A stretch of 64,000 nt of DNA from Actinoallomurus spadix. Its GTDB lineage: Bacteria; Actinomycetota; Actinomycetes; Streptosporangiales; Streptosporangiaceae. The position numbers were made by a program, and so were the translations under genes. The stretch is from positions 124,001-188,000 of the forward strand of contig NZ_JAMXMX010000008.1 in NCBI RefSeq assembly GCF_024055725.1. Reading direction: 5' to 3'. The notes beneath the pieces are model-generated. The model made no database searches, was not told the DNA's origin, and was given only the letters and a program-made list of their open reading frames with translations. Below are positions 1-64,000 of this stretch, one piece after another (the stretch's first letter is position 1; each line of letters opens with the position of its first letter).

Positions 1-316
1 CGCAGGCCACGGAGAAGACGTGCTGGACCGCACGTTCCTCGTAGTGGACGTACAGGTGGCGGGACAACTCGCCCAGCGGCACGTCCGAGTGCCGGGAGAG
101 CAGTTCGGAGATCGCGGAGACGCCCGCGTGGAACTTGTCCACGTCGGCGTACACTTCGATGCGGTTGCAGGTGGAGACGACGACGGCTCCGCTGACGTTC
201 GGCGATCCGTGGACGTCGTGCAGCAGCTTGACCAGACGCTCTCCGGTCACCGCCGCGCGCTCCAGAAGGGCGACCGGGGCGCTGCGATGGCTCAGCCCGA
301 CCACGAGAATGCTCAC
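1..316 (-). CDS. hemA: Glutamyl-tRNA reductase, N-terminal part (runs off the window)
   Basis: Catalyses NADPH reduction of glutamyl-tRNA to glutamate-1-semialdehyde, the first committed step of C5 tetrapyrrole synthesis in the cytoplasm. Only the first 105 residues are present. They include GLSHRSAPV near residues 7-15 and STCNRIE with the nucleophilic Cys at about residue 50, both typical of the N-terminal catalytic domain. The start is a GTG at 316 with a GGGAG-type ribosome binding site just upstream. It lies 67 bp downstream of rex on the same strand, the usual rex-hem order, so it is probably transcribed with rex and sensitive to NADH/NAD+. The 3' end is outside the window. Confidence 0.95.
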   Translation of the reverse strand, partial: MSILVVGLSHRSAPVALLERAAVTGERLVKLLHDVHGSPNVSGAVVVSTCNRIEVYADVDKFHAGVSAISELLSRHSDVPLGELSRHLYVHYEERAVQHVFSVAC

Positions 317-383
317 TGGTGCTCCCGTCCCTCACCCCACGGCCCCGAGCAGCAGGACGGCCGTGTCGTCACGTCCGCTCGGC

Positions 384-1088
384 TCATGAGCCGTCCACCG
401 CTTCGAGATACTCCTGTTCCACGCCGCCGGGACCGCCGGCCTTGCGCTGTTCGTGGAACGCGAGGATCTGAAGCTCGATCGACAAGTCGACCTTACGCAC
501 ATCCACCCCATCTGGCACAGTCAGGACGACCGGGGCGAAGTTCAGGATGCTCGTCACGCCGCTCGCCACCACGCGGTCGCACACCGCCTGGGCCGCCGAG
601 GCCGGCACGGCCAGGACCGCGATGGAGATCCCGCAGTCCGTGATCACCTGCTCCAGCTTGTCGATGTGCTCGACGGTCAGGCCGTTGATGCGGTCCCCGA
701 CGATGGCCGGGTCCGCGTCGAGCAGGGCCGACATCCGGAACCCGCGCGAGGCGAACCCGCCGTACCCCGCGAGGGCGCGGCCGAGGTTACCGAGGCCGAC
801 GATGGCGACCGACCAGTCCTGCGTGAGGCCCAGTTCGCGGGAGATCTGGTAAACGAGGTACTGCACCTCGTATCCGACGCCCCGGGTGCCGTACGACCCG
901 AGGTGGGACAGGTCCTTGCGGAGCTTGGCCGAGTTGACGCCCGCCGCGGCGGCGAGCTCCTCCGAGGAGACGGTGACGACGCCGCGTTCCGCGAGCGTGT
1001 GCAAGGCGCGGAGATAGACCGGCAGTCTGGCGACGGTCGCCTCGGGAATGCCCCGGTTCCGCGCACCGAGGGTGGATCGACGGGTCAC
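384..1088 (-). CDS. rex: Redox-sensing transcriptional repressor Rex
   Basis: Rex binds operator DNA when NADH/NAD+ is low and releases it when NADH rises, controlling respiratory and heme genes. The 234-residue product begins TRRSTLGARNRGIPEATVAR, with the winged-helix DNA-binding region first (VNSAKLRKDLSHLGSYGTRG). A Rossmann domain follows with the nucleotide loop VAIVGLGNLGRAL. I chose the GTG at 1088, preceded by AGCAGG. The longer ATG frame from 1190 would start inside the operator and would add a poorly conserved tail. A Rex-type operator lies about 85 bp upstream, so autoregulation is likely. hemA follows directly. Confidence 0.95.
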   Translation of the reverse strand: MTRRSTLGARNRGIPEATVARLPVYLRALHTLAERGVVTVSSEELAAAAGVNSAKLRKDLSHLGSYGTRGVGYEVQYLVYQISRELGLTQDWSVAIVGLGNLGRALAGYGGFASRGFRMSALLDADPAIVGDRINGLTVEHIDKLEQVITDCGISIAVLAVPASAAQAVCDRVVASGVTSILNFAPVVLTVPDGVDVRKVDLSIELQILAFHEQRKAGGPGGVEQEYLEAVDGS

Positions 1089-1172
1089 AAGCCTGCTCTT
1101 CGGGACTCGACGCGCGGCCGGTCCTGAGTCGCCCGCCGGCCCGGTCGCCTGGACTTTCCTCAGATTAAGCCT

Positions 1173-1190
1173 TTGTGAACGCACGCACAA
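1173..1190 (-). promoter_or_regulatory. Rex operator (ROP) upstream of rex-hemA
   Basis: The sequence TTGTGAACGCACGCACAA has the outer arms TTGTG/CACAA of the actinobacterial Rex operator consensus TTGTGAANNNNTTCACAA, extended by one T/A pair on each side. It sits in the leader of the rex-hemA genes, where autorepression by Rex is established in Streptomyces. The downstream half is imperfect (ACG for TTC). Confidence 0.8.
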
Positions 1191-1348
1191 AGTCGGTGCT
1201 CATTCCCGTACGCCCGCCCGGCCACGCGAAACCGATCTTCGTCCGGTCCTCGGCCCCAGCTCAGCAGGGCCTCCCGCGCGCTCGGGCGTCCCCCACCAGC
1301 CGCCTCGAACCGGCGCCCGATGTGACGGAAAAGACATTGACACGCCGG

Positions 1349-1594
1349 TCAGGCGCCGAGGGCGGCGCGCAGGCGCCGCTCGTCGACCCGCCAGAAGTCG
1401 TGCTGGACGCCGTCCACGAAGGTCACCGGGATCTGCTCCCAGTAGAGCCGGGTGTCCTCCTCGGACGCGGTGATGTCCCGCTCCTCCCAGCCGACACCGA
1501 GGTCGCCGCACACCCGCGCGATGATCTCGCGCGCGTCGTCGCACAGGTGACAGCCCGGCTTGCCGAGCAGCAGGACACGAGGGGTGTCAGCCAT
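1349..1594 (-). CDS. Glutaredoxin-family thiol protein
   Basis: Small cytoplasmic thioredoxin-fold protein of 81 residues. The N-terminal beta strand VLLLGKPGC leads into the redox motif C-H-L-C at about residues 15-18. The family cis-proline motif is visible as IPVTFVDG. Length and motif match the glutaredoxin-like family (DUF836) often found next to actinobacterial rex. Its ATG overlaps the stop of the upstream membrane/ABM gene by 8 nt, so translation is probably coupled. A disulfide reductase or glutaredoxin-like role is expected, but the substrate cannot be read from sequence. Confidence 0.85.
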   Translation of the reverse strand: MADTPRVLLLGKPGCHLCDDAREIIARVCGDLGVGWEERDITASEEDTRLYWEQIPVTFVDGVQHDFWRVDERRLRAALGA

Positions 1595-3137
1595 GGGGCC
1601 AGCGTCCGGGGGGGTTCGGCTGGTGGGGCGGCCGGCCGTTCGGCGGCTGCTGGATCGGCCGCGGGCCGGTGACGTTGTGCGGCGGGCGGTTCGGGTCCTG
1701 CGCGGGCCGCTGCACCGGGCGCGGGCCCGTCATGTCGTTGGGCCGGTGCCCCGCGGGCTGCCGGGAGGGGTCGTACGGGGCGCGCTGCGGTTCCTGGGGG
1801 CGCTGGGGCTCGTACGCGGGCCGCTGCGGCTCCTGCGGGCGCTGCGCGTCGTAAGCCGGTCGCTGCGGCTCCTGCGGGCGCTGCGCGTCGTACGCGGGCC
1901 GGTGCGGGTCCTGCGGGCGCGGCTGGTCGTACGAAGGCCGCTGCGGCTCCTGCGGGCGCTGGACGTCGGCGGGCGGCGCGACCTTCGCGGCCGTCGCGGT
2001 CAGCTCGATGACGTTCGTGCTCGCCACGTGCGCGCGCACCTCGCCCGCGAACCGCTGCACGTGCGGCTGCCGGGTGTGGTTCTCCACCGCGGCGGCGTCG
2101 CGGAAGAGCTGATAGAAGATCCGCTGCAGCGGAGCGCTGTCGACGGAGTGGCAGGCGTACACGAGCGTGCCCGGCTCGCGCTCGATCACCGCGCGGGTGA
2201 CCTCGGCGGCCAGCCGGTCGAACGCCTCCTGACGCCCGTCGTGCAGCGTGTACATCGTGATCCGGCCGTACTGCCCGATCGGGAACGGGACCGGACCGGA
2301 CACGGCCGCCTGCGGCGCGAACGACGGCTGGGCGGGGTACTGCCCGCCGGTCTGGTGGCCCGGCGCGGACGGGGCCTGCGGCGGCGGACCGGACGGCCGG
2401 CCAAGGGGAGGCTGCCCTGCGTAGTTGGACATCTCGTCGTACGGCTCCGCTTCTTCATCGTCTTCGTCGTCTCCGGCCTGCTTCGGCAGGACACGTGAGA
2501 CGCCGAACCAGGTCAGGGCGACGGCGCCGCCGAGCGCCAGCGGCGCCAGCGGACCGGGCAGGAAGCCACGGGTGGCGGTGACGAGGAGGACGCCCGCGAA
2601 GGCGACCATCGCCACGGTCAGCATGATCTCGGTCGCCTGCTTGTCGCGCTTGTTGCCGCGCATCGCGGTGACCGCCACGCACGAGACGAGGGCCACGACC
2701 GCGAAGACGTGCGCCCCGTTCACCACCAACTTGGGCAGCGAGGAGTAGTGACCCGCCGCCTCCGGCAGGCTCTTACCGAACGTGCCGATGATCGGGTCGA
2801 GCAGGATGATGACCACGGCCACGACGACGTACGAGCCGGCGATGAGCCGCGCCGCGAACCGCGCCTGGACCGTGCGCGCGACCAGTTCGACGACTCCCAG
2901 CGCGAGGCTGAACGGCGCCAGCAGCGCGCCGAACAGCGTGACGCACCGCAGCAGCGCGGGCGAGAAGCCCGCGGCGTAGCCGATGGTCATCGCGCCGAGC
3001 GCGAGGCCGAGCACGGCCAGGGTGAACGTCCACAGGAACAGGTGGATCCGCCGCTCGGGGAACGCGCGCATGCCGAGCAGCCCCGCGCACCCGAAGGCGG
3101 CGAGGGTCGCCACAAGCGCCACCACGACGTTCACCAT
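1587..3137 (-). CDS. Multi-pass membrane protein with cytoplasmic ABM-like domain and Pro/Gln-rich repeat tail
   Basis: A 516-residue protein. About seven hydrophobic segments occupy residues 1-215, followed by an acidic linker (GDDEDDEEAEPYDE). A Pro-rich linker leads to a dimeric alpha-beta barrel-like domain of the antibiotic biosynthesis monooxygenase type at about residues 280-370 (ITMYTLHDGRQEAFDRLAAE, VYACHSVDSAP, FRDAAAVENH). The C-terminal tail is very rich in Pro and Gln, with a 13-residue unit repeated about five times. ABM domains often bind heme or act on quinone-like substrates, but no cofactor can be assigned. The gene overlaps the glutaredoxin gene, suggesting one transcription unit. 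Confidence 0.75.
   Translation of the reverse strand: MVNVVVALVATLAAFGCAGLLGMRAFPERRIHLFLWTFTLAVLGLALGAMTIGYAAGFSPALLRCVTLFGALLAPFSLALGVVELVARTVQARFAARLIAGSYVVVAVVIILLDPIIGTFGKSLPEAAGHYSSLPKLVVNGAHVFAVVALVSCVAVTAMRGNKRDKQATEIMLTVAMVAFAGVLLVTATRGFLPGPLAPLALGGAVALTWFGVSRVLPKQAGDDEDDEEAEPYDEMSNYAGQPPLGRPSGPPPQAPSAPGHQTGGQYPAQPSFAPQAAVSGPVPFPIGQYGRITMYTLHDGRQEAFDRLAAEVTRAVIEREPGTLVYACHSVDSAPLQRIFYQLFRDAAAVENHTRQPHVQRFAGEVRAHVASTNVIELTATAAKVAPPADVQRPQEPQRPSYDQPRPQDPHRPAYDAQRPQEPQRPAYDAQRPQEPQRPAYEPQRPQEPQRAPYDPSRQPAGHRPNDMTGPRPVQRPAQDPNRPPHNVTGPRPIQQPPNGRPPHQPNPPGRWPHG
1743..1937 (-). repeat. 39-bp (13-codon) tandem repeats in the membrane/ABM gene
   Basis: About five consecutive units encode PxYDxQRPQEPQR-type peptides, for example PAYDAQRPQEPQR twice in succession. 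The unit is an exact multiple of three, so copy-number changes would keep the frame. The encoded tail is probably disordered. Confidence 0.8.
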
Positions 3138-3325
3138 CGCCCCAATGGTGCCCGATCTCCGGAGCGGACAGGTAACGGATCCCCCGGTCCGCGCCGGAAG
3201 GCGCTACGCACCGGCCGCGCGGATATCACGCGGGATTCATCATCCGTCACCATTGCACCAGTTACTCGTCGGTATCTAGCATGTTTCGACACACCCGGTG
3301 GCCGATCAGCACCGAGGAGTACCGG

Positions 3326-4021
3326 ATGCGCAGCCTCGCCCTCGACCCCCCGCCCATGTCGCCCAGGGGACCGGCCGCCCTCGACCCGTCGCCCGCGCCG
3401 TCCAAAGGACCGGCCGCCCTCGACCTGCCGCCCGCGCCACCCAAGGGGCCGGCCGCACTGACCCCGGTCGGCGATCAGGATGAGCTGCGCGACCTGGTGC
3501 TCCGCGCCCGCGCCGGCGAGTCCGACGCGTTCGCCGCCCTGTACGACCGGTACGTCGACCTCGTCTACCGCTACGTCTACTACCGGGTCGGCGCCCACCC
3601 GCTCGCCGAGGACCTGACCAGCGAGACGTTCCTGCGGGCGCTGCGCCGGATGAGCGTGTTCACCTGGCAGGGCAAGGACTTCGGCGCCTGGCTCGTCACC
3701 ATCGCCCGCAACCTCGTCCTGGACCACTTCAAGTCCAGCCGGTACCGCCTGGAGATCTGCACGGCGGAGCCCGACGAGGAGGACCGCTGGGAGGAGGGCC
3801 CCGAGCGCGTCGTCCTGGACGCCTGGACCCACCGGGCGCTGTTCTCGGCGGTCCGCGCCCTGGGGTCGGAGCAGCGGGAGTGCGTCGTCCTGCGGTTCCT
3901 GCACGGCCTGTCGGTCGCGGAGACCGCCACGGTGATGGGCAAGAACAGCGGCGCGATCAAGGCGCTCCAGCACCGCGCCGTACGCTCCCTCGCACGGGTC
4001 GTTCCCCGCGACATCCGCTGA
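3326..4021 (+). CDS. ECF RNA polymerase sigma factor, BldN-like
   Basis: A 231-residue sigma factor that would direct RNA polymerase to a small set of promoters. An N-terminal Pro/Ala-rich extension with a repeated GPAALD unit precedes region 2 (FAALYDRYVDLVYRYVYYRV, LTSETFLRALRRM, WLVTIARNLVLDHF). Region 4 follows (LGSEQRECVVLRFLHGLSVAETATVMGKNSGAIKALQHRA). The N-terminal extension and the YRLEICTAEP linker resemble BldN, the developmental sigma factor of Streptomyces. I chose the ATG at 3326 because GAGGAG lies 8 nt upstream; an in-frame ATG at 3281 lacks a site. No RsbN-type anti-sigma gene follows, and the next gene is a HAD phosphatase. Confidence 0.85.
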   Translation: MRSLALDPPPMSPRGPAALDPSPAPSKGPAALDLPPAPPKGPAALTPVGDQDELRDLVLRARAGESDAFAALYDRYVDLVYRYVYYRVGAHPLAEDLTSETFLRALRRMSVFTWQGKDFGAWLVTIARNLVLDHFKSSRYRLEICTAEPDEEDRWEEGPERVVLDAWTHRALFSAVRALGSEQRECVVLRFLHGLSVAETATVMGKNSGAIKALQHRAVRSLARVVPRDIR

Positions 4022-4099
4022 CCGGTCAGGAGCGGGTGCGGAGGGGACACTGACGCTCCCTCTCGGTTACCACTGATCAAAACTGGTTACGCTCGTCTC

Positions 4100-4978
4100 A
4101 TGCGGTTCTGGCCAAGGCATGACGCCTCCGACGACGCGGAGCTGGCGGGCGAGGCCGCCGCGGCCGCCGCCGCGGTGGTGGACGCGACTCCCCCGGTCCC
4201 CGATCCCAGCGCGGCGGCCTTCTTCGACGTCGACAACACCCTGATCCGCGGCGCCTCCATCTACCACTTCGCGCGCGGGCTCGCCTCCCGGAAGCTGTTC
4301 ACCGTCCGCGACCTGGCGCTGTTCGCGCTGGGCCAGGCGGCCTTCCGGATGCGCGGCTCGGAGAACGCCGACCACATCAGCACCGCCCGCGAGGCCGCCC
4401 TCGCCTTCGTGGCCGGGCGCAGCGTCAGCGAGCTCGTCAGCCTCTGCGAGGAGATCTATGACGACAAGCTCGCGGATCGCATCTGGCACGGCACCCGCGC
4501 CCTCGCGTTGAAGCACCTGGACGCCGGCCAGCAGGTCTGGCTGGTCACCGCCACGCCGGTCGAGCTGGCCCGGATCATCTCCCACCGGCTCGGCCTGACC
4601 GGTGCCCTCGGCACCGTCGCCGAGACCGAGAACGGCGTCTACACCGGTCGGCTCGTCGGTCATCTCCTGCACGGCCCGGCCAAGGCGGGCGCCGTGCGGG
4701 CGCTCGCCAAGCGCGAGGGCCTGGACCTGTCCCGGTGCTCGGCCTACAGCGACTCCTACAACGACCTGCCGATGCTCACCACGGTCGGTCATCCGCACGC
4801 CGTCAACCCCGACGCCGACCTGCGCGAGCACGCCCGCGAACACGGCTGGCCGGTGCACGACTTCCGCACCGGCCGCAAGGTGACCATGGTCGCGCTGCCG
4901 ACCGCGGCCGGGGCGGGCGCGCTCGCCGGGGGGGTCGCCGCCGGCGTCGCGCTCCGCCGCCACTACCGCGCCCGCTGA
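4100..4978 (+). CDS. HAD-IB family phosphatase with C-terminal membrane segment
   Basis: A 292-residue member of the SerB-like HAD-IB group. Motif I is [11 protein letters not shown] with the nucleophilic Asp at about residue 43. Motif II is VTATP, the Lys motif is GPAKAGAV and the metal-binding motif is [11 protein letters not shown]. The last 30 residues form a Gly/Ala-rich hydrophobic helix ending in RRHYRAR, which suggests anchoring to the inner face of the membrane. Family members hydrolyse phosphomonoesters such as phosphoserine or lysolipid phosphates; the substrate here is unknown. It follows the sigma gene by 78 bp on the same strand. Confidence 0.85.
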
Positions 4979-5011
4979 CCCGTAGGGCCCGACATCAGGC
5001 GAGGTTTCGGC

Positions 5012-5030
5012 GACGGCGCTTCGAGCCGTC
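5012..5030. terminator. Weak hairpin between convergent HAD and aldo/keto reductase genes
   Basis: GACGGC and GCCGTC form a 6-bp stem around a 7-nt loop in the short convergent gap. There is no T run on either side, so it is at best a weak or Rho-assisted end point. Confidence 0.3.
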
Positions 5031-5036
5031 AGCCGC

Positions 5037-6045
<1,009 letters not shown>

Positions 6046-6052
6046 ACGGAGA

Positions 6053-6300
6053 TCAGTGCAACGCGCTGTCGGCGAGCCACTGCCGCCACGACCGCGTCCA
6101 GAACTTCCAGTCGTCGGCGTTCGGCTCGTCGGCGAACCTGCGGGTCGTCCCGGTAACGTCCACGATGTCGCCGCGCTGGGAGATGCCGAAGAAATAGCGG
6201 ACGCCCTCTCGCCCTTACCGGCTGGCGTCGGCCACCGTGACGTTGGACGCGCCGACGGCGAACGATCGTGTGACGTCCCTGGTTCGGGCGCACGGTGACG
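6053..6300 (-). pseudogene. Decayed gene with in-frame stop, C-terminal part only
   Basis: The minus frame reads RSFAVGASNVTVADASR, hits a TAA at 6217-6215, and continues in the same frame as YFFGISQRGDIVDVTGTTRR and DDWKFWTRSWRQWLADSALH to a TGA at 6053. Composition and codon use on both sides of the stop look coding, so this is probably a gene inactivated by a nonsense mutation and lacking its 5' part. I do not recognise the family. Confidence 0.45.
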
Positions 6301-6419
6301 GCGGGCTCGCTCCGCGACACGTTCTCGGCCCGCCGGGCGAGCTCCGCGGCGCCGGCGGCCGGCCTCCTGGCAGGGTTATCTCGCAGCCGAAGTACGACGA
6401 ACCCGGACGCCAGTTCCCT

Positions 6420-6760
6420 GCATCCGTTGGCGGTCGTGCGAGTTCAACCAGGGCCGCAGCGCCGGACCTGACGCCGTGTCGGCCCTGGACGAGGCCACCG
6501 GCACACTCCTGCGGCAGGCTCCGATCCCTCCAAAGGACATGACAAGGCGCCCCTGACTTACGCGCCAACGGCGTCGTGTACGGAGGTTCGACGTTCGGTC
6601 GCATGCACGCCGCGAACGCGGCCACCGGGAAGATTCTGTGGGACTACAAGGGCGTCGGCTCCGGACTGTGCGGGCCAGCCATGGTGCACCGGCTTCGTCT
6701 ACTAGAGCAACGGCTACACCGCCGGCTCGGCCACCGGAGGCAGGTCCTCACGCCCGAGAC
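6420..6760 (+). pseudogene. Fragment of a PQQ-type beta-propeller (quinoprotein-like) gene
   Basis: Recognisable pieces lie in three different plus frames: VSALDEATGTLLRQAPIP near 6476, VVYGGSTFGRMHAANAATG then KILWDYKGVGSGLCG near 6576-6680, and GFVY-stop-SNGYTAGSATGG near 6691. The pattern ALDxxTGxLLW / YxGSxxGxxxAxxAxTGK is that of PQQ-like beta-propeller repeats, as in quinoprotein dehydrogenases or BamB-like proteins. Two frameshifts and an internal TAG show that it is dead. Start and end are approximate. Confidence 0.65.
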
Positions 6761-6818
6761 GACGCACGCCGGTGATCGGCGTCTGAGGAGGTGTCATGGG
6801 GTGGGGCGCCCCCCCTAC

Positions 6819-6839
6819 CCGCCCGCATTCCGCGGGCGG
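6819..6839 (-). terminator. Hairpin after the metal-transport/SCO5389-family genes
   Basis: CCGCCCGC, a 5-nt loop and GCGGGCGG form an 8-bp GC stem 13 nt past the stop codon at 6852. There is no clear T run, as is usual for actinomycete terminators. Confidence 0.5.
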
Positions 6840-6851
6840 CCCACCGTTGTG

Positions 6852-7238
6852 TCAGCAGTCGACCAGCTCGGGCTTCTGGTTGAGGATCTGGGCGCGGGCG
6901 GTGATGAACTGCCGGTAGGCGCGGTCGGCGCCGGGGCGGAAGACGGCGACGCGGTGGCAGTTCTGGAACGCCAGGCGTACGCCGAAGTGGTTCTCCAGGG
7001 CGGCGCGCATGGCGTCGCTGGCCATCATCCGCAGGAGCTGGCCGCGGGCGGTCTCGTCGGGCGGCGGGGTCTGGTTGTCGGCGAACTCGCCCCCGTTGTC
7101 CCGCAGCTGGTCGACGAGGCCGGTGACGACCTGCCAGCCGTAGGGCAGGGAGGTGCGGATGCAGTCGACGAACGCGGCGTCGTCGACGTCGCCGCGCTGG
7201 GCGTCCTGGAGGAGTTCGGGGGACACGGTGAGCGACAT
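6852..7238 (-). CDS. SCO5389-family conserved protein
   Basis: A 128-residue soluble protein beginning MSLTVSPELLQDAQRGDVDD, preceded by AGGAG. It has no signal peptide or membrane segment. It resembles the small actinobacterial proteins named after S. coelicolor SCO5389, whose role is unknown to me. It lies 57 bp downstream of the frameshifted third permease of the metal ABC operon on the same strand, so it may be cotranscribed. The two Cys residues (FQNCHRV and the C-terminal VDC) and few His residues do not form an obvious metal site. Confidence 0.6.
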   Translation of the reverse strand: MSLTVSPELLQDAQRGDVDDAAFVDCIRTSLPYGWQVVTGLVDQLRDNGGEFADNQTPPPDETARGQLLRMMASDAMRAALENHFGVRLAFQNCHRVAVFRPGADRAYRQFITARAQILNQKPELVDC

Positions 7239-7295
7239 GGGTTCTCCTGTCGGATAGATGGGTCGCCTGGACGGTAGATCGGTCGGACGGTCTGG

Positions 7296-8122
7296 TCAGG
7301 TAGCGGTGGCGTCACAGACCTGTGGCCGGTCTGCGAAGTCCGGCCGCCGTGCGCGGCCGACGAGGGTGGTGGTGGCCGCGACGATGAACAGGGCACCGCA
7401 GATGACGGCGGTGCCGGCGGCGGTCGCGACGCGGTAGTGCAGGGACACGGCCAGCCCGGCAGCGCCGCCGGCCGCGCCGAGGAGCGTGGCGGGATGATGC
7501 GGCGGGTCCACAGCAGGGCCGAGGCGGCGGGGCCGACCAGCAGCGCCAGGGGTAGCGTCGCGCCGACGGCCGGTACGGCGGTCACCACGGTCATCGCGAG
7601 AAGGGTCAGCAGGCCGCCGTCGATGAGCCGGGTGGGGTACCCGAGCGCCCGCGTCACGGCGGGGTCGAACGCGGCGAGCACCAGTTCCTTGTGTGCGAGC
7701 GTGAGCGTGACGGTGACGAGGACGGCGGTGATCGCCGACACGGTGATGTCGCCGATTCCGGCGGTGAGGGGTGATCCGACGAGGGCGGCGCTCAGGTCCT
7801 TGCTGAAGCCCGGCCGGGTGGAGATCAGCACGACGCCGAGCGCGAGCGCGCCGCTGATCATGACACCGGAGCGCTGGTGATGCGATCGGGACGCGACGCC
7901 GCTGCGGCCCATCACCACGATGGCACCCACCGCCGCGATCCCGGAACCGATCTTGACGTCGGCCCCCACGACGGCGGCTGCGACGATGCCGAGGAAGGTG
8001 ACGTGGCCGAGGGTCCCGGTGAAGAACGCCAGGCGTCGCAGCACGACCTGAACGCCGAGGACCCCGCAGACCCCGCCGGTGAGGAGGAGCTCGGCCAGCG
8101 CCCGCTCGGTAAGCGCGCTCAT
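7296..8122 (-). pseudogene. Third metal ABC permease, frameshifted (MntB/ZnuB family)
   Basis: The frame opens at ATG 8122, overlapping the previous stop as ATGA, with GAGGTCGG upstream. It encodes a typical metal-permease N-terminus (LLLTGGVCGVLGVQVVLRRL) through ALLVGPAASALLWTRRIIP. At about 7488-7492 the family sequence moves to another frame, continuing ATLLGAAGGAAGLAVSLHYR to a stop at 7296. One missing base would restore a roughly 275-residue permease. It is either a real frameshift or a sequencing error in a G-rich run. Two intact permease genes lie upstream in the same operon. Confidence 0.75.
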
Positions 8123-8994
8123 CCGACCTCCTCGAGGTGCGACGGCCCGGTGGTGGCCGGAGCGGATCGATCCGCCGCCGGCCGGCGGCCGCGTCGTGAC
8201 CCGGTGACGGCGGTCCAGGTCGTGGTCGCCGCCAGGGACAGCGCGAAGAGGGTTCCGGTGACGACGGTGATGGCGCCTCCGGTGGCGACGTCGTACCGGG
8301 TGGAGATCAGAACACCGGCCAGCCCGCTGCCGATACCCGAGGCCACGGCGATGGCGGTCATCGCGGTGACGTCGTGGGTCCATAGGCGGGCGATGGCGGC
8401 CGGGGCGACGAGTACGGCGACGGCCAGGATCGCGCCGACGGCGGGTACGGCGACAATGATGACGGCCTCGACGGTGAGCAGCAGCGCCATGTCGATGGCG
8501 GTTGGCCGGTATCCGGCGGCGGCGTAGCCGCCGGGGTCGAACGCCCGGAACGTGAGCTGCCGGCCCGCGACGGACAGGAGCGCTAGGACGATGACGCCGA
8601 CCACCGCGACGGCGGTCAGGTCGCCGGTCCCGACGGTGAGGATCTGACCGACCGTGTAGGCGGTCAGGTCCTTGGAGAACCCGTCGCGCGCCGACAGCAG
8701 GACGACGCCGAGCGCGAACCCGGCCGACAGCACGATCCCGATCGCCGTGGTCGTGCCCTGCCCGGGGCGGCGGGACAGGGCCAGGACGCCCAGCACGACG
8801 AGCACGCCGAACAGCCCGCCGCCGGCATACAGGTCGACTCCGGCGATGGCGGCCAGCACGACGCCTGGGAAGGTCGCGTGCGTCATGGCGAGGGTGAAGA
8901 ACGGCAGCCGCCGCAGCAGGATCTGTACGCTGATCAGGCCGCCGACCGTGCCGAGGAGAACGGCTTCGAGGATGGCACGATCGACGGCGGTCAT
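8119..8994 (-). CDS. Metal ABC transporter permease (ZnuB/MntB family), second copy
   Basis: A 291-residue integral membrane protein of the ABC-3 family that forms the channel for Zn2+ or Mn2+ uptake. It has about eight to nine hydrophobic helices, beginning LLGTVGGLISVQILLRRLPF. The FFTLAMTHATFPGVVLA stretch corresponds to the family's ATPase-contact region. It ends in a basic, Pro-poor tail. It overlaps the upstream permease and the downstream frameshifted permease by ATGA junctions, so the operon is tightly coupled. Different ABC-3 permeases usually pair as heterodimers, as in TroCD. Confidence 0.88.
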   Translation of the reverse strand: MTAVDRAILEAVLLGTVGGLISVQILLRRLPFFTLAMTHATFPGVVLAAIAGVDLYAGGGLFGVLVVLGVLALSRRPGQGTTTAIGIVLSAGFALGVVLLSARDGFSKDLTAYTVGQILTVGTGDLTAVAVVGVIVLALLSVAGRQLTFRAFDPGGYAAAGYRPTAIDMALLLTVEAVIIVAVPAVGAILAVAVLVAPAAIARLWTHDVTAMTAIAVASGIGSGLAGVLISTRYDVATGGAITVVTGTLFALSLAATTTWTAVTGSRRGRRPAADRSAPATTGPSHLEEVG

Positions 8995-9857
8995 GCCGCT
9001 CTCCGCACCGAGCGCGGCCGTCGCCGGATCATCCCGGCAGCGAGCGCGATCAGGTGACAGGCGATGAGGACGAGGACGACGGTGCCGCCGGAGGCCAGCC
9101 GCAGCCCGTGGTGGATGGAGGCGTCGTAGCTGACGGCGAGTCCGGCCCAGCCGGCGAGGGCGCCGATGACGGCGGCGATCGGAACGATGAGCGCGAGCCG
9201 GTCCGACACCACGCGGGCCGCGGCGGCGGGCACGATGAGCAGCGCGATGACCAGGACGGTTCCGACGGCGCGTACGGAGGCGACGACGACCAGGGCGACG
9301 ATCGTGTTGGTAGCAAGGTCGAGCAGACCGATCCGGTATCCGCTCGCCCGGGCGCCCTCCGGGTCGAACGACCGGGCGAGCAACGGCCGTCGCAGGATCA
9401 CCATCGTGGCGATGACCAGGGCGGTCACGGCGAGGGTCTGGGTCAGCTGGGCGGGGGTGACCGTGAGGATCCGGCCGAACAGGAACGCCGTCAGGTCCGC
9501 CGTGTAGCCGGATTCCCGGGAGACGAGAACGACGCCGACGGCGAAGAAGGTGGTCAGCAGGACCGCGAGTGCGGCGTCTTCGGTGACGGCGCGGTGGCGG
9601 GTGAGCAGGGTCAGCAGCACCGCGGTCGCGGCGCCGGCGATGAGCGCGCCCCAGAAGATGCCCCCTTCGCCGCTCAGCAGGTAGCCGATGACGACGCCGG
9701 GGAAGACGGTGTGGGTGAGGGCGTCGGTCATGAAGGCCAGGCGGCGCAGGAGGATGAGCACGCCGACAGTGCCGGCCAGTGCCCCGAGGATCGCCAGTTC
9801 GGCGAGCGCCCGGGCCATGAAGGGGAACCGGAAGGGTTCGATGAGGATCTGGTTCAT
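8991..9857 (-). CDS. Metal ABC transporter permease (ZnuB/MntB family), first copy
   Basis: A 288-residue ABC-3 family permease with about eight transmembrane helices. The N-terminus MNQILIEPFRFPFMARALAE and the contact segment FMTDALTHTVFPGVVIGYLL are characteristic. It starts 10 bp after the ATPase gene and overlaps the next permease by ATGA. It should form the membrane channel with one of the downstream permeases, powered by the ATPase at 9867. Substrate is Zn2+ or Mn2+ by family; the Zur-type box upstream of the operon favours Zn2+. Confidence 0.9.
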   Translation of the reverse strand: MNQILIEPFRFPFMARALAELAILGALAGTVGVLILLRRLAFMTDALTHTVFPGVVIGYLLSGEGGIFWGALIAGAATAVLLTLLTRHRAVTEDAALAVLLTTFFAVGVVLVSRESGYTADLTAFLFGRILTVTPAQLTQTLAVTALVIATMVILRRPLLARSFDPEGARASGYRIGLLDLATNTIVALVVVASVRAVGTVLVIALLIVPAAAARVVSDRLALIVPIAAVIGALAGWAGLAVSYDASIHHGLRLASGGTVVLVLIACHLIALAAGMIRRRPRSVRRAA

Positions 9858-9866
9858 GGCGCGGCC

Positions 9867-10646
9867 TCAGGAGTGAGCGACGATGACGCGGTCGCCGCGC
9901 AGTTCGAGGGCGTGTCCACCGTAGGTGGCGCGCAGCCGGTGGGGAGTGAGGGTCGCGTTCGTGGGGCCGAAGCCGTACTGGCGTCGGTTGAGCAGGCAGA
10001 CCTCCTCACAGGCCAGGTGGGCCAGCGTCAGGTCGTGGGTGGAGACCACCACCGCGGCGCCGTCCTGCTTCAACCGGGCGATGGCGTCCAGCAGGGCCTG
10101 TTCGCTGACCGCGTCGACGCCGTTGAACGGCTCGTCGAGCAACAGCAGCCGAGGCTCGGCGGCGATGGCGCGGGCCAGCAGCACGCGCTGGCGCTGCCCG
10201 CCCGACAAGGTGCCGAACCGGTGGCGGGCGCGGTCGGCTAGGCCGACTTGCTCCAGGGCGCGGCGGGCGGCCTCCTTGTCGGTGGCCTTCGCCCGGCGCA
10301 GCCACCCGATGCGCCGGTAGCGGCCCATCAGCACGACCTGCCCGACCGAGATCGGGAACTCCGGGTCGAGGGTGTCGGCCTGGGGGACGTAGGCGACGTC
10401 GCGCCGCGCCGCGGCCGGAGGCCGGCCGAGGACGGTGATCCGTCCTCCGGCGAGCGGGACCAGGCCGAGAATCGCCTTGATGAGGGTGGACTTGCCGGCG
10501 CCGTTCGGGCCGATCAGGGCGACGGCCTCGCCGGGTGCGACCATGCCGTCGATGTTCTCCAGCGCGACGGCGGGCCCGTAGGCGACGCTGACCTCGTCCA
10601 GGTCCAGCGCCGGGGGCGGGACCTGCGGATCGGTGGCGGTGTTCAC
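9867..10646 (-). CDS. Metal ABC transporter ATP-binding protein
   Basis: A 259-residue cytoplasmic ATPase of the ZnuC/MntA/TroB group. The Walker A motif is GPNGAGKST, the Q-loop lies in VAYVPQADTLD, the signature is LSGGQRQRVLLARA, Walker B is LLLLDEPFNGVD and the switch His is in VVVSTHDLTLAH. The PFNGVD form of Walker B is typical of the Zn/Mn family. It sits between the binding-protein gene, 2 bp upstream, and the first permease. It energises import through the permeases. Confidence 0.93.
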   Translation of the reverse strand: MNTATDPQVPPPALDLDEVSVAYGPAVALENIDGMVAPGEAVALIGPNGAGKSTLIKAILGLVPLAGGRITVLGRPPAAARRDVAYVPQADTLDPEFPISVGQVVLMGRYRRIGWLRRAKATDKEAARRALEQVGLADRARHRFGTLSGGQRQRVLLARAIAAEPRLLLLDEPFNGVDAVSEQALLDAIARLKQDGAAVVVSTHDLTLAHLACEEVCLLNRRQYGFGPTNATLTPHRLRATYGGHALELRGDRVIVAHS

Positions 10647-10648
10647 GC

Positions 10649-11599
10649 TCAGCCCTTCAGCGCGGTGACGATGGTGGTGGTGTTGTGCCGTTCCAGGTCG
10701 AGGTAGGTGGCTCCGGCCGAGCCGGCGGGCCCGAGCGTGTCGCCGTACAGGGAGTCCTCGCCGGCCTCGACCTTCACCCCGGCCTGCTTCCCGATCGCCT
10801 CGGCGGTCTTGGGCGGCAGTGAGGACTCGGAGAAGATCGCCTTGACCCCGGTCGACTTGATCTTGGAGATCAGGGAGCTGAGCTGCTTGCCGGACAGTTC
10901 CGCGGAGGTGTCGAAGCTGGGGATGATCGAGCCGACGAACGTCAGGTGGTAGCGGTCGATGTAGTAGCCGAACGCGTCATGGTTGGTGACCAGCTTGCGC
11001 TGATCGGCCGGGATCGTGTTGATCTGGCCGGCGATCCAGGAGTCCAGCTGGTCAAGCTTGGTGGTGTAGGAGGTGAGGTTCGCCTCGTAGGCCGCCTTGT
11101 CGGCGGAGTCCTTGCCCTCGAACGCCGTCGCGATGTTGCGGCTCATGATCTCGGCGTTCTTCGGGTTGTGCCAGATGTGGGGGTCACCGGCGGCCTCCTC
11201 GTCGGATCCGTTGCCCTTGCGGACGGCCACGCCCTTGCTCGCGTCGACCAGCGTGCCGTGGAAGCCCGCGGACTTGATCGTCTGGTCCAGCCACCTCTCC
11301 AGGCCGACGCCGTTCTCCAGGACCACGTCGGCCTGCGCGATGGCCTGGACGTCGGCGGGTGAAGGTTCGTAGTCGTGCGGGTCGACGTTGGGTTTGAGGA
11401 GCTGGGTGATCTTGACCTTGTCGCCGCCGACGTTGCGGGCGAAGTCGGCGACCTGGGTGGTCGTGGCGACCACGTTCAGCTTCTCGCCGCCGCTCGCCGA
11501 GGCGCCGGCGTCTTTCGCGGAACTCGAACCGCAGGCCGCGGCGGCGAGCAGGCAACCCGCGACGACGGGGACGGCCGGCCGGGGGAATCGGGTGCGCAA
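10649..11599 (-). CDS. Zn/Mn ABC transporter substrate-binding lipoprotein
   Basis: A 316-residue cluster A-I solute-binding protein. The lipoprotein signal peptide MRTRFPRPAVPVVAGCLLAA ends in a lipobox with the lipidated Cys at about 23. Probable metal ligands are His in VDPHDYEPSP, His in GDPHIWHNP, His in VTNHDAFGYY and Asp in EDSLYGDTLGP, the His3-Asp set of Zn/Mn-binding ZnuA/TroA proteins. It lacks the long His-rich loop of some ZnuA proteins. The start is TTG at 11599 with GAGGAG upstream. The promoter overlaps a Zur-like box. It is the first gene of the uptake operon. Confidence 0.92.
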   Translation of the reverse strand: MRTRFPRPAVPVVAGCLLAAAACGSSSAKDAGASASGGEKLNVVATTTQVADFARNVGGDKVKITQLLKPNVDPHDYEPSPADVQAIAQADVVLENGVGLERWLDQTIKSAGFHGTLVDASKGVAVRKGNGSDEEAAGDPHIWHNPKNAEIMSRNIATAFEGKDSADKAAYEANLTSYTTKLDQLDSWIAGQINTIPADQRKLVTNHDAFGYYIDRYHLTFVGSIIPSFDTSAELSGKQLSSLISKIKSTGVKAIFSESSLPPKTAEAIGKQAGVKVEAGEDSLYGDTLGPAGSAGATYLDLERHNTTTIVTALKG

Positions 11600-11627
11600 C
11601 GTATCTCCTCGAGGGATGCCATGCTAA

Positions 11628-11642
11628 TGAAAACCGGTCCCA
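11628..11642 (-). promoter_or_regulatory. Possible second, weak Fur/Zur-type half site
   Basis: TGAAAACCGGTCCCA (plus strand) shares the left half TGAAAAC with the box before the CooC operon, but its right half is poor. It overlaps the likely -10/+1 region of the metal ABC operon. Confidence 0.3.
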
Positions 11643-11692
11643 TGTTCGCCATAACGGTAATGGTTGTCAATATCGGCAGATGTCCGTACGCT
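11642..11692. promoter_or_regulatory. Divergent promoters of the metal ABC operon and fur1 with Zur-like box
   Basis: On the minus strand TTGACA (11670-11665) and GAACAT (11647-11642) are 17 nt apart and face the binding-protein gene. On the plus strand TTGTCA (11664-11669) and TACGCT (11687-11692) are also 17 nt apart, with the fur1 ATG 6 nt further on, suggesting a leaderless transcript. The 15-bp box TGACAACCATTACCG (minus strand, 11655-11669) covers both -35 regions, so one bound Fur-family dimer could repress both directions. Confidence 0.65.
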
Positions 11693-11698
11693 CAGCGC

Positions 11699-12178
11699 AT
11701 GCGCTCCCACCTCGCCACCGTCGGCCGTTCCGGCGGTGGAGGCGTCGATGAGCCGTCCGCACGGCTCCGCGCCGCAGGCCTGTCCCCGACCCGGCGCAGA
11801 CGTCAGGTGCTGGAAGCGCTCGATGGACGGCGGCGCCCGATCGGCGCGCACGAGCTCTACGTCGAACTCGCCGGACGGGGACATTCCGTCGGGATGTCGA
11901 CGGTCTACCGCACCCTGGCCGCGCTCGCCGACGCCGGGCTCCTGCACGTCTTCATCCACGACGGTGAGACCCGGTACCGGCCGTGCGCTCCCGGCCGTCA
12001 CTACCACTTGGTGTGCCGCCGTTGCGGTGACGTCCAGGAGCACCCGGCCGCCGACGACGGCGCCTGGCTGGACGCCATCGCGGCCGAGGTCGACTTCGAA
12101 CCCGACTCGCGCCAGGCGGAGGTGTACGGCGTCTGCGGCTCGTGCCTGCGAACCGGACCCGACGGACTCGGAGGTTGA
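11699..12178 (+). CDS. Fur-family metalloregulator 1
   Basis: A 159-residue Fur-superfamily repressor. The N-terminal winged helix contains LSPTRRRRQVLEALDG and the recognition region VGMSTVYRTLAALADAGLLH. The C-terminal dimerisation domain carries the metal-site stretch GRHYHLVCRRCGD and a second pair CGSC near the end, a structural Zn(Cys)4 pattern. The start ATG lies 6 nt after a good -10, so it is probably leaderless, and the upstream Zur-like box suggests autoregulation. A second Fur paralog follows 19 bp later. Zn (Zur) or Mn (Mur) specificity cannot be decided from sequence. Confidence 0.88.
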   Translation: MRSHLATVGRSGGGGVDEPSARLRAAGLSPTRRRRQVLEALDGRRRPIGAHELYVELAGRGHSVGMSTVYRTLAALADAGLLHVFIHDGETRYRPCAPGRHYHLVCRRCGDVQEHPAADDGAWLDAIAAEVDFEPDSRQAEVYGVCGSCLRTGPDGLGG

Positions 12179-12197
12179 TACGGTCGAGAGGCGACCG

Positions 12198-12683
12198 ATG
12201 ACCAGACCCCGACCGGCCGGAGCACCGACCATGACCTCGCACTCGCCCTCCCGACCTGAGCAGCGGCCCGCCGCCACCGGCCGGGGGACACGTGTGCGGG
12301 GCACACGGCAGGCAGAGGCGTTGAGCCACGTCCTGGCGGACCTGCCGGGATTCAGTAGCGCTCAGGACATCCACGCCGAGTTGCGCCGCCGGGGCGAGCG
12401 CATCGGGCTGACCACGGTCTACCGTCATCTCCAGGTCCTCAGCGAGGACGGCGCCGTCGACACCCTCCGCGACGAGACCGGCGAGACGCTCTACCGCCGC
12501 TGCGAGACCAGCGCCCACCATCATCACGTCACCTGCCGATCGTGCGGGCGCAGTGTCGAGGTCGAAGGACGCGCGGTCGAGCGCTGGGCCGAACGCGTCG
12601 CGACCGAGGCCGGCTTCGCTGACGTTGACCACACCGTGGAGATCTTCGGCCTGTGCCCCGACTGTGCGGGCGAGCGCCGCTGA
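12198..12683 (+). CDS. Fur-family metalloregulator 2, Zur-like
   Basis: A 161-residue Fur-superfamily protein. The DNA-binding helices lie in FSSAQDIHAELRRRGERIGL and TTVYRHLQVLSEDGAVDTL. The effector domain has the His cluster CETSAHHHHVTCRSCGRSVE and a second Cys pair CPDCAGE. The ETLYRRCETSAHHHH pattern is typical of actinobacterial Zur. I start it at ATG 12198, preceded by GAGAGG; an alternative ATG lies at 12231. The gene follows fur1 on the same transcript and is the better candidate for the regulator that reads the 15-bp boxes in this region. Confidence 0.88.
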   Translation: MTRPRPAGAPTMTSHSPSRPEQRPAATGRGTRVRGTRQAEALSHVLADLPGFSSAQDIHAELRRRGERIGLTTVYRHLQVLSEDGAVDTLRDETGETLYRRCETSAHHHHVTCRSCGRSVEVEGRAVERWAERVATEAGFADVDHTVEIFGLCPDCAGERR

Positions 12684-12777
12684 CCCCCTTCCCGTGGTTG
12701 CGCGGTGATGGAAGTGCCGTCGCGCCCACCTCGCCTTCCGGGGGCGTGCGGTGGCGTAGGCGTTACCGGAAAGCCAC

Positions 12778-12792
12778 TGAAAACGGTTTTCG
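12778..12792 (+). promoter_or_regulatory. Zur-type box before the CooC-like operon
   Basis: TGAAAACGGTTTTCG contains the perfect inverted repeat GAAAAC-G-GTTTTC. It closely matches the Streptomyces Zur consensus TGAAAATGATTTTCA as I remember it. It lies in the 225-bp gap between the Zur-like gene and the CooC-like gene, about 117 bp before the latter's start. Confidence 0.65.
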
Positions 12793-12908
12793 ATTCCGAT
12801 AAGCTCTCCAGGTGCGCCAGCGCGCTGCGTCAGTGATGTCGATGTAACATTCAGTGCGCATATGTTCACTCATTGTCACTCTAGCTGGCATGAGCACGAG
12901 AGGGATTC

Positions 12909-13886
12909 ATGAAAATCGCGTTCGTCGGTAAGGGCGGAAGCGGAAAGACGACGCTGTCATCGCTGTTCGTCCGGTATCTGGCGGCTTCCGGTGCTCCGGT
13001 GGTGGCCGTCGACGCCGATATCAACCAGCATCTGGGGGTGGCGCTCGGGCTGGAGGAGCTCGATGCCGCCGCGATCCCGGCGATGGGGGAACGCCTGCCC
13101 GAGATCAAGGAATACCTGCGTGGGACCAATCCGCGGATCTCCTCCGCCGCGGCGATGGTCAAGACCACCCCGCCCGGCTACGGCTCCCGGCTCCTGCGCA
13201 TCGGTGGTGACGATCCGATCCACGCAGGTCTGACGGTGGAGGCGTCCGGGGCCCGGCTCATGGTCACCGGCCCGTTCACCGACGACGATCTCGGCGTGGC
13301 GTGCTACCACTCCAAGACCGGCGCGGTCGAGCTTTACCTCAACCATCTGGTGGACGGGCCCGCGGAGTACGTCGTCGTCGACTGCACGGCCGGGGCCGAA
13401 TCATTCGCGTCCGGCATGTTCACCCGGTTCGACCTGACGTTCCTGGTCGCCGAGCCAACTCGTAAGGGGGTGAGCGTCTACCGGCAGTGGACCGACTACG
13501 CCGCCGACTACGACGTGGCCCTCAAGGTCATCGGCAACAAGGTCGATGGCCCCGAGGACGTCGCCTTCCTGCGTGAGCAGGTCGGTGACGCGTTGCTCGG
13601 CTGCGTGGGGGACTCCAGGGCGGTTCGCGCGATGGAGCAGGGCCGGCCCTTCACGCTGACCGACCTCGCCGGCCCCGACCGACGGATGCTCGCCGCCATG
13701 CGAGAGGTGGTCGACGCCCGCCCGAAGGACTGGCCGAAGTTCACTCGCCAGGCGATCGAGTTCCATCTCAAGAACGCCGATGCCTGGGCGAATTCGGCGA
13801 CCGGCGAGGATCTGAAGGCTCAGATCGACCCGGGATTCGTCCTCGGCCCCGAGGCCATGACGGCGGCGCTGTCGGCCGTCCGGTAA
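12909..13886 (+). CDS. CooC-like P-loop ATPase
   Basis: A 325-residue SIMIBI-class ATPase of the CooC/MinD family. The deviant Walker A is IAFVGKGGSGKTTLSSLF at residues 3-20, with the second signature Lys. VVAVDADINQHLGVALG, VVVDCTAGAESFASG and KVIGNKVDG are the other nucleotide-binding motifs. CooC proteins help insert nickel into CO dehydrogenase, but no such enzyme is visible here. The gene follows a Zur-like box and precedes a permease, a TIGR03943 protein and a His-rich peptide, so a zinc-related role such as ATP-dependent metal transfer is more likely (inference). Confidence 0.8.
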   Translation: MKIAFVGKGGSGKTTLSSLFVRYLAASGAPVVAVDADINQHLGVALGLEELDAAAIPAMGERLPEIKEYLRGTNPRISSAAAMVKTTPPGYGSRLLRIGGDDPIHAGLTVEASGARLMVTGPFTDDDLGVACYHSKTGAVELYLNHLVDGPAEYVVVDCTAGAESFASGMFTRFDLTFLVAEPTRKGVSVYRQWTDYAADYDVALKVIGNKVDGPEDVAFLREQVGDALLGCVGDSRAVRAMEQGRPFTLTDLAGPDRRMLAAMREVVDARPKDWPKFTRQAIEFHLKNADAWANSATGEDLKAQIDPGFVLGPEAMTAALSAVR

Positions 13887-13916
13887 CGGCGGGCACAGGG
13901 CCGGAGGTCTGGCACG

Positions 13917-14960
13917 ATGCCGAGTGCGCCCAGGTGGCGGGCCGTCGAGGCGGCGTGGGAGGAGGACGCGGAACTCCCGCCCGCTGAGTGGGGACGACGA
14001 CCACCGATGGCCGCAGGGCCCCGCGCGCTGCTCGGTGTCGTCGCGGTGGCCGGTGTGCTGGCGGCGGGCAGAGTGCTGGCCGCCCCGCACCTGCGCGAGG
14101 CCAGGGTGCAGGGGTGGGCGACCGTCTTCGTGGCGATCTGTGTGCAGGCGTTGCCGTTCCTGGCCTTCGGCGCCACCGTCTCCGCCGCGATCTCGACGTT
14201 GGTGCCCGAGGCGTTCTGGCGGCGAGCGTTGCCGCGTCGCGCTCTCCTCGCGGTGCCGGTCGCCGGCGCGGTCGGCGCCGTACTGCCGGGATGCGAGTGC
14301 GCCTCGGTCCCGGTCGCGGGCGGTTTGATGGCCCGTGGCATCACGCCCGCCGCCGCGCTGGCCTTCCTGCTGTCGTCCCCGGCCATCAACCCCGTGGTGC
14401 TCGTGGCCACGGCCGTGGCCTTCCGCGGGCATCCGGAGATGGTCGCCGCCCGCTTTGCGGCGTCCTTGCTGGTCTCGGTGGCGGCCGGGTGGCTGTGGCT
14501 GCGGTTCGGCCGCACCGAATGGCTGCGGATCCCCTCCCGCCCGCGCGCCGCCCATGGGGCGCGGTGGCCGGGATTCGCGGCGGCGCTGCGGCACGACCTG
14601 CTGCACACCGGCGGTCTGCTGGTCGTCGGCGCGGCGATCGCGGCGACGCTCAACGTCACGGTGCCACCGGCCTGGACCGTGGCCGTGGCAGGCGTCCCGT
14701 GGCTGTCGGTCGCCGTGCTCGCGGCACTGGCCGTGGTGATGTCGATCTGCTCGGAGGCCGACGCGTTCGTCGCCACGAGCCTGACCCAGTTCTCCGCAAC
14801 GGCCAAGCTGGCCTTCCTCGTCGTCGGCCCGATGGTGGACCTCAAACTCATCGCGTTGCAGGCCGGCACCTTCGGACCGCGCTTCGCGGCCCGGTTCATC
14901 CCTATGACCTTCGCCCTGGCGATCGTCGCGAGCGCCCTCATCGGCCGGGTGCTGTTGTGA
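13917..14960 (+). CDS. Permease of the UPF0718 (DUF318/ArsP-like) family
   Basis: A 347-residue membrane protein with about eight hydrophobic helices. It carries the family motif GAVLPGCECASVPVAGGLM at about residues 120-140, with the paired Cys of GCEC that is strongly conserved. The other half has VMSICSEADAFVATSL, another family signature. Related proteins move arsenicals or have unknown cargo. It is usually paired with a TIGR03943 (DUF1980) protein, as here, where the next gene overlaps it as GTGA. In this Zur-linked setting metal or metal-complex transport is the likely function (inference). Confidence 0.85.
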   Translation: MPSAPRWRAVEAAWEEDAELPPAEWGRRPPMAAGPRALLGVVAVAGVLAAGRVLAAPHLREARVQGWATVFVAICVQALPFLAFGATVSAAISTLVPEAFWRRALPRRALLAVPVAGAVGAVLPGCECASVPVAGGLMARGITPAAALAFLLSSPAINPVVLVATAVAFRGHPEMVAARFAASLLVSVAAGWLWLRFGRTEWLRIPSRPRAAHGARWPGFAAALRHDLLHTGGLLVVGAAIAATLNVTVPPAWTVAVAGVPWLSVAVLAALAVVMSICSEADAFVATSLTQFSATAKLAFLVVGPMVDLKLIALQAGTFGPRFAARFIPMTFALAIVASALIGRVLL

Positions 14961-15679
14961 GAAAGGCCGCCCAGAACGTCGTCCTACTGGCGGCCGGCGG
15001 GACACTGCTGTGGATCACCCTGGCTGGCCGCGAGTATCTCAACTACGTCCGCCCCGGCTTCCGGATCCCGCTGATCGCCACCGGAGCCGTCCTGTGCGCG
15101 CTCGGCGGACTCGGCATCGCCACCACCTGGCGCCGTACCGCCACCGCGACCTCCGACAGGCGGGTCGACGAGCACGACCACGATCACGGGCCACGAGCCA
15201 CCTGGCTGCTCTTTCTCCCGCCACTGGTGATCGCCGTGATCGCGCCGTCGGGCCTGGGCTCCTTCACCGCCGAACGCGCCGTCGACCAGGCCCCACGACC
15301 GCAAGCCGGATCTGCCCTGGCAGCGTTGTCCGCCGACGGCCCTGCGCGGATCTCGCTGACCGAGTTCACCGCCCGTGCGTTCCAGGCCAAGGCCGGTCAC
15401 GACACCCTGACCGGGCGCCAGGTCATCCTGACCGGATTCGCTCGCCCGGCCGGCCGGAACCGGTGGATGCTGATCCGCCTGCGCATGACCTGCTGTGCGG
15501 CCGACGCCGTCCCGATGCGGGTCGTTATCAAGGGCACGCCCGTACCGCCCACCGGCACGTGGGTACGGGTCTCCGGCACATGGTCGCCGCTCTGGGCGAG
15601 CATCGACGACATCGCCTTTCCTCAGCTCACGGCCACCGTCCTGGAGCGCATCGCCCGACCCGCCGACCCCTACGAATGA
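14957..15679 (+). CDS. TIGR03943 (DUF1980) family membrane-anchored protein
   Basis: A 240-residue protein. Two N-terminal helices (VVLLAAGGTLLWITLAG; IPLIATGAVLCALGGLGIA) are followed by a cytosolic or periplasmic linker containing HDHDHG, a third hydrophobic helix and a soluble C-terminal domain with GRQVILTGFA and LIRLRMTCCAADAVPM. The MTCCAAD motif and the pairing with the UPF0718 permease define the family. The GTG start overlaps the permease stop. The His/Asp cluster and Cys pair could bind metal. Biochemical function is not established as far as I know. Confidence 0.85.
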   Translation: MRKAAQNVVLLAAGGTLLWITLAGREYLNYVRPGFRIPLIATGAVLCALGGLGIATTWRRTATATSDRRVDEHDHDHGPRATWLLFLPPLVIAVIAPSGLGSFTAERAVDQAPRPQAGSALAALSADGPARISLTEFTARAFQAKAGHDTLTGRQVILTGFARPAGRNRWMLIRLRMTCCAADAVPMRVVIKGTPVPPTGTWVRVSGTWSPLWASIDDIAFPQLTATVLERIARPADPYE

Positions 15680-15777
15680 CGCGGTGCTCCCCGCGTGCCG
15701 TACGGGCGCCCGCGCAGGCGGCACTCTTGACCGGGGTCGCCACCGGGGAAGGAGCAGACCGAGGGGGGTATCCACTG

Positions 15778-15951
15778 ATGACAGCCATGACAGAGCACCG
15801 ACAGCACACCGGCCATGTCCAGCATGATGACCATCCGCATCGGCATGGTGAGGGCCGCGGCCATGTGAGCGTGCCGCACGGCAATCACGTCGACTATGTC
15901 CATGATGGATGTCGGCATGCCGCCCACGGAGATCATTGGGACGAGCACTGA
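15778..15951 (+). CDS. Small His-rich protein, probable zinc-binding peptide
   Basis: A 57-residue protein with 14 His and many Asp/Glu residues, for example HDDHPHRHGEGRGHVSVPHG, HVDYVHDG and the C-terminal HGDHWDEH. The pattern HGxHVDYxHDGxxHxxHGDHxDEH recurs in a family of small bacterial proteins sometimes labelled zinc transporter permease, although it has no membrane segment. GAGGGG lies 9 nt before the ATG. It is 98 bp after the TIGR03943 gene and closes the Zur-linked operon. Zinc buffering or handover to the CooC-like ATPase or permease is plausible (inference). Confidence 0.7.
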   Translation: MTAMTEHRQHTGHVQHDDHPHRHGEGRGHVSVPHGNHVDYVHDGCRHAAHGDHWDEH

Positions 15952-16005
15952 ACATCGGGCATCGCTAGCCCGTCTGTCCCCAGCTGCGCCGATTTCCGGC
16001 AGAGT

Positions 16006-17046
16006 ATGGGAATGCGGGTGGGGGTGTTCTTGCTGGCGGCGCGGTTCCCCGGTCAGAGCGACGGTGAGGTGCTGACCGCCACGGTCGAGGCGGCGGTCGC
16101 TGCCGAGCGGGCCGGGTTCGACGACGTGTGGTTCGCCGAGCATCACTTCATGTCGTACGGCATCTGCCCGTCGGCGGTCACGCTCGCGTCCTATGTCCTA
16201 GGCCATACGGAACGGATCACGGTGGGGACGGCGGTGAGCGTGCTGTCCACCGCCCACCCGGTCGCACTCGCCGAGCAGACCGCGCTGTTGGACCAGGTGT
16301 CCGGAGGGCGGTTCCGGCTCGGTGTCGGGCGGGGCGGCCCGTGGGTGGACCTGGAGGTGTTCGGGACCGGACTCGCGCGGTACGAGTCCGGTTTCGCCGA
16401 AAGTCTCGACCTGCTGCTCGCCGGACTGACCCGTCCCCGGCTCTCGGCGGCCGGGCCGACCTTCGCCTTCCGAGAGATCCCAATGGTGCCGCGCCCGCGC
16501 ACTCGCCCGCCGGTCGTGGTCGCTTGCACCTCGGACGCCACCGCCGCGCTGGCCGCCGAACGCGGCCTGCCGATGCTGCTCGGCATGCACGTCGACGACG
16601 AGGGCAGGCGGCGGATGGTCGACGCGTACACCGCTGCGGCCGGGAACGCCCAGGCGGAGCATGTGGCCGCCGTCATGGCCTACGTCGCCGACACCCGGGC
16701 CGAGGCCCAGGAGCTGCTGCGTGCGGAGCTGCCACGCTGGCTGCGGCCGGGGCTGGCCGGGTACGTGCCGGTCGACGACCGGCCCTACACCCCGCGCGAC
16801 GCGGACGCGTACGCCGATCTGCTGTGCCGAATCCACCCGGTCGGCACCGCCGAAGACTGCGTGGAGACCATGGCGGCGACGGCCGAGCGCACCGGCGTCC
16901 GCCACCTGATCCTCATGGTGGAGGGCGCCGGATCCCCGCGCCGGACCCGGGAGAACATCGCCCGGCTCGGCGCCGAGGTCCTCCCTCACCTCCGCGCCCG
17001 TTTCAGGGACGGAGACCGCGAACCAGGATCCGAACTTCTCAATTGA
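16006..17046 (+). CDS. LLM-class flavin-dependent oxidoreductase
   Basis: A 346-residue bacterial luciferase-like TIM-barrel protein. It begins MRVGVFLLAARFPGQSDGEV, with FDDVWFAEHHFMSYGICPSA, TVGTAVSVLSTAHPVALAEQ and the flavin-contact stretch LDQVSGGRFRLGVGRGGPWV. Such enzymes use FMNH2 or F420 to oxidise or reduce small molecules. The gene is 54 bp after the His-rich gene on the same strand. No partner flavin reductase is visible. Its role in the metal region, if any, cannot be told. ATG 16012 is an alternative start. Confidence 0.88.
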   Translation: MGMRVGVFLLAARFPGQSDGEVLTATVEAAVAAERAGFDDVWFAEHHFMSYGICPSAVTLASYVLGHTERITVGTAVSVLSTAHPVALAEQTALLDQVSGGRFRLGVGRGGPWVDLEVFGTGLARYESGFAESLDLLLAGLTRPRLSAAGPTFAFREIPMVPRPRTRPPVVVACTSDATAALAAERGLPMLLGMHVDDEGRRRMVDAYTAAAGNAQAEHVAAVMAYVADTRAEAQELLRAELPRWLRPGLAGYVPVDDRPYTPRDADAYADLLCRIHPVGTAEDCVETMAATAERTGVRHLILMVEGAGSPRRTRENIARLGAEVLPHLRARFRDGDREPGSELLN

Positions 17047-17099
17047 CCCGAGAGTCCTAGCTGAATGGATCGACGGCCGTATGGACGGGTGGGATCAAT

Positions 17100-17672
17100 A
17101 TGAGGCAGCTGGACCGGCGTCAGGCGCTGTGGACGTTCGGTGCCGCCGGTGCGGGTCTCGTGGCGGGCGCGGTACCGGAATTCCTCCGTGGCCTCGGTGC
17201 GCCGAAGGCGGCACGCCACGTACGCAGGCCGGCTCCCACCTCCCGGCCCGATCCCGGCTATGCCCACGGACGGCCGCTGCAGGCGCTGCGCCGGCCGATC
17301 CACAGCCTGCACGATCTCCAACCGGCGGCGCCGCCCAACGCGATGGCGTTGACCATCGACGACGGCCACGACCGGATCGCCCAGGTCTCCGGAGTCACGC
17401 CGAAGTTCTTCCGTTCTCCGAGCGGCGCCTGGTCACAGCGGATCATCGACGTCGCCGCCGAGCATTCCATGATCTGCATCGACTGGCAGGTCGACCCACG
17501 TGACTGGGCCCGCCCCGGCACCACGACGATCACAGACCGCCTGCTACGCGCCCAGGCGGGCGACATCCTGCTCTGCCACGACGGCGGCGGCGACCGTTCG
17601 GAGACGATCCGGGCGCTGCGGACGGTCATCCCCGCGCTGAAACAACGCGGCCTCACCTTCGTCGCCCTCTGA
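17100..17672 (+). pseudogene. Polysaccharide deacetylase (NodB family) with internal deletion
   Basis: The reading frame is open over 190 residues. It starts with a Tat-like signal (DRRQALWTFGAAGAGLVAGA) and reaches the motif 1 region AMALTIDDGHD. It then jumps directly to the later part IAQVSGVTPKFFRSPSGAWS and DILLCHDGGGDRSETI. About 60-70 residues expected between these, including the His-x3-His metal-binding motif 2, are missing. Without those His residues the Zn-dependent deacetylase cannot work normally, so I treat it as an inactive remnant despite the intact frame. It is convergent with the ligase gene. Confidence 0.65.
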
Positions 17673-17721
17673 GGAGGCCGCACCGTCAACGTCCGCGTCC
17701 TCGTGGTCGATCATCATTCGC

Positions 17722-19389
17722 TCAGAGCCGGGGCAACCGCTGGAGCAAGGCGTTCTTGTCGATCTTGCCGACCGCTGTCAGCGGTAGTCGGTCGACTGCG
17801 ATCACGTCGTCGGGGGTCTTGTAGGCGGCCAGTCCGCGCTGTTTCAGGAAAGAGGCCAGTTCCCGGGTGCTGGGCGCCTGGCCCTGGCAGACCAGGAAGG
17901 CCACCGGCCGTTCGCCCCATTGGGCGTCCGGGGCGCCGACCAACGCCGCTGCGGTGACCGCCGGATGGGTGAGGAGGTGCTCCTCCACCTCGGTGGCGGC
18001 GATCTTCTCTCCACCACGGTTGATCTGGTCCTTGATCCGTCCGACGACTTCCAGGTTTCCCGACGGCGTCCGGCGGACGAGGTCCCCGGTGCGGTAGAAG
18101 CCATCCGCGGTGAAGGCGATCCGGTTGTGTGCCTCGGCCCGGTAGTAGCCGCACGGCGTATAGGGGCCGCGGGTGAGCAGTTCCCCGGGTTCTCCGTCGG
18201 TCACCGGCCGGCCGTCCGCGTCCACGATGAGGAGTTCGTCATCCGGGGAGATCGGCCGGCCCTGTGTCGTGCATATCAGGTCTTCGGGGTCATCGAGGCG
18301 GGTGAGGTTGATCAGGCCTTCGGCCATGCCGAACACCTGCTGGACCTGGGCGCCGAGCGCGGGCCCGATCCTGCGGGCCATCTCGTCGGCGAGCCTCGCC
18401 CCACCGACCTGGAGTATCCGCAGGCTGTCGAGCCGGTAGTGGCCGTGCTCCGCCTCCTCCAGCCAGTAGGGAACCAGCGGTGGGCTCAGTGACGTGATGG
18501 TCACGCGCCTCTCGTCGATGAGGCGGAGAGCGGTCTGCGGGCTCGGGTCGGGGCAGACGACGACCGTACCGCCGGACATGAGCGTGCCCAGCACGCCGGG
18601 GCAGGCGAGCGTGAAGTTGAACGCGATGGGGAGTACGGCCAGGTAGACCGAGTCTTCGCCCAGGGCGCAGATGTCCGCCGCGGCCCGTGCGTTGTAGGCG
18701 TAGTCGTCGTGGGTCCGCTGGACCAGCTTGGGCAGACCGGTCGTACCGCCTGACAGCAGAAGCAGCGCGAGGTCTGAGGAATCCGCACCGTCCTCGCCGG
18801 CATGCCGTGGGGTCGAGCCGCTGGTCGGCCCGGTGGACGGCGGAGCGGTGCGGTCGTACAGGTCCTCCAGCCCGGTGAAGTCGCGATGGGCGCCCGGATC
18901 GCCGCAGACCACAACATGGCGCAGCGGCGCGCCCGCCGTCTCCTTCGCCATGTCGTCGACCAGTTCCCGGGCGAGTTCGCGGTAGTCGAAGCGGGCGTGC
19001 CGGCCTGGGATGATGTACGCCGCCGCATCGCTGACCCGCACCATGTGTTCAATCTCAGTCCGGCGGTGCCCCGGCATCGCGTGCACGGGCACCGCGCCGA
19101 TGCGCTGGAGACCGAACCAGACCAGCACGAACTCCGCCCGGTTGGGCAGTTGGACCACGACCCGGTCACCGCGCTCGATGCCCAGCCGCTGGAATCCCAG
19201 TGCCAAGCGATCGGCCGCCGTGTCGAGTTCGGCGTAGGTCCAACTGTGGTCCCCGTCGACCAGGGCGACGCGTTCCGGTCGCGCCTCGGCCCACGAGCGC
19301 AGGTACGAGCCGAACGTCCGGCCACTCCAGTACCCGGCCCGCCGGTACCGCTCGGCATCGGCGTCGGACCACGTCGGATGAGCTTTCAC
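17722..19389 (-). CDS. Salicylate-AMP ligase (aryl acid adenylating enzyme)
   Basis: A 555-residue stand-alone adenylation enzyme of the DhbE/YbtE/MbtA family that activates an aryl acid and loads it on an aryl carrier domain. The P-loop is LLLLSGGTTGLPKLVQRTH, A5 is QQVFGMAEGLINLTRLDDPE, A7 is FYRTGDLVRR and A10 is LTAVGKIDK. The pocket segment IAFNFTLACPGVLGT has Asn-Phe and Cys where salicylate-specific YbtE/MbtA have them, rather than the Tyr/Ser of dihydroxybenzoate enzymes. It is transcribed away from the NRPS genes from a shared gap with a Zur-like box. It should load the ArCP of NRPS1. Confidence 0.93.
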   Translation of the reverse strand: MKAHPTWSDADAERYRRAGYWSGRTFGSYLRSWAEARPERVALVDGDHSWTYAELDTAADRLALGFQRLGIERGDRVVVQLPNRAEFVLVWFGLQRIGAVPVHAMPGHRRTEIEHMVRVSDAAAYIIPGRHARFDYRELARELVDDMAKETAGAPLRHVVVCGDPGAHRDFTGLEDLYDRTAPPSTGPTSGSTPRHAGEDGADSSDLALLLLSGGTTGLPKLVQRTHDDYAYNARAAADICALGEDSVYLAVLPIAFNFTLACPGVLGTLMSGGTVVVCPDPSPQTALRLIDERRVTITSLSPPLVPYWLEEAEHGHYRLDSLRILQVGGARLADEMARRIGPALGAQVQQVFGMAEGLINLTRLDDPEDLICTTQGRPISPDDELLIVDADGRPVTDGEPGELLTRGPYTPCGYYRAEAHNRIAFTADGFYRTGDLVRRTPSGNLEVVGRIKDQINRGGEKIAATEVEEHLLTHPAVTAAALVGAPDAQWGERPVAFLVCQGQAPSTRELASFLKQRGLAAYKTPDDVIAVDRLPLTAVGKIDKNALLQRLPRL

Positions 19390-19474
19390 GACAACGGCTT
19401 CCTCTCGGCGTCGCCTCCGGCCGGTGCCGGGGGTTGGCGCGGGACTGGATCATGTGCATACTGTTCGACGTTAA

Positions 19475-19489
19475 TGATAATCGTTACCG
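19475..19489. promoter_or_regulatory. Fur/Zur-type box in the ligase/NRPS divergent promoter
   Basis: TGATAATCGTTACCG lies in the 245-bp gap between the ligase and NRPS1 genes. The wider stretch 19470-19488 matches the classical Fur consensus GATAATGATAATCATTATC at 16 of 19 positions. It also matches the boxes at 11655 and 12778. GATAAT (19476-19481) inside it could be the NRPS -10. The rest of the gap holds nothing else I recognise. Confidence 0.65.
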
Positions 19490-19634
19490 ATAAGTGTGAC
19501 ATCCCGCCAACGGACGACGCGGTCCTGGCGCGGACAGGAGCCGGCGGCTGACGCCTGCCACCCGGCCTCCGCGAACGGATGCCTCCGCCGGTCCGGCCCT
19601 GCGAAGCACCGAGGAGTATGACGGAAGGGGATCT

Positions 19635-22600
19635 GTGTCCGTGCGCGATGAACAGCTCGGTGGTGGATCGATCTCGGAGGACGTCGCGCCGGCGACGAGT
19701 CCGCCGTCCGGTAATCCGGCCGGTGGGCCGCCGGTCGCACGCCCGTCCGGCCTGACGGCCTGTGAGGTACGCGAGGACGTGGCCCGGGTGCTGGAGATCC
19801 CCGTCGACGAGGTCGACGATGGGCGCGACCTGTTCGAACTCGGCCTCGACTCGTTGCGGTTGATGTCGCTGGTCAGTGCCTGGCGCCGCCGCGGCTGGAC
19901 GGTGAGCTTCCAGGACCTCTCCGAGGATCCGGTCCTGGAGACCTGGGTCGCCCTCATCTCCAAGAGCACGGGCACGGAGCCGGTGTCGCCCGTCCCGGCG
20001 CACCGGCCGGCACCGGTGTCCGCGAGCCTTGACGAGGAGGAGGCGCCGTACCCGTTGGCGACGATGCAGCACGCCTACTGGGTCGGCCGGCAGGACGGTC
20101 AGCCGCTCGGCGGCGTCGCCGCGCACTTCTACACCGAACTCGACGGCCACGACCTGGATCCCCGGCGGCTCGGGGAGGCGCTGGAGGCTCTGACGGCCCG
20201 CCACGGCATGTTGCGGGTGCGCATCGACGACGAGGGCCGCCAGCATCACGTGGCCACCGGTCCCCGCCTGACCGTCCATGACCTGCGCGACCGGTCCGCC
20301 GAAGAAGTCGACGCGGTGCTGGACGACCTGCGTGAGCGATACACCCACGCCCGGATGGACGTCGCCGCGGGCGAGGTGATCCGGATCGCGCTGTCCCTGC
20401 TGCCCCAGGGCAGGACACGCCTACACCTGGACCTGGACATGATCGCCGGCGACGCGCTCAGCCTGCGTAACCTGCTGTCGGACCTGCGCCGGCTGTACGA
20501 AGAGCCGGGCGAGCCGCTGCCTCCGATCGGCCTGAACTACCGCCGCTACCTGGCCGAGCGAGCCCGCCGCCGCGGCCCTGAGCGTGAGGAGTCCGCGCGC
20601 TGGTGGCGCGAGCGGATACCCGATCTTCCTGGGTCGCCCCAGCTGCCCACCACGGTGGACCTGCTGCGACCCGTCTCGGCGGCCGACACCGCGCTCACCC
20701 GCACCGGACGCCTGCACCATTGGCTCGACCCGGAGGCCAAGGCGGCCCTGATCGAGCGTTCGCGCCGCCACGGCATCACGCCGGCCGCGCTCCTCGCCAC
20801 CGCCTTCGCCGAAGTCGTCGCGGCGTGGAGCGGCACCCAGCGGTTCCTGCTCAACCTTCCGCTCTTCGACCGGGAGATGATCACACCCGACGTCGCGCAG
20901 CTGGTCGGCGACTTCAGCAGCTCGATCATGCTGGACGCGGACCTGCGCGCCGACCTGCCGGTGGTCGAGCAAGCCCGGCAGCTCCAGGCGCGCCTGCGGG
21001 CGGCCGTCGCCCACGGAGCGTACGGCGGCGTCGAGGTGCTCCGAGACCTCTCCCGGCACCAGGGCGGCCCGGTGCTCGCGCCCGTCGTCTACACCAGTGC
21101 CATCGGCCTCGGCGAGATCTACGACTCAGAGGTCCAGGCGTGCTTCGGCCGTCCGGTGTGGATCATCTCTCAAGGGCCCCAGGTCGCCCTGGACGCCCAG
21201 GTCACCGAACTCGACGGTGGCCTGCTGCTCAACTGGGACGTTCGCGAGGGTGTGTTCGCTCCCGGAGCGCTGACCGCCGCTTTCGCGGCCTACCGGCGTC
21301 TGGTGACCGACCTGGTCCGCACGGACGCCGCCTGGCTACGTCCGGTCGGACCACTGCTGCCCGCCGAGCAACTCGCCCGGCGTACGCGCGCCGCGCTCCC
21401 GCCCGCGCCCGCATCACACGATGCGCTGCACACGCGCTTCTTCGACGTGGCCGAACGTCACCCGGAGCGCGTGGCGGTGATCCGCGAGGACGGTACGGAG
21501 CTGAGCTACGGACGGCTCGCCCTGGACGCCCGAAGGGTCGCGGCACTGCTGCACCGCCATGGCGTACACCAAGGAGACGCGGTCGCCGTCACCCTGCCCA
21601 GGGGCGCCGACCAGATCACCGCGGTCCTCGGCGTGCTCGCCGCCGGCGCCGCCTACGTGCCTGTGGGTACGGAGCAGCCTCCCGTCCGGCGGGCCGACGT
21701 TCACCGCACCGCCGGAGCCGCCATCGTGCTCACCGACGACGCGCACGTAGATCTGACCGGCCGGCTCCCGGGGGTGACGGTACTCCGCCTGGCCGAGGCC
21801 CGATTCGAGCAGCCGGCGACGGTCGTCCGTCCCGCGCCCGAGTGCCCGGCCTATCTGCTCTTCACCTCGGGTTCCACCGGCCGGCCCAAAGGCGTCGAGG
21901 TGCCGCACCGCGCGGTCGTGAACACCATCGACGCGGTGGGTGACCTGTTCGGAATCGGGCCGGACGACGGCACGCTGGCTCTGGCCCCTCTCGACTTCGA
22001 CATGGCCACCTACGATCTGTTCGCACCCTTGTCGGCAGGTGGCCGCGTCGTCGCCCTGGGCGAGGAGCACCAGCGCGACGCGCGGCATTGGGCGCACCTG
22101 GTCCGGGAGCACGGCGTCACCGTGATCAACTGCGTGCCGGCACTGCTGGACATGCTCATGGACGCGGTGCGGGGCGACGCGCCGAACGGGCGGGAGGCCA
22201 GAGCCGGAGAGGGCCTGGGCGACAGCCTCCGCCTGGTGCTGCTGGGAGGTGACTGGGTCGGGCTGGACCAGCCCGACCGGCTGCGCGCCCTCGTACCCGG
22301 CTGCCGTTTCGTGGCGCTCGGCGGCATGACCGAGGCCGCCATCCACTCCACGGTCTTCGAGGTCGAGCAGGTCGATCCCGCGTGGCGATCGGTGCCCTGG
22401 GGCGTGCCGCTGCGCAACATGCGCGCGCGCGTCGTCGACGAGCGCGGCCGGGATCGGCCCGACCATGTGCCCGGCGAGCTATGGGTCGGCGGGCTGGGTG
22501 TCGCCAGCGGCTACCGCGGTGACCCGGAGCGCACCGCCGCTCGCTTCGTCGAGTACGACGGGGAGCGCTGGTACCGCACCGGAGACCTCGCTCGCTACGG

Positions 22601-25600
22601 GCCTGGCGGGATCATCGAGTTCCTCGGCCGCGCCGACCACCAAGTCAAGATCCGTGGGCATCGGATCGAGCTCGGCGAGGTCGAGTCGGCGCTGGAAGCC
22701 CACCCCGGTGTGCTGCACGCGGTCGCCGCCGTGATCGAGGCGCCCGCCCGCCGTCTGGGGGCGGTCGTCTCACCCGCCGACGGGCAGCGACCCGACCCGG
22801 ACGAACTACTGGCCTGGGCCGCCGACCGGCTGCCCTCGTACATGCTGCCGGACCCCCTGCTGGTCCAGGACGCGATGCCGCTGACCGCCAACGGCAAGCT
22901 GGACCGTTCCGCGGCGCAGGCGGCGCTGAACCGGGCCGTCGGCGAACGGCCCATCCGGAAGGAGGCCCCGAACGGCCCGGTGGAGCAGACCGTCGCCCGG
23001 ATCTGGGCCGAGTTGCTGGACCTGCCGGAGGTAGGCCGCGACGACGGCTTCTTCGCCCTGGGCGGCGACTCGTTGATCGCCACTCGGATGGTCGTCCGGC
23101 TACGCGCCGCCGGGCTGCACGGTGCGGGCGTGGCCGCGTTGTTCGGCGCACCGGCGCTGCGCGACTTCGCGGCTCTCCTGACCGTCGGCCGCGAAGATGC
23201 GCCAGGGACGGGGATCACGCCGGACCCGCGCCGCGCACACGAGCCCTTCCCGCTCACCGACGTCCAAACGGCCTATCTCATAGGCCGCCGATCCGGATTC
23301 ACGCTCGGGAACGTCGGCACGTGGCACTACAGCGAGTTCGACGGCCCGGCCGTCGACCTGGAACGGCTGACGGCCGCCTGGCGGCGGCTCATCCAGCGGC
23401 ACGGGATGCTGCGGGCCGTCATCGAGGACGATGCGCAACGGGTGCTGGAGACGGTGCCGGAATTTCGGATCGGCGTCCGCGACGTGGACGCCGCTGAGGC
23501 GGAACAGGCACTCGCCGCTCTGCGAGACGAGATGTCACACCAGGTACGCGACCCCGCCCGCTGGCCCCTCTTCGACGTCCGCGCGGTCCGCTACCAGGAC
23601 GGCTCGGGGACGACCCGGGTCCGGCTCGGCATCGGCCTGGACCATCTCGTCCTGGACGCGTTGTCGATCACGACGCTGTACGCCGAGCTCAACCGTCTCT
23701 ACGCCGATCCCGCGGCGGAGCTTCCACCGGTCGAGCTCGCCTTCCGTGACTACGTCACCGGGCTGCCGCAAGACCCGGATGCCCAAGAGCGTGCCCGTGC
23801 CCACTGGAGCAGAAGGCTGGAGGAGCTTCCGCCCGCGCCCACACTGCCGCTCGACCGCGACCCGGCGCTCGTGGAGACGCCCCGCTTCACCCGGCGCCGG
23901 CTACGTCTGGACGAGGCACGCTGGCAGGCCGTCAAGGAGGAGTCCGCACGCCACGGGCTGACCCCGTCGACCGTGCTGCTCGCCGCGTACGGCGAGGTTC
24001 TGTCGACGTGGAGCGGCAGCGACGCGGTCACCGTCACCCTGACCCTGTTCAACCGGCGGGACGTGCACCCGCACGTCCACCGCGTCCTGGGCGACTTCAC
24101 CGGACTGGCGCCGACCGCGTACCGGCGTTCGGACCGGGGATGGCTGGCGGCAGCCAAGGAACTGCAGCGCCGTCAGGCCGAGGACCTGGACCATCATGAC
24201 GTGCCGGCCTCCTGGCTGCTGCGGGAGCTGGGCCGCCGCACCGGCACCCTGGACGCGGCCGTTCCCGTGGTGTTCACCAGCGCGCTCGGTGTCGGCGACG
24301 CCACGCTCTCCGACGCCGCGGCGGGGTTCCCGCCGAAGATCTGGGGAGTCTCCCAGTCACCGCAGGTGTGCCTGGACCACCAGGTCACGGAGGAATCGGG
24401 CGAACTGGTGGTCACCTGGGACGCCGTCGAAGAGCTGTTCTGCGAGGGCGTACTGGACGCCATGGTCGACGCCCACACCCGGCTGCTCGACCATCTCGCC
24501 GGTGGTGACTGGACGGCGCCGATCCCTGACCTGACGCCCGCCGACCAGCGGCAGACCCGCGCCGCGCTGAACCGTACCCGGCCCACCAGGCCGCGCCTGC
24601 TGCACGAGACGTTCTTCACCCGTGCCGCCGCCGAACGGCACCGCACCGCGCTGGTCACCGCCGACGGCCGCACCGTGGACTACGGCGCGCTGGCCGACGC
24701 CGCCCTGCGCACCGCGACCGCCCTGGGCGAGCGCGGGGTGCGCGAGGGTGACCTGGTCGCGGTCACGCTGCCCAAGGGACCGGAGCAGATCATCGCCGTG
24801 CTGGGGGTGCTCGCCGCCGGCGCGGCCTACGTCCCGATCGGAGTCGAGCAGCCGACCGCTCGCCGCGACCGGATACGCACCACCGCCCGAGTACGGCTGA
24901 CGATCGGCGCCCGTGCGGCGGAGGAGCCCGAGTCCGCGACGGACGATCAGCGGGCCGGCGCCTCGATCGAGCAGGCACCGTCCGGCGACCCGGTACTCAC
25001 CATCGACGAGGCACTGACCGCCGCGCCCGCCGACGGACCGCGTGCGGTGCCGCCCACCGCACTCGCGTACGTGATCTTCACCTCGGGTTCCACCGGCGAG
25101 CCGAAGGGAGTGGCCATGAGCCACGCCGCGGCGTGGAACACGGTGACGGCCATCAACACGCTCCACGGCATCGGCCCCGACGACCGGGTGTTCGCCCTGT
25201 CCGCACTCGACTTCGATCTGTCGGTCTACGACATCTTCGGCTTGCTCGCCGCAGGAGGGTCCCTGCTGCTGCCCACCGAGGAACAGCGGCGGGAGCCGCA
25301 CCAGTGGCCGGTGCTCGTACGCGAGCACGAGGTCACCGCGTGGAACACCGTGCCGGCCCTGCTCGACCTGCTCCTTGACGCGGATGACCAGGCCCCGAAG
25401 GACGGCCGCACACTGCTCGGCCTGCGCACCGCGCTGATCTCTGGAGACTGGATCGGACTGGACCTGCCCGGCCGACTGCGCGAGCGCACCGCCGACGGCT
25501 GCCGTTTCATCGCCATGGGAGGCGCCACCGAGGCCGCGGTGTGGTCCAACACGTTCACCGTCGACAAGCTCGACCCCGCCTGGCCGTCCATCCCGTACGG

Positions 25601-26438
25601 CCATCCGCTCCCGGGCCAGCGTTACCGCGTCGTCGGCCCCGGCGGCCGCGACTGCCCCGACTGGGTCGCGGGCGAACTGTGGATCGGCGGAGCGGGTCTT
25701 GCGGCCGGTTACCTCGGCGACCAGGAACACACCGCGCAAAAGTTCGTTCACCAGGACGGGCAACGCTGGTACCGCACCGGTGACCTGGGCCGTTACCGCC
25801 CCGGCGGGCTGCTGGAGTTTCTCGGCCGGATGGACGGCCAGCTGAAGATCGCCGGCCACCGGATCGAGTCGGGCGAGGTCGAGGCGGCGATCGAGGCACA
25901 CCCGTACGTCACCCGGGCCGCCGTGGTGGCCGCAGGCGAGCGTACGGCGCGACGGCTCGCCGCGTTCGCCGTTCTCGCCCAGGACGGCGTAGATGACCCC
26001 CGGCCCGTGGAGGACTGGCTGCGGCCCTGGCTCGGTCGGCGGCTGGCACCCTACGCCGTGCCCTCTCGGGTGACCGTCCTGCCCGCGCTGCCGCTGACCG
26101 GCAACGGCAAGGTCGACCGGCGCGCACTGGCCGCTCTCGCCGAACAGGACGCGCCGGACCCGGGCACCCGACCCGAACCGCCACAAGGGCAGGTCGAAAT
26201 CGCCCTCGCCGAGCTGTGGGGCACGGTCCTCCCCGGCTCCGTACGGGACCGGCACACGGACTTCCTCACCATGGGCGGCGACAGCCTGTCGGCCATCCGA
26301 TTGGCCTCCGCGATTGAGCGCCGGTTCGGCGTACGGATCCCCGTACGCCGGCTCCTCGCCGCACCCACCGTCGCAGCCCTGGGAACAGACGTCGCCGCCG
26401 CCGTCGCCGCGAACGAAACCGAGATCGGAGAGCTGTGA
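19635..26438 (+). CDS. NRPS 1: ArCP-Cy-A-PCP-Cy-A-PCP
   Basis: A 2267-residue assembly-line enzyme resembling PchE/HMWP2. ArCP has the pantetheine Ser at about 73 (LGLDSLRLM). Cy1 is at 135-560 with DMIAGDALS near 268. A1 is at 595-1095 (LLFTSGSTGRPKG, LTANGKLDR). PCP1 has Ser near 1146 (GGDSL). Cy2 is at 1205-1620 with DHLVLDALS near 1336. A2 is at 1655-2160 (VIFTSGSTGEPKG). PCP2 has Ser near 2217. A2 shows the Cys-type code D-L-Y-N-L-S-M-V-W. A1 reads D-M-Y-N-L-G-L-I-H, which is less clear. The Cy domains condense and heterocyclise to thiazolines or oxazolines. The start is GTG with GAAGGGG upstream. No epimerase-like insert was noticed. Confidence 0.92.
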   Translation: MSVRDEQLGGGSISEDVAPATSPPSGNPAGGPPVARPSGLTACEVREDVARVLEIPVDEVDDGRDLFELGLDSLRLMSLVSAWRRRGWTVSFQDLSEDPVLETWVALISKSTGTEPVSPVPAHRPAPVSASLDEEEAPYPLATMQHAYWVGRQDGQPLGGVAAHFYTELDGHDLDPRRLGEALEALTARHGMLRVRIDDEGRQHHVATGPRLTVHDLRDRSAEEVDAVLDDLRERYTHARMDVAAGEVIRIALSLLPQGRTRLHLDLDMIAGDALSLRNLLSDLRRLYEEPGEPLPPIGLNYRRYLAERARRRGPEREESARWWRERIPDLPGSPQLPTTVDLLRPVSAADTALTRTGRLHHWLDPEAKAALIERSRRHGITPAALLATAFAEVVAAWSGTQRFLLNLPLFDREMITPDVAQLVGDFSSSIMLDADLRADLPVVEQARQLQARLRAAVAHGAYGGVEVLRDLSRHQGGPVLAPVVYTSAIGLGEIYDSEVQACFGRPVWIISQGPQVALDAQVTELDGGLLLNWDVREGVFAPGALTAAFAAYRRLVTDLVRTDAAWLRPVGPLLPAEQLARRTRAALPPAPASHDALHTRFFDVAERHPERVAVIREDGTELSYGRLALDARRVAALLHRHGVHQGDAVAVTLPRGADQITAVLGVLAAGAAYVPVGTEQPPVRRADVHRTAGAAIVLTDDAHVDLTGRLPGVTVLRLAEARFEQPATVVRPAPECPAYLLFTSGSTGRPKGVEVPHRAVVNTIDAVGDLFGIGPDDGTLALAPLDFDMATYDLFAPLSAGGRVVALGEEHQRDARHWAHLVREHGVTVINCVPALLDMLMDAVRGDAPNGREARAGEGLGDSLRLVLLGGDWVGLDQPDRLRALVPGCRFVALGGMTEAAIHSTVFEVEQVDPAWRSVPWGVPLRNMRARVVDERGRDRPDHVPGELWVGGLGVASGYRGDPERTAARFVEYDGERWYRTGDLARYGPGGIIEFLGRADHQVKIRGHRIELGEVESALEAHPGVLHAVAAVIEAPARRLGAVVSPADGQRPDPDELLAWAADRLPSYMLPDPLLVQDAMPLTANGKLDRSAAQAALNRAVGERPIRKEAPNGPVEQTVARIWAELLDLPEVGRDDGFFALGGDSLIATRMVVRLRAAGLHGAGVAALFGAPALRDFAALLTVGREDAPGTGITPDPRRAHEPFPLTDVQTAYLIGRRSGFTLGNVGTWHYSEFDGPAVDLERLTAAWRRLIQRHGMLRAVIEDDAQRVLETVPEFRIGVRDVDAAEAEQALAALRDEMSHQVRDPARWPLFDVRAVRYQDGSGTTRVRLGIGLDHLVLDALSITTLYAELNRLYADPAAELPPVELAFRDYVTGLPQDPDAQERARAHWSRRLEELPPAPTLPLDRDPALVETPRFTRRRLRLDEARWQAVKEESARHGLTPSTVLLAAYGEVLSTWSGSDAVTVTLTLFNRRDVHPHVHRVLGDFTGLAPTAYRRSDRGWLAAAKELQRRQAEDLDHHDVPASWLLRELGRRTGTLDAAVPVVFTSALGVGDATLSDAAAGFPPKIWGVSQSPQVCLDHQVTEESGELVVTWDAVEELFCEGVLDAMVDAHTRLLDHLAGGDWTAPIPDLTPADQRQTRAALNRTRPTRPRLLHETFFTRAAAERHRTALVTADGRTVDYGALADAALRTATALGERGVREGDLVAVTLPKGPEQIIAVLGVLAAGAAYVPIGVEQPTARRDRIRTTARVRLTIGARAAEEPESATDDQRAGASIEQAPSGDPVLTIDEALTAAPADGPRAVPPTALAYVIFTSGSTGEPKGVAMSHAAAWNTVTAINTLHGIGPDDRVFALSALDFDLSVYDIFGLLAAGGSLLLPTEEQRREPHQWPVLVREHEVTAWNTVPALLDLLLDADDQAPKDGRTLLGLRTALISGDWIGLDLPGRLRERTADGCRFIAMGGATEAAVWSNTFTVDKLDPAWPSIPYGHPLPGQRYRVVGPGGRDCPDWVAGELWIGGAGLAAGYLGDQEHTAQKFVHQDGQRWYRTGDLGRYRPGGLLEFLGRMDGQLKIAGHRIESGEVEAAIEAHPYVTRAAVVAAGERTARRLAAFAVLAQDGVDDPRPVEDWLRPWLGRRLAPYAVPSRVTVLPALPLTGNGKVDRRALAALAEQDAPDPGTRPEPPQGQVEIALAELWGTVLPGSVRDRHTDFLTMGGDSLSAIRLASAIERRFGVRIPVRRLLAAPTVAALGTDVAAAVAANETEIGEL

Positions 26439-29400
26439 ACATCACCGAGTTGCTGGCCGCCTACGAACGCGACGGTGTCCATCTGTGGGCGGAAGGCGGG
26501 CAACTGCGTTTTCGCGCGCCCAAGGACTACATGACCGAGGCACGCCGTGCCGAGTTGCGGACACACAAGGCGGCGATCCTGGAACACCTGGCCGCCGGCG
26601 ACGCCCAGCGCGCTCTGCGCCACGACGCGGGCAACCGGTACGAACCCTTCCCGCTCACCGACATCCAGGCCGCCTACCTGATCGGCCGCGCCGACGCCTA
26701 CGCCTACGGCGGCGTCGCCTGTCATGCCTACGTGGAACTGAGCGTCGCCGAACTCGACCCGGAGCGGGTGAGCGCCGTCTGGCGCGCCCTGATCGCCCGA
26801 CACGACATGCTCCGCGTCATCGTCCACCCCGACGGCTACCAGCGAGTGCTGCCGGACGTCCCGGAACTGCCGATCAGCGTCACCGACGCGCGGAACGAGG
26901 CGGCCGTCGAAGGCGTCCGTGCCCGCCTGTCGCACCGCACCGGGCCCACCGACCGCTGGCCGTTGTTCACGCTGCACATCACCCACGCACCAGGGCGTGA
27001 CCTGCTGCACATGTCCTTCGACATGCTCGTCGTCGACCACGCCAGTCTCCGGCTGCTCATCGCGGAGTTCCAGACGCTGTACGCCGGTGGTGACCTGCCG
27101 CCGCTCCGCATCGGCTTCCGGGACTACGTGCTGGCGCGGCGGGCGCTGACGGAGACGCCGGAGTACGCGCGCGACCGCGCGTACTGGGACGGGCGTCTGG
27201 AGGAACTCCCGCCCGCCCCCGAACTGCCGACCGCCGAAGGCTGGGCCGCACCGGCCCGCGCCACGACCGGGCCCGCCGCGCAGTTCGACGGAACCGTGCG
27301 CTTCCGCCGCCTGGAGCGGACGCTTTCAGCTGATGCGACGGAGCTGCTGGCCGAGCGGGCCCGCCGGCACGGCCTGACCTCCGCGACCGCGCTGCTCACC
27401 GCCTACGCCGAGACCGTCGGCCGCTGGTCACGCGCGTCGCGCTTCACCCTGAACGTGCCGACCGTGGACCGGCTCCCGCTGCACGAGGACATCGACCGCG
27501 TGGTCGGCGACTTCACCTCCCTCGAACTGCTCGCCGTGGACCTCTCCGAGGAGATGCCCTTCATCGAGCGGGCACGGGCCATCGGCGACCGCCTGCTGGA
27601 AGATCTGGAACACCCGTTGTTCACCGGTTCGGAGGTGCTGGCCGAGCTGTCCCACCGGAGCGGTTCGCCCGTGCTGATGCCGGTCGTGTTCACCAGCGCC
27701 CTCGGCGCGGCGCGGTCGTCCGGCGACGGGCCGGGCTCCGCCGGCGTCCCGCAGGTGGTCGGCTACGCCGTCACCCAGACCCCGCAGGTATGGATCGACT
27801 GTCAGGTGATGGAACGCGGCGGCGCCATCGCTCTGTCCTGGGACGTCAGGGAGGGCGTGCTGCCGGACGGGTTGGCCGAGGACATGTTCGGCGCCTGGAC
27901 GGCCCTGGTGGAACGGCTGGCCGGGGAGGAAGAGGTGTGGACACGGCCCGCCGAGGTTCCGTTGCCGGCCGCCCAGGCCGAGCGGCGAGCCTGGGTCAAC
28001 GCCACCGCCCATCCGCTGCCGGACGCCCTGCTGCACGAGCCGGTCTTCGCCCGTGCCCGGCGAACGCCCGACGCCGTCGCCGTACGGACCACCGATCGGG
28101 TCCTGACCTACCGCGCGCTCGCCGCCCGCGCGGCTGAGGTGGCCGCGCGGCTGCGGGCCGCCGGGCTGCGCCCCGCGGAGCCGGTGGCGATCTGGATGGA
28201 CAAGGGCTGGGAACAGGTGGTGGCCGTGCTCGGTACGCTCCTCGCCGGGGGCGCCTACCTGCCCGTCGACACGGCACAGCCCGCGGCACGCCGCGACGCG
28301 ATCCTGTCCGATGCGGGGGTTCGCCTCCTGCTCACTCAATCCTGGCTGGCCGAGGCCGGGGACCTGCCGGACACCGTGACCGCCCTCGCCGTCGACGATT
28401 TGCCCGAAGGCGTCGTGCCGGCCGACACCCCGCCGCGCGCGGTGTCACCCGACGACCTCGCCTACGTGATCTACACCTCCGGTTCGACCGGCAGCCCCAA
28501 GGGCGTGATGATCAGCCATCGGGCGGCCCTGAACACGATCGAGGACATCAATCGGCGCCACGACATCGGCGCCGACGACCGGATTCTCGGCGTCGCCGGA
28601 CTGGGGTTCGACCTGTCGGTGTGGGACCTGTTCGGCACCCTGTCCGCGGGCGGTGTTCTGGTGCTGCCGGACGCGGAGCGCCGCGGTGATCCCTCTCACT
28701 GGGCCGATCTCATCACCGGCTCGGGGGTGACGGTCTGGAACTCGGTTCCCGGACAGCTCCAGATGCTCTGCGACTGGCTGCGCCCAGGTCCCGCGCTCGA
28801 GTCGAGCAGGCTGCGCCTGGCCCTGCTGTCCGGTGACTGGATCCCCGTCACACTGCCGGACCAGGCGCGGGCGATCCTGCCCGGGCTGGAGATCGTCGCT
28901 CTCGGGGGAGCCACCGAGGGGTCCATCTGGTCGATCGCGCACCCCGTGGATGAGGTCGACGTCTCCCGCCCGAGCATCCCCTACGGCCGACCGCTGGCCA
29001 ACCAGAGCTTTCACGTGCTCGACCAGACCATGCGGCCGTGCCCCGACTGGGTGCCCGGCGAACTCTACATCGGCGGTGCCGGGGTGGCGCTGGGCTACCT
29101 GGGCGACGACGCCCGCACGGCAGAGCGCTTCGTCACCGAACCGGAGACCGGCGCGCGGGTTTACCGGACCGGCGACATCGGCCGTTACCTCCCTGACGGC
29201 TCCATCGAGTTCCTCGGCCGCGAGGACGCCCAGGTGAAGATCCGCGGTTACCGGGTGGAACTCGCCGAGATCGAAGCCGCCGTCCAGTCGCATCCGGCGG
29301 TGGCCGCCGCGGCCGTCGTCGTCGACGACTCCGCGCCCGGTGGCCGCCGCCTGGCAGCGTTCGTCGAGACCGGACGCCGTGAGCGGGACGAGATCGGATC

Positions 29401-31951
29401 CGGCCGTGCCGCCGCTGTCCACGAGGCGGCGGCGCAGGCCGTTCGCGAGGCGTCCGCCGCGGTCGATGCGGCCCGCCTGACCGAGTTCCTCGACGCGCTC
29501 GATGACGTGGCGCTGTCGGTGATGGCCCGGCTGCTGGAAGGCACCGGCCTGTTCACCGGCGACACTCCCCGTACCGCTGAGGAGATCTGCGCGGCACTGC
29601 GTGCGACCCCCCGTCACCGGCACGTCATCCGCCGATGGCTTAGCGCCCTGGCCGCCCGTGACCGGCTGATCCACGACGACGCGGGCTCCTACCGCGGCTT
29701 GCGCCCGGCCGCCGCGGACCCGGAGCAGGCCTGGCGGCAGGCGACCGACCTGGGCGGACAGGTCGGCTGGAGCACCGGACTACTCGACGTCATGCGCCTG
29801 TGCGCCGACCGGTTGCCCGAGCTGATCAGCGGTGAGATCGATATTCGCGCACTGCTCTTTCCCGGCGCCGACCTGTCGGCGGCCGACGCCGCGTACCGCG
29901 ACAACCTGGCCATTCGTCACCTCAACCAGGCCGTCGTCGCCGCGCTTCGGGAGGTCGCCGCCGGTCATGTCGGCGAGGAGCGGTTGCGCGTGCTGGAGAT
30001 CGGCGGCGGCGTCGGAGGCACCACCGGTGAACTCGTGCCGATGCTGGCCGATTACGGCGTGGACTACCTGTTCACCGACCCGTCGCCGTTCTTCCTGAAC
30101 GAGGCGCGGGAGCGTTTCGCCGACCATCCCTGGGTCCGCTACGAACGCTTCGACGTCGACCGGGAGATCCGCGACCAGGGGTTCACCCCCAACTCCTTCG
30201 ACGTCGTCATCTGCGCCAACACCCTGCACGCCGCCACCGACGTCGACGCCGCGATGTCACGCCTGCGTGAACTGCTCGTGCCAGGGGGCCACCTGGTGTT
30301 CGTGGAGAACACCCGCGACGACCATCCTCCGCTGCTGGTATCGATGGAGTTCCTCGAAGTCGCCGACCGAGCCTGGACCGACCTGCGCGCGGCGAACGGA
30401 CAGTCCTTCCTCACCCGGCCGCAGTGGCTGGACCTGCTCGACCGGCACGGCGCGGCGGATGTCACCTCACTGCCCACGCCGGACGACCCGCTGGCCGCCA
30501 CCGGGCAGGAGGCGTTCCTCGCCCGGATGAAGACCGACCGGATCCACGTCACGGTGGGTGAACTCGTCCGCCAGGCCGCGAACCGGCTGCCGGAGTACAT
30601 GCTCCCCGCGGTTTGGCAGGTCCTCGACGCCATGCCCCGCACCGCCAATGGCAAGACGGACCGGGCGCGCCTGCTCTCCTGGCTCCCGCGCGAGACCCCG
30701 GGCATCGCCGCGGCACTCACGGAACAGCCCATGGACGAACTGGAGAGTCGGCTCGCCGAGCTGTGGGCGGAGCTGATGTCGCTCGAACGGGTCGGTCGCG
30801 ACGATGACTTCTTCGCGCTCGGCGGGGACTCGCTGCTGGTCGCCCGGATGGTCGGGCGGCTCCGCGAGCGCGTACCACAGGCCGCCGCGCTGGAATGGGA
30901 GGTCGTGCTCCGGCACATGCTCCGCCGGCCCACGGTGGCGGGCCTCGCCGCGTTCCTCCGCGGCCTGACGGGCATCCAGGTAAGCGACGCCGCGCCGGGC
31001 GCCCCGGTCAGTCCTGTCGTGCACCTGCACGGGAGCGGCGCACCCGACGAACCCACGACGGTCCTGGTACACGCCGGAACCGGCACGGTGATGCCCTATC
31101 GGGCACTGATCACCGAGATCCGGCGGCGCTCACCCGGAACCGCCACCGTGGTCGGCCTGGAGATCCCCGGCCTGGACCGGTTCCTGGGCGCACAGCCGGA
31201 GGGACTGATCGAGCGACTCGCCGCCGACTACGCACGCGCCCTCTTGGACGGCGGCTGCCGCCGCTTCCACGTGGTCGGTTACTGCCTCGGGGGGTTGATC
31301 GCCACTGAGGTGGCGCGCAACCTCGCCGAATCCGGCGCCGAGGTCGAGAGTCTCACCGCGATCAGCAGCCACAGCCCGCGCTTCCGCCTCGACGACGAGT
31401 TGCTCGCGGAGTACTCCTTCGCCGTCATGATGGGCATCGACCCGGCCGACCTCGGTTTCCCCGCCGACGAGTACCGCGTGGCGGCCGCCGCCGACGCGGT
31501 CCTGGCGGGCAGCCCTGGAGTACTGCCAGACGGCGGTCTGGCCGCGCTCACCGGTGAGTACGCCGACGTGGCCACGTGTTTCCGGGAGATGGCCGGGGTG
31601 CCGCGTGCGGCACGCATCGCCAGGATGTGCGAGGCCGTGCCCGCCTCCGCCGGAACCTACGCGCCCGACCACATGACGCGGCTGTTCCTGGCCTTCAGAC
31701 AGAGCGTCTTCGCCATCACCCGCTACGACGCCGAGCCGTACGCGGGCGACATCACCTTCCTGCGCCACAGCGGGGCCTACCCCTTCCCGGGCAGCAAGGA
31801 CGCCGTCACCGAGTACTGGGAGGAACTGACGCTCGGTGACCTGCGCATCCTCGACATCGGCGGAGACCACTTCAGCTGCTTGTCGGTGGAGCACTCGCCC
31901 GCGGTGCTCAAGCTCCTGGACGAGCTGACCGACGGGGTGGTGACCCGATGA
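26435..31951 (+). CDS. NRPS 2: TubC docking-Cy-A(MT)-PCP-TE
   Basis: An 1838-residue terminal NRPS resembling PchF. Residues 1-55 form a TubC-type docking domain. Cy3 is at 69-500 with DMLVVDHAS near 196. A3 is at 530-945 and 1385-1410 (VIYTSGSTGSPKG) with code D-L-W-N-L-S-L-I-W, Cys-like. A methyltransferase domain is inserted in A3 at about 950-1385 (LEIGGGVGGTTGELV near 1187). PCP3 has Ser near 1466. The thioesterase at 1525-1838 has GYCLGG near 1617 and GGDHF near 1811. The TE nucleophile is Cys rather than Ser. The GTG start overlaps the NRPS1 stop. It should add, cyclise and methylate the last residue and release the product. Confidence 0.92.
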   Translation: MNITELLAAYERDGVHLWAEGGQLRFRAPKDYMTEARRAELRTHKAAILEHLAAGDAQRALRHDAGNRYEPFPLTDIQAAYLIGRADAYAYGGVACHAYVELSVAELDPERVSAVWRALIARHDMLRVIVHPDGYQRVLPDVPELPISVTDARNEAAVEGVRARLSHRTGPTDRWPLFTLHITHAPGRDLLHMSFDMLVVDHASLRLLIAEFQTLYAGGDLPPLRIGFRDYVLARRALTETPEYARDRAYWDGRLEELPPAPELPTAEGWAAPARATTGPAAQFDGTVRFRRLERTLSADATELLAERARRHGLTSATALLTAYAETVGRWSRASRFTLNVPTVDRLPLHEDIDRVVGDFTSLELLAVDLSEEMPFIERARAIGDRLLEDLEHPLFTGSEVLAELSHRSGSPVLMPVVFTSALGAARSSGDGPGSAGVPQVVGYAVTQTPQVWIDCQVMERGGAIALSWDVREGVLPDGLAEDMFGAWTALVERLAGEEEVWTRPAEVPLPAAQAERRAWVNATAHPLPDALLHEPVFARARRTPDAVAVRTTDRVLTYRALAARAAEVAARLRAAGLRPAEPVAIWMDKGWEQVVAVLGTLLAGGAYLPVDTAQPAARRDAILSDAGVRLLLTQSWLAEAGDLPDTVTALAVDDLPEGVVPADTPPRAVSPDDLAYVIYTSGSTGSPKGVMISHRAALNTIEDINRRHDIGADDRILGVAGLGFDLSVWDLFGTLSAGGVLVLPDAERRGDPSHWADLITGSGVTVWNSVPGQLQMLCDWLRPGPALESSRLRLALLSGDWIPVTLPDQARAILPGLEIVALGGATEGSIWSIAHPVDEVDVSRPSIPYGRPLANQSFHVLDQTMRPCPDWVPGELYIGGAGVALGYLGDDARTAERFVTEPETGARVYRTGDIGRYLPDGSIEFLGREDAQVKIRGYRVELAEIEAAVQSHPAVAAAAVVVDDSAPGGRRLAAFVETGRRERDEIGSGRAAAVHEAAAQAVREASAAVDAARLTEFLDALDDVALSVMARLLEGTGLFTGDTPRTAEEICAALRATPRHRHVIRRWLSALAARDRLIHDDAGSYRGLRPAAADPEQAWRQATDLGGQVGWSTGLLDVMRLCADRLPELISGEIDIRALLFPGADLSAADAAYRDNLAIRHLNQAVVAALREVAAGHVGEERLRVLEIGGGVGGTTGELVPMLADYGVDYLFTDPSPFFLNEARERFADHPWVRYERFDVDREIRDQGFTPNSFDVVICANTLHAATDVDAAMSRLRELLVPGGHLVFVENTRDDHPPLLVSMEFLEVADRAWTDLRAANGQSFLTRPQWLDLLDRHGAADVTSLPTPDDPLAATGQEAFLARMKTDRIHVTVGELVRQAANRLPEYMLPAVWQVLDAMPRTANGKTDRARLLSWLPRETPGIAAALTEQPMDELESRLAELWAELMSLERVGRDDDFFALGGDSLLVARMVGRLRERVPQAAALEWEVVLRHMLRRPTVAGLAAFLRGLTGIQVSDAAPGAPVSPVVHLHGSGAPDEPTTVLVHAGTGTVMPYRALITEIRRRSPGTATVVGLEIPGLDRFLGAQPEGLIERLAADYARALLDGGCRRFHVVGYCLGGLIATEVARNLAESGAEVESLTAISSHSPRFRLDDELLAEYSFAVMMGIDPADLGFPADEYRVAAAADAVLAGSPGVLPDGGLAALTGEYADVATCFREMAGVPRAARIARMCEAVPASAGTYAPDHMTRLFLAFRQSVFAITRYDAEPYAGDITFLRHSGAYPFPGSKDAVTEYWEELTLGDLRILDIGGDHFSCLSVEHSPAVLKLLDELTDGVVTR

Positions 31952-33138
31952 CGGCCGGTCAGATCGTCGGCGTCCTGGGTGCCTCTGGGGCAGTCGGGCG
32001 GGCCGCGGTGCGAGAGCTGCGCGATCTCGGGCACACCGTGGCGCTTCTGGGTGGGCGCCGTCTCGACGCCCTTCGTGAGGTCGCGCGTGAGGAGCCGGCG
32101 GGCGCCGGGGAGGTCGTGCGAGTCGACGTGGCCGACCCGGAGAGCCTGGCGGCCTTCGCCGAACGCTGCGACGTCGTGCTCAACTGCGCGGGCCCGACCT
32201 ATCGGCTGAAGGCCACGGTGGCCGCCGCGGCGCTCGCGGCCGGTGCCCACTGCGTCGACGTGGCAGGCGACGATCCGGCCGCGGAGGCGCTGCTCAGTAG
32301 GGGTGATCCCGCGGTGAGCGGCCGGACCGTGGTGCTGTCCGCGGGTACGCTGCCCGGCCTGTCGAGCATCCTGCCGCGCTGGCTCGCCCGCGGCCTGGAC
32401 GGCGCCACCGCACTGACCGCCTACTGCGGCGGCTTGGAACCGTGTTCCCCGACGGTGGCCGAGGACCTGATGCTGTCGCTCACCACCGGCGGCGCGGGCG
32501 GCGCCGCGTACGGAGAGCCCCTCGCCGCCTGGCGTGCCGGACGCAGGCAGTCCCGCGCGTTGCGGCCGGTCGAGGACGCCGCGGCCCCCGGCTTCCCCTG
32601 CCGCGCGGCGGTGCAGCCGTTCCTCAGCGCCGAGACCGAGCGGCTCGCCGCCGACCTGGCACTCGACCGCGTCGACTGGTTCAACGTCCACCCGGGCCCG
32701 CAGGTACGTGCCCTGCTGAACCGCCTGCCCGGAAGCCTCGCCGCCGGTGCGGACCGCGGGGACCTCGCAGAGAGAATGATGCTGGCCGCCCGGCTGGACC
32801 TGGCAGGACGCACCCCCTTTTATGTCATGCACTTCGCCCTCGAGGGAAGCGCGGGCGGGGAGCCTGTGTCGCGCCGCCTGACCGTACTGACGGCCAGCAG
32901 CTATCGGCTCACCGCGGCCGTCGGGGCGCTCGCCGTCGACGCGGTACTGCGCGGTGACGTCCCGCCCGGGGTCCACTTCGCCTGCGACGTCCTGAATCCG
33001 GAGAGCGTCGCCGGATGGATCCGCGAGAGCGGCGCCGCCCGGTTCGAGCCGTCCGGAGAGGCGCGCGCGGACGGATCCGCTCCGTGCGAGGGCGCCGCGA
33101 CGGACGCCGACCGCCTCGTCGACGAGGGGGCGCTGTGA
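31948..33138 (+). CDS. Saccharopine dehydrogenase-like NAD(P)-binding protein of the metallophore cluster
   Basis: A 396-residue protein with an N-terminal Rossmann fold (IVGVLGASGAVGRAAVREL) and strands such as CDVVLNCAGPTYRL and HCVDVAGDDPAAEALL. These match the saccharopine dehydrogenase NADP-binding family. Comparable genes sit after the NRPS genes in coelibactin-type clusters, from memory. It overlaps NRPS2 (ATGA) and the imine reductase gene (GTGA), so it belongs to the biosynthetic operon. A reductive or oxidative tailoring step is likely; the exact reaction is unknown. Confidence 0.75.
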   Translation: MTAGQIVGVLGASGAVGRAAVRELRDLGHTVALLGGRRLDALREVAREEPAGAGEVVRVDVADPESLAAFAERCDVVLNCAGPTYRLKATVAAAALAAGAHCVDVAGDDPAAEALLSRGDPAVSGRTVVLSAGTLPGLSSILPRWLARGLDGATALTAYCGGLEPCSPTVAEDLMLSLTTGGAGGAAYGEPLAAWRAGRRQSRALRPVEDAAAPGFPCRAAVQPFLSAETERLAADLALDRVDWFNVHPGPQVRALLNRLPGSLAAGADRGDLAERMMLAARLDLAGRTPFYVMHFALEGSAGGEPVSRRLTVLTASSYRLTAAVGALAVDAVLRGDVPPGVHFACDVLNPESVAGWIRESGAARFEPSGEARADGSAPCEGAATDADRLVDEGAL

Positions 33139-35045
33139 GCCTCACGAAACCGTTGCGGGTGCTGGTCTGCGGCACGAACTTCGGCCGCTTCTACATCGAG
33201 GCCGTACGCGCCCGCCCCGGCTACGCGCTGGCCGGACTGCTCGCCCGCGGCTCCACGGCATCCCGGGCCTGCGCTCGCCGGCTCGGCGTTCCCCTGTACA
33301 CCGCCGTCGACCAGGTGCCCGACGACACCATCGACCTGGCCTGTGTCGTCGTCGGCTCGACGATCTCCGGAGGGGCGGGCACCGAGCTGGCGATGTCGCT
33401 GCTCGGCCAGGGCATACACGTCCTGCAGGAGCACCCCGTCCATCTGGACGAGTTCACCGCGTGCGTGAAGCTGGCGCGCCGCCACCGGGTTCAGTACCGG
33501 CTCAACACCCACTATCCGCACGTCGCGCCGGTGGCCTCCTTCACGGCCGCGGCGCGCCGGCTGACCGAGCGGCGAACGCCCCTGTTCGTGGATGCCGCCA
33601 CCCCGGTCCATCTGATGCATCCGCTGGTGGACATCCTCGGCCGGGCGCTCGGCTCCCTACGGCCCTGGCGGTTCGCGGATCCGGCACCGGCTCCCGAGGA
33701 CTTCGGGCCACAGCCGTTCCGCACCGTGCAGGGCGTCCTGGGCGGCGTGCCGCTGACGCTGCGGGTCCACCACCAGCTGGATCCGGCCGACCGGGACAAC
33801 CACGCCCTGCACTGGCATCGCGTGGCCATCGGCACCGAAGGGGGGGTGCTGACGCTGGCCGACACCCACGGCCCGGTGCTGTGGAGCCCACGCCTGCACG
33901 CACACCGCGACGCTGACCGTCGTTTCGTGCTGGAGGGCCCCGGAACCGAGCATCTGGGGCTCCCGACGACGTCCGTGGTCGGTGCCACCGTGCCGTTCAA
34001 CGAGGTGTTCGCCGACCTGTGGCCGCAGGCGATCGGGCACGCGCTGGACGAGCTACGTGACGCCGTCGCCGAGAGCCGTGACCCGCTGCGTTCCAACCAG
34101 TACGAGTTGACGGTCTGCAGGATCTGGTCCGAACTGGCCGCCGTGCTCGGCCCGCCGCAGGTCGTCCGGCCGCCCGCGCCGCAACCGCTCGCGGCCCATG
34201 AGCTGTTCCCCGACCACCACGAGCCGGACACGTCGCCCGTACGCGCGCCGGACGACGGGGCGGCATCGGACGCCCCGGGGCCCGTGACAGCGGCGCCGTA
34301 CACACCGTCCGCCGAGTTCTTCGACCTCGTCGCGGGTGGTCACACCGCCACCTCGAGCGGTCCGGCCGTCGCTCGCGCGCTGGCCGGAATCGATACCGCC
34401 GACGGCCCCATCGTCGACATCGGGGCCGGCACCGGCCTGGTCACCGAGGCCGTCGCGCGGGCCCTGCCCGACGCGGAGATCCTGGCCTGCGAGCCGGCCA
34501 CCGGCATGCGCGCCGTGCTCACCAGCCGGGTGTTCGGCGACCCCGACCTGCGGCGGCGGGTGACGGTCACCGATGGCTCGGCTCCCGATCTGGAACTCCC
34601 GGACCGCATCAGCGCGGCGGTGCTGTGCGGCGTTCTCGGCCACCTCGACACCGAGCAACGCAGGTACCTGTGGGAACGGCTGCGGGAACGGCTGAGCCCG
34701 GGCGGCCGTGTCGTCGTCGAACTGATGGGGGTCGATGACCCCGTCGCGCTGCCGGCGACCCGGATGGCCACCGCACACGCCGGGCGGCACCGCTATGAGT
34801 GGTGGCTCGACGGCGCCCCCGACCCCGAAGACCCCTCTGCCATGCGGCTGCACAGCACCTATCGGGTGTTCGACGCGGCCGAGGCGGAGGGCGCCGACCC
34901 GCTGCGGGAGGTACACGACTCCTACCGCTGGATCCCCTTCGGCCTCGATCGTGTCGCGGAGGAGTCCGGACTCCGCACGCGGCCACTGACCGGTCGGACC
35001 GGCGGCCCACCCCTGGCCATGCTCACCCACCATCCCATCGCCTGA
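33135..35045 (+). CDS. Thiazolinyl-imine reductase fused to a SAM-dependent methyltransferase
   Basis: A 636-residue two-domain protein. Residues 1-365 resemble Irp3/PchG, which reduces a thiazoline to a thiazolidine on the NRPS. They contain the nucleotide loop VLVCGTNFGRFYIEAVRARP and the family stretch HVLQEHPVHLDEF. A 25-residue Pro/Asp-rich linker leads to a class I methyltransferase at about 389-636 (YTPSAEFFDLVAGGH, IVDIGAGTGLVTEAVA, RVVVELMGV). That domain is closely similar to the separate methyltransferase at 37224. The GTG start overlaps the previous stop. I know of no such fusion in Ybt or Pch pathways. Confidence 0.87.
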   Translation: MSLTKPLRVLVCGTNFGRFYIEAVRARPGYALAGLLARGSTASRACARRLGVPLYTAVDQVPDDTIDLACVVVGSTISGGAGTELAMSLLGQGIHVLQEHPVHLDEFTACVKLARRHRVQYRLNTHYPHVAPVASFTAAARRLTERRTPLFVDAATPVHLMHPLVDILGRALGSLRPWRFADPAPAPEDFGPQPFRTVQGVLGGVPLTLRVHHQLDPADRDNHALHWHRVAIGTEGGVLTLADTHGPVLWSPRLHAHRDADRRFVLEGPGTEHLGLPTTSVVGATVPFNEVFADLWPQAIGHALDELRDAVAESRDPLRSNQYELTVCRIWSELAAVLGPPQVVRPPAPQPLAAHELFPDHHEPDTSPVRAPDDGAASDAPGPVTAAPYTPSAEFFDLVAGGHTATSSGPAVARALAGIDTADGPIVDIGAGTGLVTEAVARALPDAEILACEPATGMRAVLTSRVFGDPDLRRRVTVTDGSAPDLELPDRISAAVLCGVLGHLDTEQRRYLWERLRERLSPGGRVVVELMGVDDPVALPATRMATAHAGRHRYEWWLDGAPDPEDPSAMRLHSTYRVFDAAEAEGADPLREVHDSYRWIPFGLDRVAEESGLRTRPLTGRTGGPPLAMLTHHPIA

Positions 35046-35073
35046 CCCCTCACTTACCGACCAAGGACCCGTC

Positions 35074-36312
35074 ATGAACGCACCTGTGCCCCCGCCGCCG
35101 GCCGACCAGCCGACCGGCACCACGCCTCCCCGGGACTTCCCGATGCGCCGGGCCTGCCCCTTCTCCGCGCCTCAGGAGTACGCCGCACTGCGTGCCGAGG
35201 AACCCGTCGCCCGCGTGACCCTGCCGACCGGCCGTCCCGCCTGGGCGGTCACGCGTTACGACGATGTCCGTGCCCTGCTGTCCGACCCGCGCATCAGCGC
35301 CGACATCCGCCGACCGAACTTCCCCGCCCTCGGGGTGGGCGAGCAAGAGGCCGGCGCCAGACTGCGTCCGTTCATCCGCACCGACCCGCCCGAGCACACC
35401 CGCTACCGGCGGATGCTGCTCCCGGAGTTCACCGTCCGTAAGGTCCGCGCCATGCGGCCCACCGTGCAGGACCTCGTGGACGGCATCCTGCGGGACATGC
35501 TCGCCGGACCGCAGCCCGTCGACTTCGTCGCGTCCTACGCCAATGCGGTGTCGACGTCGGTGATCTGCGGGCTCCTCGGCATCCCCAGGGAGAACCTGGA
35601 GTTCTTCCGTGACGTCACCCGCGTCTCCGGCTCCAGGACCAGCACGGCCGAGGAGGTCGCCGAGGCGCTGAACGGTCTGTTCACGCTGCTGTCCGACCTC
35701 ATCGCGCAACGGCGGGAGGACCCCGGCGAGGACCTGCTGTCCAAGCTGGTCACCGAGCACCTGCTGACCGGCGACCTAACCATGCACGAGCTGCTCTCGA
35801 CCGTCGGCATCACCATCAACGCCGGTCGCGAGACCACTACCAGCATGATCGCGCTGTCGACCCTGCTTCTGCTCCGGCGCTCCGACCTGATGGAGCAACT
35901 GCGCGCCGAGCCCTCCCTGATGCCCTCCGCAGTGGAGGAACTGCTGCGGGCGCTCTCGGTCGCGGACTCCATCCCCCTGCGCATCGCCGCCGAGGAGATC
36001 GAGCTGTCCGGTCGGACGATCCCCGCCGACGACGGCATCATCGGCCTGCTCGCCGGGGCCAACCACGACCCCGACCGGTTCCCCGACCCGGAGACGGTCG
36101 ACTTCCACCGCGAGGACAACCCTCACCTGGCCTTCGGGCACGGCATGCACCAGTGCATCGGTCAGCAGCTCGCCCGCCTCGAAATGGAGATCGCGCTGCA
36201 GACACTGATCCGTGGTGTTCCGACACTGCGGCTCGCGGTGCCCTACGAAGAGATCGTGTTCAAACACGACTCGGCCACCTTCGGCGTCGAGAAGATGCCG
36301 GTGGCCTGGTGA
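35074..36312 (+). CDS. Cytochrome P450
   Basis: A 412-residue soluble class I P450. The I-helix oxygen-binding segment is ITINAGRETTTSMIAL, the ExxR region lies in the 270-300 stretch (SAVEELLRALSVADSIPLRI), and the heme-binding loop is HLAFGHGMHQCIGQQLARLE with the Cys thiolate. The N-terminus is Pro-rich without a membrane anchor. No ferredoxin gene is adjacent, so redox partners come from elsewhere. It starts 28 bp after the reductase gene. Coelibactin-type clusters also contain a P450. It may hydroxylate or oxidise the peptide chain. Confidence 0.92.
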   Translation: MNAPVPPPPADQPTGTTPPRDFPMRRACPFSAPQEYAALRAEEPVARVTLPTGRPAWAVTRYDDVRALLSDPRISADIRRPNFPALGVGEQEAGARLRPFIRTDPPEHTRYRRMLLPEFTVRKVRAMRPTVQDLVDGILRDMLAGPQPVDFVASYANAVSTSVICGLLGIPRENLEFFRDVTRVSGSRTSTAEEVAEALNGLFTLLSDLIAQRREDPGEDLLSKLVTEHLLTGDLTMHELLSTVGITINAGRETTTSMIALSTLLLLRRSDLMEQLRAEPSLMPSAVEELLRALSVADSIPLRIAAEEIELSGRTIPADDGIIGLLAGANHDPDRFPDPETVDFHREDNPHLAFGHGMHQCIGQQLARLEMEIALQTLIRGVPTLRLAVPYEEIVFKHDSATFGVEKMPVAW

Positions 36313-37157
36313 ACACCTCCTCCCCGACCTCTCGAACCACCGGTGCCGGGCTCGGGGTTCCCGGGCAGCGCCGCCTCGGCCCGTGGCTGCGGCGCTGGGC
36401 GGCATACCCGGGCGCGCGGTTCCGGCTGGTCTGTCTCCCGCACGCCGGGGGCGGGGCCAGCTCCTACCGTCCCTGGGCGGCTCTGCTGCCCCCTGACGTC
36501 GAGCTGATCGCCGTGCAGTACCCCGGCAGAGAAGACCGCTGGAACGACCCCATGGTCGACCGAATGGAAGAGCTGGTGAACGCGGTCGCCGACTCCCTCC
36601 TGCCGCTGATCGATCGTCCGTACGCCCTGTTCGGCCACAGCATGGGCTCGGCCATCGCCTGGGAACTCGCCCATGAGCTGCGCGCCCGGGGGGTATCCGG
36701 GCCACGGCGACTGTTCGCCTCCGGTCGCGAGGCACCGGGGACCGCCCAGGTCGGCGAGGTGCACCGGCAGGACGACGCCGCGCTGTGCGCCGAGTTGAAA
36801 CGGCTCGGCGGCACCCACCACGAGGTGCTGGCCGACCCCGAGCTACGCGCGGCCGTGCTCGGTTACATCCGCAACGACTACCGCCTCATCGAGACCTACC
36901 GGCCCGCGGCGCGTCCCCTGCTGAACTGCCCGATCGAGGTGTTCACCGGTGACGTCGATCCCGAGGTGCGGCTCGCGCGGAGCGATGTCCGGGCCGGGGG
37001 ATGGGCGGCCCTGACCACCGCACACACCGCCGTCCAGGTCTTCCCCGGCGGCCACTTCTACCTCAACTCCCAGCGTGAACGGGTCGTCAGCACCGTCCTC
37101 AGGCGGCTGAGCCCCTCGTTCACCCGGGACGCCCGAGGGTGGCCCAGCACTCCGTGA
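36309..37157 (+). CDS. Type II thioesterase
   Basis: A 282-residue alpha/beta-hydrolase of the GrsT/PchC/YbtT family. The first strand is RLVCLPHAGGGASSYRPWAA, the nucleophile elbow is LFGHSMGSAIAWELA and the catalytic His lies in VFPGGHFYL. Such enzymes hydrolyse mis-loaded thioesters from NRPS carrier domains. A 30-residue Ser/Thr/Gly-rich N-terminal extension precedes the domain. I start it at GTG 36309, overlapping the P450 stop as GTGA. The intact Ser nucleophile contrasts with the Cys in the NRPS2 TE. Confidence 0.9.
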   Translation: MNTSSPTSRTTGAGLGVPGQRRLGPWLRRWAAYPGARFRLVCLPHAGGGASSYRPWAALLPPDVELIAVQYPGREDRWNDPMVDRMEELVNAVADSLLPLIDRPYALFGHSMGSAIAWELAHELRARGVSGPRRLFASGREAPGTAQVGEVHRQDDAALCAELKRLGGTHHEVLADPELRAAVLGYIRNDYRLIETYRPAARPLLNCPIEVFTGDVDPEVRLARSDVRAGGWAALTTAHTAVQVFPGGHFYLNSQRERVVSTVLRRLSPSFTRDARGWPSTP

Positions 37158-37223
37158 CCGGACCGCCCAGCCCGAGCGGTCCGTGGGGATCCGGCGACGG
37201 CCCCACCGCACCCAGGAGAGAAC

Positions 37224-37952
37224 GTGATCGACTACTACACGCCGTCGGCGGAGTTCTACGACATGGTCGCCGTCCGCCACACCGCCAGCAGCGGCCCGCC
37301 GCTCGCACGTGTGCTGGCCTCGGTCGACACCTCCCACGGTCCGATCGTCGAGATCGGCGCGGGTACCGGCCGGATCACCGAGGTCATCGCGGCCACACTG
37401 CCCGGCGCCGACATCATCGCCGCCGAACCGTCCGCCACCATGCGCGCCATCCTCACCGCCCGCATCGCCGGCGACCCGGATCTGCGCCGCCGCGTCACCG
37501 TCACCGACGACTTCGCCCAGGACCTTCGGCTGCCGGACCACGTGTCCGCCGTGGTCGTATTCGGCGTGGCCGGTCACCTGACCCCGCCCGAACGCATCGC
37601 CCTGTGGCGGCGCCTCTCCGAACGGCTCCCGCCCGGCGGGCCCATCGTCGTCGAGCTCATGGGCGTGCACGCGCCACGGCACATCCCGCCGGTGATGTCG
37701 CTGCGCGAGACCATCGGCCGCCAGACCTACGAGTGGTGGATCGGCGGCGAACCCGCGTCCGGGGATGCCATGCGGTTCACCACCACCTGGAAGGTGCTGC
37801 GAGACGGCCGGACCGTCCGCGAGGTCAGTGACAGCTACCTCTGGCACACCATCGACGTCGCCCAGCTCTCCCGCGAAGCCGGAATGACCAGCCACCGCGT
37901 CACCGAAGCCGGTGGCCAGGCCGTTCCCGAGATCGGAGTTCTGCTCAAATGA
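37224..37952 (+). CDS. Stand-alone SAM-dependent methyltransferase
   Basis: A 242-residue class I methyltransferase. The SAM motif is IVEIGAGTGRITEVIA and the post-motif is GGPIVVELMGV. It aligns almost without gaps with the C-terminal domain of the protein at 33135: both have YTPSAEF, GDPDLRRRVTVTDD-type and YEWW segments, so the two arose by duplication. The start is GTG with GGAGAG upstream. The stop overlaps the first ABC transporter gene (ATGA). It probably O-, N- or C-methylates the metallophore. Together with the NRPS2 domain the cluster has three methyltransferase units. Confidence 0.9.
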   Translation: MIDYYTPSAEFYDMVAVRHTASSGPPLARVLASVDTSHGPIVEIGAGTGRITEVIAATLPGADIIAAEPSATMRAILTARIAGDPDLRRRVTVTDDFAQDLRLPDHVSAVVVFGVAGHLTPPERIALWRRLSERLPPGGPIVVELMGVHAPRHIPPVMSLRETIGRQTYEWWIGGEPASGDAMRFTTTWKVLRDGRTVREVSDSYLWHTIDVAQLSREAGMTSHRVTEAGGQAVPEIGVLLK

Positions 37953-39784
37953 CCGAACGCCCTGCACCGACGACCGCGCCCCACGCGGCGGGCAGGCCCC
38001 CGCTACGCCGGATCCTGTACGGCGTGCGGCGCCGCATCGCGGTGGCCTTCGTCCTTCAGGCCGCGGGCTCCATCGCGGGCGTCGTTCCCTTCATCGCCGT
38101 CACCTTGATCGCCGAGCGTCTCACCGCCGGCACCGCACCCTCCGGCGGCCGGCTCTGGCCCCTGGCGAGCCTCGCCTGTGCCGGTGGCCTCGCCGCCATG
38201 GTCCTCGGGTTCACCGCAGGGGTCGTCGCCCACCTCGCCGACAACCGGCTGCAGCTGGGCCTGCGCCTGGACCTGGCCAGGCACATCGGCCGGATGCCCC
38301 TCGGCCGGGTCAGCGCCGCCGGAACCGGCGAGCTGAAGAGCGCCATCCAGGACGACGTGCACGCCCTGCACTCGCTGGTCGCGCACACGCTTCTGGACGC
38401 CACCGCACTGCTCACCGCTCCCCTCCTCGCCCTGGCCTACCTGCTCACCATCGACTGGCGGCTCGCGCTGCTGAGCGTTCTTCCCCTGGCGGCAGGCGTG
38501 TACCTGTTCGGCCGCGCCATGGCCGGCGCCAAGGCGAACATGGCCGAGTACGGCGCGGCGCAGAGCCGGATCTCCTCGGCCGCGGTGGAGTTCGCGAACG
38601 GTATCGCCGTCGTAAAGTCGTTCGGCCGCGGCCGGAGAGCGCACGCCCGGTTCCTGGCGGCGACCGATGGCTTCTCGGAGTTCTTCACCGGCTGGGTACG
38701 CGCCACGCTGATCCCCTCGACCGCTGCCTTGCTCGTGGTCACCCCAGTGGTCGTGCTGCTCGTCCTGGTGACGGCCGGGGTCGTCTTCACCGGGGCCGGA
38801 TGGACGCCCGTCGTCGACCTGGTGCCCTTCGTGCTCCTAGGCCCGGTCGTCAGCGCGCCGATGGGACTGGTCGGCGCTCGCATGCAGCAGATCCGGACCG
38901 GTCAGGCGGCGGCCGCCCGGATCACCGCTCTGCTCGACGCCCCGGTGCTGCCGGAGCCGGCCGTCCCCGCGGCCCCCGCCGACGCCCGGGTGTCGATGCG
39001 CGGAGTGTCGTTCTCCTACGACGGAAGCACCGATGTGCTGAAGGACATCGATATGGACCTGGAGCCGGGAACGGTCACCGCTCTGGTGGGACCGTCCGGG
39101 TCCGGTAAGTCGACGCTGGCCGCGCTGCTGCTCCGCTTCCACGACGTGACCACCGGTACGGTCACCATCGGCGATGCCGACGTACGCGCGATCCCGGCCG
39201 CTGATTTGTACCGCCACGTCGGTTTCGTCCTCCAGGACGTCCGACTGCTACGGGCCACCGTCGCCGACAACGTGCGGCTGGGCCGCCCGGAGGCCACCGA
39301 TGAAGAGGTGAAGCGGGCCGCACGGGCGGCGCAGATCCACGACCGGATCACCGCGCTGCCGAAGGGATACGCCACGGTCGTCGGTACCGACGTCGTGCTG
39401 TCCGGCGGTGAGGCCCAGCGCCTGTCCATCGCCCGGGCGTTGCTCGCCGACACACCGATCGTCGTCCTGGACGAAGCCACGGCGTTCGCGGATCCGCGGT
39501 CGGAGTCGCTGATCCAGGACGCCCTGTCAACTCTCGCCTTCGGCCGAACGTTGCTGGTCATCGCGCACCGGCTGGCGACCGTCCGCTCCGCCGACCGCAT
39601 CGTCGTCCTGGACGGCGGGCGGATCGCCGAGCAGGGCCGCCATGAGGAACTCCTGGCCGCCGCGGGGCGCTACGCGCGCATGTGGCGCTCCCAAGGCCTG
39701 GACGCCTCCGTCGACCTCACCGCGCCGACCGCCTCGCGCGACACGAGCCGTCCGGACCTCACCCCGAAGGGCACGCACCGATGA
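37949..39784 (+). CDS. ABC transporter, TM-NBD half-transporter (YbtP/IrtA-like)
   Basis: A 611-residue type IV ABC half-transporter. Six helices span about residues 25-310 and the nucleotide-binding domain is at 340-580: GPSGSGKST near 380, LSGGEAQRLSIARALLADTP near 484, VVLDEATAFADP. The exporter-like fold is shared with YbtP/YbtQ and IrtA/IrtB, which import metal complexes of yersiniabactin or mycobactin. No SID domain is present. It overlaps the next ABC gene by ATGA, so the two probably form a heterodimer. Import is inferred from family and context; export cannot be excluded. Confidence 0.88.
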   Translation: MTERPAPTTAPHAAGRPPLRRILYGVRRRIAVAFVLQAAGSIAGVVPFIAVTLIAERLTAGTAPSGGRLWPLASLACAGGLAAMVLGFTAGVVAHLADNRLQLGLRLDLARHIGRMPLGRVSAAGTGELKSAIQDDVHALHSLVAHTLLDATALLTAPLLALAYLLTIDWRLALLSVLPLAAGVYLFGRAMAGAKANMAEYGAAQSRISSAAVEFANGIAVVKSFGRGRRAHARFLAATDGFSEFFTGWVRATLIPSTAALLVVTPVVVLLVLVTAGVVFTGAGWTPVVDLVPFVLLGPVVSAPMGLVGARMQQIRTGQAAAARITALLDAPVLPEPAVPAAPADARVSMRGVSFSYDGSTDVLKDIDMDLEPGTVTALVGPSGSGKSTLAALLLRFHDVTTGTVTIGDADVRAIPAADLYRHVGFVLQDVRLLRATVADNVRLGRPEATDEEVKRAARAAQIHDRITALPKGYATVVGTDVVLSGGEAQRLSIARALLADTPIVVLDEATAFADPRSESLIQDALSTLAFGRTLLVIAHRLATVRSADRIVVLDGGRIAEQGRHEELLAAAGRYARMWRSQGLDASVDLTAPTASRDTSRPDLTPKGTHR

Positions 39785-41547
39785 TCCGCCACCTGTTCCA
39801 CGTCCTGGGACGCGAGGCCTCCGGCCCTCTCAAGCGTCTGCTCGCGCTGATGGTCGGCGCCGCCGTCCTGCAGGGCGTGGCCTTCGCCCTGCTCGTGCCG
39901 CTCCTGCGGACGCTTTTCAGCCGGGGACCCGGGCACGCCTGGCCCTGGCTCGTGGCCTTCGCGGGCTGCTCGCTCGGCTACGCCGTGGTCCAGGCCCTGT
40001 GCCTGAGCCAGGGGTTCACCGTCGGCTCACGCATCTCCCGAGTCCTGCATCGACGGCTGGCCGACAAAGCCCTGGACCTCCCGGTCGGCTGGTTCACCGG
40101 CACGCGAGCAGCCGAACTCGGCCGGTTGGCGAGTCAGAACGTCATCCAGGTGATGAACATGCCGGCGCACCTGCTGCGGCCGATGATCAGCTCGGTGTTC
40201 ACCCCCGTCACCCTTGTCCTCGCCGCCTTCCTCTTCGACTGGCGAGTCGGTGTCGTCCTGCTGCTGTGCGCACCGGTGCTGCTGGGGGTGCACGTCTGGA
40301 GTACCCGTATGGTGCGCCGGCTCGATCGTGGCCGCGACACCGCGATCGATGAGTCGGCCGACCGTGTGCTGGAGTTCGCCCAGAATCAGCCGGTGCTGAG
40401 AGCCTTCGGCCGTACCGTCGACGGACACGCCGACCTCGAGAACGCCCTGCGGGCGGAATCCGACGCGGACCGCACGTTGATCGTGCGGGGCGTCCCGGGG
40501 CTGGTGTCCTTCGCCTTCGCCGCCCGTATGGTCTTCGCCCTGGCACTGGCGCTCCAGGTCGCCTGGGCGCTGGACGGCACCCTGGCCGCGCCGACGCTCA
40601 TCGCCCTGGTCGTGCTCACCGGCCGGCTCGTCGACAGCGTCTCCGCCTCCGCCGACCTTGGAGCCGGCCTGCGCATCGCACGCAACAACCTCGAGCGGCT
40701 GGACGCGGTCCTGGAGGAGACGCCCTTTCCGCAGCCGACAGACCCGAAAGTGCCGACCGGCACCGCCGTGGAGTTCGACCAGGTGTCCTTCACCTATCCG
40801 AAGACGGTCGCCTCTTCTACGAACGGCGCCGCCGTCGCCCCGCCGGCAGTACTCGACGGCATCAGCCTTCGCCTCCCCGAGCGCGGCCTGACGGCACTCG
40901 TCGGCCCTTCGGGCGCCGGCAAGACCACCGTGGCCCGGCTGCTCGCCCGCTTCTGGGACACCACCGCCGGAACCGTCCGCATCGGCGGCGTCGACGTGCG
41001 TGACATCGCACCCGAGCGCCTGGCCGCCACCGTCGCGATCGTCTTTCAGGACGTCTACCTCTTCGACGACACCATCGAGGAGAACGTCCGGATCGGCGCC
41101 CCTGACGCGAGCGCCGAAAGGATCAGGCGTGCGGCGGAACTGTCGGGCATGGACCGCGTCGTCGCGGAGCTACCCGACGGCTGGGCGACCCGTGTGGGTG
41201 AGCGCGGAACCGCGTTGTCCGGCGGTCAGCGCCAGCGCATCTCCATCGCCCGTGCGCTCCTGAAGGACGCTCCGATTCTGGTCCTCGACGAGGCGACCGC
41301 CGCTCTCGACCCCGAGAACGAAGCGATCCTGGAATCGGCGATCGCCGAGCTGGCGGTGGAGAAGTCACTTCTGGTCATCGCGCATCGGCTACGGACCGTG
41401 CTGGCCGCGGACCAGATCTTGGTCCTGGAGGGCGGCCGGATCAGCGAGCAGGGCACGCACAGCGAACTCGTCGACGCCGGTGGCACCTATTCGGACTTCT
41501 GGCGGGAGCGCACGCGCGCCGAAGGCTGGCGCTTGGCCGCCCGGTGA
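39781..41547 (+). CDS. ABC transporter, TM-NBD half-transporter (YbtQ/IrtB-like)
   Basis: A 588-residue partner of the preceding half-transporter. Six hydrophobic helices come first (GAAVLQGVAFALLVPLL and later). The NBD has GPSGAGKTTVARLLARFWD near residue 375, LSGGQRQRISIARALLKDAP near 479 and LVLDEATAALDPENE. The start ATG overlaps the previous stop. Canonical Walker B and signature motifs occur in both subunits, so both ATP sites may be active. Likely role is movement of the loaded metallophore across the membrane. Confidence 0.88.
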   Translation: MIRHLFHVLGREASGPLKRLLALMVGAAVLQGVAFALLVPLLRTLFSRGPGHAWPWLVAFAGCSLGYAVVQALCLSQGFTVGSRISRVLHRRLADKALDLPVGWFTGTRAAELGRLASQNVIQVMNMPAHLLRPMISSVFTPVTLVLAAFLFDWRVGVVLLLCAPVLLGVHVWSTRMVRRLDRGRDTAIDESADRVLEFAQNQPVLRAFGRTVDGHADLENALRAESDADRTLIVRGVPGLVSFAFAARMVFALALALQVAWALDGTLAAPTLIALVVLTGRLVDSVSASADLGAGLRIARNNLERLDAVLEETPFPQPTDPKVPTGTAVEFDQVSFTYPKTVASSTNGAAVAPPAVLDGISLRLPERGLTALVGPSGAGKTTVARLLARFWDTTAGTVRIGGVDVRDIAPERLAATVAIVFQDVYLFDDTIEENVRIGAPDASAERIRRAAELSGMDRVVAELPDGWATRVGERGTALSGGQRQRISIARALLKDAPILVLDEATAALDPENEAILESAIAELAVEKSLLVIAHRLRTVLAADQILVLEGGRISEQGTHSELVDAGGTYSDFWRERTRAEGWRLAAR

Positions 41548-41621
41548 AGACGCGCGCCGGGCACCACCGGCCGGCAGAGCCGGTCTCTTCAGCAAGATCA
41601 TTCCCCGGAAGGAGGCTGACA

Positions 41622-43010
41622 ATGACCGACCAGGCCGCAGCGCCCTGGCAGGACTGGGCACATCAGGTTCCCGCCGTACGTCACGAGGAGGTTCTCGACG
41701 CACCCGACGATCCGGCCCGCACCGCCGTGCACCTGTCCACCTGGCTCGGCGGCCAGTACGTCATCTACGAGCGCGACGAAGTTTGGCACTTCGCCGCAGG
41801 GGCGGCGGTCACTCTCACCGCGGACACGGCATCGGTCACCGCCCGTGCCGCCGGACGGGAGTGGACCGTCGCGACCGACGGCCGTCCGCTCGACCAGATC
41901 GCCGCGGCGCTCACGGCCCTCGGCCACGTCCATCCCGGCGGACGGCGGGTCTTCGGCTGGGCCGCCTTCGAGCTCGCCCATCTGCTGCACGGCGAACGGC
42001 CGTCCGCGGGTACGCAACCACTGCTCCACCTGCTTGTGCCCTGTCTGGAAGCCGTCCTCACCCCCGGAAAGGCCGAACTGCGCGCAGTCGACGACACGTG
42101 GACCGCCAAGATCGCCGAGTCGCTCCGCAGCGTGCCGCAGGCCGATCCGCTCGCCCGCACACGTCCGGTGGACGATGTCGAAGCCATCCTGGGCGAGGAT
42201 GGTGACGCCTACATGAAGGGCGTGTCGGACACGATCGCCGACATCGAGGCCGGACGGATCGACAAGGCCGTCCTCTCCCGCGCCATCCCGCTGCCCGCCG
42301 GGATACGTCCAGATCTGCCTGCCTCCTACCTCGCCGGCCGCCGAGGCAACACTCCGGCGAGGTCGTTCCTCCTCGACCTGGGCGGCTGGCGGGCAGCCGG
42401 ATTCAGCCCGGAGACCGTCGCCCAGATAGAGCCGGGTGGCCGCGTGTCCACCCAGCCACTCGCCGGCACCAGGGCGCTGGGCCTCAGCCCCGATCACGAT
42501 CGGCGGCTGCGCGCCGAACTCCTCGCGGACTCCAAAGAGGTGCACGAGCACGCCATCTCCGTACGGCTGGCCTGCGAGGAACTGCAAGCGATCTGCCGGT
42601 CCGGCTCCGTCGCGGTCGAGGAGTTCATGACCGTGAAAGAACGCGGCTCGGTGCAGCACCTGGCCTCCAGGGTCGCCGGACACCTACGTGACGGCGTCGG
42701 GCCATGGTCGGCGTTCGGCGTGCTCTTCCCGGCCATCACCGCCACCGGCGTCCCCAAAGCCGCCGCACTCGCCGCACTCGCCCGGCACGAGCCCGGAACC
42801 CGCGGCCTCTACGGGGGAGCCGTGCTGACCGCGGATACCCATGGCGCCCTTGACGCCGCGCTCGTGCTGCGCACCATTTTCCGGCACGGCGACGCGACGT
42901 GGCTGCGCGCGGGAGCGGGGGTGATGCGGCAATCCACTCCTGAGCGAGAGTACGAGGAGACGCGCGAGAAGCTTCGCAGCGTCGCTCCGTACCTTCGGCT
43001 GCCCACCTGA
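41622..43010 (+). CDS. Salicylate synthase (MbtI/Irp9/YbtS family)
   Basis: A 462-residue chorismate-utilising enzyme that makes salicylate from chorismate via isochorismate. Family motifs are KAVLSRAIPLP, STQPLAGTRALG, SKEVHEHAISVRLACEEL, FMTVKERGSVQHLASRVAGH, GVPKAAALAALARHEPGTRG and LYGGAVL. A strong GGAAGGAGG sits before ATG 41622; an upstream GTG at 41544 overlapping the ABC stop is less likely. It is the last gene of the operon and supplies the substrate of the ligase at 17722. No separate pyruvate lyase is needed in this family. Confidence 0.93.
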   Translation: MTDQAAAPWQDWAHQVPAVRHEEVLDAPDDPARTAVHLSTWLGGQYVIYERDEVWHFAAGAAVTLTADTASVTARAAGREWTVATDGRPLDQIAAALTALGHVHPGGRRVFGWAAFELAHLLHGERPSAGTQPLLHLLVPCLEAVLTPGKAELRAVDDTWTAKIAESLRSVPQADPLARTRPVDDVEAILGEDGDAYMKGVSDTIADIEAGRIDKAVLSRAIPLPAGIRPDLPASYLAGRRGNTPARSFLLDLGGWRAAGFSPETVAQIEPGGRVSTQPLAGTRALGLSPDHDRRLRAELLADSKEVHEHAISVRLACEELQAICRSGSVAVEEFMTVKERGSVQHLASRVAGHLRDGVGPWSAFGVLFPAITATGVPKAAALAALARHEPGTRGLYGGAVLTADTHGALDAALVLRTIFRHGDATWLRAGAGVMRQSTPEREYEETREKLRSVAPYLRLPT

Positions 43011-43102
43011 CCACGAGGAGACGCGATATCGGCTTTTGTTCGCGAGGGTGGCCGAGCTGTGCGAACAGATCGGCCGGGAGCCGGAGTCAGGGACCATGGT
43101 GT

Positions 43103-43290
43103 TCAACGGAGTTCGATGGTCCACGCGCCGGTCTGGCCGTCCTGCTTCTCGGGCCGGGTGAACTGGCCGGTCATTTTCATGAAAGCTCGTGTTGCGCCGA
43201 CTATCGCGGCCGGCTGCGCCTCGTCGACATCCTGGAGCGGCTGGCCGCAAGGAGCAGTTCGGCGGGCTGGTCGGGCTGGAGAAGACGTTC
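43103..43290 (-). pseudogene. Possible decayed coding remnant
   Basis: One minus frame reads QPLQDVDEAQPAAIVGATRA then FMKMTGQFTRPEKQDGQTGA and WTIELR to a TGA at 43103. Upstream a second frame gives LLQPDQPAELLLAA. Codon use looks coding and a frameshift near 43245 would join them. I do not recognise the family. The rest of 43011-43290 holds nothing I can support. Confidence 0.25.
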
Positions 43291-43294
43291 GCGT

Positions 43295-43756
43295 TCAACC
43301 TGTCCGGGCACGCACTCGACCTTCTGGCAGGACCTGTCCCCGGACGGGGGGCAACCGCAATCGTGCCGTCGACGTTTCGCAGGGCCGTGCACTGCCCTCG
43401 GCCGACAGGCGGTCGGTCGCCGACTCGATGGGCGACTCGACCGCCGGGTCGATGCCGGTCCGCGCGATCGCCCGGTAGATCCGGAGCTCGGAGCGGCGCT
43501 GCCGGCTGATCAGCTTGGTCGCGATTCCGTACAGCCAGGGCCGCACCGCGGCGCGCGCCGGGTCGTAACGGTGACGATGCCGGAACGCCTGAAGGAACGT
43601 CTCGACCATCAGGTCGTCGGCCGTGTCCGGGCCGAGCCGGCTCGCGACGTAGCGGTGGATGTCGGCGGCGTACCGGCGGTAGAGCTCGGTGAACCGCTCG
43701 GGATCGGTCGTGGAGGCACTGATCACCTCGGCGTCGTCGGGCACCGCGGCGATCAC
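43295..43756 (-). pseudogene. Truncated ECF sigma factor gene
   Basis: The N-terminal 115 or so residues match ECF sigma region 2 (FTELYRRYAADIHRYVASRL, LMVETFLQAFRHRHRYD, WLYGIATKLISRQRRSELR). They resemble the complete sigma factor at 48777, including the RTGIDPAVESPI segment. After about 43400 the frame loses similarity (SARPCETSTARLRLPP) and region 4, needed to contact the -35 element, is absent. The gene lies at the border between the metallophore cluster and the conserved block, which suggests it was cut during a rearrangement. Confidence 0.7.
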
Positions 43757-43777
43757 CGGTGACTCGGGCTTCTCATG

Positions 43778-43830
43778 GAGCTCTTCTGTCAGAGGGGCGT
43801 ACGGTACTGATTGCCCGAACAGAAGAGCTC
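43778..43830. repeat. 12-bp perfect inverted repeat with 29-nt spacer, followed by T6
   Basis: GAGCTCTTCTGT (43778-43789) and ACAGAAGAGCTC (43819-43830) are exact reverse complements. A second symmetry, GAACAG/CTGTTC, overlaps the right arm, and TTTTTT follows 10 nt later. It could be a terminator, an operator or the scar of a mobile element. It sits just upstream of the truncated sigma gene and past the end of the acyltransferase gene. Confidence 0.7.
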
Positions 43831-43871
43831 TGTTCCAAGATTTTTTCGGCGGCCCGTCAGGCCCGCGCGGT

Positions 43872-44801
43872 TCAGAAGAAGATCGAGGCCCGGCGGCGGA
43901 GCTGGTCGTAGAGCATGTTCTGGATCGTCTCGCGGACCTGGTCGGTCAGGTTGAGGACCGTCATGTGGTCGTCGGCCTGATCCGGGTCGTACTCGTCCGT
44001 CATGATCGGCTCGCCGAACGCGATGATCCACTTGGACGGCAGCGGGACCAGGCCCAGCAGGCCGAACATCGGCCACGTCGGCGTGATCGGGAAGTACGGC
44101 AGGCCGAAGAGCCGGGCGATCGGCCGCAGGTCGGCGATCTTGGGGTAGATCTCCTCCGCGCCGACGATCGCCGCCGGGATGATCGGCACCTGGGCGCGCA
44201 GCGCGGTCGCGACGAACCCGCCCCGCCCGAACCGCTGCAGACGGTACCGCTGGCTGTACGGCTTACCGACGCCTTTGAACCCTTCGGGGAACACGCCGAC
44301 GAGTTCGCGCTTGGCCAGCAGGCGCGCGGCGTCGGCCTGGCTGGCGAGGGTGTGCCCGCTCTTGCGCGCCAGGTGGGCCAGGACCGGGATCTGGTAGACG
44401 AGGTCCGCACCGAGCAGCCGGAGGTTGCGCTTGGCCGGGTGGTGGTCGTGCAGCCCGACCTGGAGCATGACGCCGTCCAGCGGGAGGGTGCCGGAGTGGT
44501 TGCCGACGACCAGGGCGGGGCCGGTGTCCGGGACGTTCTCCAGCCCGAACATCTCCACGCGGAACCACCGCTCGTACAGCTGGCGGGCGAGCGGCATCAG
44601 CAGCGTGTCGTTCAGCTCCGGGTCGAAGCCGAACTCGTCGACGTGGTAGTCGCCCTCCAGCCGGTGGCGCACGAAGCGCAGCGCCGACGCGATCCTCTGC
44701 TCCAGACCGCCGGGTGGTTCGGTGGGCTGGACGGCCGCGCCACCGTGGATCGGGATCACCTCGGCCTCGTGACCCGCCACCGCTCTCGCTTCCTCGGACA
44801 T
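43872..44801 (-). CDS. Lysophospholipid acyltransferase (PlsC family)
   Basis: A 309-residue acyltransferase expected to act on lyso-phospholipids or related acceptors at the membrane. The catalytic His-Asp region is VVGNHSGTLPLDGVM, with two more residues between His and Asp than the HX4D textbook form, a variant I associate with actinobacterial homologues. The second motif is GVFPEGFKGVGKPY and the third VPIIPAAIVGAEE. No strong transmembrane helix is evident. The gene follows the SDR gene on the same strand, 10 bp away, in a unit with bS22 and the HTH gene. Confidence 0.85.
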   Translation of the reverse strand: MSEEARAVAGHEAEVIPIHGGAAVQPTEPPGGLEQRIASALRFVRHRLEGDYHVDEFGFDPELNDTLLMPLARQLYERWFRVEMFGLENVPDTGPALVVGNHSGTLPLDGVMLQVGLHDHHPAKRNLRLLGADLVYQIPVLAHLARKSGHTLASQADAARLLAKRELVGVFPEGFKGVGKPYSQRYRLQRFGRGGFVATALRAQVPIIPAAIVGAEEIYPKIADLRPIARLFGLPYFPITPTWPMFGLLGLVPLPSKWIIAFGEPIMTDEYDPDQADDHMTVLNLTDQVRETIQNMLYDQLRRRASIFF

Positions 44802-44811
44802 CAGACTGCGG

Positions 44812-45873
44812 TCACCTCCTGCTGAAGCCCTCTACCCCGCCGGTGACCAGGTCAAAGATCCCGGCTCGCAGGCTTCGCCCGAGCCCCTGCGAGTCGACGA
44901 AGTCGGCAAAGGCCTCTTCGGAGCTGTATTTGGGGCGCCAGGACAGTTCGTTCGTCAGGCGCGTGGTGTCGATCACCCGGCCGTACGTCAGCCAGCGCAG
45001 CAGCTCGGGCGAGAAGCCCTTGAGGCCGCCGAACCGGCGGCCGACGTCGCCGAGCGTCTGCACGGCGGGCGACGGCAGCCGGAGGATGGGCCGGCCCGCC
45101 CGGCGCAGGGCCTGCGAGAGCAGCACGACGCCGTCGCCGGCCGCGTTGAAGCAGCCGGGATGGTCCTCCACGGCCATCCGGCGCAGGATCTCGATCCCGT
45201 CGTCCTCGTGGATGAACTGCAGGCGCGGGTCGAACCCGAGCACCGTCGCCACCACCGGCATGTGGAAGTAGCGGCTGAGCGGGTTGTCGACGTTCGGGCC
45301 GAGGAAGTTCGCGAAGCGCAGTACGGACACGATCAGGTCGGAGCGGCGCCGGGCGAGTCCCCGGACGTAGCCCTCGACCTCGACCGCGTCCTTGGCGTAG
45401 CCGTGCGCCGGCGGCGCCACCGGCTCGTCGATCTCGGTGAACACGGCCGGGTCACGGGCCGACGAGCCGTACACCGCCGCCGACGACCGCACGACCAGCT
45501 TGCGCATGGCCGCGGACCGCTGGCAGGCGGCCAGCAGCTGCATCGTGCCGATGACGTTGGCTTCCTTGGTCGCCATCCGCGCGGCCGCGGTCATCGTCAC
45601 GAGGTTCAGGTGCACGACCGTGTCGACGCGCGCCGAATCTATGATCTTGGCGATGCTCGGCGTGCGAATGTCGACCCGTACGAACTCGGTGCGCCCGAGG
45701 GATGCCTCGGGCGGCACGGTGTCGACGCCGATGACCCGCTCGATGCTCGGCTCTGCCTGCAGGGCCTCGGCCACCCGTGCTCCGAGCCACCGGGCGACGC
45801 CGGTGACCAGGACGACCCGGCTCGCGCCGGAACCTGTTGCTGCGCTCGCGGAGGGACGCGTCGTCGACGGCAC
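44812..45873 (-). CDS. NAD-dependent epimerase/dehydratase (extended SDR)
   Basis: A 353-residue SDR protein. The cofactor motif is VVLVTGVARWLGARVAEAL, a degenerate TGxxGxxG. Further elements are VDTVVHLNLVT, VVRSSAAVYGSS and HGYAKDAVEVEGYV, where YxxxK is intact, so the active site is probably functional. FANFLGPNVDNPLSRYF is a family hallmark. The N-terminus is Ser/Ala-rich. It belongs to the conserved genes between bS22 and the acyltransferase. The substrate is unknown; a nucleotide sugar or polyketide-like ketone is usual for the family. Confidence 0.85.
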   Translation of the reverse strand: MPSTTRPSASAATGSGASRVVLVTGVARWLGARVAEALQAEPSIERVIGVDTVPPEASLGRTEFVRVDIRTPSIAKIIDSARVDTVVHLNLVTMTAAARMATKEANVIGTMQLLAACQRSAAMRKLVVRSSAAVYGSSARDPAVFTEIDEPVAPPAHGYAKDAVEVEGYVRGLARRRSDLIVSVLRFANFLGPNVDNPLSRYFHMPVVATVLGFDPRLQFIHEDDGIEILRRMAVEDHPGCFNAAGDGVVLLSQALRRAGRPILRLPSPAVQTLGDVGRRFGGLKGFSPELLRWLTYGRVIDTTRLTNELSWRPKYSSEEAFADFVDSQGLGRSLRAGIFDLVTGGVEGFSRR

Positions 45874-45902
45874 CGGTGTCCCCCCATCCGTGGACGGCTG
45901 CG

Positions 45903-46001
45903 TTACTTCTTGTTGCGACGCTGGATGCGCGTCTTCTTCAGCAGCTTACGGTGCTTCTTCTTGGCCATGCGCTTACGACGCTTCTTGATGACAGAGCCCA
46001 C
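45903..46001 (-). CDS. Small ribosomal protein bS22 (AURKAIP1/COX24 domain)
   Basis: A 32-residue very basic protein, [20 protein letters not shown] followed by [12 protein letters not shown]. It matches the short actinobacterial AURKAIP1/COX24-type protein now called bS22, found on the small ribosomal subunit. The start is GTG at 46001 with GAGGG 5-8 nt upstream. It lies between the HTH gene and the SDR gene. It is short but almost certainly real because of its composition, start site and position. Confidence 0.88.
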
Positions 46002-46158
46002 GGAACCCTCACTCGATGATCAGCAGGAGACGGGCGATCAGTACCCTTGGCGGGCACATGGCCCGGAGCCCAAGGGTACCGCCGCCTCGACGCCGATCGT
46101 TCGCGGACCGCCGCCACTCGCCGCGAAGGCCGCCGTCCTCCGGCGGCCCACGTGCGCG

Positions 46159-46362
46159 TCAGCCCGCTTCGATGTACGCGTCCCGCAGATAGTCGTGGAC
46201 AGCCTGCTCCGGCACGCGGAACGAACGTCCCACGCGAATCGCCGGTAGTTCTCCCGAGTGAACGAGGCGGTATACGGTCATCTTGGACACCCGCATCACC
46301 GCAGCCACCTCGGCCACAGTCAGGAACCTGACCTCGCTCAGAGGTCGCTCGCCTGAGCTCAT
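46159..46362 (-). CDS. Excisionase-type helix-turn-helix DNA-binding protein
   Basis: A 67-residue MerR/BldC-like single-domain protein. FLTVAEVAAVMRVSKMTVYR is the helix-turn-helix and LVHSGELPAIRVGRSFRVPE the wing. It is the size of BldC but matches the excisionase-family group (DNA-binding domain, excisionase) better. In Streptomyces a similar gene accompanies the bS22 and SDR genes, so it is a chromosomal regulator and not a phage remnant. The 157-bp gap to bS22 has no other gene. Confidence 0.8.
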   Translation of the reverse strand: MSSGERPLSEVRFLTVAEVAAVMRVSKMTVYRLVHSGELPAIRVGRSFRVPEQAVHDYLRDAYIEAG

Positions 46363-46470
46363 CGGACGCCCTCTTCCACACGCCGCGCGTCAGACCTTTG
46401 GGTGACTTTGATCACGGCCGTGTACTTTCCTCCAGCGTAAATCGTGATTCCCGAGTCGCAAGAGGGGAGT

Positions 46471-47286
46471 TCAATCAATCAGGCTCGAATGTGTCAAAAG
46501 ATACACAGTGAGCGGGGTGTAGTGATCCGGGAGCACGTTGTCGTCCAGGGGCACCACGGTATGGACCTTCCCCTCCGCCTCCCCCGCGAACAGGGCCGGA
46601 TCATTGCAGTCCGCGAACCCGACCGTGTCGATGCCCGCCTGGCCCGCCGCGCCGGCCCAGCCATGGTCCGCCATGACCAGATCCGGCCAGGAGCCGCCGT
46701 CGGCGGAAAGGTCTCGCAAAATCGCGCGCATGGGCTCCGCGTCGTGCGTATGGTGCAGCGACGCGCCCGCGCTCAGCGCCGCGACGCCCTCGATGTAGCG
46801 GATCGACCGGCGCTCCGCGCCGCGCGGCGTCTCGACCTCGTACGCCCAGCCCGACGCGGGCGTCAGCACCCGGCAGCCCCGCGCCCGCAGGGCCCGGCCC
46901 ACCGCGAGGTACACCGGCAGCAGCCCGCCCGGATGGCCCGTCGCCAGCAGCACCGTCTCCCGCCGCTCCGCCGCCCGCGCGAGCCGGACCGCCATGGCGT
47001 CCAGGGCGTCGATCGTGCGGTCCGGGTCGATCGTGTCGTCGCCGTACAGATGCGCCGGGTCAGGGTTGATCCCGCATTTCTTGACCATCAGCGCGAAGAT
47101 CTGCTCGAACCCCCACTCCTGTTCGAGCTCGAGGCCGAACAGGTAGTACGGCTTGCGCGCCGCCATCCGGCGGTAGTGCAGCAGGTTGCCCTGTCGCGGC
47201 GTGGCGACGACCCCGGCGATCAGCGTGCGGACCAGGTGGTCGCGCAGCTCGTCGCGGGACGGGACCGGATGATCGGCGAGGTTCAC
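46471..47286 (-). CDS. Phosphatase-like conserved actinobacterial protein
   Basis: A 271-residue soluble protein beginning NLADHPVPSRDELRDHLVRT. It contains LLATGHPGGLLPVYLAVGRAL and MADHGWAGAAGQAGIDTVGF, plus GASLHHTHDAEPM. It is annotated as a phosphatase in many actinomycetes as I recall, but no classical phosphatase motif is unambiguous, so the activity is weakly supported. I start it at GTG 47286, overlapping the AcuC stop (GTGA), which makes it the second gene of an acuC operon. No signal peptide is present. Confidence 0.65.
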   Translation of the reverse strand: MNLADHPVPSRDELRDHLVRTLIAGVVATPRQGNLLHYRRMAARKPYYLFGLELEQEWGFEQIFALMVKKCGINPDPAHLYGDDTIDPDRTIDALDAMAVRLARAAERRETVLLATGHPGGLLPVYLAVGRALRARGCRVLTPASGWAYEVETPRGAERRSIRYIEGVAALSAGASLHHTHDAEPMRAILRDLSADGGSWPDLVMADHGWAGAAGQAGIDTVGFADCNDPALFAGEAEGKVHTVVPLDDNVLPDHYTPLTVYLLTHSSLID

Positions 47287-48440
47287 GGCATCGGGTCCAG
47301 ACCGTGCTCCGGGAACACCGCCTGCCGCGTCGCCTGCACCGCCCGGTCCACCGGATCCGCCGGGTCGTACCCGCTGCTCCACGTCCGCACCTCCGTGTCC
47401 GCTCCGTCGGTCATGCGCTCGGGCGCCCGCCGCCCCGTACGGCCGCGGACGAGCTCCCGCCAGGTCTCCGGGGTCGGCGTGCCGGGCGGGATCGGCCGCC
47501 CCGCCGCCTCGGCGAGCAGATGGGTCCAGGCGCGCGGGACCACGTGGACGAGCTCGTAGCCGCCCCCGCCGGTCAGGACCCAGCGGCCGCCGGCCGTCTC
47601 GTGGGCCAGCCGGTGCAGCGCCTCGTACGCCGCCCGCTGCCCGTCCACGGTCAGCGTCAGGTGGGCGAGGGGGTCGAGCTCGTGGCTGTCACAGCCCTGC
47701 TGGGTGACCAGGACCTGCGGCCGGAACTGGCGCAGGAGCGGTGGGACCACCGCGTCGAAGGCGCGCAGCCAGTGCCGGTCTCCGCAGCCGGGCGGCAGGG
47801 CGACGTTCACCGACGTGCCCCGCGCCCCGGTCTCCTTCGGCAGCCCGGTGCCGGGGAACAGCGTCCGCGGGGTCTCGTGCAGGCTGATCGTGAGGACGCG
47901 CGGGTCGTCGTAGAACGCCGCCTGGACGCCGTCGCCGTGGTGGACGTCGACGTCGACGTACGCGACCCGCTCCGCGCCCTGGGCGAGGAGCCAGGCGATC
48001 GCGATGGCCGGGTCGTTGTAGACGCAGAACCCGGACGCCGCGCCGTGCATGGCGTGGTGGAGCCCCCCGGCGATGTTGGCCGCGTGCTCGGCCTCGCCCG
48101 TCCACACGGCCCGCGCCGCCGCCACCGAGGCCCCGGCCACCAGCGCGGACGCGTCGTGCATGCCGGGAAAGACCGGGTTGTCGGCCAGGCCCAGCCCGCG
48201 CGCGACGTCGAGCCGCTCCGCGCGGACCGCGTCGATGTAGGCCGGGTCGTGCACGAGGGTCAGCAGCTCGTCGCCGGCGGGCTCGAACCCCTCGACGGAG
48301 ACGTTCGGCGCGTCGAACACGCCCAGCTCACGAGCGAGGGCCATCGTAAGCTCGACGCGGACGGGATTCATCGGATGCTCGGCCCCGAAGTCGTACGTCA
48401 CCAGCCGGTCGTCCCAGAACACCCGAAACGAGGCACTCAC
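47283..48440 (-). CDS. acuC: Acetoin utilization protein AcuC, histone deacetylase family
   Basis: A 385-residue zinc amidohydrolase of the arginase-deacetylase fold that removes acetyl groups from lysine, for example on acetyl-CoA synthetase. The tandem His is in GGLHHAMHGAASGFCVYND, the Asp/His metal site in VAYVDVDVHHGDGVQAAFYD, the second Asp in GCDSHELDPLAHL and the catalytic Tyr in GGGGYELVH. All Zn ligands are intact. The start is GTG 48440 with GGGAGG upstream; a longer frame to 48512 adds a Gly/Arg-rich tail without support. The downstream gene overlaps it. Confidence 0.93.
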   Translation of the reverse strand: MSASFRVFWDDRLVTYDFGAEHPMNPVRVELTMALARELGVFDAPNVSVEGFEPAGDELLTLVHDPAYIDAVRAERLDVARGLGLADNPVFPGMHDASALVAGASVAAARAVWTGEAEHAANIAGGLHHAMHGAASGFCVYNDPAIAIAWLLAQGAERVAYVDVDVHHGDGVQAAFYDDPRVLTISLHETPRTLFPGTGLPKETGARGTSVNVALPPGCGDRHWLRAFDAVVPPLLRQFRPQVLVTQQGCDSHELDPLAHLTLTVDGQRAAYEALHRLAHETAGGRWVLTGGGGYELVHVVPRAWTHLLAEAAGRPIPPGTPTPETWRELVRGRTGRRAPERMTDGADTEVRTWSSGYDPADPVDRAVQATRQAVFPEHGLDPMP

Positions 48441-48510
48441 CGCTCGACCTCCCGACCACCGACCGCGCCCGAAACTCCCACGGATCACGCTACATGTACG
48501 CTCTGCGGCC

Positions 48511-48684
48511 ATGGCGCTCGAGATGCGCGGCGTGTGCGAACGCTGCGACGCCCCCCTGGACCAGAACGGCCTCGCCTACATCTGCAGTTACGAGTCATCG
48601 TTCTGCGGGGCGTGCACGCGGTGGCTGTCCCACGTCTGCCCCGACTGCGGCGGCGAACTCGCCCGCCGCCCCACTCGCGTCTGA
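48511..48684 (+). CDS. DUF1272 zinc-ribbon-like protein
   Basis: A 57-residue Cys-rich protein starting MALEMRGVCERCDAPLDQNG. Three Cys pairs, CERC, CGAC and CPDC, plus a Cys in YICSYE, could form two zinc sites. The pattern matches DUF1272 proteins of 55-80 residues. It is divergent from acuC with a 70-bp gap between the starts. Function is unknown. Confidence 0.85.
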   Translation: MALEMRGVCERCDAPLDQNGLAYICSYESSFCGACTRWLSHVCPDCGGELARRPTRV

Positions 48685-48776
48685 GTCTCTTCCGCTGAAT
48701 TCGGCCTCGGGGCGGGAACCGGCGTCCTCCGGGCGGGCAACAAGGGTCGTCCTGCCCGAAAGCCGAGAGGCCGGAA

Positions 48777-49376
48777 ATGAGCGAAATGAGCCGGACCGCC
48801 ACGGAGGCCGACGACGCCTCCGTGATCGAGCGGTCCCGGCGAGAGCCCGAGGTGTTCGCCGAGGTGTTCCGTCGGCACGCACCCGAGATCAAGCGGTACG
48901 TCACCCGCCGTCTGGGCGCGGACGCCGCCGAGGACGTCGTCGCCGAGACGTTCCTGGCGGCGTTCCGGCAGCGGGACCGGTACGACCTGACCCGGTCCAG
49001 CGCCCGCCCCTGGCTGTACGGCATCGCGACCAACCGGATCGGTCGCCACCAGCGCACCGAGGTGCGGCAGCTGCGCGCCCTCGAGCGAACCGGCGTCGAC
49101 CCGGTCACCGATCCGTTCAGCCGCTCCGACGAGCGGGTCAGCGCCGGGGCCGTACGGCGGCGCCTGGCCGCCGCCCTGCGGAGGCTGCCCGCCGGTCACC
49201 GTGACGCGCTGCTGCTGGTGACCTGGGGCGACCTCGGCTATCAGGAGGCCGCCCAGGCGCTCGGGGTGCCGATCGGAACGGTGCGTTCACGCGTCAACCG
49301 GGCCCGGAAGAAACTCCGCGCGGAACTCGGCGGCGTCGACCCCACTTCAGTCAGCGAGGAACTCGAACATGGATGA
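48777..49376 (+). CDS. ECF sigma factor (SigE-like)
   Basis: A 199-residue sigma factor with region 2 (FAEVFRRHAPEIKRYVTRRL, DVVAETFLAAFRQRDRYD, WLYGIATNRIGRHQRTEVRQ) and region 4 (LPAGHRDALLLVTWGDLGYQ, EAAQALGVPIGTVRSRVNRA). ATG 48777 has GAGAGG upstream. It overlaps the start of the CU044_5270-family gene by 8 nt. That pairing of a sigma factor with a single-pass membrane protein is common in Thermomonosporaceae and Streptosporangiaceae and suggests that the partner regulates it. The truncated sigma at 43295 is its closest relative here. Confidence 0.92.
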   Translation: MSEMSRTATEADDASVIERSRREPEVFAEVFRRHAPEIKRYVTRRLGADAAEDVVAETFLAAFRQRDRYDLTRSSARPWLYGIATNRIGRHQRTEVRQLRALERTGVDPVTDPFSRSDERVSAGAVRRRLAAALRRLPAGHRDALLLVTWGDLGYQEAAQALGVPIGTVRSRVNRARKKLRAELGGVDPTSVSEELEHG

Positions 49377-50418
49377 GATGGCTCAGCTGAACCTCCTCCG
49401 CGCGGAGGTACCCCGGCCCGCCCCGGGGGACCTCCGCACCGAAGAGGACCGGTTGCTGGCCGAGATCGCCGCCCCCGGGTCGGCCCGGCTGCCGCGACCG
49501 GCCCACCGGGGAAGGGCGTGGCCACTGCGGATCGGCCTGAGCGCCGTCGCGACCGGGCTGGCCGCCGCGGCGGTCGCCGGCATCGCGCTGTCCGGCGGCG
49601 ATCCCCGCGCCCCGCGGGCGTCGTACTCGCCGCAGGCCGTGCCGGTCGCGGTGGTCCAGACGCTCGACCGCGCCGCCGACGCCGCGACCAGGCAGCGTGA
49701 GCTGCACCCGAGGCCCGGCCAGTTCCTGGTCTTCGAGTCCGAGAACGAGGAGAGCGTGGACTCGAACTCCAAGGAGCACGGCCACTCCCGGTACCTGAGC
49801 CGCGACCGGCGGAAGATCTGGCTGCCCGTCGCGGGCCGGGCCACGGGCGGCGTCCTGATCGAGACCGGCCTGCCGCCCAGGCGGTACGGCGACTGGCCGA
49901 TCCCGCCTGAGGCCGGGCAGGAGGCCGGAACGTCGGAGCGGACGATCGACTTCGACAACCGGGCCGAATACCTGCGGACCGACTACGCGTACCTGAGCCG
50001 GCTGCCGGCCGACCCCCAGGGCATGCGCGCGCACCTCTACGACCACCTGACGCCGGGGACCGCCGACGGCGACCGGGAGGCTTGGTCGCGGGCCGGTGCG
50101 ATGCTCACGGAGGGGTACATGCCGGCCGCCCAGCGCGCCGCGCTGTTCCGCGCCGCCGCGACCATTCCCGGGGCGCAGGCCGTCGGGCGGGCCGAGGACG
50201 CCGCGGGCCGCAAGGGCATCGCGGTCGCCCGGGTCGACGAGGGCGCGGGAGAGCGGGCGGAGTACATCTTCGATCCCAGGACGTACCTGCTCCTCGGCCG
50301 GCGAACGGTGGTCGTGGACGCGAAGAAGGGCCAGGCGCCCGTCGGCACGGTCGTGGAGTCGACCGCTCAGCTGAAGGTGAGCGTCGCGGACGGCGCGCCG
50401 AAGGTCACCGGCGGCTGA
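49369..50418 (+). CDS. CU044_5270-family membrane protein, putative sigma partner
   Basis: A 349-residue protein with a cytoplasmic N-terminus (about 45 residues), one transmembrane helix (IGLSAVATGLAAAAVAGIAL) and a large extracytoplasmic domain. The C-terminus contains EYIFDPRTYLLLGRRTVVVD, the recurring end of this family. Proteins of this type follow ECF sigma genes and may act as anti-sigma factors, though no zinc-binding HxxxCxxC motif is present. It overlaps the sigma gene and its 3' end overlaps the MFS gene convergently by 14 bp. Confidence 0.75.
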   Translation: MDEMAQLNLLRAEVPRPAPGDLRTEEDRLLAEIAAPGSARLPRPAHRGRAWPLRIGLSAVATGLAAAAVAGIALSGGDPRAPRASYSPQAVPVAVVQTLDRAADAATRQRELHPRPGQFLVFESENEESVDSNSKEHGHSRYLSRDRRKIWLPVAGRATGGVLIETGLPPRRYGDWPIPPEAGQEAGTSERTIDFDNRAEYLRTDYAYLSRLPADPQGMRAHLYDHLTPGTADGDREAWSRAGAMLTEGYMPAAQRAALFRAAATIPGAQAVGRAEDAAGRKGIAVARVDEGAGERAEYIFDPRTYLLLGRRTVVVDAKKGQAPVGTVVESTAQLKVSVADGAPKVTGG

Positions 50419-51589
50419 CGAGGGCGGGCTCGGGTTCGGCGCCGATCGTGCGGCTGCGGCCGGCGCCGAGCCCGGGCAGCACGAGGATCACCGACACGGC
50501 CAGCAGGACGACCGACGGAACGGTCCATCCGTGGGTGGCGTCGTGCAGGGCGCCGATGGCGAGCGGGCCGAGCGCGGCGATCACGTAGCCGACGCCCTGC
50601 GCCATCCCGGACAGCTGCGCCGCCACGTGCGCGTCGGCGGCGCGCAGGCCGATGAACGAGAGGGCGGTGGCGAACCCGACGCCCTGCCCGAGCCCGAGCA
50701 CGATGATCCACAACCAGACGGAGCCGATCGGCGCCCAGGCGGTGCCGGCGAAGCCGACCAGGCAGAGGACGCCGACGAGGACGACGAGGGGCCGCTGGTC
50801 GCGCAGCCGGCGTTCGATCACCGGGACGGCGAGCGCGCCGACGGCCTGCAGGAGGCTGGTGACGCCGAGGGCGTAGCCCGCCGCCGTCTCGCTCAGCCCC
50901 CGGTCCTGGCAGAGCGTCGGCAGCCAGCCGGAGACGACGTACGCCAGCAGCGACTGGATCCCCATGAACGCGGTGACCTGCCAGGCCAGGCGGGACCGCC
51001 AGACCTGGCGGGAGCCCTCGGCGGCCGGCACCCCGGCCGCGGCCCGGCGGGCGCGCGGCAGCCAGGCGAGCGCGGCGACGCCTGCGGGGACGGCCAGCAG
51101 CACGAGGGGAAGCCGCCAGGAGGACCCGGCGGCGTGCTCGACCGGCACCGCGACGCTCGCGGAGACCGCCGCGCCGACGGTCACCGCGATCGTGTACACG
51201 GCGGTGACCGCCATGATCGCCTGCGGGTGGTCCCGCTTGATGATCGACGGGACGGCGATGTTGCCGACGCTGATCGCGATCCCGGCCAGGAGCGCCCCGC
51301 CGAACAGGGCGACCGGCGAGGGCAGCACGCGCACCACCAGCGCGACGACGAGCACGAGCATGCTCGCCACCAGCAGGCGCTCGCCGCGCGGCGAGCGCCG
51401 CAGGAGGGGCAGGACCAGCCCGAACGAGCCGAAGAAGACCAGCGGGAGCGTGGTCAGCGCGCCGGCCGCCGCGCCCGACAGGTGCAGGTCACCGGAGATC
51501 TGGCTGAGCAGCGGGCCGACAGCGACGACGGCGGGCCGCAGGTTGAGCGCGACCAGGACGATCAGGAGGATTCCGGCGTAGCGTCTCAC
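50405..51589 (-). CDS. MFS transporter, CynX/NimT family
   Basis: A 394-residue major facilitator with 12 predicted helices. It begins YAGILLIVLVALNLRPAVVA, with LLRRSPRGERLLVASMLVL in the loop between helices 2 and 3 and the repeat in the second half (PVIERRLRDQRPLVVLVGVL). The family includes cyanate and 2-nitroimidazole transporters, so small anions or aromatic compounds are candidate substrates. It is co-oriented with the GntR gene, which overlaps it by 4 nt, so the regulator probably controls its expression. Confidence 0.88.
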   Translation of the reverse strand: MRRYAGILLIVLVALNLRPAVVAVGPLLSQISGDLHLSGAAAGALTTLPLVFFGSFGLVLPLLRRSPRGERLLVASMLVLVVALVVRVLPSPVALFGGALLAGIAISVGNIAVPSIIKRDHPQAIMAVTAVYTIAVTVGAAVSASVAVPVEHAAGSSWRLPLVLLAVPAGVAALAWLPRARRAAAGVPAAEGSRQVWRSRLAWQVTAFMGIQSLLAYVVSGWLPTLCQDRGLSETAAGYALGVTSLLQAVGALAVPVIERRLRDQRPLVVLVGVLCLVGFAGTAWAPIGSVWLWIIVLGLGQGVGFATALSFIGLRAADAHVAAQLSGMAQGVGYVIAALGPLAIGALHDATHGWTVPSVVLLAVSVILVLPGLGAGRSRTIGAEPEPALVSRR

Positions 51590-52260
51590 AGCACGTCCTC
51601 CAGCGCGCGAAGGGTCGGCTCGACGACGAGGGCCGCCGCGCGACCGGCCGCCTCGGCGTCGCCGCCGGCGATCGCCGCCAGCACGGCGTGGTGCGGCTCG
51701 GGACCGCCCTCGGGCAGGTCGCGGTCCTCGCGCAGCGCGCTCAGCGACTCGCGCAGCCGGTGCCGGAAGAACCGGAACGCCTCGGCCAGCAGCGGGTTCC
51801 GCGCGGTCTCGGCGACGCCCAGGTGGAACCGCGAGTCCGCCTCGCCGAAGTCCGCGGGGTCCTCGGCGGCGTCGCGGTCGCGCAGGAGCCCTTCGAGCCG
51901 CCGCAGGTCCTCGGGCGTACGGCGCACGGCGGCGAGCTTGGCGGCCTGGACGTCGTAGGCGAGCTGCACCTCGAACACGTCCCGCAGCGACGCCCGCTCG
52001 ACGCGCCGCAGCAGTGGCCGGGGGTCGGCGGCGCTGCGTACGTAGGTGCCGTCGCCGCGCCGGACCTCGAGCACGCCGACGTGACTCAGGGCGCGGATCG
52101 CCTCCCGCACGGCGGGCCGGCTGACCCGCAGCACGGCGCTCAGCTCGTGCTCGCCGGGGATGCGGGCACCGACCGTCCAGGCCCCGGAGGCGACCTGGTC
52201 GTGCATCTGGTCGAGCACGGCCTCGACGGCCGAGCCCCGTGGAATCGGCTGCAGCGCCAC
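51586..52260 (-). CDS. GntR-family transcriptional regulator, FadR type
   Basis: A 224-residue regulator. The winged helix covers residues 1-75 (ARIPGEHELSAVLRVSRPAV, REAIRALSHVGVLEVRRGDG). The all-helical FCD effector domain follows with the metal-ligand set DSRFHLGVAETARNPLL and PEPHHAVLAAIAGGD, where Asp/His residues bind metal or carboxylates. It is the first gene of a two-gene unit with the MFS transporter. A palindromic site starting 23 bp upstream of the gene suggests autoregulation. Confidence 0.9.
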   Translation of the reverse strand: MALQPIPRGSAVEAVLDQMHDQVASGAWTVGARIPGEHELSAVLRVSRPAVREAIRALSHVGVLEVRRGDGTYVRSAADPRPLLRRVERASLRDVFEVQLAYDVQAAKLAAVRRTPEDLRRLEGLLRDRDAAEDPADFGEADSRFHLGVAETARNPLLAEAFRFFRHRLRESLSALREDRDLPEGGPEPHHAVLAAIAGGDAEAAGRAAALVVEPTLRALEDVL

Positions 52261-52282
52261 GCCCGTTCCTCTCTCAGCTGCC

Positions 52283-52297
52283 AGATGTCAGACATCT
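52283..52297. promoter_or_regulatory. Palindromic operator, GntR type
   Basis: AGATGTCAGACATCT is a perfect 7-1-7 inverted repeat containing the TGT-n-ACA core usual for FadR-type GntR regulators. It sits between the divergent GntR/MFS and esterase genes, so one site could control both directions. A related half, GGCATCTAACTAG, follows about 50 bp further on. Confidence 0.6.
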
Positions 52298-52389
52298 AGC
52301 GGGTAACTCTACAGGTTTGTGACGTGAAGAACAGGACATGTGGGGCATCTAACTAGTCAGGTGACTCCTGGCCCAGGAGGCGGTTGCCA

Positions 52390-53397
52390 ATGACGCACGT
52401 CACAGACGCCGAACTTCCGCCCTACGAGCGGACCCCCAGCTCCCAGAGCCGTGCGCTGGCCACGGCCATCCGGCTGGGGGTCCGGCCCTTCTCCGGCCGC
52501 GTCAAGGGCGGCCCCGCCGGGATCCGGGTGTGGCGCACCCTCCTGGGCGCGGGCTCGCACTGCCTGCGCGCCGATCCTCGCATCCACGTCGAGCCCTTCA
52601 GCGACCCGTGCGTCGACCTGCCGCAGATCGGCCGGCCGGTCCGCGGCGAGTGGCTGCGGCCGCCGGGCGGCGACGCGAGCCGCGGCGTGGTCCTGTACCT
52701 GCACGGCGGCGCGTACGCGATCTGCTCGCCGCGCACCCACCGGGCGATCACGACCCGGCTGGCGATGGACACGGGCCTGCCGGTGTTCGCCCCGCGCTAC
52801 CGGCAGGCGCCCGAACACCCGTTCCCGGCGGCGTTCGAGGACGCCCTCGACGCGTACCGCCTGCTGCTGGCCCGCGGCATCCCGCCCGAGCGGATCACCC
52901 TCGTGGGCGACTCGTCCGGCGGGCACCTCGCCGCCTCCCTCACCGGCGAGGCGTGCCGGACGGACCTGCCGACCCCCGGCAAGGTCGTGCTGTTCTCCCC
53001 CTGGATCGACCTGACCGGCGAGCTGGCGATGTCCTCGGCGATGCTGCGGCGGGATCCCTTCATCGTCCCGGCCGTCGCGACGCGGTTCGGCCGGCTTTAC
53101 GTGGGGACCGGAGATTGGAACGATCCACGGCTGTCCATCCTGAGCTGTGGGAGCGCTGACCTGCCGCCCTTCCTCATCCAGGTCGGCGGGATCGAGGTGC
53201 TACGGGACGAGGCCGAGAGATTCGCCGACGTGCTGGCCGAGGCGGGAGCCGACTACGAACTCCAGGTCTGGCCCGGTCAGATGCACGTGTTCCAGATGTT
53301 CAACGGCCTGATCCCCGAGGCCGGCGAGGCGATGCGGGAGGCCGCCCGCTTCATCCGCCGCGACGTCGGGCACGGCTCGGTCCCCGAAGCCGCCTGA
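52390..53397 (+). CDS. Alpha/beta hydrolase, hormone-sensitive lipase (HSL) family esterase
   Basis: A 335-residue esterase. The oxyanion-hole motif is VLYLHGGAYAICSPR and the nucleophile elbow is LVGDSSGGHLAASLTGEACR, the GDSAG variant. The catalytic Asp lies in VGGIEVLRDEAERF (as in GGIEVLxDE) and the His in VWPGQMHVFQMF. ATG 52390 has AGGAGG 9 nt upstream; an in-frame TTG at 52384 is too close to it. It is divergent from the GntR/MFS unit and may be regulated with it. Confidence 0.9.
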   Translation: MTHVTDAELPPYERTPSSQSRALATAIRLGVRPFSGRVKGGPAGIRVWRTLLGAGSHCLRADPRIHVEPFSDPCVDLPQIGRPVRGEWLRPPGGDASRGVVLYLHGGAYAICSPRTHRAITTRLAMDTGLPVFAPRYRQAPEHPFPAAFEDALDAYRLLLARGIPPERITLVGDSSGGHLAASLTGEACRTDLPTPGKVVLFSPWIDLTGELAMSSAMLRRDPFIVPAVATRFGRLYVGTGDWNDPRLSILSCGSADLPPFLIQVGGIEVLRDEAERFADVLAEAGADYELQVWPGQMHVFQMFNGLIPEAGEAMREAARFIRRDVGHGSVPEAA

Positions 53398-53444
53398 GAC
53401 ACGGAGGCCGGCTGTGCCCGACGGCTTCGCCGAGGGACACTCTT

Positions 53445-54428
53445 TCAGGCGGCCGTCAGGCCGATCGCGCTCTTCGCCGCCGCGAGCGTCGGCGCCGCCA
53501 GCGTACGGGCCTGCTCCGCGCCCTCACGCAGGACCTTCTCCAGCCCGGCCCGGTCGGCGGCGATGCCGGCGTACCGGTCCTGCAGCGGCTCGAGCAGCGC
53601 GATCACCGCGTCGGCGGTGTCCCGCTTCAGCGCGCCGTACGAGGAGTACGACAGCGCCTCGACCGGCGTGTCCGTGCACGCGGACAGGATGACCAGCAGG
53701 TTGGACACGCCCGGCTTGCCCACCGGGTCGTACGTCACCTCCGAACCGGAGTCGGTGACCGCCCGCATGACCTTGCGCCGTACGACGTCGACGGGGTCGA
53801 GCAGGTGGATCGTGCCCGGGGAGTCGACCGACTTGCTCATCTTCCGCGACGGGTCGGCCAGGTCCATGACGCGTGCCGCGGTCTTCGGGACCACCGCGCG
53901 GGGCGGCGTGAACACCGGTCCGTACGCCCGGTTGAAGCGCTCGGCCAGGTCACGGGCGAGCTCCAGGTGCTGTGACTGGTCCGCGCCGACCGGCACGTCG
54001 GTCGCCTGGTACAGCAGGATGTCGGCGGCCATCAGCGCCGGGTAGGTGAGCAGCGACAGGCGCACGACCTCCTGGCGCGCCGACTTCTCCTTGAACTGGA
54101 TCATCCGCTGCATCTCGCCGTAGTGGGCGGTGCTCTCCAGCAGGTACGACAGCTCGGTGTGCGCGGCGACCGCGCTCTGCCGGAAGAACACGCACCGCTC
54201 CGGGTCGATGCCCGCCGCGACGGCCAGCCCGGCGAGCTCCAGCGCCCGCTCGTTCAGCAGCGCGGGGTCGTGCGGGGTGGTGAGGGCGTGCAGGTCGGCG
54301 ATCCCGTACACGTGGTCGGTACGGGCGGCGCCGGCTGTCAGGCGCTGCGCGGACGGCCGCAGCGCGCCGAGCAGGTTGCCGAGCGTCGGACGGCCTGACG
54401 GGGTGAAGAGGCTGAGGACACGGGCCAC
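53445..54428 (-). CDS. trpS: Tryptophanyl-tRNA synthetase, auxiliary type
   Basis: A 327-residue class Ic synthetase that charges tRNA-Trp. The HIGH-equivalent is FTPSGRPTLGNLLGALRP, the loop KMSKS is present in PSRKMSKSVDSPGTIHL, and DILLYQATDVPVGADQSQHL is the ATP/Trp pocket region. The GTG start at 54428 has AAGGAG upstream. The leader carries a peptide with two adjacent Trp codons and mutually exclusive hairpins, so expression should rise when charged tRNA-Trp is scarce. From memory this is how the indolmycin-resistant auxiliary TrpRS1 of S. coelicolor is regulated, at the same chromosomal position. Confidence 0.93.
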   Translation of the reverse strand: MARVLSLFTPSGRPTLGNLLGALRPSAQRLTAGAARTDHVYGIADLHALTTPHDPALLNERALELAGLAVAAGIDPERCVFFRQSAVAAHTELSYLLESTAHYGEMQRMIQFKEKSARQEVVRLSLLTYPALMAADILLYQATDVPVGADQSQHLELARDLAERFNRAYGPVFTPPRAVVPKTAARVMDLADPSRKMSKSVDSPGTIHLLDPVDVVRRKVMRAVTDSGSEVTYDPVGKPGVSNLLVILSACTDTPVEALSYSSYGALKRDTADAVIALLEPLQDRYAGIAADRAGLEKVLREGAEQARTLAAPTLAAAKSAIGLTAA

Positions 54429-54469
54429 GGTGACTCCTTGTCGACGTGGCCACCGCACCCGGCGGAACG

Positions 54470-54536
54470 CGAAACGGCCGCCGAAGCGGCGGCCGTGGAT
54501 GGGTACGCGAGGAGGGTCGGCCGCCGTCAGGCGGCC
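54470..54536 (-). promoter_or_regulatory. Transcription attenuator in the trpS leader
   Basis: Reading the minus strand, segment 1 (GGCCGCC, 54536-54530) pairs with segment 2 (GGCGGCC, 54525-54519). Segment 3 (ACGGCCGCCG, 54496-54487) and segment 4 (CGGCGGCCGT, 54483-54474) form a 10-bp terminator stem with a 3-nt loop followed by TTT. Segment 2 can also pair with segment 3. A ribosome stalled on the Trp codons at 54541-54536 would cover segment 1, free segment 2 to pair with 3, and block the terminator. Confidence 0.8.
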
Positions 54537-54568
54537 CACCAGCTACTGCTGTGCAGTGATCCTCGCAC
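54527..54568 (-). CDS. Trp leader peptide of trpS
   Basis: A 13-residue peptide, MRGSLHSSSWWAA, with two adjacent Trp codons. A TACAAT -10 element (54581-54576) ends 7 nt before its GTG, which is ideal spacing for a leaderless message starting at the GTG. The stop codon lies within the first hairpin of the attenuator. It is too short to have another function. Confidence 0.8.
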   Translation of the reverse strand: MRGSLHSSSWWAA

Positions 54569-54622
54569 GGGAGTGATTGTATCCCGGTCGGAAACGTCGT
54601 ACCCGAGTGTGACCATCGCGGT

Positions 54623-55522
54623 ATGACAGAGACTGTCGCGTTCGCCGTGCGGGGGCCGTTCGACCTGGCGGCGAGCATCCGGTTCCTGGAGGGGTTCACG
54701 CCGGCGGGCCGGCCGGACGCCGGGCGGCACCGGGGCGTCCTCCCGCTCGCCTTCCCCGCTGCGCCGTCCTGGCGTCCCGTGGGCGTCCGGCTCCGGCAGG
54801 AGGGCGGCGCCGTCCACGCGGAGATCGAGGCGCACCCGGACGACGTGGCGCCGGCCGCCGAGCACGCCCGGCGGATCCTGTCGCTGGACGTCGACGGCAC
54901 CGGCTTCGCCGCGATCGACGACCCGCACGTCGTCCGCCTGCGGGAGCGGTTCCCGGGCCTGCGGCCGGTGCTGTTCCACTCGCCGTACGAGGCGGCCTGC
55001 TGGTCCGTGATCGGGCACCGCATCCGGATGGCCCAGGCCGCCGGCATCAAGCAGCGCATGGCCGAGCGGCTCGGTGACGTCGTCGGCGGGATGGCGAGCT
55101 TCCCCGGCCCGGAGCGGCTGCTCACCGTCACCGACGTGCCGGGGCTGCCGCCCGTCAAGATCGAGCGCCTGCACGGCATCGCCCGCGCCGCCCTGGACGG
55201 CGACCTGGACGCCGGCCGGCTGCGGGCGATGGAGATCGCCCAGGCGCTGGTCGAGCTGCAGCGGATCCCCGGGATCGGGCTGTTCTCCGCCGAGCTGATC
55301 CTCATCCGGGGGGCCGGGCACCCCGACGTGTTCCCCGCCTCGGAGCGCCGGCTGCACGACGAGATGGCCCACGAGTACGGCCTGCATGACCCGAGCCCGG
55401 CGCGCCTCGCGGCGATCGCCGAGGCCTGGCGGCCCTACCGGTCGTGGGTGGCGCTGCTGCTGCGCGCCCGCCGGGAGATCGAAACCGCCGAGATCGCCCG
55501 CGGCCGCCGCATCACCCGCTGA
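54623..55522 (+). CDS. AlkA-like DNA-3-methyladenine glycosylase family protein
   Basis: A 299-residue HhH-GPD protein for base excision repair of alkylated bases. An AlkA-N-like half (VAFAVRGPFDLAASIRFLEG) precedes the glycosylase half with HSPYEAACWSVIGHRIRMAQ and the helix-hairpin-helix IPGIGLFSAELILIRGAG. At the catalytic Asp position of AlkA (VFLPDDYLI) this protein has VFPASERRLH, so the acidic residue is Glu. Activity may therefore differ. The gene is divergent from trpS; the ATG at 54623 is 42 bp from the leader-peptide -10. Confidence 0.78.
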   Translation: MTETVAFAVRGPFDLAASIRFLEGFTPAGRPDAGRHRGVLPLAFPAAPSWRPVGVRLRQEGGAVHAEIEAHPDDVAPAAEHARRILSLDVDGTGFAAIDDPHVVRLRERFPGLRPVLFHSPYEAACWSVIGHRIRMAQAAGIKQRMAERLGDVVGGMASFPGPERLLTVTDVPGLPPVKIERLHGIARAALDGDLDAGRLRAMEIAQALVELQRIPGIGLFSAELILIRGAGHPDVFPASERRLHDEMAHEYGLHDPSPARLAAIAEAWRPYRSWVALLLRARREIETAEIARGRRITR

Positions 55523-55528
55523 CCCGCC

Positions 55529-55607
55529 GGCGCTGTGCGCGGGCGCACAGCGCCCGGCCTCTGGCGCCGAGGATCGGTGTCGTGCCGGCGACGAGGATCC
55601 TCGGCGC
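55529..55607. terminator. Two strong hairpins in a convergent gap
   Basis: GGCGCTGTGCGC (55529-55540) and GCGCACAGCGCC (55543-55554) are exact complements 2 nt apart. A second 12-bp pair, GCGCCGAGGATC (55564-55575) and GATCCTCGGCGC (55596-55607), has a 20-nt loop. They fill the 103-bp gap between converging genes and probably stop transcription from both sides, although no T run follows. Confidence 0.55.
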
Positions 55608-55625
55608 AGTCGTCCGGCCTCCCGG

Positions 55626-56015
55626 CTACGCCGGTGCGGCCCGGGTGTGCCAGAGGCCCAACGCGGCGGCGACGGTGGCGACCGCCTCGGCGACGGTCGT
55701 GACGACCTTCTCGGCGTACCAGACCGGCTCGTACATGTTCGGGAGCGGTCCGAGTCCCCCGGCGTCGACGTAGCGGTAGAGGAGGACGGCGCCGAGCGCG
55801 CTCGCCGCGACGAGGAACGCGATGCCGTACGTGAGCCGGGTCGCGCGGACGAGCACGAGCACGGCGACGAGCACGGCCAGCACCCCCTGGATCCAGAACA
55901 GCGTGCCCTCCGAGAGGCCGCCGCCCGACGACCCCATGTCCCCGGCCAGGTGGAAGTGAACGTACGCGTCGGCCGCGAGCCCCGCGACGACGAGCAGGCG
56001 AAGTATCAGGCCCAT
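55626..56015 (-). CDS. Small integral membrane protein, four helices
   Basis: A 129-residue membrane protein with four hydrophobic helices (LILRLLVVAGLAADAYVHFH, ILFW-type ending at GVLAVLVAVLVLVRATRLTY, GIAFLVAASALGAVLLYRYV, VVTTVAEAVATVAAALGLWH). I start it at ATG 56015; a TTG-type frame to 56051 is less likely. His residues in VHFHLAG are the only polar ones inside a helix. It resembles actinobacterial DoxX-like/unnamed membrane proteins. Role unknown. It is convergent with the glycosylase gene. Confidence 0.7.
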   Translation of the reverse strand: MGLILRLLVVAGLAADAYVHFHLAGDMGSSGGGLSEGTLFWIQGVLAVLVAVLVLVRATRLTYGIAFLVAASALGAVLLYRYVDAGGLGPLPNMYEPVWYAEKVVTTVAEAVATVAAALGLWHTRAAPA

Positions 56016-56082
56016 ACCTGAATCAGCGTCAGGCGGGGCGAAACGGTTCAATGACCGCCCGGAAAAGTATCGATCTCCCGGG

Positions 56083-56877
56083 TCAGCCCGCGCCGAGTTC
56101 GCGGCCGCGGTCGCGGGCGGCCTCGATGGCCTCGATCACGGCGGCGCGCACGCCGTGCCGCTCCAGCTCGCGGATGGCCGAGATCGTCGTCCCGGCGGGC
56201 GAGGTGACCGCCTCGCGCAGCATGACCGGGTGGTCGCCGGAGTCGCGCAACATGACCGCCGCGCCCACCGCCGACTGGATGACCATCTCGAGCGCGGCCG
56301 CGCGCGGCATGCCGAGCAGGATGCCCGCGTCGACCATCGCCTCGACGAGGTAGTAGAAGTACGCCGGGCCACTGCCGGACAGGGCGGTGGCGGCGTCCTG
56401 CAGCGACTCGGGGATGCGCAGCACCTTGCCGACCGGGCTCAGCAGCTCCTCGGTCAGCTTCAGGTGCTCCTCCCCGGCGTGCGTGCCGGCGGAGATCACG
56501 CTCATCGCCTCGTCGACGTGGACGGGCGTGTTCGACATGACGCGGACGACCGCGACGTCCTCGGGCAGGCGCTCCTCGACGAACGCCGTCGGGATGCCGG
56601 CGGCCATCGAGATGACCAGGCGGCCCGCCGGAACGTGATCCCGCACCTCACGCAGCAGCGTGTCCATGTCCTGCGGCTTGACGGCGAGGACGAGGGTGTC
56701 CGCGGTCGCGGCGGCCTCGGCGTTGGTGACCACCTGGACGCCGTACCGCTCGCGCAGCAGCGCGCCGCGCTCCTCACGCCGCGTCGTGACCAGCAGCTCG
56801 GACGGCTTACGCCCGGCCCGCAGCACTCCGGACAGCAGCGCCTCGCCCATCTTGCCGGCACCGAGAATCGCGATCAT
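56083..56877 (-). CDS. proC: Pyrroline-5-carboxylate reductase
   Basis: A 264-residue enzyme that reduces pyrroline-5-carboxylate to proline with NAD(P)H. The Rossmann loop is IAILGAGKMGEALLSGVL, the core contains VLAVKPQDMDTLLREV, VISMAAGIPTAFVEERL and VVRVMSNTPVHVDEAMSVIS, and the C-terminal signature is LREAVTSPAGTTISAIRELE, the P5CR hallmark. ATG 56877 is preceded by GGGAGG. The proline dehydrogenase gene, which runs the opposite reaction in proline catabolism, lies 3.8 kb away. Confidence 0.95.
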   Translation of the reverse strand: MIAILGAGKMGEALLSGVLRAGRKPSELLVTTRREERGALLRERYGVQVVTNAEAAATADTLVLAVKPQDMDTLLREVRDHVPAGRLVISMAAGIPTAFVEERLPEDVAVVRVMSNTPVHVDEAMSVISAGTHAGEEHLKLTEELLSPVGKVLRIPESLQDAATALSGSGPAYFYYLVEAMVDAGILLGMPRAAALEMVIQSAVGAAVMLRDSGDHPVMLREAVTSPAGTTISAIRELERHGVRAAVIEAIEAARDRGRELGAG

Positions 56878-57083
56878 CTTCCCCAGCCTCCCGTCTCCCA
56901 GAAGCGTACCGAGCCGCCCGCCCCGCCCGCGCCGTGGCCTGCGACCGAGATCACCGTCCTTACGACCGAACATTCCGTGCGCGTTCGACAGGGACCTGAC
57001 ACGTCCCGACTGTTCGGGAAAGCCGGTGGCCTCTGCGGTTGATACCCACGCGACCGATGTTGCCGATGGGAATCGAGTGCCGC

Positions 57084-60000
57084 ATGAGAAGACTCAGAGC
57101 GGGCGTGGCGATCACGCTCGGCGGGCTGGTGATCGGCGGGATTCCGGCGATCACCGACTCCGTATCCGCCGCGCCCGCCGCCTCCCCGCACCCCGCCACC
57201 TCCAAGACGGGCGGGCTGCCCACCGGACGCGCGTGGAAGGTCACGCTGCTCACCGGGGACGTCGTCCACGTACGGACGGACAGAGGACGGCCTCCGCTCG
57301 TGTCGGTGGACCCCGGACCGGGCCGGCGGGACGTTCCGATGATCAAGGACATCCGGCCCGACGGCACCGTACGGGTCCTCCCGGCCGACGTCACGGGCCT
57401 CATCGGCCGGAAGATCGACCCCGCTCTCTTCAACGTCACCACGCTGATCGAGCAGGGGGACGACGACGCCTCACGATCGACCCTTCCGCTGATCGTGCAG
57501 GGCGGTGACTCTCCGGGCCGCAGCCTGAAGGCCGTCCACGCGACCGCCGTACGCCACCACAAGGGCAAGCGGGCCGCCCAGCTGACCTCCTCCGGGAGAC
57601 TCGCCGCGGGCGTGAAGCACATCTGGCTGGACCGCAGGTTCAAGGCCACGAAGCTCGACCGCGACCTGGAGCAGATCGGGGCCCCCGCCGCCTGGACCGC
57701 CGGCGCCACCGGCAAAGGCGTCGACGTCGCGGTCCTGGACACCGGGATCGACGCCACCCACCCGGACCTGAAAGGCAAGATCGCCGAGCAGCAGAACTTC
57801 GCGACCGACGCCAAGGACACCGTCGACCGGCAGGGACACGGCACCCACGTGGCCGCCACCATCGCCGGCACCGGAGCCGCCGCCCACGGCGCGCGCAAGG
57901 GCGTCGCCCCCGACGCCCACCTGCTCATCGGCAAGGTGCTGGACGACGCCGGCAACGGTTACGAGTCGGACGTCATCAAGGGCATGGAGTGGGCGGCCTC
58001 CAAAGCCAAGATCGTCAGCATGAGCCTCGGCAGCTATGCCGATAACACCGCCGACCCCGACAGCGACCCGGTGGCGAAGGCCGCCGACGACCTCACCGCC
58101 CGGTACGGCACGCTGTTCGTCGTGGCGGCCGGCAACGACGGGCCGTACGCCGACAGCATCGGCTCTCCCGGTATCGCGCCCGCCGTGCTGACCGTCGGGG
58201 CGGTCGACGCCGACGACAAGCCGGCCGACTTCTCCAGCCAGGGCGGCGCTCTCCTGAAGCCGGACATCGCCGCACCCGGCGTCGAGACCATCGCCGCCCG
58301 GGCCGCCGGCACGGGGATAGGCCACCCGGTCGACGCGTACTACACCGCCCTCAGCGGCACCTCCATGGCGACACCGCACGTCGCGGGGGCCGCGGCCGAC
58401 CTGCTGCAGAAGCATCCCGGCTGGAGTCCGGCCCGGCTGAAGGCGGCCCTGACGTCGACCGCGGACGCCGTGACCGGCAACGTGAACCAGGTCGGCACCG
58501 GGCGCCTCGACGTGGCGGCCGCCGTCGCGGCGACCGTCACCGCGGACGACTCCGGCGTCGCGTTCGGCCGGGTCCCCCACGGGGCCGCGCCGACCGTGAC
58601 CAAGAAGCTGAGCTGGACCAACGCCGGTTCCACACCGGTGGAACTGCGGCTGTCGGCGACGTTCGCCGACCACGCCGGTCATGACTCCGGCGCCGTCCAG
58701 GTGCCCGCGTCGGTGACGGTCCCGGCGGGCGGCTCGGCGTCCGCGACGCTCACCTTGGATCCCGGCCGCCTGTCCACCGCCGGCTACTACAGCGGCGCGG
58801 TCACCGCGCAGGCGGGCGGCGCCACGCTGCGCACGCGGCTCGGCGCGTTCGCCGAACCGGAGACCCACACGCTCACTTTCAAGACGACTCCCCTTCCGGG
58901 CACACCCGAGGGGAACACCATCACCAAGATGTGGGTGCTCAACCTGGACGACCCGAACACCTTCGCGACGGCGGTGGAGTTCGGCGAGTCGGACGATCCC
59001 ACGGTGTCGCTCGCGGCCGGCCGCTACGTCGCGCTCGGCGTGGTCGAGGCGACCGAGCCGGACTCGGACGAGTTCCGGGTCGCGCTCGCGGGCTCACCCG
59101 AAGTGAACGTCGACCAGGACACCACGCTGTCCCTGGACGGTTCGAAGGCCGAACCGGTGAAGTTCGCCGCCCCGGACGCGGCCACGATGAGCGACAAGGT
59201 GCTCCACGTCGAACGCGGCACCGCGGACGGCATCTGGGCTTTCGACATCAACCACACGGAGCTCTACAGCATCCCGATCGACGCCCCCAAGACCGGGTCC
59301 TTCGATGTCTACGTCGGCGGCCGGGTGGCGAGTGGTGACGGCACGAAGGTCTACGACCTGCTGCACGACCTCGGCTCCCGGGTCCCCGCCAAGATCGACT
59401 ACACCGCGGGTCAGAAGGAGGTCGCGCGTATCGACGAGCGCTTCCACGCGCTCGGCGGCGACGCGGGCACCGTCAGGCACGTACGGCGCAGCGTCACCCC
59501 GGCGGGCTACTCGGTCGACCAGACCTCTGAGAACGTCCCCGCCGGCACGGCCCGCACCGACTACGTGACCGCCACCGGCGGGGTCCGCTGGCAGGACGAG
59601 GCCGGGCCGACGGAGGACACGGCCGGCTGGCTCCCTCAGGAGGACATCCGGGCCTACTCTCCCGGCGGGGTGTACGCCGGGGACTGGATGCGCCAGCCGT
59701 TCCGGCCCGGCCCGTACTCCGCGACCGGGCAGACGGCCAGCGCGTGCGCTCCCAGTCCGGTCACCCGCACGTCCGGGAACATCCACGTCCAGCTCGTCGC
59801 GCTGCAGGACCGCATCGACGGCTTCGACTGCATGACCTGGTTCAGCGACGATCCGATCCCGGAGACGATGAAGGTGTACGCGGGTGACGAGCTCGTCGGG
59901 ACCACCGCGCACGCCTACGGCGACTTCAGCGTGCCGGCGAAGGCGGGCACCTACCGGCTCGTCTTCGACGTGGACGCCTCCGAGCTCACTCCCGTGTCGG

Positions 60001-60362
60001 CGAAGACCTCGACGACGTGGACGTTCCGCTCCAAGCCGGGCGAGGAGCGGGTACCGCTGCTGACCGTGGACTACGCCCTGCCGCTGGACCTGCTCAACCA
60101 CCCGAACGGCGACAGCGCGACCTTCACCGTCGCCCGCGTCGGAGGGGCCGCCACCGCCAAGGCCACCGGCCTGAAGTTGTGGACCTCCCTCGACGACGGC
60201 ACGACCTGGCAGCCCGCCCCCGTCACCACCGGAACCGGCGGCACCTACACCGCCACGCTGCCCAAGGCCGCCAAGGACCAGGGCGTCTCCCTGCGCGTCC
60301 AGGCCACCGACGACGGCGGCGGCAAGATCGACCAGACTGTCATCCGCGCCTACACCGGCTGA
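57084..60362 (+). CDS. Secreted subtilisin-like serine protease (S8 family), large
   Basis: A 1092-residue exported protease. The signal peptide is MRRLRAGVAITLGGLVIGGI with AxA-like cleavage at VSAAPAAS. The catalytic triad is Asp in VAVLDTGIDATHPDLKG (near residue 219), His in GHGTHVAATIAG (near 253) and Ser in LSGTSMATPHVAGAAA (near 426), all intact. A roughly 600-residue C-terminal region of beta-rich, Ig-like character follows, typical of streptomycete subtilases acting on extracellular protein. I start it at ATG 57084; an upstream TTG frame at 57039 adds an unlikely leader. Confidence 0.9.
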   Translation: MRRLRAGVAITLGGLVIGGIPAITDSVSAAPAASPHPATSKTGGLPTGRAWKVTLLTGDVVHVRTDRGRPPLVSVDPGPGRRDVPMIKDIRPDGTVRVLPADVTGLIGRKIDPALFNVTTLIEQGDDDASRSTLPLIVQGGDSPGRSLKAVHATAVRHHKGKRAAQLTSSGRLAAGVKHIWLDRRFKATKLDRDLEQIGAPAAWTAGATGKGVDVAVLDTGIDATHPDLKGKIAEQQNFATDAKDTVDRQGHGTHVAATIAGTGAAAHGARKGVAPDAHLLIGKVLDDAGNGYESDVIKGMEWAASKAKIVSMSLGSYADNTADPDSDPVAKAADDLTARYGTLFVVAAGNDGPYADSIGSPGIAPAVLTVGAVDADDKPADFSSQGGALLKPDIAAPGVETIAARAAGTGIGHPVDAYYTALSGTSMATPHVAGAAADLLQKHPGWSPARLKAALTSTADAVTGNVNQVGTGRLDVAAAVAATVTADDSGVAFGRVPHGAAPTVTKKLSWTNAGSTPVELRLSATFADHAGHDSGAVQVPASVTVPAGGSASATLTLDPGRLSTAGYYSGAVTAQAGGATLRTRLGAFAEPETHTLTFKTTPLPGTPEGNTITKMWVLNLDDPNTFATAVEFGESDDPTVSLAAGRYVALGVVEATEPDSDEFRVALAGSPEVNVDQDTTLSLDGSKAEPVKFAAPDAATMSDKVLHVERGTADGIWAFDINHTELYSIPIDAPKTGSFDVYVGGRVASGDGTKVYDLLHDLGSRVPAKIDYTAGQKEVARIDERFHALGGDAGTVRHVRRSVTPAGYSVDQTSENVPAGTARTDYVTATGGVRWQDEAGPTEDTAGWLPQEDIRAYSPGGVYAGDWMRQPFRPGPYSATGQTASACAPSPVTRTSGNIHVQLVALQDRIDGFDCMTWFSDDPIPETMKVYAGDELVGTTAHAYGDFSVPAKAGTYRLVFDVDASELTPVSAKTSTTWTFRSKPGEERVPLLTVDYALPLDLLNHPNGDSATFTVARVGGAATAKATGLKLWTSLDDGTTWQPAPVTTGTGGTYTATLPKAAKDQGVSLRVQATDDGGGKIDQTVIRAYTG

Positions 60363-60403
60363 TCCGGCTGATCCGACTGATACGGCTGATACGACTGATC
60401 CGG
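60358..60403 (+). repeat. 9-bp tandem repeats at the end of the protease gene
   Basis: The unit CTGATCCGG/CTGATACGA is repeated about five times with one or two base changes, starting at the stop codon. In the frame beyond the stop it would encode repeated Ile-Arg-Leu. It looks like slippage-prone non-coding DNA. Confidence 0.65.
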
Positions 60404-60406
60404 ATT

Positions 60407-60441
60407 CCGGGTGACCTCCGTCACAAACGGCGGTCACCCGG
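60407..60441 (+). terminator. Hairpin after the protease gene
   Basis: CCGGGTGACC and GGTCACCCGG form a 10-bp stem with a 15-nt loop, 45 nt past the protease stop. No T run follows on the plus strand. The rest of 60363-60648 has no recognisable gene. Confidence 0.55.
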
Positions 60442-60578
60442 AAACCGAAACTGCCCTTCGGACAAGTACTAAAGGGGACCTCATGCACCCCGGGCCTCGC
60501 CGCCCGGGGTACGCGGACCGCCCCGGCCTGCACCTCCCGTGAAGTGCGTTATCCCACCCTGGCCGGGGCGGTTCGTCC

Positions 60579-60650
60579 TCTCCGCCGCAGACCCCTCCGC
60601 CGCAGGACCTCTCCGCCGCAGACCCCTCCGCCGCAGGACCTCTCCGCCTC
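60579..60650. repeat. 31-bp tandem repeat, about 2.3 copies
   Basis: The unit TCTCCGCCGCAGACCCCTCC plus GCCGCAGGACC occurs exactly twice (60579-60609 and 60610-60640), then a third partial copy runs into the stop codon of the proline dehydrogenase gene. It is a short recent duplication. Confidence 0.75.
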
Positions 60651-61575
60651 AGGACCTGGAGGCCAGCGACCTTAGGAAGAAACCGACGTTGGCCGGGCGC
60701 TCGGCCAGCCGCCGCATGAGGTAGCCGTACCACTCCTGGCCGTAGGGGAGGTACACGCGCACCTGTCCGCCGAGCTCGGTCAGGCGCCGCTGCTCGTTCG
60801 GCCGGATGCCGTACAGCATCTGGTACTCGAAACTGTCGGAGGCCCGCTCGTTGAGCACCGCGAGCGCGCCGGCGATCTCGATCAGCCGCGGGTCGTGGGT
60901 GGCCAGCATCGGGTAGCCGCGCCCGGCCATCAGCACCCGCATGCACCGCACGTACGACCGGTCCACGGCGTCCTTGCCGGTGAACGCGACCGAGTCCGGT
61001 GCGTTGTAGGCGCCCTTGCACAGGCGCACCCGCGACCCTTCGTGGGCGAGGTCGGCGCAGTACTCCTCGGCGCGGCGGAGGTAGGCCTGGATGACCGCGC
61101 CCGTGTCGGGGAAGTCCTGCCGCAGCTCCTTCAGGATGCGCAGCGTCGAGTCGACCGTGGTGTGGTCCTCCATGTCGAGGGTCACGGTCGTGTTCGCCTG
61201 GCGGGCGGCCGCGCAGACGCGCCGGGCGTTCTCCAGCGCCGTACGCTCACCGTCGTCGAGCAGCTGGCCAAGGGCGGTCAGCTTGACCGACACCTCGGCA
61301 CGGGGGCCGTACCCGGCCTCGGCGAGGCGTTCCAGGAGCCGTTCGTACTCGGCGGTGATCGCCTTGGCCTGGACGGCCTCGACGGTGTCCTCGCCGAGAT
61401 GGTCGATGGTGACCAGCAGGCCGTCGGAGACGAGCCGGTCGGTGGTGGTGAGGACGTCGGCGGCGGTCTCCCCCGCGACGAACCTGCGAACGACACTTCT
61501 GCTGTACGGCGCGGTCTCGACGACCCGGCGTACGCCGCTGCTGCGTGAGGCGGCCAAGAGAGCCTGGCGGAGCAA
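60649..61575 (-). CDS. Proline dehydrogenase
   Basis: A 308-residue monofunctional FAD-dependent dehydrogenase that oxidises proline to pyrroline-5-carboxylate. The PRODH barrel shows VSVKLTALGQLLDD, TVTLDMEDHTTVDSTLRILK, VIQAYLRRAEEYCADLA, VRLCKGAYNAPDSVAF and YLPYGQEWYGYLMRRLAERP, the last carrying the substrate-binding Arg pair. I start it at TTG 61575, preceded by AGAGGGG. No P5C dehydrogenase is fused or adjacent. Its 3' end lies in the 31-bp repeat. Confidence 0.93.
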   Translation of the reverse strand: MLRQALLAASRSSGVRRVVETAPYSRSVVRRFVAGETAADVLTTTDRLVSDGLLVTIDHLGEDTVEAVQAKAITAEYERLLERLAEAGYGPRAEVSVKLTALGQLLDDGERTALENARRVCAAARQANTTVTLDMEDHTTVDSTLRILKELRQDFPDTGAVIQAYLRRAEEYCADLAHEGSRVRLCKGAYNAPDSVAFTGKDAVDRSYVRCMRVLMAGRGYPMLATHDPRLIEIAGALAVLNERASDSFEYQMLYGIRPNEQRRLTELGGQVRVYLPYGQEWYGYLMRRLAERPANVGFFLRSLASRS

Positions 61576-61694
61576 GCTTCCCCCTCTCCCCAAGGGACCA
61601 CACTGTCCCGATCGCCCATCAGGCTATGACAGCCGTGATGCGCCTGGTCACGGTGGATCTCCCTCCGGTTGACCGGGACGGGGCCGGCCGGCCG

Positions 61695-62429
61695 TCAGGT
61701 CGTGCGGCGGCGGAGGGTGGCGGCGCCCAGCAGCAGGGCGAGGACGGTGCAGCCGGCGATGACGGCGATGTCGCGCCAGAGCGTGCCGGTCACGCCGGGG
61801 TGGCCGGTCAGCTCCCGCATCGCCTCGACGAGGTACGACAGCGGCAGCACGTCGGCGATCCACCGCAGCGCCGTGGCCATCTGGTCGCGCGGCACGAACA
61901 GCCCGGCGAGCAGCGTCTGAGGCAGGATGAGCGCGGGCATGAACTGCACCGCCTGGAACTCCGAACGCGCGAAGGCGCTGCTGAACAGCCCCAGGGCGAC
62001 GCCGAGGAGCGCGGCGAGCAGGGTGAGCAGCAGGAGCGCCCACACCGGTCCCCGCAGGTCCAGGCCGAGCCAGGTGAGGGAGATCGTGGCGACGATCCCA
62101 ACCTGGATCAGCGCGGTGACGCCGAAGGCCAGCGCGTAGCCCAGGAGCAGGTCGAGCCGGCCGAGCGGCATCGTCATGAGCCGCTCCAGCGTGCCGCTCG
62201 TCCGCTCCCGGAGCGTGGCGATGCTGGTCACGATGAACATCACGACGAGCGGGAAGACGCCGAGCAGCATCGGCCCGAACCGGTCGAACGCCTCGGGCCG
62301 GTCCATGACGTACCGCAGCAGGATCATCAGCAGGCTGGGGACGCCCACGATCAGCACGAGCGTGCGGTGGTCGTGCCGGAGCTGGCTCAGGATCCGCCGC
62401 GCCGTCGCGAGTGTGATGGTGACGCTCAC
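61695..62429 (-). CDS. ABC-2 type transporter permease
   Basis: A 244-residue membrane subunit with six helices. The N-terminus is SVTITLATARRILSQLRHDH, the conserved loop VTSIATLRERTSGTLERLMT is the ABC-2 signature, and FVPRDQMATALRWIADVLPL is another family block. It starts at GTG 62429, overlapping the ATPase stop. Together they form an exporter for a drug, lipid or antibiotic-like substrate. A TetR gene just upstream probably represses the operon. Confidence 0.9.
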   Translation of the reverse strand: MSVTITLATARRILSQLRHDHRTLVLIVGVPSLLMILLRYVMDRPEAFDRFGPMLLGVFPLVVMFIVTSIATLRERTSGTLERLMTMPLGRLDLLLGYALAFGVTALIQVGIVATISLTWLGLDLRGPVWALLLLTLLAALLGVALGLFSSAFARSEFQAVQFMPALILPQTLLAGLFVPRDQMATALRWIADVLPLSYLVEAMRELTGHPGVTGTLWRDIAVIAGCTVLALLLGAATLRRRTT

Positions 62430-63154
62430 GGCCGCCCCACCTTCTCTCCCCGCTCGATGATGGTGAGGAAGGCCTGTTCGAGGTCGCCGGCGCCGGTCCG
62501 GTCGCGCAGCGCGGCGGGGGTGTCGTCGGCGATGATCCGGCCCTCCCGCATGAGCAGCAGCCGCTCGCACCGGGCGGCCTCGTCCATGACGTGGCTGGAG
62601 ACGAGGAGGGTCGTCCCCCGGCCCGCCAGCTCGTGGAACAGCTCCCACAGCTCGCCGCGCAGCACCGGGTCCAGGCCGACCGTCGGCTCGTCGAGGACGA
62701 GCAGCTCCGGCCGGCCGAGCAGGGCGACGGCGAGGCTCGCCCGGCTCAGCTGGCCGCCGGACAGGGAGGCGGCGAGCTGGTCGCGGGCGCCGCCGAGGCC
62801 GACCTCGTCGAGGACCCGGTCGGCGTCGCCCCGGGGCGCACCGAGGACGGCGGCGAAGTAGCGGAGGTTCTCCCGGACGGTGAGGTCGGCGTAGACGGCC
62901 GGCCGCTGCGTGGCGTAGCCGATGCGGTGGCGCAGCGCGCGGTGGCCGGCCGGACGGCCGAGCACGGTGACCGTGCCGCTCTGGACGATCTGCACGCCGA
63001 CGACGGCCCGCATGAGCGTCGTCTTGCCGCAGCCGCTCGGCCCGAGCAGGCCGACCACGGAGCCGCGCGGCACCTCGAAGGTCAGGCCGCGCAGGACCGT
63101 ACGCCCGCCGCGCGCGACCCGGAGGTCCCGGACCACGATCACGGAATTCATCAT
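62426..63154 (-). CDS. ABC transporter ATP-binding protein
   Basis: A 242-residue ATPase. Walker A is GLLGPSGCGKTTLMRAVVGV, the Q-loop IGYATQRPAVYADLTV, the signature SLSGGQLSRASLAVALLGRP and Walker B LLVLDEPTVGLDP, with the switch His in VSSHVMDEA. The tail GDLEQAFLTIIERGEKV is typical of DrrA-like exporters. It precedes and overlaps the permease gene. ATG 63154 is followed by a second Met. Confidence 0.92.
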   Translation of the reverse strand: MMNSVIVVRDLRVARGGRTVLRGLTFEVPRGSVVGLLGPSGCGKTTLMRAVVGVQIVQSGTVTVLGRPAGHRALRHRIGYATQRPAVYADLTVRENLRYFAAVLGAPRGDADRVLDEVGLGGARDQLAASLSGGQLSRASLAVALLGRPELLVLDEPTVGLDPVLRGELWELFHELAGRGTTLLVSSHVMDEAARCERLLLMREGRIIADDTPAALRDRTGAGDLEQAFLTIIERGEKVGRP

Positions 63155-63207
63155 GCGTTGAATTTAGGCGCGCGCGAAAGAGGGTGTCAAGGCATGGGGC
63201 GGAGCGG

Positions 63208-63792
63208 TCAGCCCTCGAGGTAACGCTGCAGGGTGGGCGCGAGCAGAGCGACGAGCTCGTCCTCGGTCGCCGACGCCATCGGCTCGACCTGCACGATGTA
63301 CTTCAGCATCACGACGCCCAGCATCTGGGACGCGGCCGCCGCGAGGTTCAGCGGCGGCAGGCCGAGGGCCTCGGCGACGCGGGCGAGGATCGCCCGGGTG
63401 ACGAACTCCCGCAGGAGCGCCGCGCCCTGCTCCGTCGTCGCCGCCGACCGGAAGATGCCGACGAACTGCGGGCGCAGCCGCGGATCCGACCAGATCCGCA
63501 GGAACGTCCGCGCCAGCCGCTCACCGATCTGCGATCGCGGGCCGGCCATCACCTGCCCGAGGAACACCGCCGGGTCCACCGGGAACTCCATCGCCGACGC
63601 GAAGAGCTCTTCCTTCGAGCCGAAGAAGTGATGGACCAGCGCGGGGTCCACCCCCGCCTCACGGGCGATCGCCCGGATCGACGCCTTGTCGTAGCCGCGC
63701 TCGCCGAACAGCACGCGCGCGGCCGCCAGGATGTCGTCCCGCGACGAGGACGGCCCGGGGCGGCGCCCTGGGCGGCGCGCCGGCGCCGTCAT
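63208..63792 (-). CDS. TetR-family repressor
   Basis: A 194-residue TetR protein. The DNA-binding domain is SRDDILAAARVLFGERGYDK, ASIRAIAREAGVDPALVHHF, FGSKEELFASAM. The C-terminal domain is helical with no predictable ligand. It lies 53 bp upstream of the ABC exporter on the same strand, so it is likely the local regulator of the exporter operon. No perfect palindrome was seen in the 53-bp gap. Confidence 0.88.
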   Translation of the reverse strand: MTAPARRPGRRPGPSSSRDDILAAARVLFGERGYDKASIRAIAREAGVDPALVHHFFGSKEELFASAMEFPVDPAVFLGQVMAGPRSQIGERLARTFLRIWSDPRLRPQFVGIFRSAATTEQGAALLREFVTRAILARVAEALGLPPLNLAAAASQMLGVVMLKYIVQVEPMASATEDELVALLAPTLQRYLEG

Positions 63793-63811
63793 CCGCGGCG
63801 CATCCCGGGGA

Positions 63812-63845
63812 GCGGCTCCGCCGCCCGTACGGGCAAGGGAGCCGC
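63812..63845 (-). terminator. Hairpin between the partial 3' gene and tetR
   Basis: GCGGCTCC and GGAGCCGC form an 8-bp stem enclosing the palindrome GCCCGTACGGGC. It begins 9 nt past the stop of the partial gene (minus strand). There is no T run. Confidence 0.45.
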
Positions 63846-63853
63846 CGACGCGG

Positions 63854-64000
63854 TCACGAGGGCGTGACCTCGCCCTCGGTGTTCACCTGCCAGGGCCCGG
63901 CGGGAGCGGCCGCGGCGGCGAGATGCAGGCGCGCGAACGCCAGGGACTCGGCCAGATCGCTCTCCCGCTGCTCGCGGTCGGTGGCGCGGCGGGTGTTGAT
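63854..64000 (-). CDS. Unidentified protein, C-terminal end only
   Basis: A minus-strand frame enters from beyond the window and ends at TGA 63854. The 48 visible residues include INTRRATDREQRESDLAESL and FARLHLAAAA, ending QVNTEGEVTPS. The composition is coding-like and helical. There is too little sequence to assign a family. Confidence 0.6.
   Translation of the reverse strand: MNTRRATDREQRESDLAESLAFARLHLAAAAAPAGPWQVNTEGEVTPS

Follow-up and report, generated by a model that had tools for sequence, protein, structure and literature searches.

The DNA analysed here, a stretch of 64,000 nucleotides from the soil-dwelling actinomycete Actinoallomurus spadix (the window), holds a metal ABC importer, tandem Fur-family genes, a CooC-like operon and a metallophore cluster, raising the question of whether one regulator acts on all of them. 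A sequence-only reading had proposed a 15-bp Fur/Zur-type box shared by these units which, with the tandem Fur genes, would define a local regulon. The analysis supported a single metal-regulon box and narrowed its regulator, as the boxes are very probably operators of the zinc-responsive repressor Zur, a prediction from box sequence and genomic context.

Four boxes and the Fur-family genes beside them

All three sites of the earlier reading were present letter for letter at their positions and on their strands, and a fourth box that it had missed (box 1b), conserved in relatives, lay at a spacing of 27 bp from site 1 (Table 1). The actinobacterial Zur motif has been published as TGaNAANNNTTNtCA (PMC5472717; PMC2823685). 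Compared to the published consensus TGANAANNNTTNTCA, a 7-1-7 palindrome, site 2 matched at 9/10 fixed positions, confirming its resemblance to the Streptomyces Zur consensus, and sites 1, 1b, and 3 matched at 8/10. The pattern TGANAANNNTTNNCG occurred exactly three times in the window versus a mean of 0.03 and a maximum of 1 in 100 dinucleotide shuffles. A matrix trained on 21 boxes from other genomes, chosen by the same consensus, placed the four boxes at ranks 1-4 in the window, with sites 1, 1b, and 3 out-of-sample by letters but not site 2, because one training box has identical letters. The CG ending shared by the three original sites was a local variant, with 5/10 genus cooC boxes ending in CA to give the full palindrome.

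Table 1. Genes and putative Zur boxes of the window (positions counted from its first letter).
Feature	Position	Strand	Basis or remark
Second importer ABC-3 permease	8119..8994	minus	PF00950 2.2e-48
Importer ABC-3 permease	8991..9857	minus	PF00950 1.5e-56; AztB-like, below cut-off
Importer ABC ATPase	9867..10646	minus	family search
Zinc/manganese-type substrate-binding lipoprotein (ZnuA/AztC-like)	10649..11599	minus	PF01297 3.9e-84; NCBIfam AztC 1.4e-75, below cut-off
Putative Zur box 1b	11628..11642	minus	TGGGACCGGTTTTCA; just 3' of -10-like hexamer of importer operon
Putative Zur box 1a (site 1)	11655..11669	minus	TGACAACCATTACCG; over -35-like hexamers of both divergent promoters, read by eye
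fur1, divergent Fur-family regulator	11699..12178	plus	PF01475 1.6e-18; best solved relative 2o03 FurB 6.5e-22
fur2, Zur paralog	12231..12683	plus	start 12198 also possible; 3mwm 1.3e-45, FurB 2o03 7.9e-45
Putative Zur box 2 (site 2)	12778..12792	plus	TGAAAACGGTTTTCG; 5' of TANNNT -10-like hexamer TAAGCT (12800-12805, by eye), CooC-like operon
CooC-like SIMIBI-type ATPase	12909..13886	plus	invariant C132-Y-H134
PF03773 permease	13917..14960	plus	PF03773 1.4e-47
TIGR03943 putative permease subunit, DUF1980 C-terminal domain	14957..15679	plus	TIGR03943 138.1 bits, cut-off 88.8; PF21537
57-aa His-rich peptide	15778..15951	plus	sequence reading; no Pfam family
Luciferase-like monooxygenase	16006..17046	plus	PF00296 6.4e-68
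Polysaccharide deacetylase-like protein	17100..17672	plus	family search
Aryl-AMP ligase of zincophore-type cluster	17722..19389	minus	TIGR02275 7.5e-193, below cut-off
Putative Zur box 3 (site 3)	19475..19489	plus	TGATAATCGTTACCG; ligase/NRPS gap
Two NRPS genes (19635-26438, 26435-31951)	19635..31951	plus	3 A, 3 condensation-type, 4 PCP domains, methyltransferase, thioesterase
Irp3-like thiazolinyl imine reductase fused to methyltransferase	ORF 33015-35045	plus	PF21390
CYP105N1-type P450	35074-36312	plus	best match 3tyw/4fxb 659.7 bits vs next 328.6
Thioesterase, methyltransferase, two ABC exporter-type proteins, salicylate synthase	36153..43010	plus	TIGR03494 439.1 bits, cut-off 325.15

The placement of site 1 over both -35 elements was reproduced by eye, the box overlapping TTGACA (minus, 11665-11670) and TTGTCA (plus, 11664-11669), but a generic sigma-70 scan of positions 11560-12950 reported no promoter, and the promoter hexamers are readings from the letters. 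By the same reading, the fur1 start lies just 3' of its -10-like hexamer. The pair of boxes recurred in the seven orthologous genus promoters (own included), with box 1a as TGACAAYCATTNCCR in six of them and a single 10/10 box in the seventh, and box 1b as TGGGAMCGGTTTTCA in five at a spacing of 27-28 bp.

The closest solved structures to Fur2 were 3mwm, which we take to be S. coelicolor Zur, and FurB, favoring Zur over a generic Fur as the regulator. Fur2 was 62% identical to a zur gene product on contig C71 and 93% identical to a further copy encoded on contig C12, such that the genome encodes three Zur-like paralogs, and its His/Cys zinc ligands were kept (ligand positions by eye). Fur1 was 34-37% identical to the Zur copies, and the alignment showed it to lack the His that precedes EIFG. 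Based on these comparisons, Fur2 is a Zur paralog and Fur1 is a divergent Fur-family member.

Recurrence of the box in the genome and genus

Chance similarity, in which promoters rich in AT mimic the palindrome against the GC-rich background of the genome, is hardly credible. The loose motif TGANAANNNTTNNCR gave 14 rows at 13 places in the 8.02 Mb genome versus four control rows, and the eight of these places lacking a recognizable metal gene would suit such mimicry, as would the full palindrome with at most one mismatch, found at 13 places versus nine for the control (a small excess). Against this stand the dinucleotide shuffles and a Markov null, the conservation of the box across genera, and the exact palindrome in eight genus genomes, which was found at 19 places versus zero for the reversed control, 13 of them at znuA-type or cooC genes.

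The presence of the motif at metal genes elsewhere, which the sequence-only reading had named as a check, was thus seen in both the genome and genus. A perfect palindrome at C71:48793 was located 5' of a znuA-ATPase-permease (znuACB) locus that adjoins the FUR-family zur gene, and the site 2 box recurred 5' of a CooC-like paralog on contig C17. Among eight more distant ZnuA-type matches in the genus, seven were closely preceded by a perfect palindrome, whose counterpart at the remaining one (L062) scored 8/10. A COG0523-type gene and a ribosomal L28 paralog are usual parts of Zur regulons. The ribosomal branch that the same check anticipated was followed for L28, of which the genome had one copy with four cysteines, no box (best upstream score 6/10), and no paralog found. 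No PF02492 match indicating a COG0523-type gene was obtained in the genome, versus positive results in 13/14 control genomes, and CobW_C was found in 1/8 genus genomes.

The CooC-like ATPase operon

The genes of this operon that follow the CooC-like gene were re-annotated. The TIGR03943 gene start overlaps the end of the PF03773 permease gene (GTGA), the latter presumably of the COG0701 type. A 313-aa ORF at 15010-15951 was dropped as a gene, with frames and base composition favoring the TIGR03943 gene, and the 57-aa His-rich peptide is possibly metal-binding, judging by its residues.

The ATPase (325 residues) has a MinD/CooC-type fold with an N-terminal P-loop, and Cys-x-His was present in 98/98 sequences, although the structure model had its lowest confidence at this loop (residues 130-133). 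It matched PF01656 and not PF02492, and the domains of the COG0523 zinc GTPases (PF02492/CobW_C) were not found in it. CooC, the CO dehydrogenase accessory ATPase, delivers nickel and has Cys-x-Cys as its metal motif. The A. spadix protein shares the CooC (3kje) fold (Foldseek 5.5e-12), N-terminal P-loop, and first metal-motif Cys, but differs in having Cys-x-His instead of Cys-x-Cys, 325 versus 254 residues, and a Zur box. It also shares the fold class of ATPase-type HypB (5auq, 3vx3; 6.1e-8), but at 18-20% identity in the structural alignment. By analogy with CooC and nickel, the protein may act as an ATP-driven dimer whose Cys-x-His site passes zinc (or nickel) on to client proteins, a tentative assignment to which we give somewhat less than even odds.

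Conservation of the box upstream of cooC suggested that the operon is likely a further, putative Zur target in related genera. Across 32 loci of the genus, family, and order, a box of at least 8/10 was present upstream in 28. Within 330 bp, at least 9/10 was reached in 9/10 genus loci and at least 8/10 in 19/22 further loci, these being the best-scoring 22 (35 genomes outside the genus carry cooC) and including six for which the start pattern gave no start and that were scored in a separate step. The remaining four of the 32 reached only 7/10, a score attained by 466/3000 random 330-bp stretches of the genome, compared to 24/3000 at 8/10 or more (real sites included). The 8/10 box at locus L221 lacked the central TT. 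Among named loci, a box of at least 8/10 was found in 1/59 from Streptomyces and was missing in 5/21 others.

These loci also bear on which Zur-like protein is involved. That the boxes belong to Fur2 and its near-identical C12 copy as a specialized regulator, e.g., of nickel/cobalt handling apart from the C71 Zur, is unlikely. A Fur-like motif within 1.5 kb 5' of cooC in 7/10 genus loci as well as L096 and L207 is in keeping with such a regulator, as are the CGG/CCG centre of genus cooC boxes versus TCA or CCA in C71-type znuA boxes and the boxed cooC of A. purpureus close to [NiFe] hydrogenase genes. However, no Fur-like motif was found within 1.5 kb upstream in 21/22 family and order loci with a match of at least 7/10 nor at the C17 paralog, and one consensus and one matrix fit both znuA and cooC boxes. 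With zur beside znuACB on C71 and 21/22 of the family and order cooC loci lacking a nearby Fur-like motif, the metal regulon proposed from the tandem Fur genes is therefore not only local. A hypA gene lies three genes 3' of the C17 paralog, and no hydrogenase genes were present in the 16 kb read around this paralog.

Replacement of COG0523 proteins by the CooC-like ATPase was an attractive idea because the genome had no PF02492 match, but it was dropped as a general rule. Among 100 relatives, CobW_C was found in 23/43 genomes with cooC and 11/57 without (hand count, partial CobW_C matches counted as present), and CobW_C and cooC are therefore not mutually exclusive.

The coelibactin-type cluster and the proposed Zur regulon

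The third site was confirmed to lie in the ligase/NRPS gap, between the ligase (19389 side) and the NRPS genes (from 19635). The cluster has the coelibactin traits of a divergent ligase/NRPS pair, two ABC exporters, and a CYP105N1-type P450, the last assigned from 3tyw/4fxb, which we take to be CYP105N1. Counterparts of the ferredoxin and metal-transport genes SCO7676-7680 were not among the genes annotated at approximately 7-43 kb. In S. coelicolor, the coelibactin cluster SCO7681-7690 comprises the same divergent ligase/NRPS arrangement, CYP105N1, and two ABC exporters, its metabolite being described as not identified (PMC3430247), and Zur binds the SCO7681/7682 ligase/NRPS gap (PMC5472717; PMC6103462). 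Within the genus, this type of cluster was found only in the A. spadix genome, the genus ligase search returning mostly other acyl-CoA-ligase-like genes. Of three distant ligase loci from a class-wide search (matches at 1e-190 or better kept), two had palindromes in the ligase/NRPS gap as counterparts of site 3, compared to the genus-wide conservation of sites 1 and 2, and no box was found at the third nor at three genus ligases of 48-56% identity (best 5-7/10).

Site 3, and perhaps the whole set, could instead be an iron-responsive Fur site serving an iron siderophore, which we regard as very unlikely. The reported match of site 3 to the classical Fur box at 16/19 bases was confirmed, and the salicylate and thiazoline reductase chemistry of the cluster also suits iron. 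However, coelibactin is Zur-controlled in S. coelicolor (PMC5472717; PMC3430247; PMC6103462), the core of the Fur box also occurs in Zur boxes of C. glutamicum, for example TAATGATAACGGTTATCATTT (PMC2823685), and the perfect palindrome precedes nearly all of the distant genus ZnuA-type genes. Iron control by Fur or IdeR/DmdR was not favored, and as the earlier reading had noted, no IdeR/DmdR-type box was detected, with zero matches in the window to a 19-bp pattern (presumed consensus) at up to three mismatches.

Under Zur control, dimeric Zn-Zur would bind the 7-1-7 palindromes on core promoters when zinc is present and block RNA polymerase, with one box at the importer covering both divergent -35 elements and the second covering the transcription start. 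At low zinc, Zur would leave, and the cell could then produce the ZnuA/AztC-like ABC importer together with fur1, a zincophore of the coelibactin type, and the products of the CooC-like operon, namely the ATPase, both permease proteins, and the His-rich peptide. The S. coelicolor Zur regulon includes znuABC, znuB2C2, rpmG/B, rpmF, coelibactin SCO7676-92, and zitB (PMC5472717). A. spadix resembles it in the 15-bp 7-1-7 box, zinc ABC importer, coelibactin-type ligase/NRPS gap, and zur beside znuACB, but differs in that the box also heads the CooC-like operon, the importer promoter region is shared with fur1, three Zur-like paralogs are present, and neither a COG0523-type gene nor an L28 paralog was found. 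Regulons predicted for actinobacteria have the same palindrome, operators over the -35 of divergent genes, and leaderless targets, but the core given in the section on Zur is znuACB plus a COG0523 GTPase, and that section does not mention a CooC-like ATPase (PMC2823685).

A zinc-type importer and a zinc-scavenging-molecule cluster are known kinds of Zur target and the CooC-like ATPase would be the new part, with no description of a Zur-controlled CooC-like ATPase found in a literature search that drew mostly on papers outside subscription. An eye-spotted motif thereby becomes a testable zinc regulon, and the pairing of coelibactin with Zur would now include a genome of the genus Actinoallomurus. 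Even more tentatively than the loading function itself, a Zur-controlled CooC-type ATPase with a Cys-x-His site and PF03773/TIGR03943 partners could represent a second zinc metallochaperone class, distinct from the COG0523 GTPases and by extension present in the Streptosporangiales, that may be the main one in Actinoallomurus given the scarcity of CobW_C in the genus, and a paralog may have supplied a [NiFe] hydrogenase with nickel. Should the ATPase prove to chaperone zinc, the metals delivered by CooC-type ATPases would include zinc as well as nickel, and the box would offer a direct handle on when the chaperone is needed.

Shared boxes in the window and the genome

The single 15-bp box that the sequence-only reading had assigned to metal uptake, the CooC-like operon, and the metallophore cluster held up, as the three boxes, considered here as putative Zur operators, were exact and rare (TGANAANNNTTNNCG, 3 matches in the window versus 0.03 expected). 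In the 8.02 Mb Actinoallomurus spadix genome, where the window spans C70:124001-188000, TGANAANNNTTNNCR was identified at 13 places (14 rows) versus 4 control rows, with metal-gene positions making up 5/13 places including the three window sites. A box on contig C71 (TGACAATCATTTTCA) preceded a znuA that is trailed by ATPase, permease, and FUR-family genes, and a box on contig C17 identical to site 2 preceded a second CooC-like gene; the other eight places had no evident metal link where looked at. Allowing one mismatch in the full palindrome gave 13 genome places versus 9 control places, such that looser matching fails to separate sites from noise.

Positions of boxes, genes, and loci
Feature	Location	Positions	Strand
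Site 1 (box 1a)	window	11655-11669	-
Box 1b	window	11628-11642	-
Site 2	window	12778-12792	
Site 3	window	19475-19489	
fur1	window	11699-12178	+
fur2	window	12231-12683	+
CooC-like ATPase	window	12909-13886	+
SCO5389-family protein	window	6852-7238	-
SCO5389-family protein	L093	8060-8470	
Luciferase-like monooxygenase	window	16006-17046	
Luciferase-like monooxygenase	Planobispora longispora L100	8554-9600	
Box before znuA	C71	48793	
Box before second CooC-like gene	C17	106623	
Second CooC-like locus	L031	6728-10033	
Region read around it	G000:C17	100001-116035	
Boxed cooC to hydrogenase	A. purpureus L094	6965-14945	
Ligase piece	G004:C19	82871-83236	
TGAGAATGATTTTCA	G001:C1 (L242)	2397704-2397718	
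TGACAATCATTAACA	G000:C70 (L008)	70734-70748	
TGAGAACGGTTCCCG, two copies	G000:C26 (L004, L005)	3028-3087	

A symmetric matrix from 21 boxes upstream of znuA and cooC in other genomes, chosen by the same consensus and one equal to site 2, was scanned across the window and ranked site 2 (26.2), site 3 (20.2), site 1 (18.8), and box 1b (12.2) highest. Across 60 first-order Markov sequences, top scores averaged 11.0 with a maximum of 19.5, the largest third best and fourth best scores were 11.6 each, and box 1b exceeded this null by a narrow margin only. The exact palindrome TGANAANNNTTNTCA occurred 19 times in the eight genus genomes (reversed control 0): at C71-type znuA (7), cooC (5), window-type znuA (1), a folD-like gene (1), and elsewhere (5, of which 4 were inspected). 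The copy at the folD-like gene (identified by reading) is TGAGAATGATTTTCA in the relative G001, upstream of this gene at the end of the window-type importer operon. Separately, TGACAATCATTAACA, one mismatch from the palindrome, sits between genes read as encoding a trypsin-like protease and a short protein, with no evident metal gene, and two identical TGAGAACGGTTCCCG copies lie 45 bp apart within a direct repeat.

The cooC box and the CooC-like protein

A CooC-like gene was present in 8/8 genus genomes at ten loci, nine with a box matching 9/10 or 10/10 fixed positions of the Zur palindrome and one (L041) with only 7/10. At E 1e-60 or better the gene was identified in 43/100 relatives, with 35 genomes beyond the genus, and the 22 loci scored from these 35 had at least 7/10 within 330 bp in 22/22 and at least 8/10 in 19/22, while a control 330-bp stretch within the same genes peaked at 7. 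Drawn at random from this genome, 330-bp segments reached 7 in 466/3000 and 9 or 10 in 24/3000 (real sites included), and 7/10 alone is therefore weak. Of 80 named cooC loci, those ranking highest among 556 relatives, 17 had at least 8/10, divided into 1/59 in Streptomyces (S. humicola) and 16/21 outside it (Actinoallomurus, Actinomadura, Planomonospora, Planobispora, Sinosporangium, Thermobifida, Allonocardiopsis, Streptantibioticus, and two MAGs whose names stop at family or order). The box therefore accompanies cooC among some actinomycetes and not among others.

Sequence search of solved structures with the CooC-like protein retrieved CooC 3kje (2.2e-9), also the best structural match (5.5e-12) of its model (pLDDT 89, pTM 0.90), followed by MinD, partition proteins, nitrogenase Fe protein, and ATPase-type HypB. 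Cys132 and His134 were invariant (98/98 sequences) and in the sequence alignment matched the Cys-Tyr-Cys of 3kje, exactly where the structure model was weak. After cooC the operon encodes a permease (PF03773), a TIGR03943 subunit whose gene overlaps the permease gene by GTGA, a His-rich peptide of 57 aa, a luciferase-like monooxygenase, and a deacetylase-like protein. Downstream of the C17 copy lie two SIS-domain genes and hypA, with no hydrogenase genes within the 16 kb read around it. In A. purpureus, the genes after the boxed cooC are hypF on the opposite strand, one SIS-domain gene (plus another identified by reading), and those for the small and large [NiFe] hydrogenase subunits. No PF02492 (HypB-type) gene was found in the A. 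spadix genome, from which a hydrogenase has possibly been lost.

A 128-aa SCO5389-family protein (Pfam KH_NucS_shadow) was a recurrent neighbor of the CooC-like gene across several genera, identified by family scan in the window and L093 and by reading in L095, L100, L101, L106, and L111. The luciferase-like monooxygenases near cooC in the window and P. longispora had very similar starts (by reading).

Importer promoter and coelibactin-type cluster

A match to the ZnuA/AztC-like gene at 80% identity or more was found in 7/8 genus genomes, its own included, with G003 lacking one. The orthologous importer promoters contained TGACAAYCATTNCCR in 6/7 and, 27-28 bp downstream of the first box, TGGGAMCGGTTTTCA in 5/7, the exceptions being L052 (weaker second box) and L054 (one full palindrome). 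Letters read by eye placed box 1a over the importer TTGACA, with GAACAT after 17 bp, and over the fur1 TTGTCA, with TACGCT after 17 bp and 6 bp before the ATG; a generic promoter scan reported no promoter in this region. In C. glutamicum, Zur sites are described as covering -35 regions, with operators common to divergent genes and with targets that are leaderless (PMC2823685).

At site 3, an aryl-AMP ligase is divergent from the first NRPS in a cluster with an Irp3-like reductase, two ABC exporter-type proteins, and salicylate synthase. The closest solved structure to its P450 was 3tyw/4fxb (659.7 bits; next 328.6 bits), which we take to be CYP105N1 of the coelibactin cluster. S. coelicolor Zur binds the SCO7676 and SCO7681/7682 promoters, the latter corresponding to the same ligase/NRPS gap as site 3 (PMC5472717; PMC6103462). 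In 296 genomes of the class, with this one counted, a ligase match at 1e-190 or better was seen in three besides it. By reading, two of these three pair a divergent NRPS with a gap that contains an AT-rich palindrome (best scores 8 and 9 of 10), and no box was found at the third or at three genus ligases of 48-56% identity. Conservation of site 3 rests on these two distant clusters. The closest relative (G004) has a 90% identical C-terminal ligase piece with one stop codon, perhaps a relic of the cluster.

Regulators and regulon composition

Seven FUR-family genes were identified, of which the zur on C71, fur2, and a further copy on contig C12 encode Zur-like regulators. The fur2 product was 62% identical to C71 Zur and 93% to the C12 copy (closest solved structures 3mwm and 2o03), and fur1 was 34-37% identical to these copies. 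A motif test found no Fur-like motif within 1.5 kb upstream at 21/22 family/order loci with the cooC box, and Zur encoded elsewhere is therefore its simplest reader.

A simple replacement of COG0523 by cooC was countered by co-occurrence of both in relatives. By analogy with their families and the cited Streptomyces and Corynebacterium work, the boxes would mediate repression in response to zinc and the CooC-like ATPase may function as a chaperone. For L28, the ribosomal protein looked at, the predicted ribosomal branch was not recovered. No L28 paralog and no COG0523-type gene were identified in the genome, and the putative regulon thus differs from that of Streptomyces.
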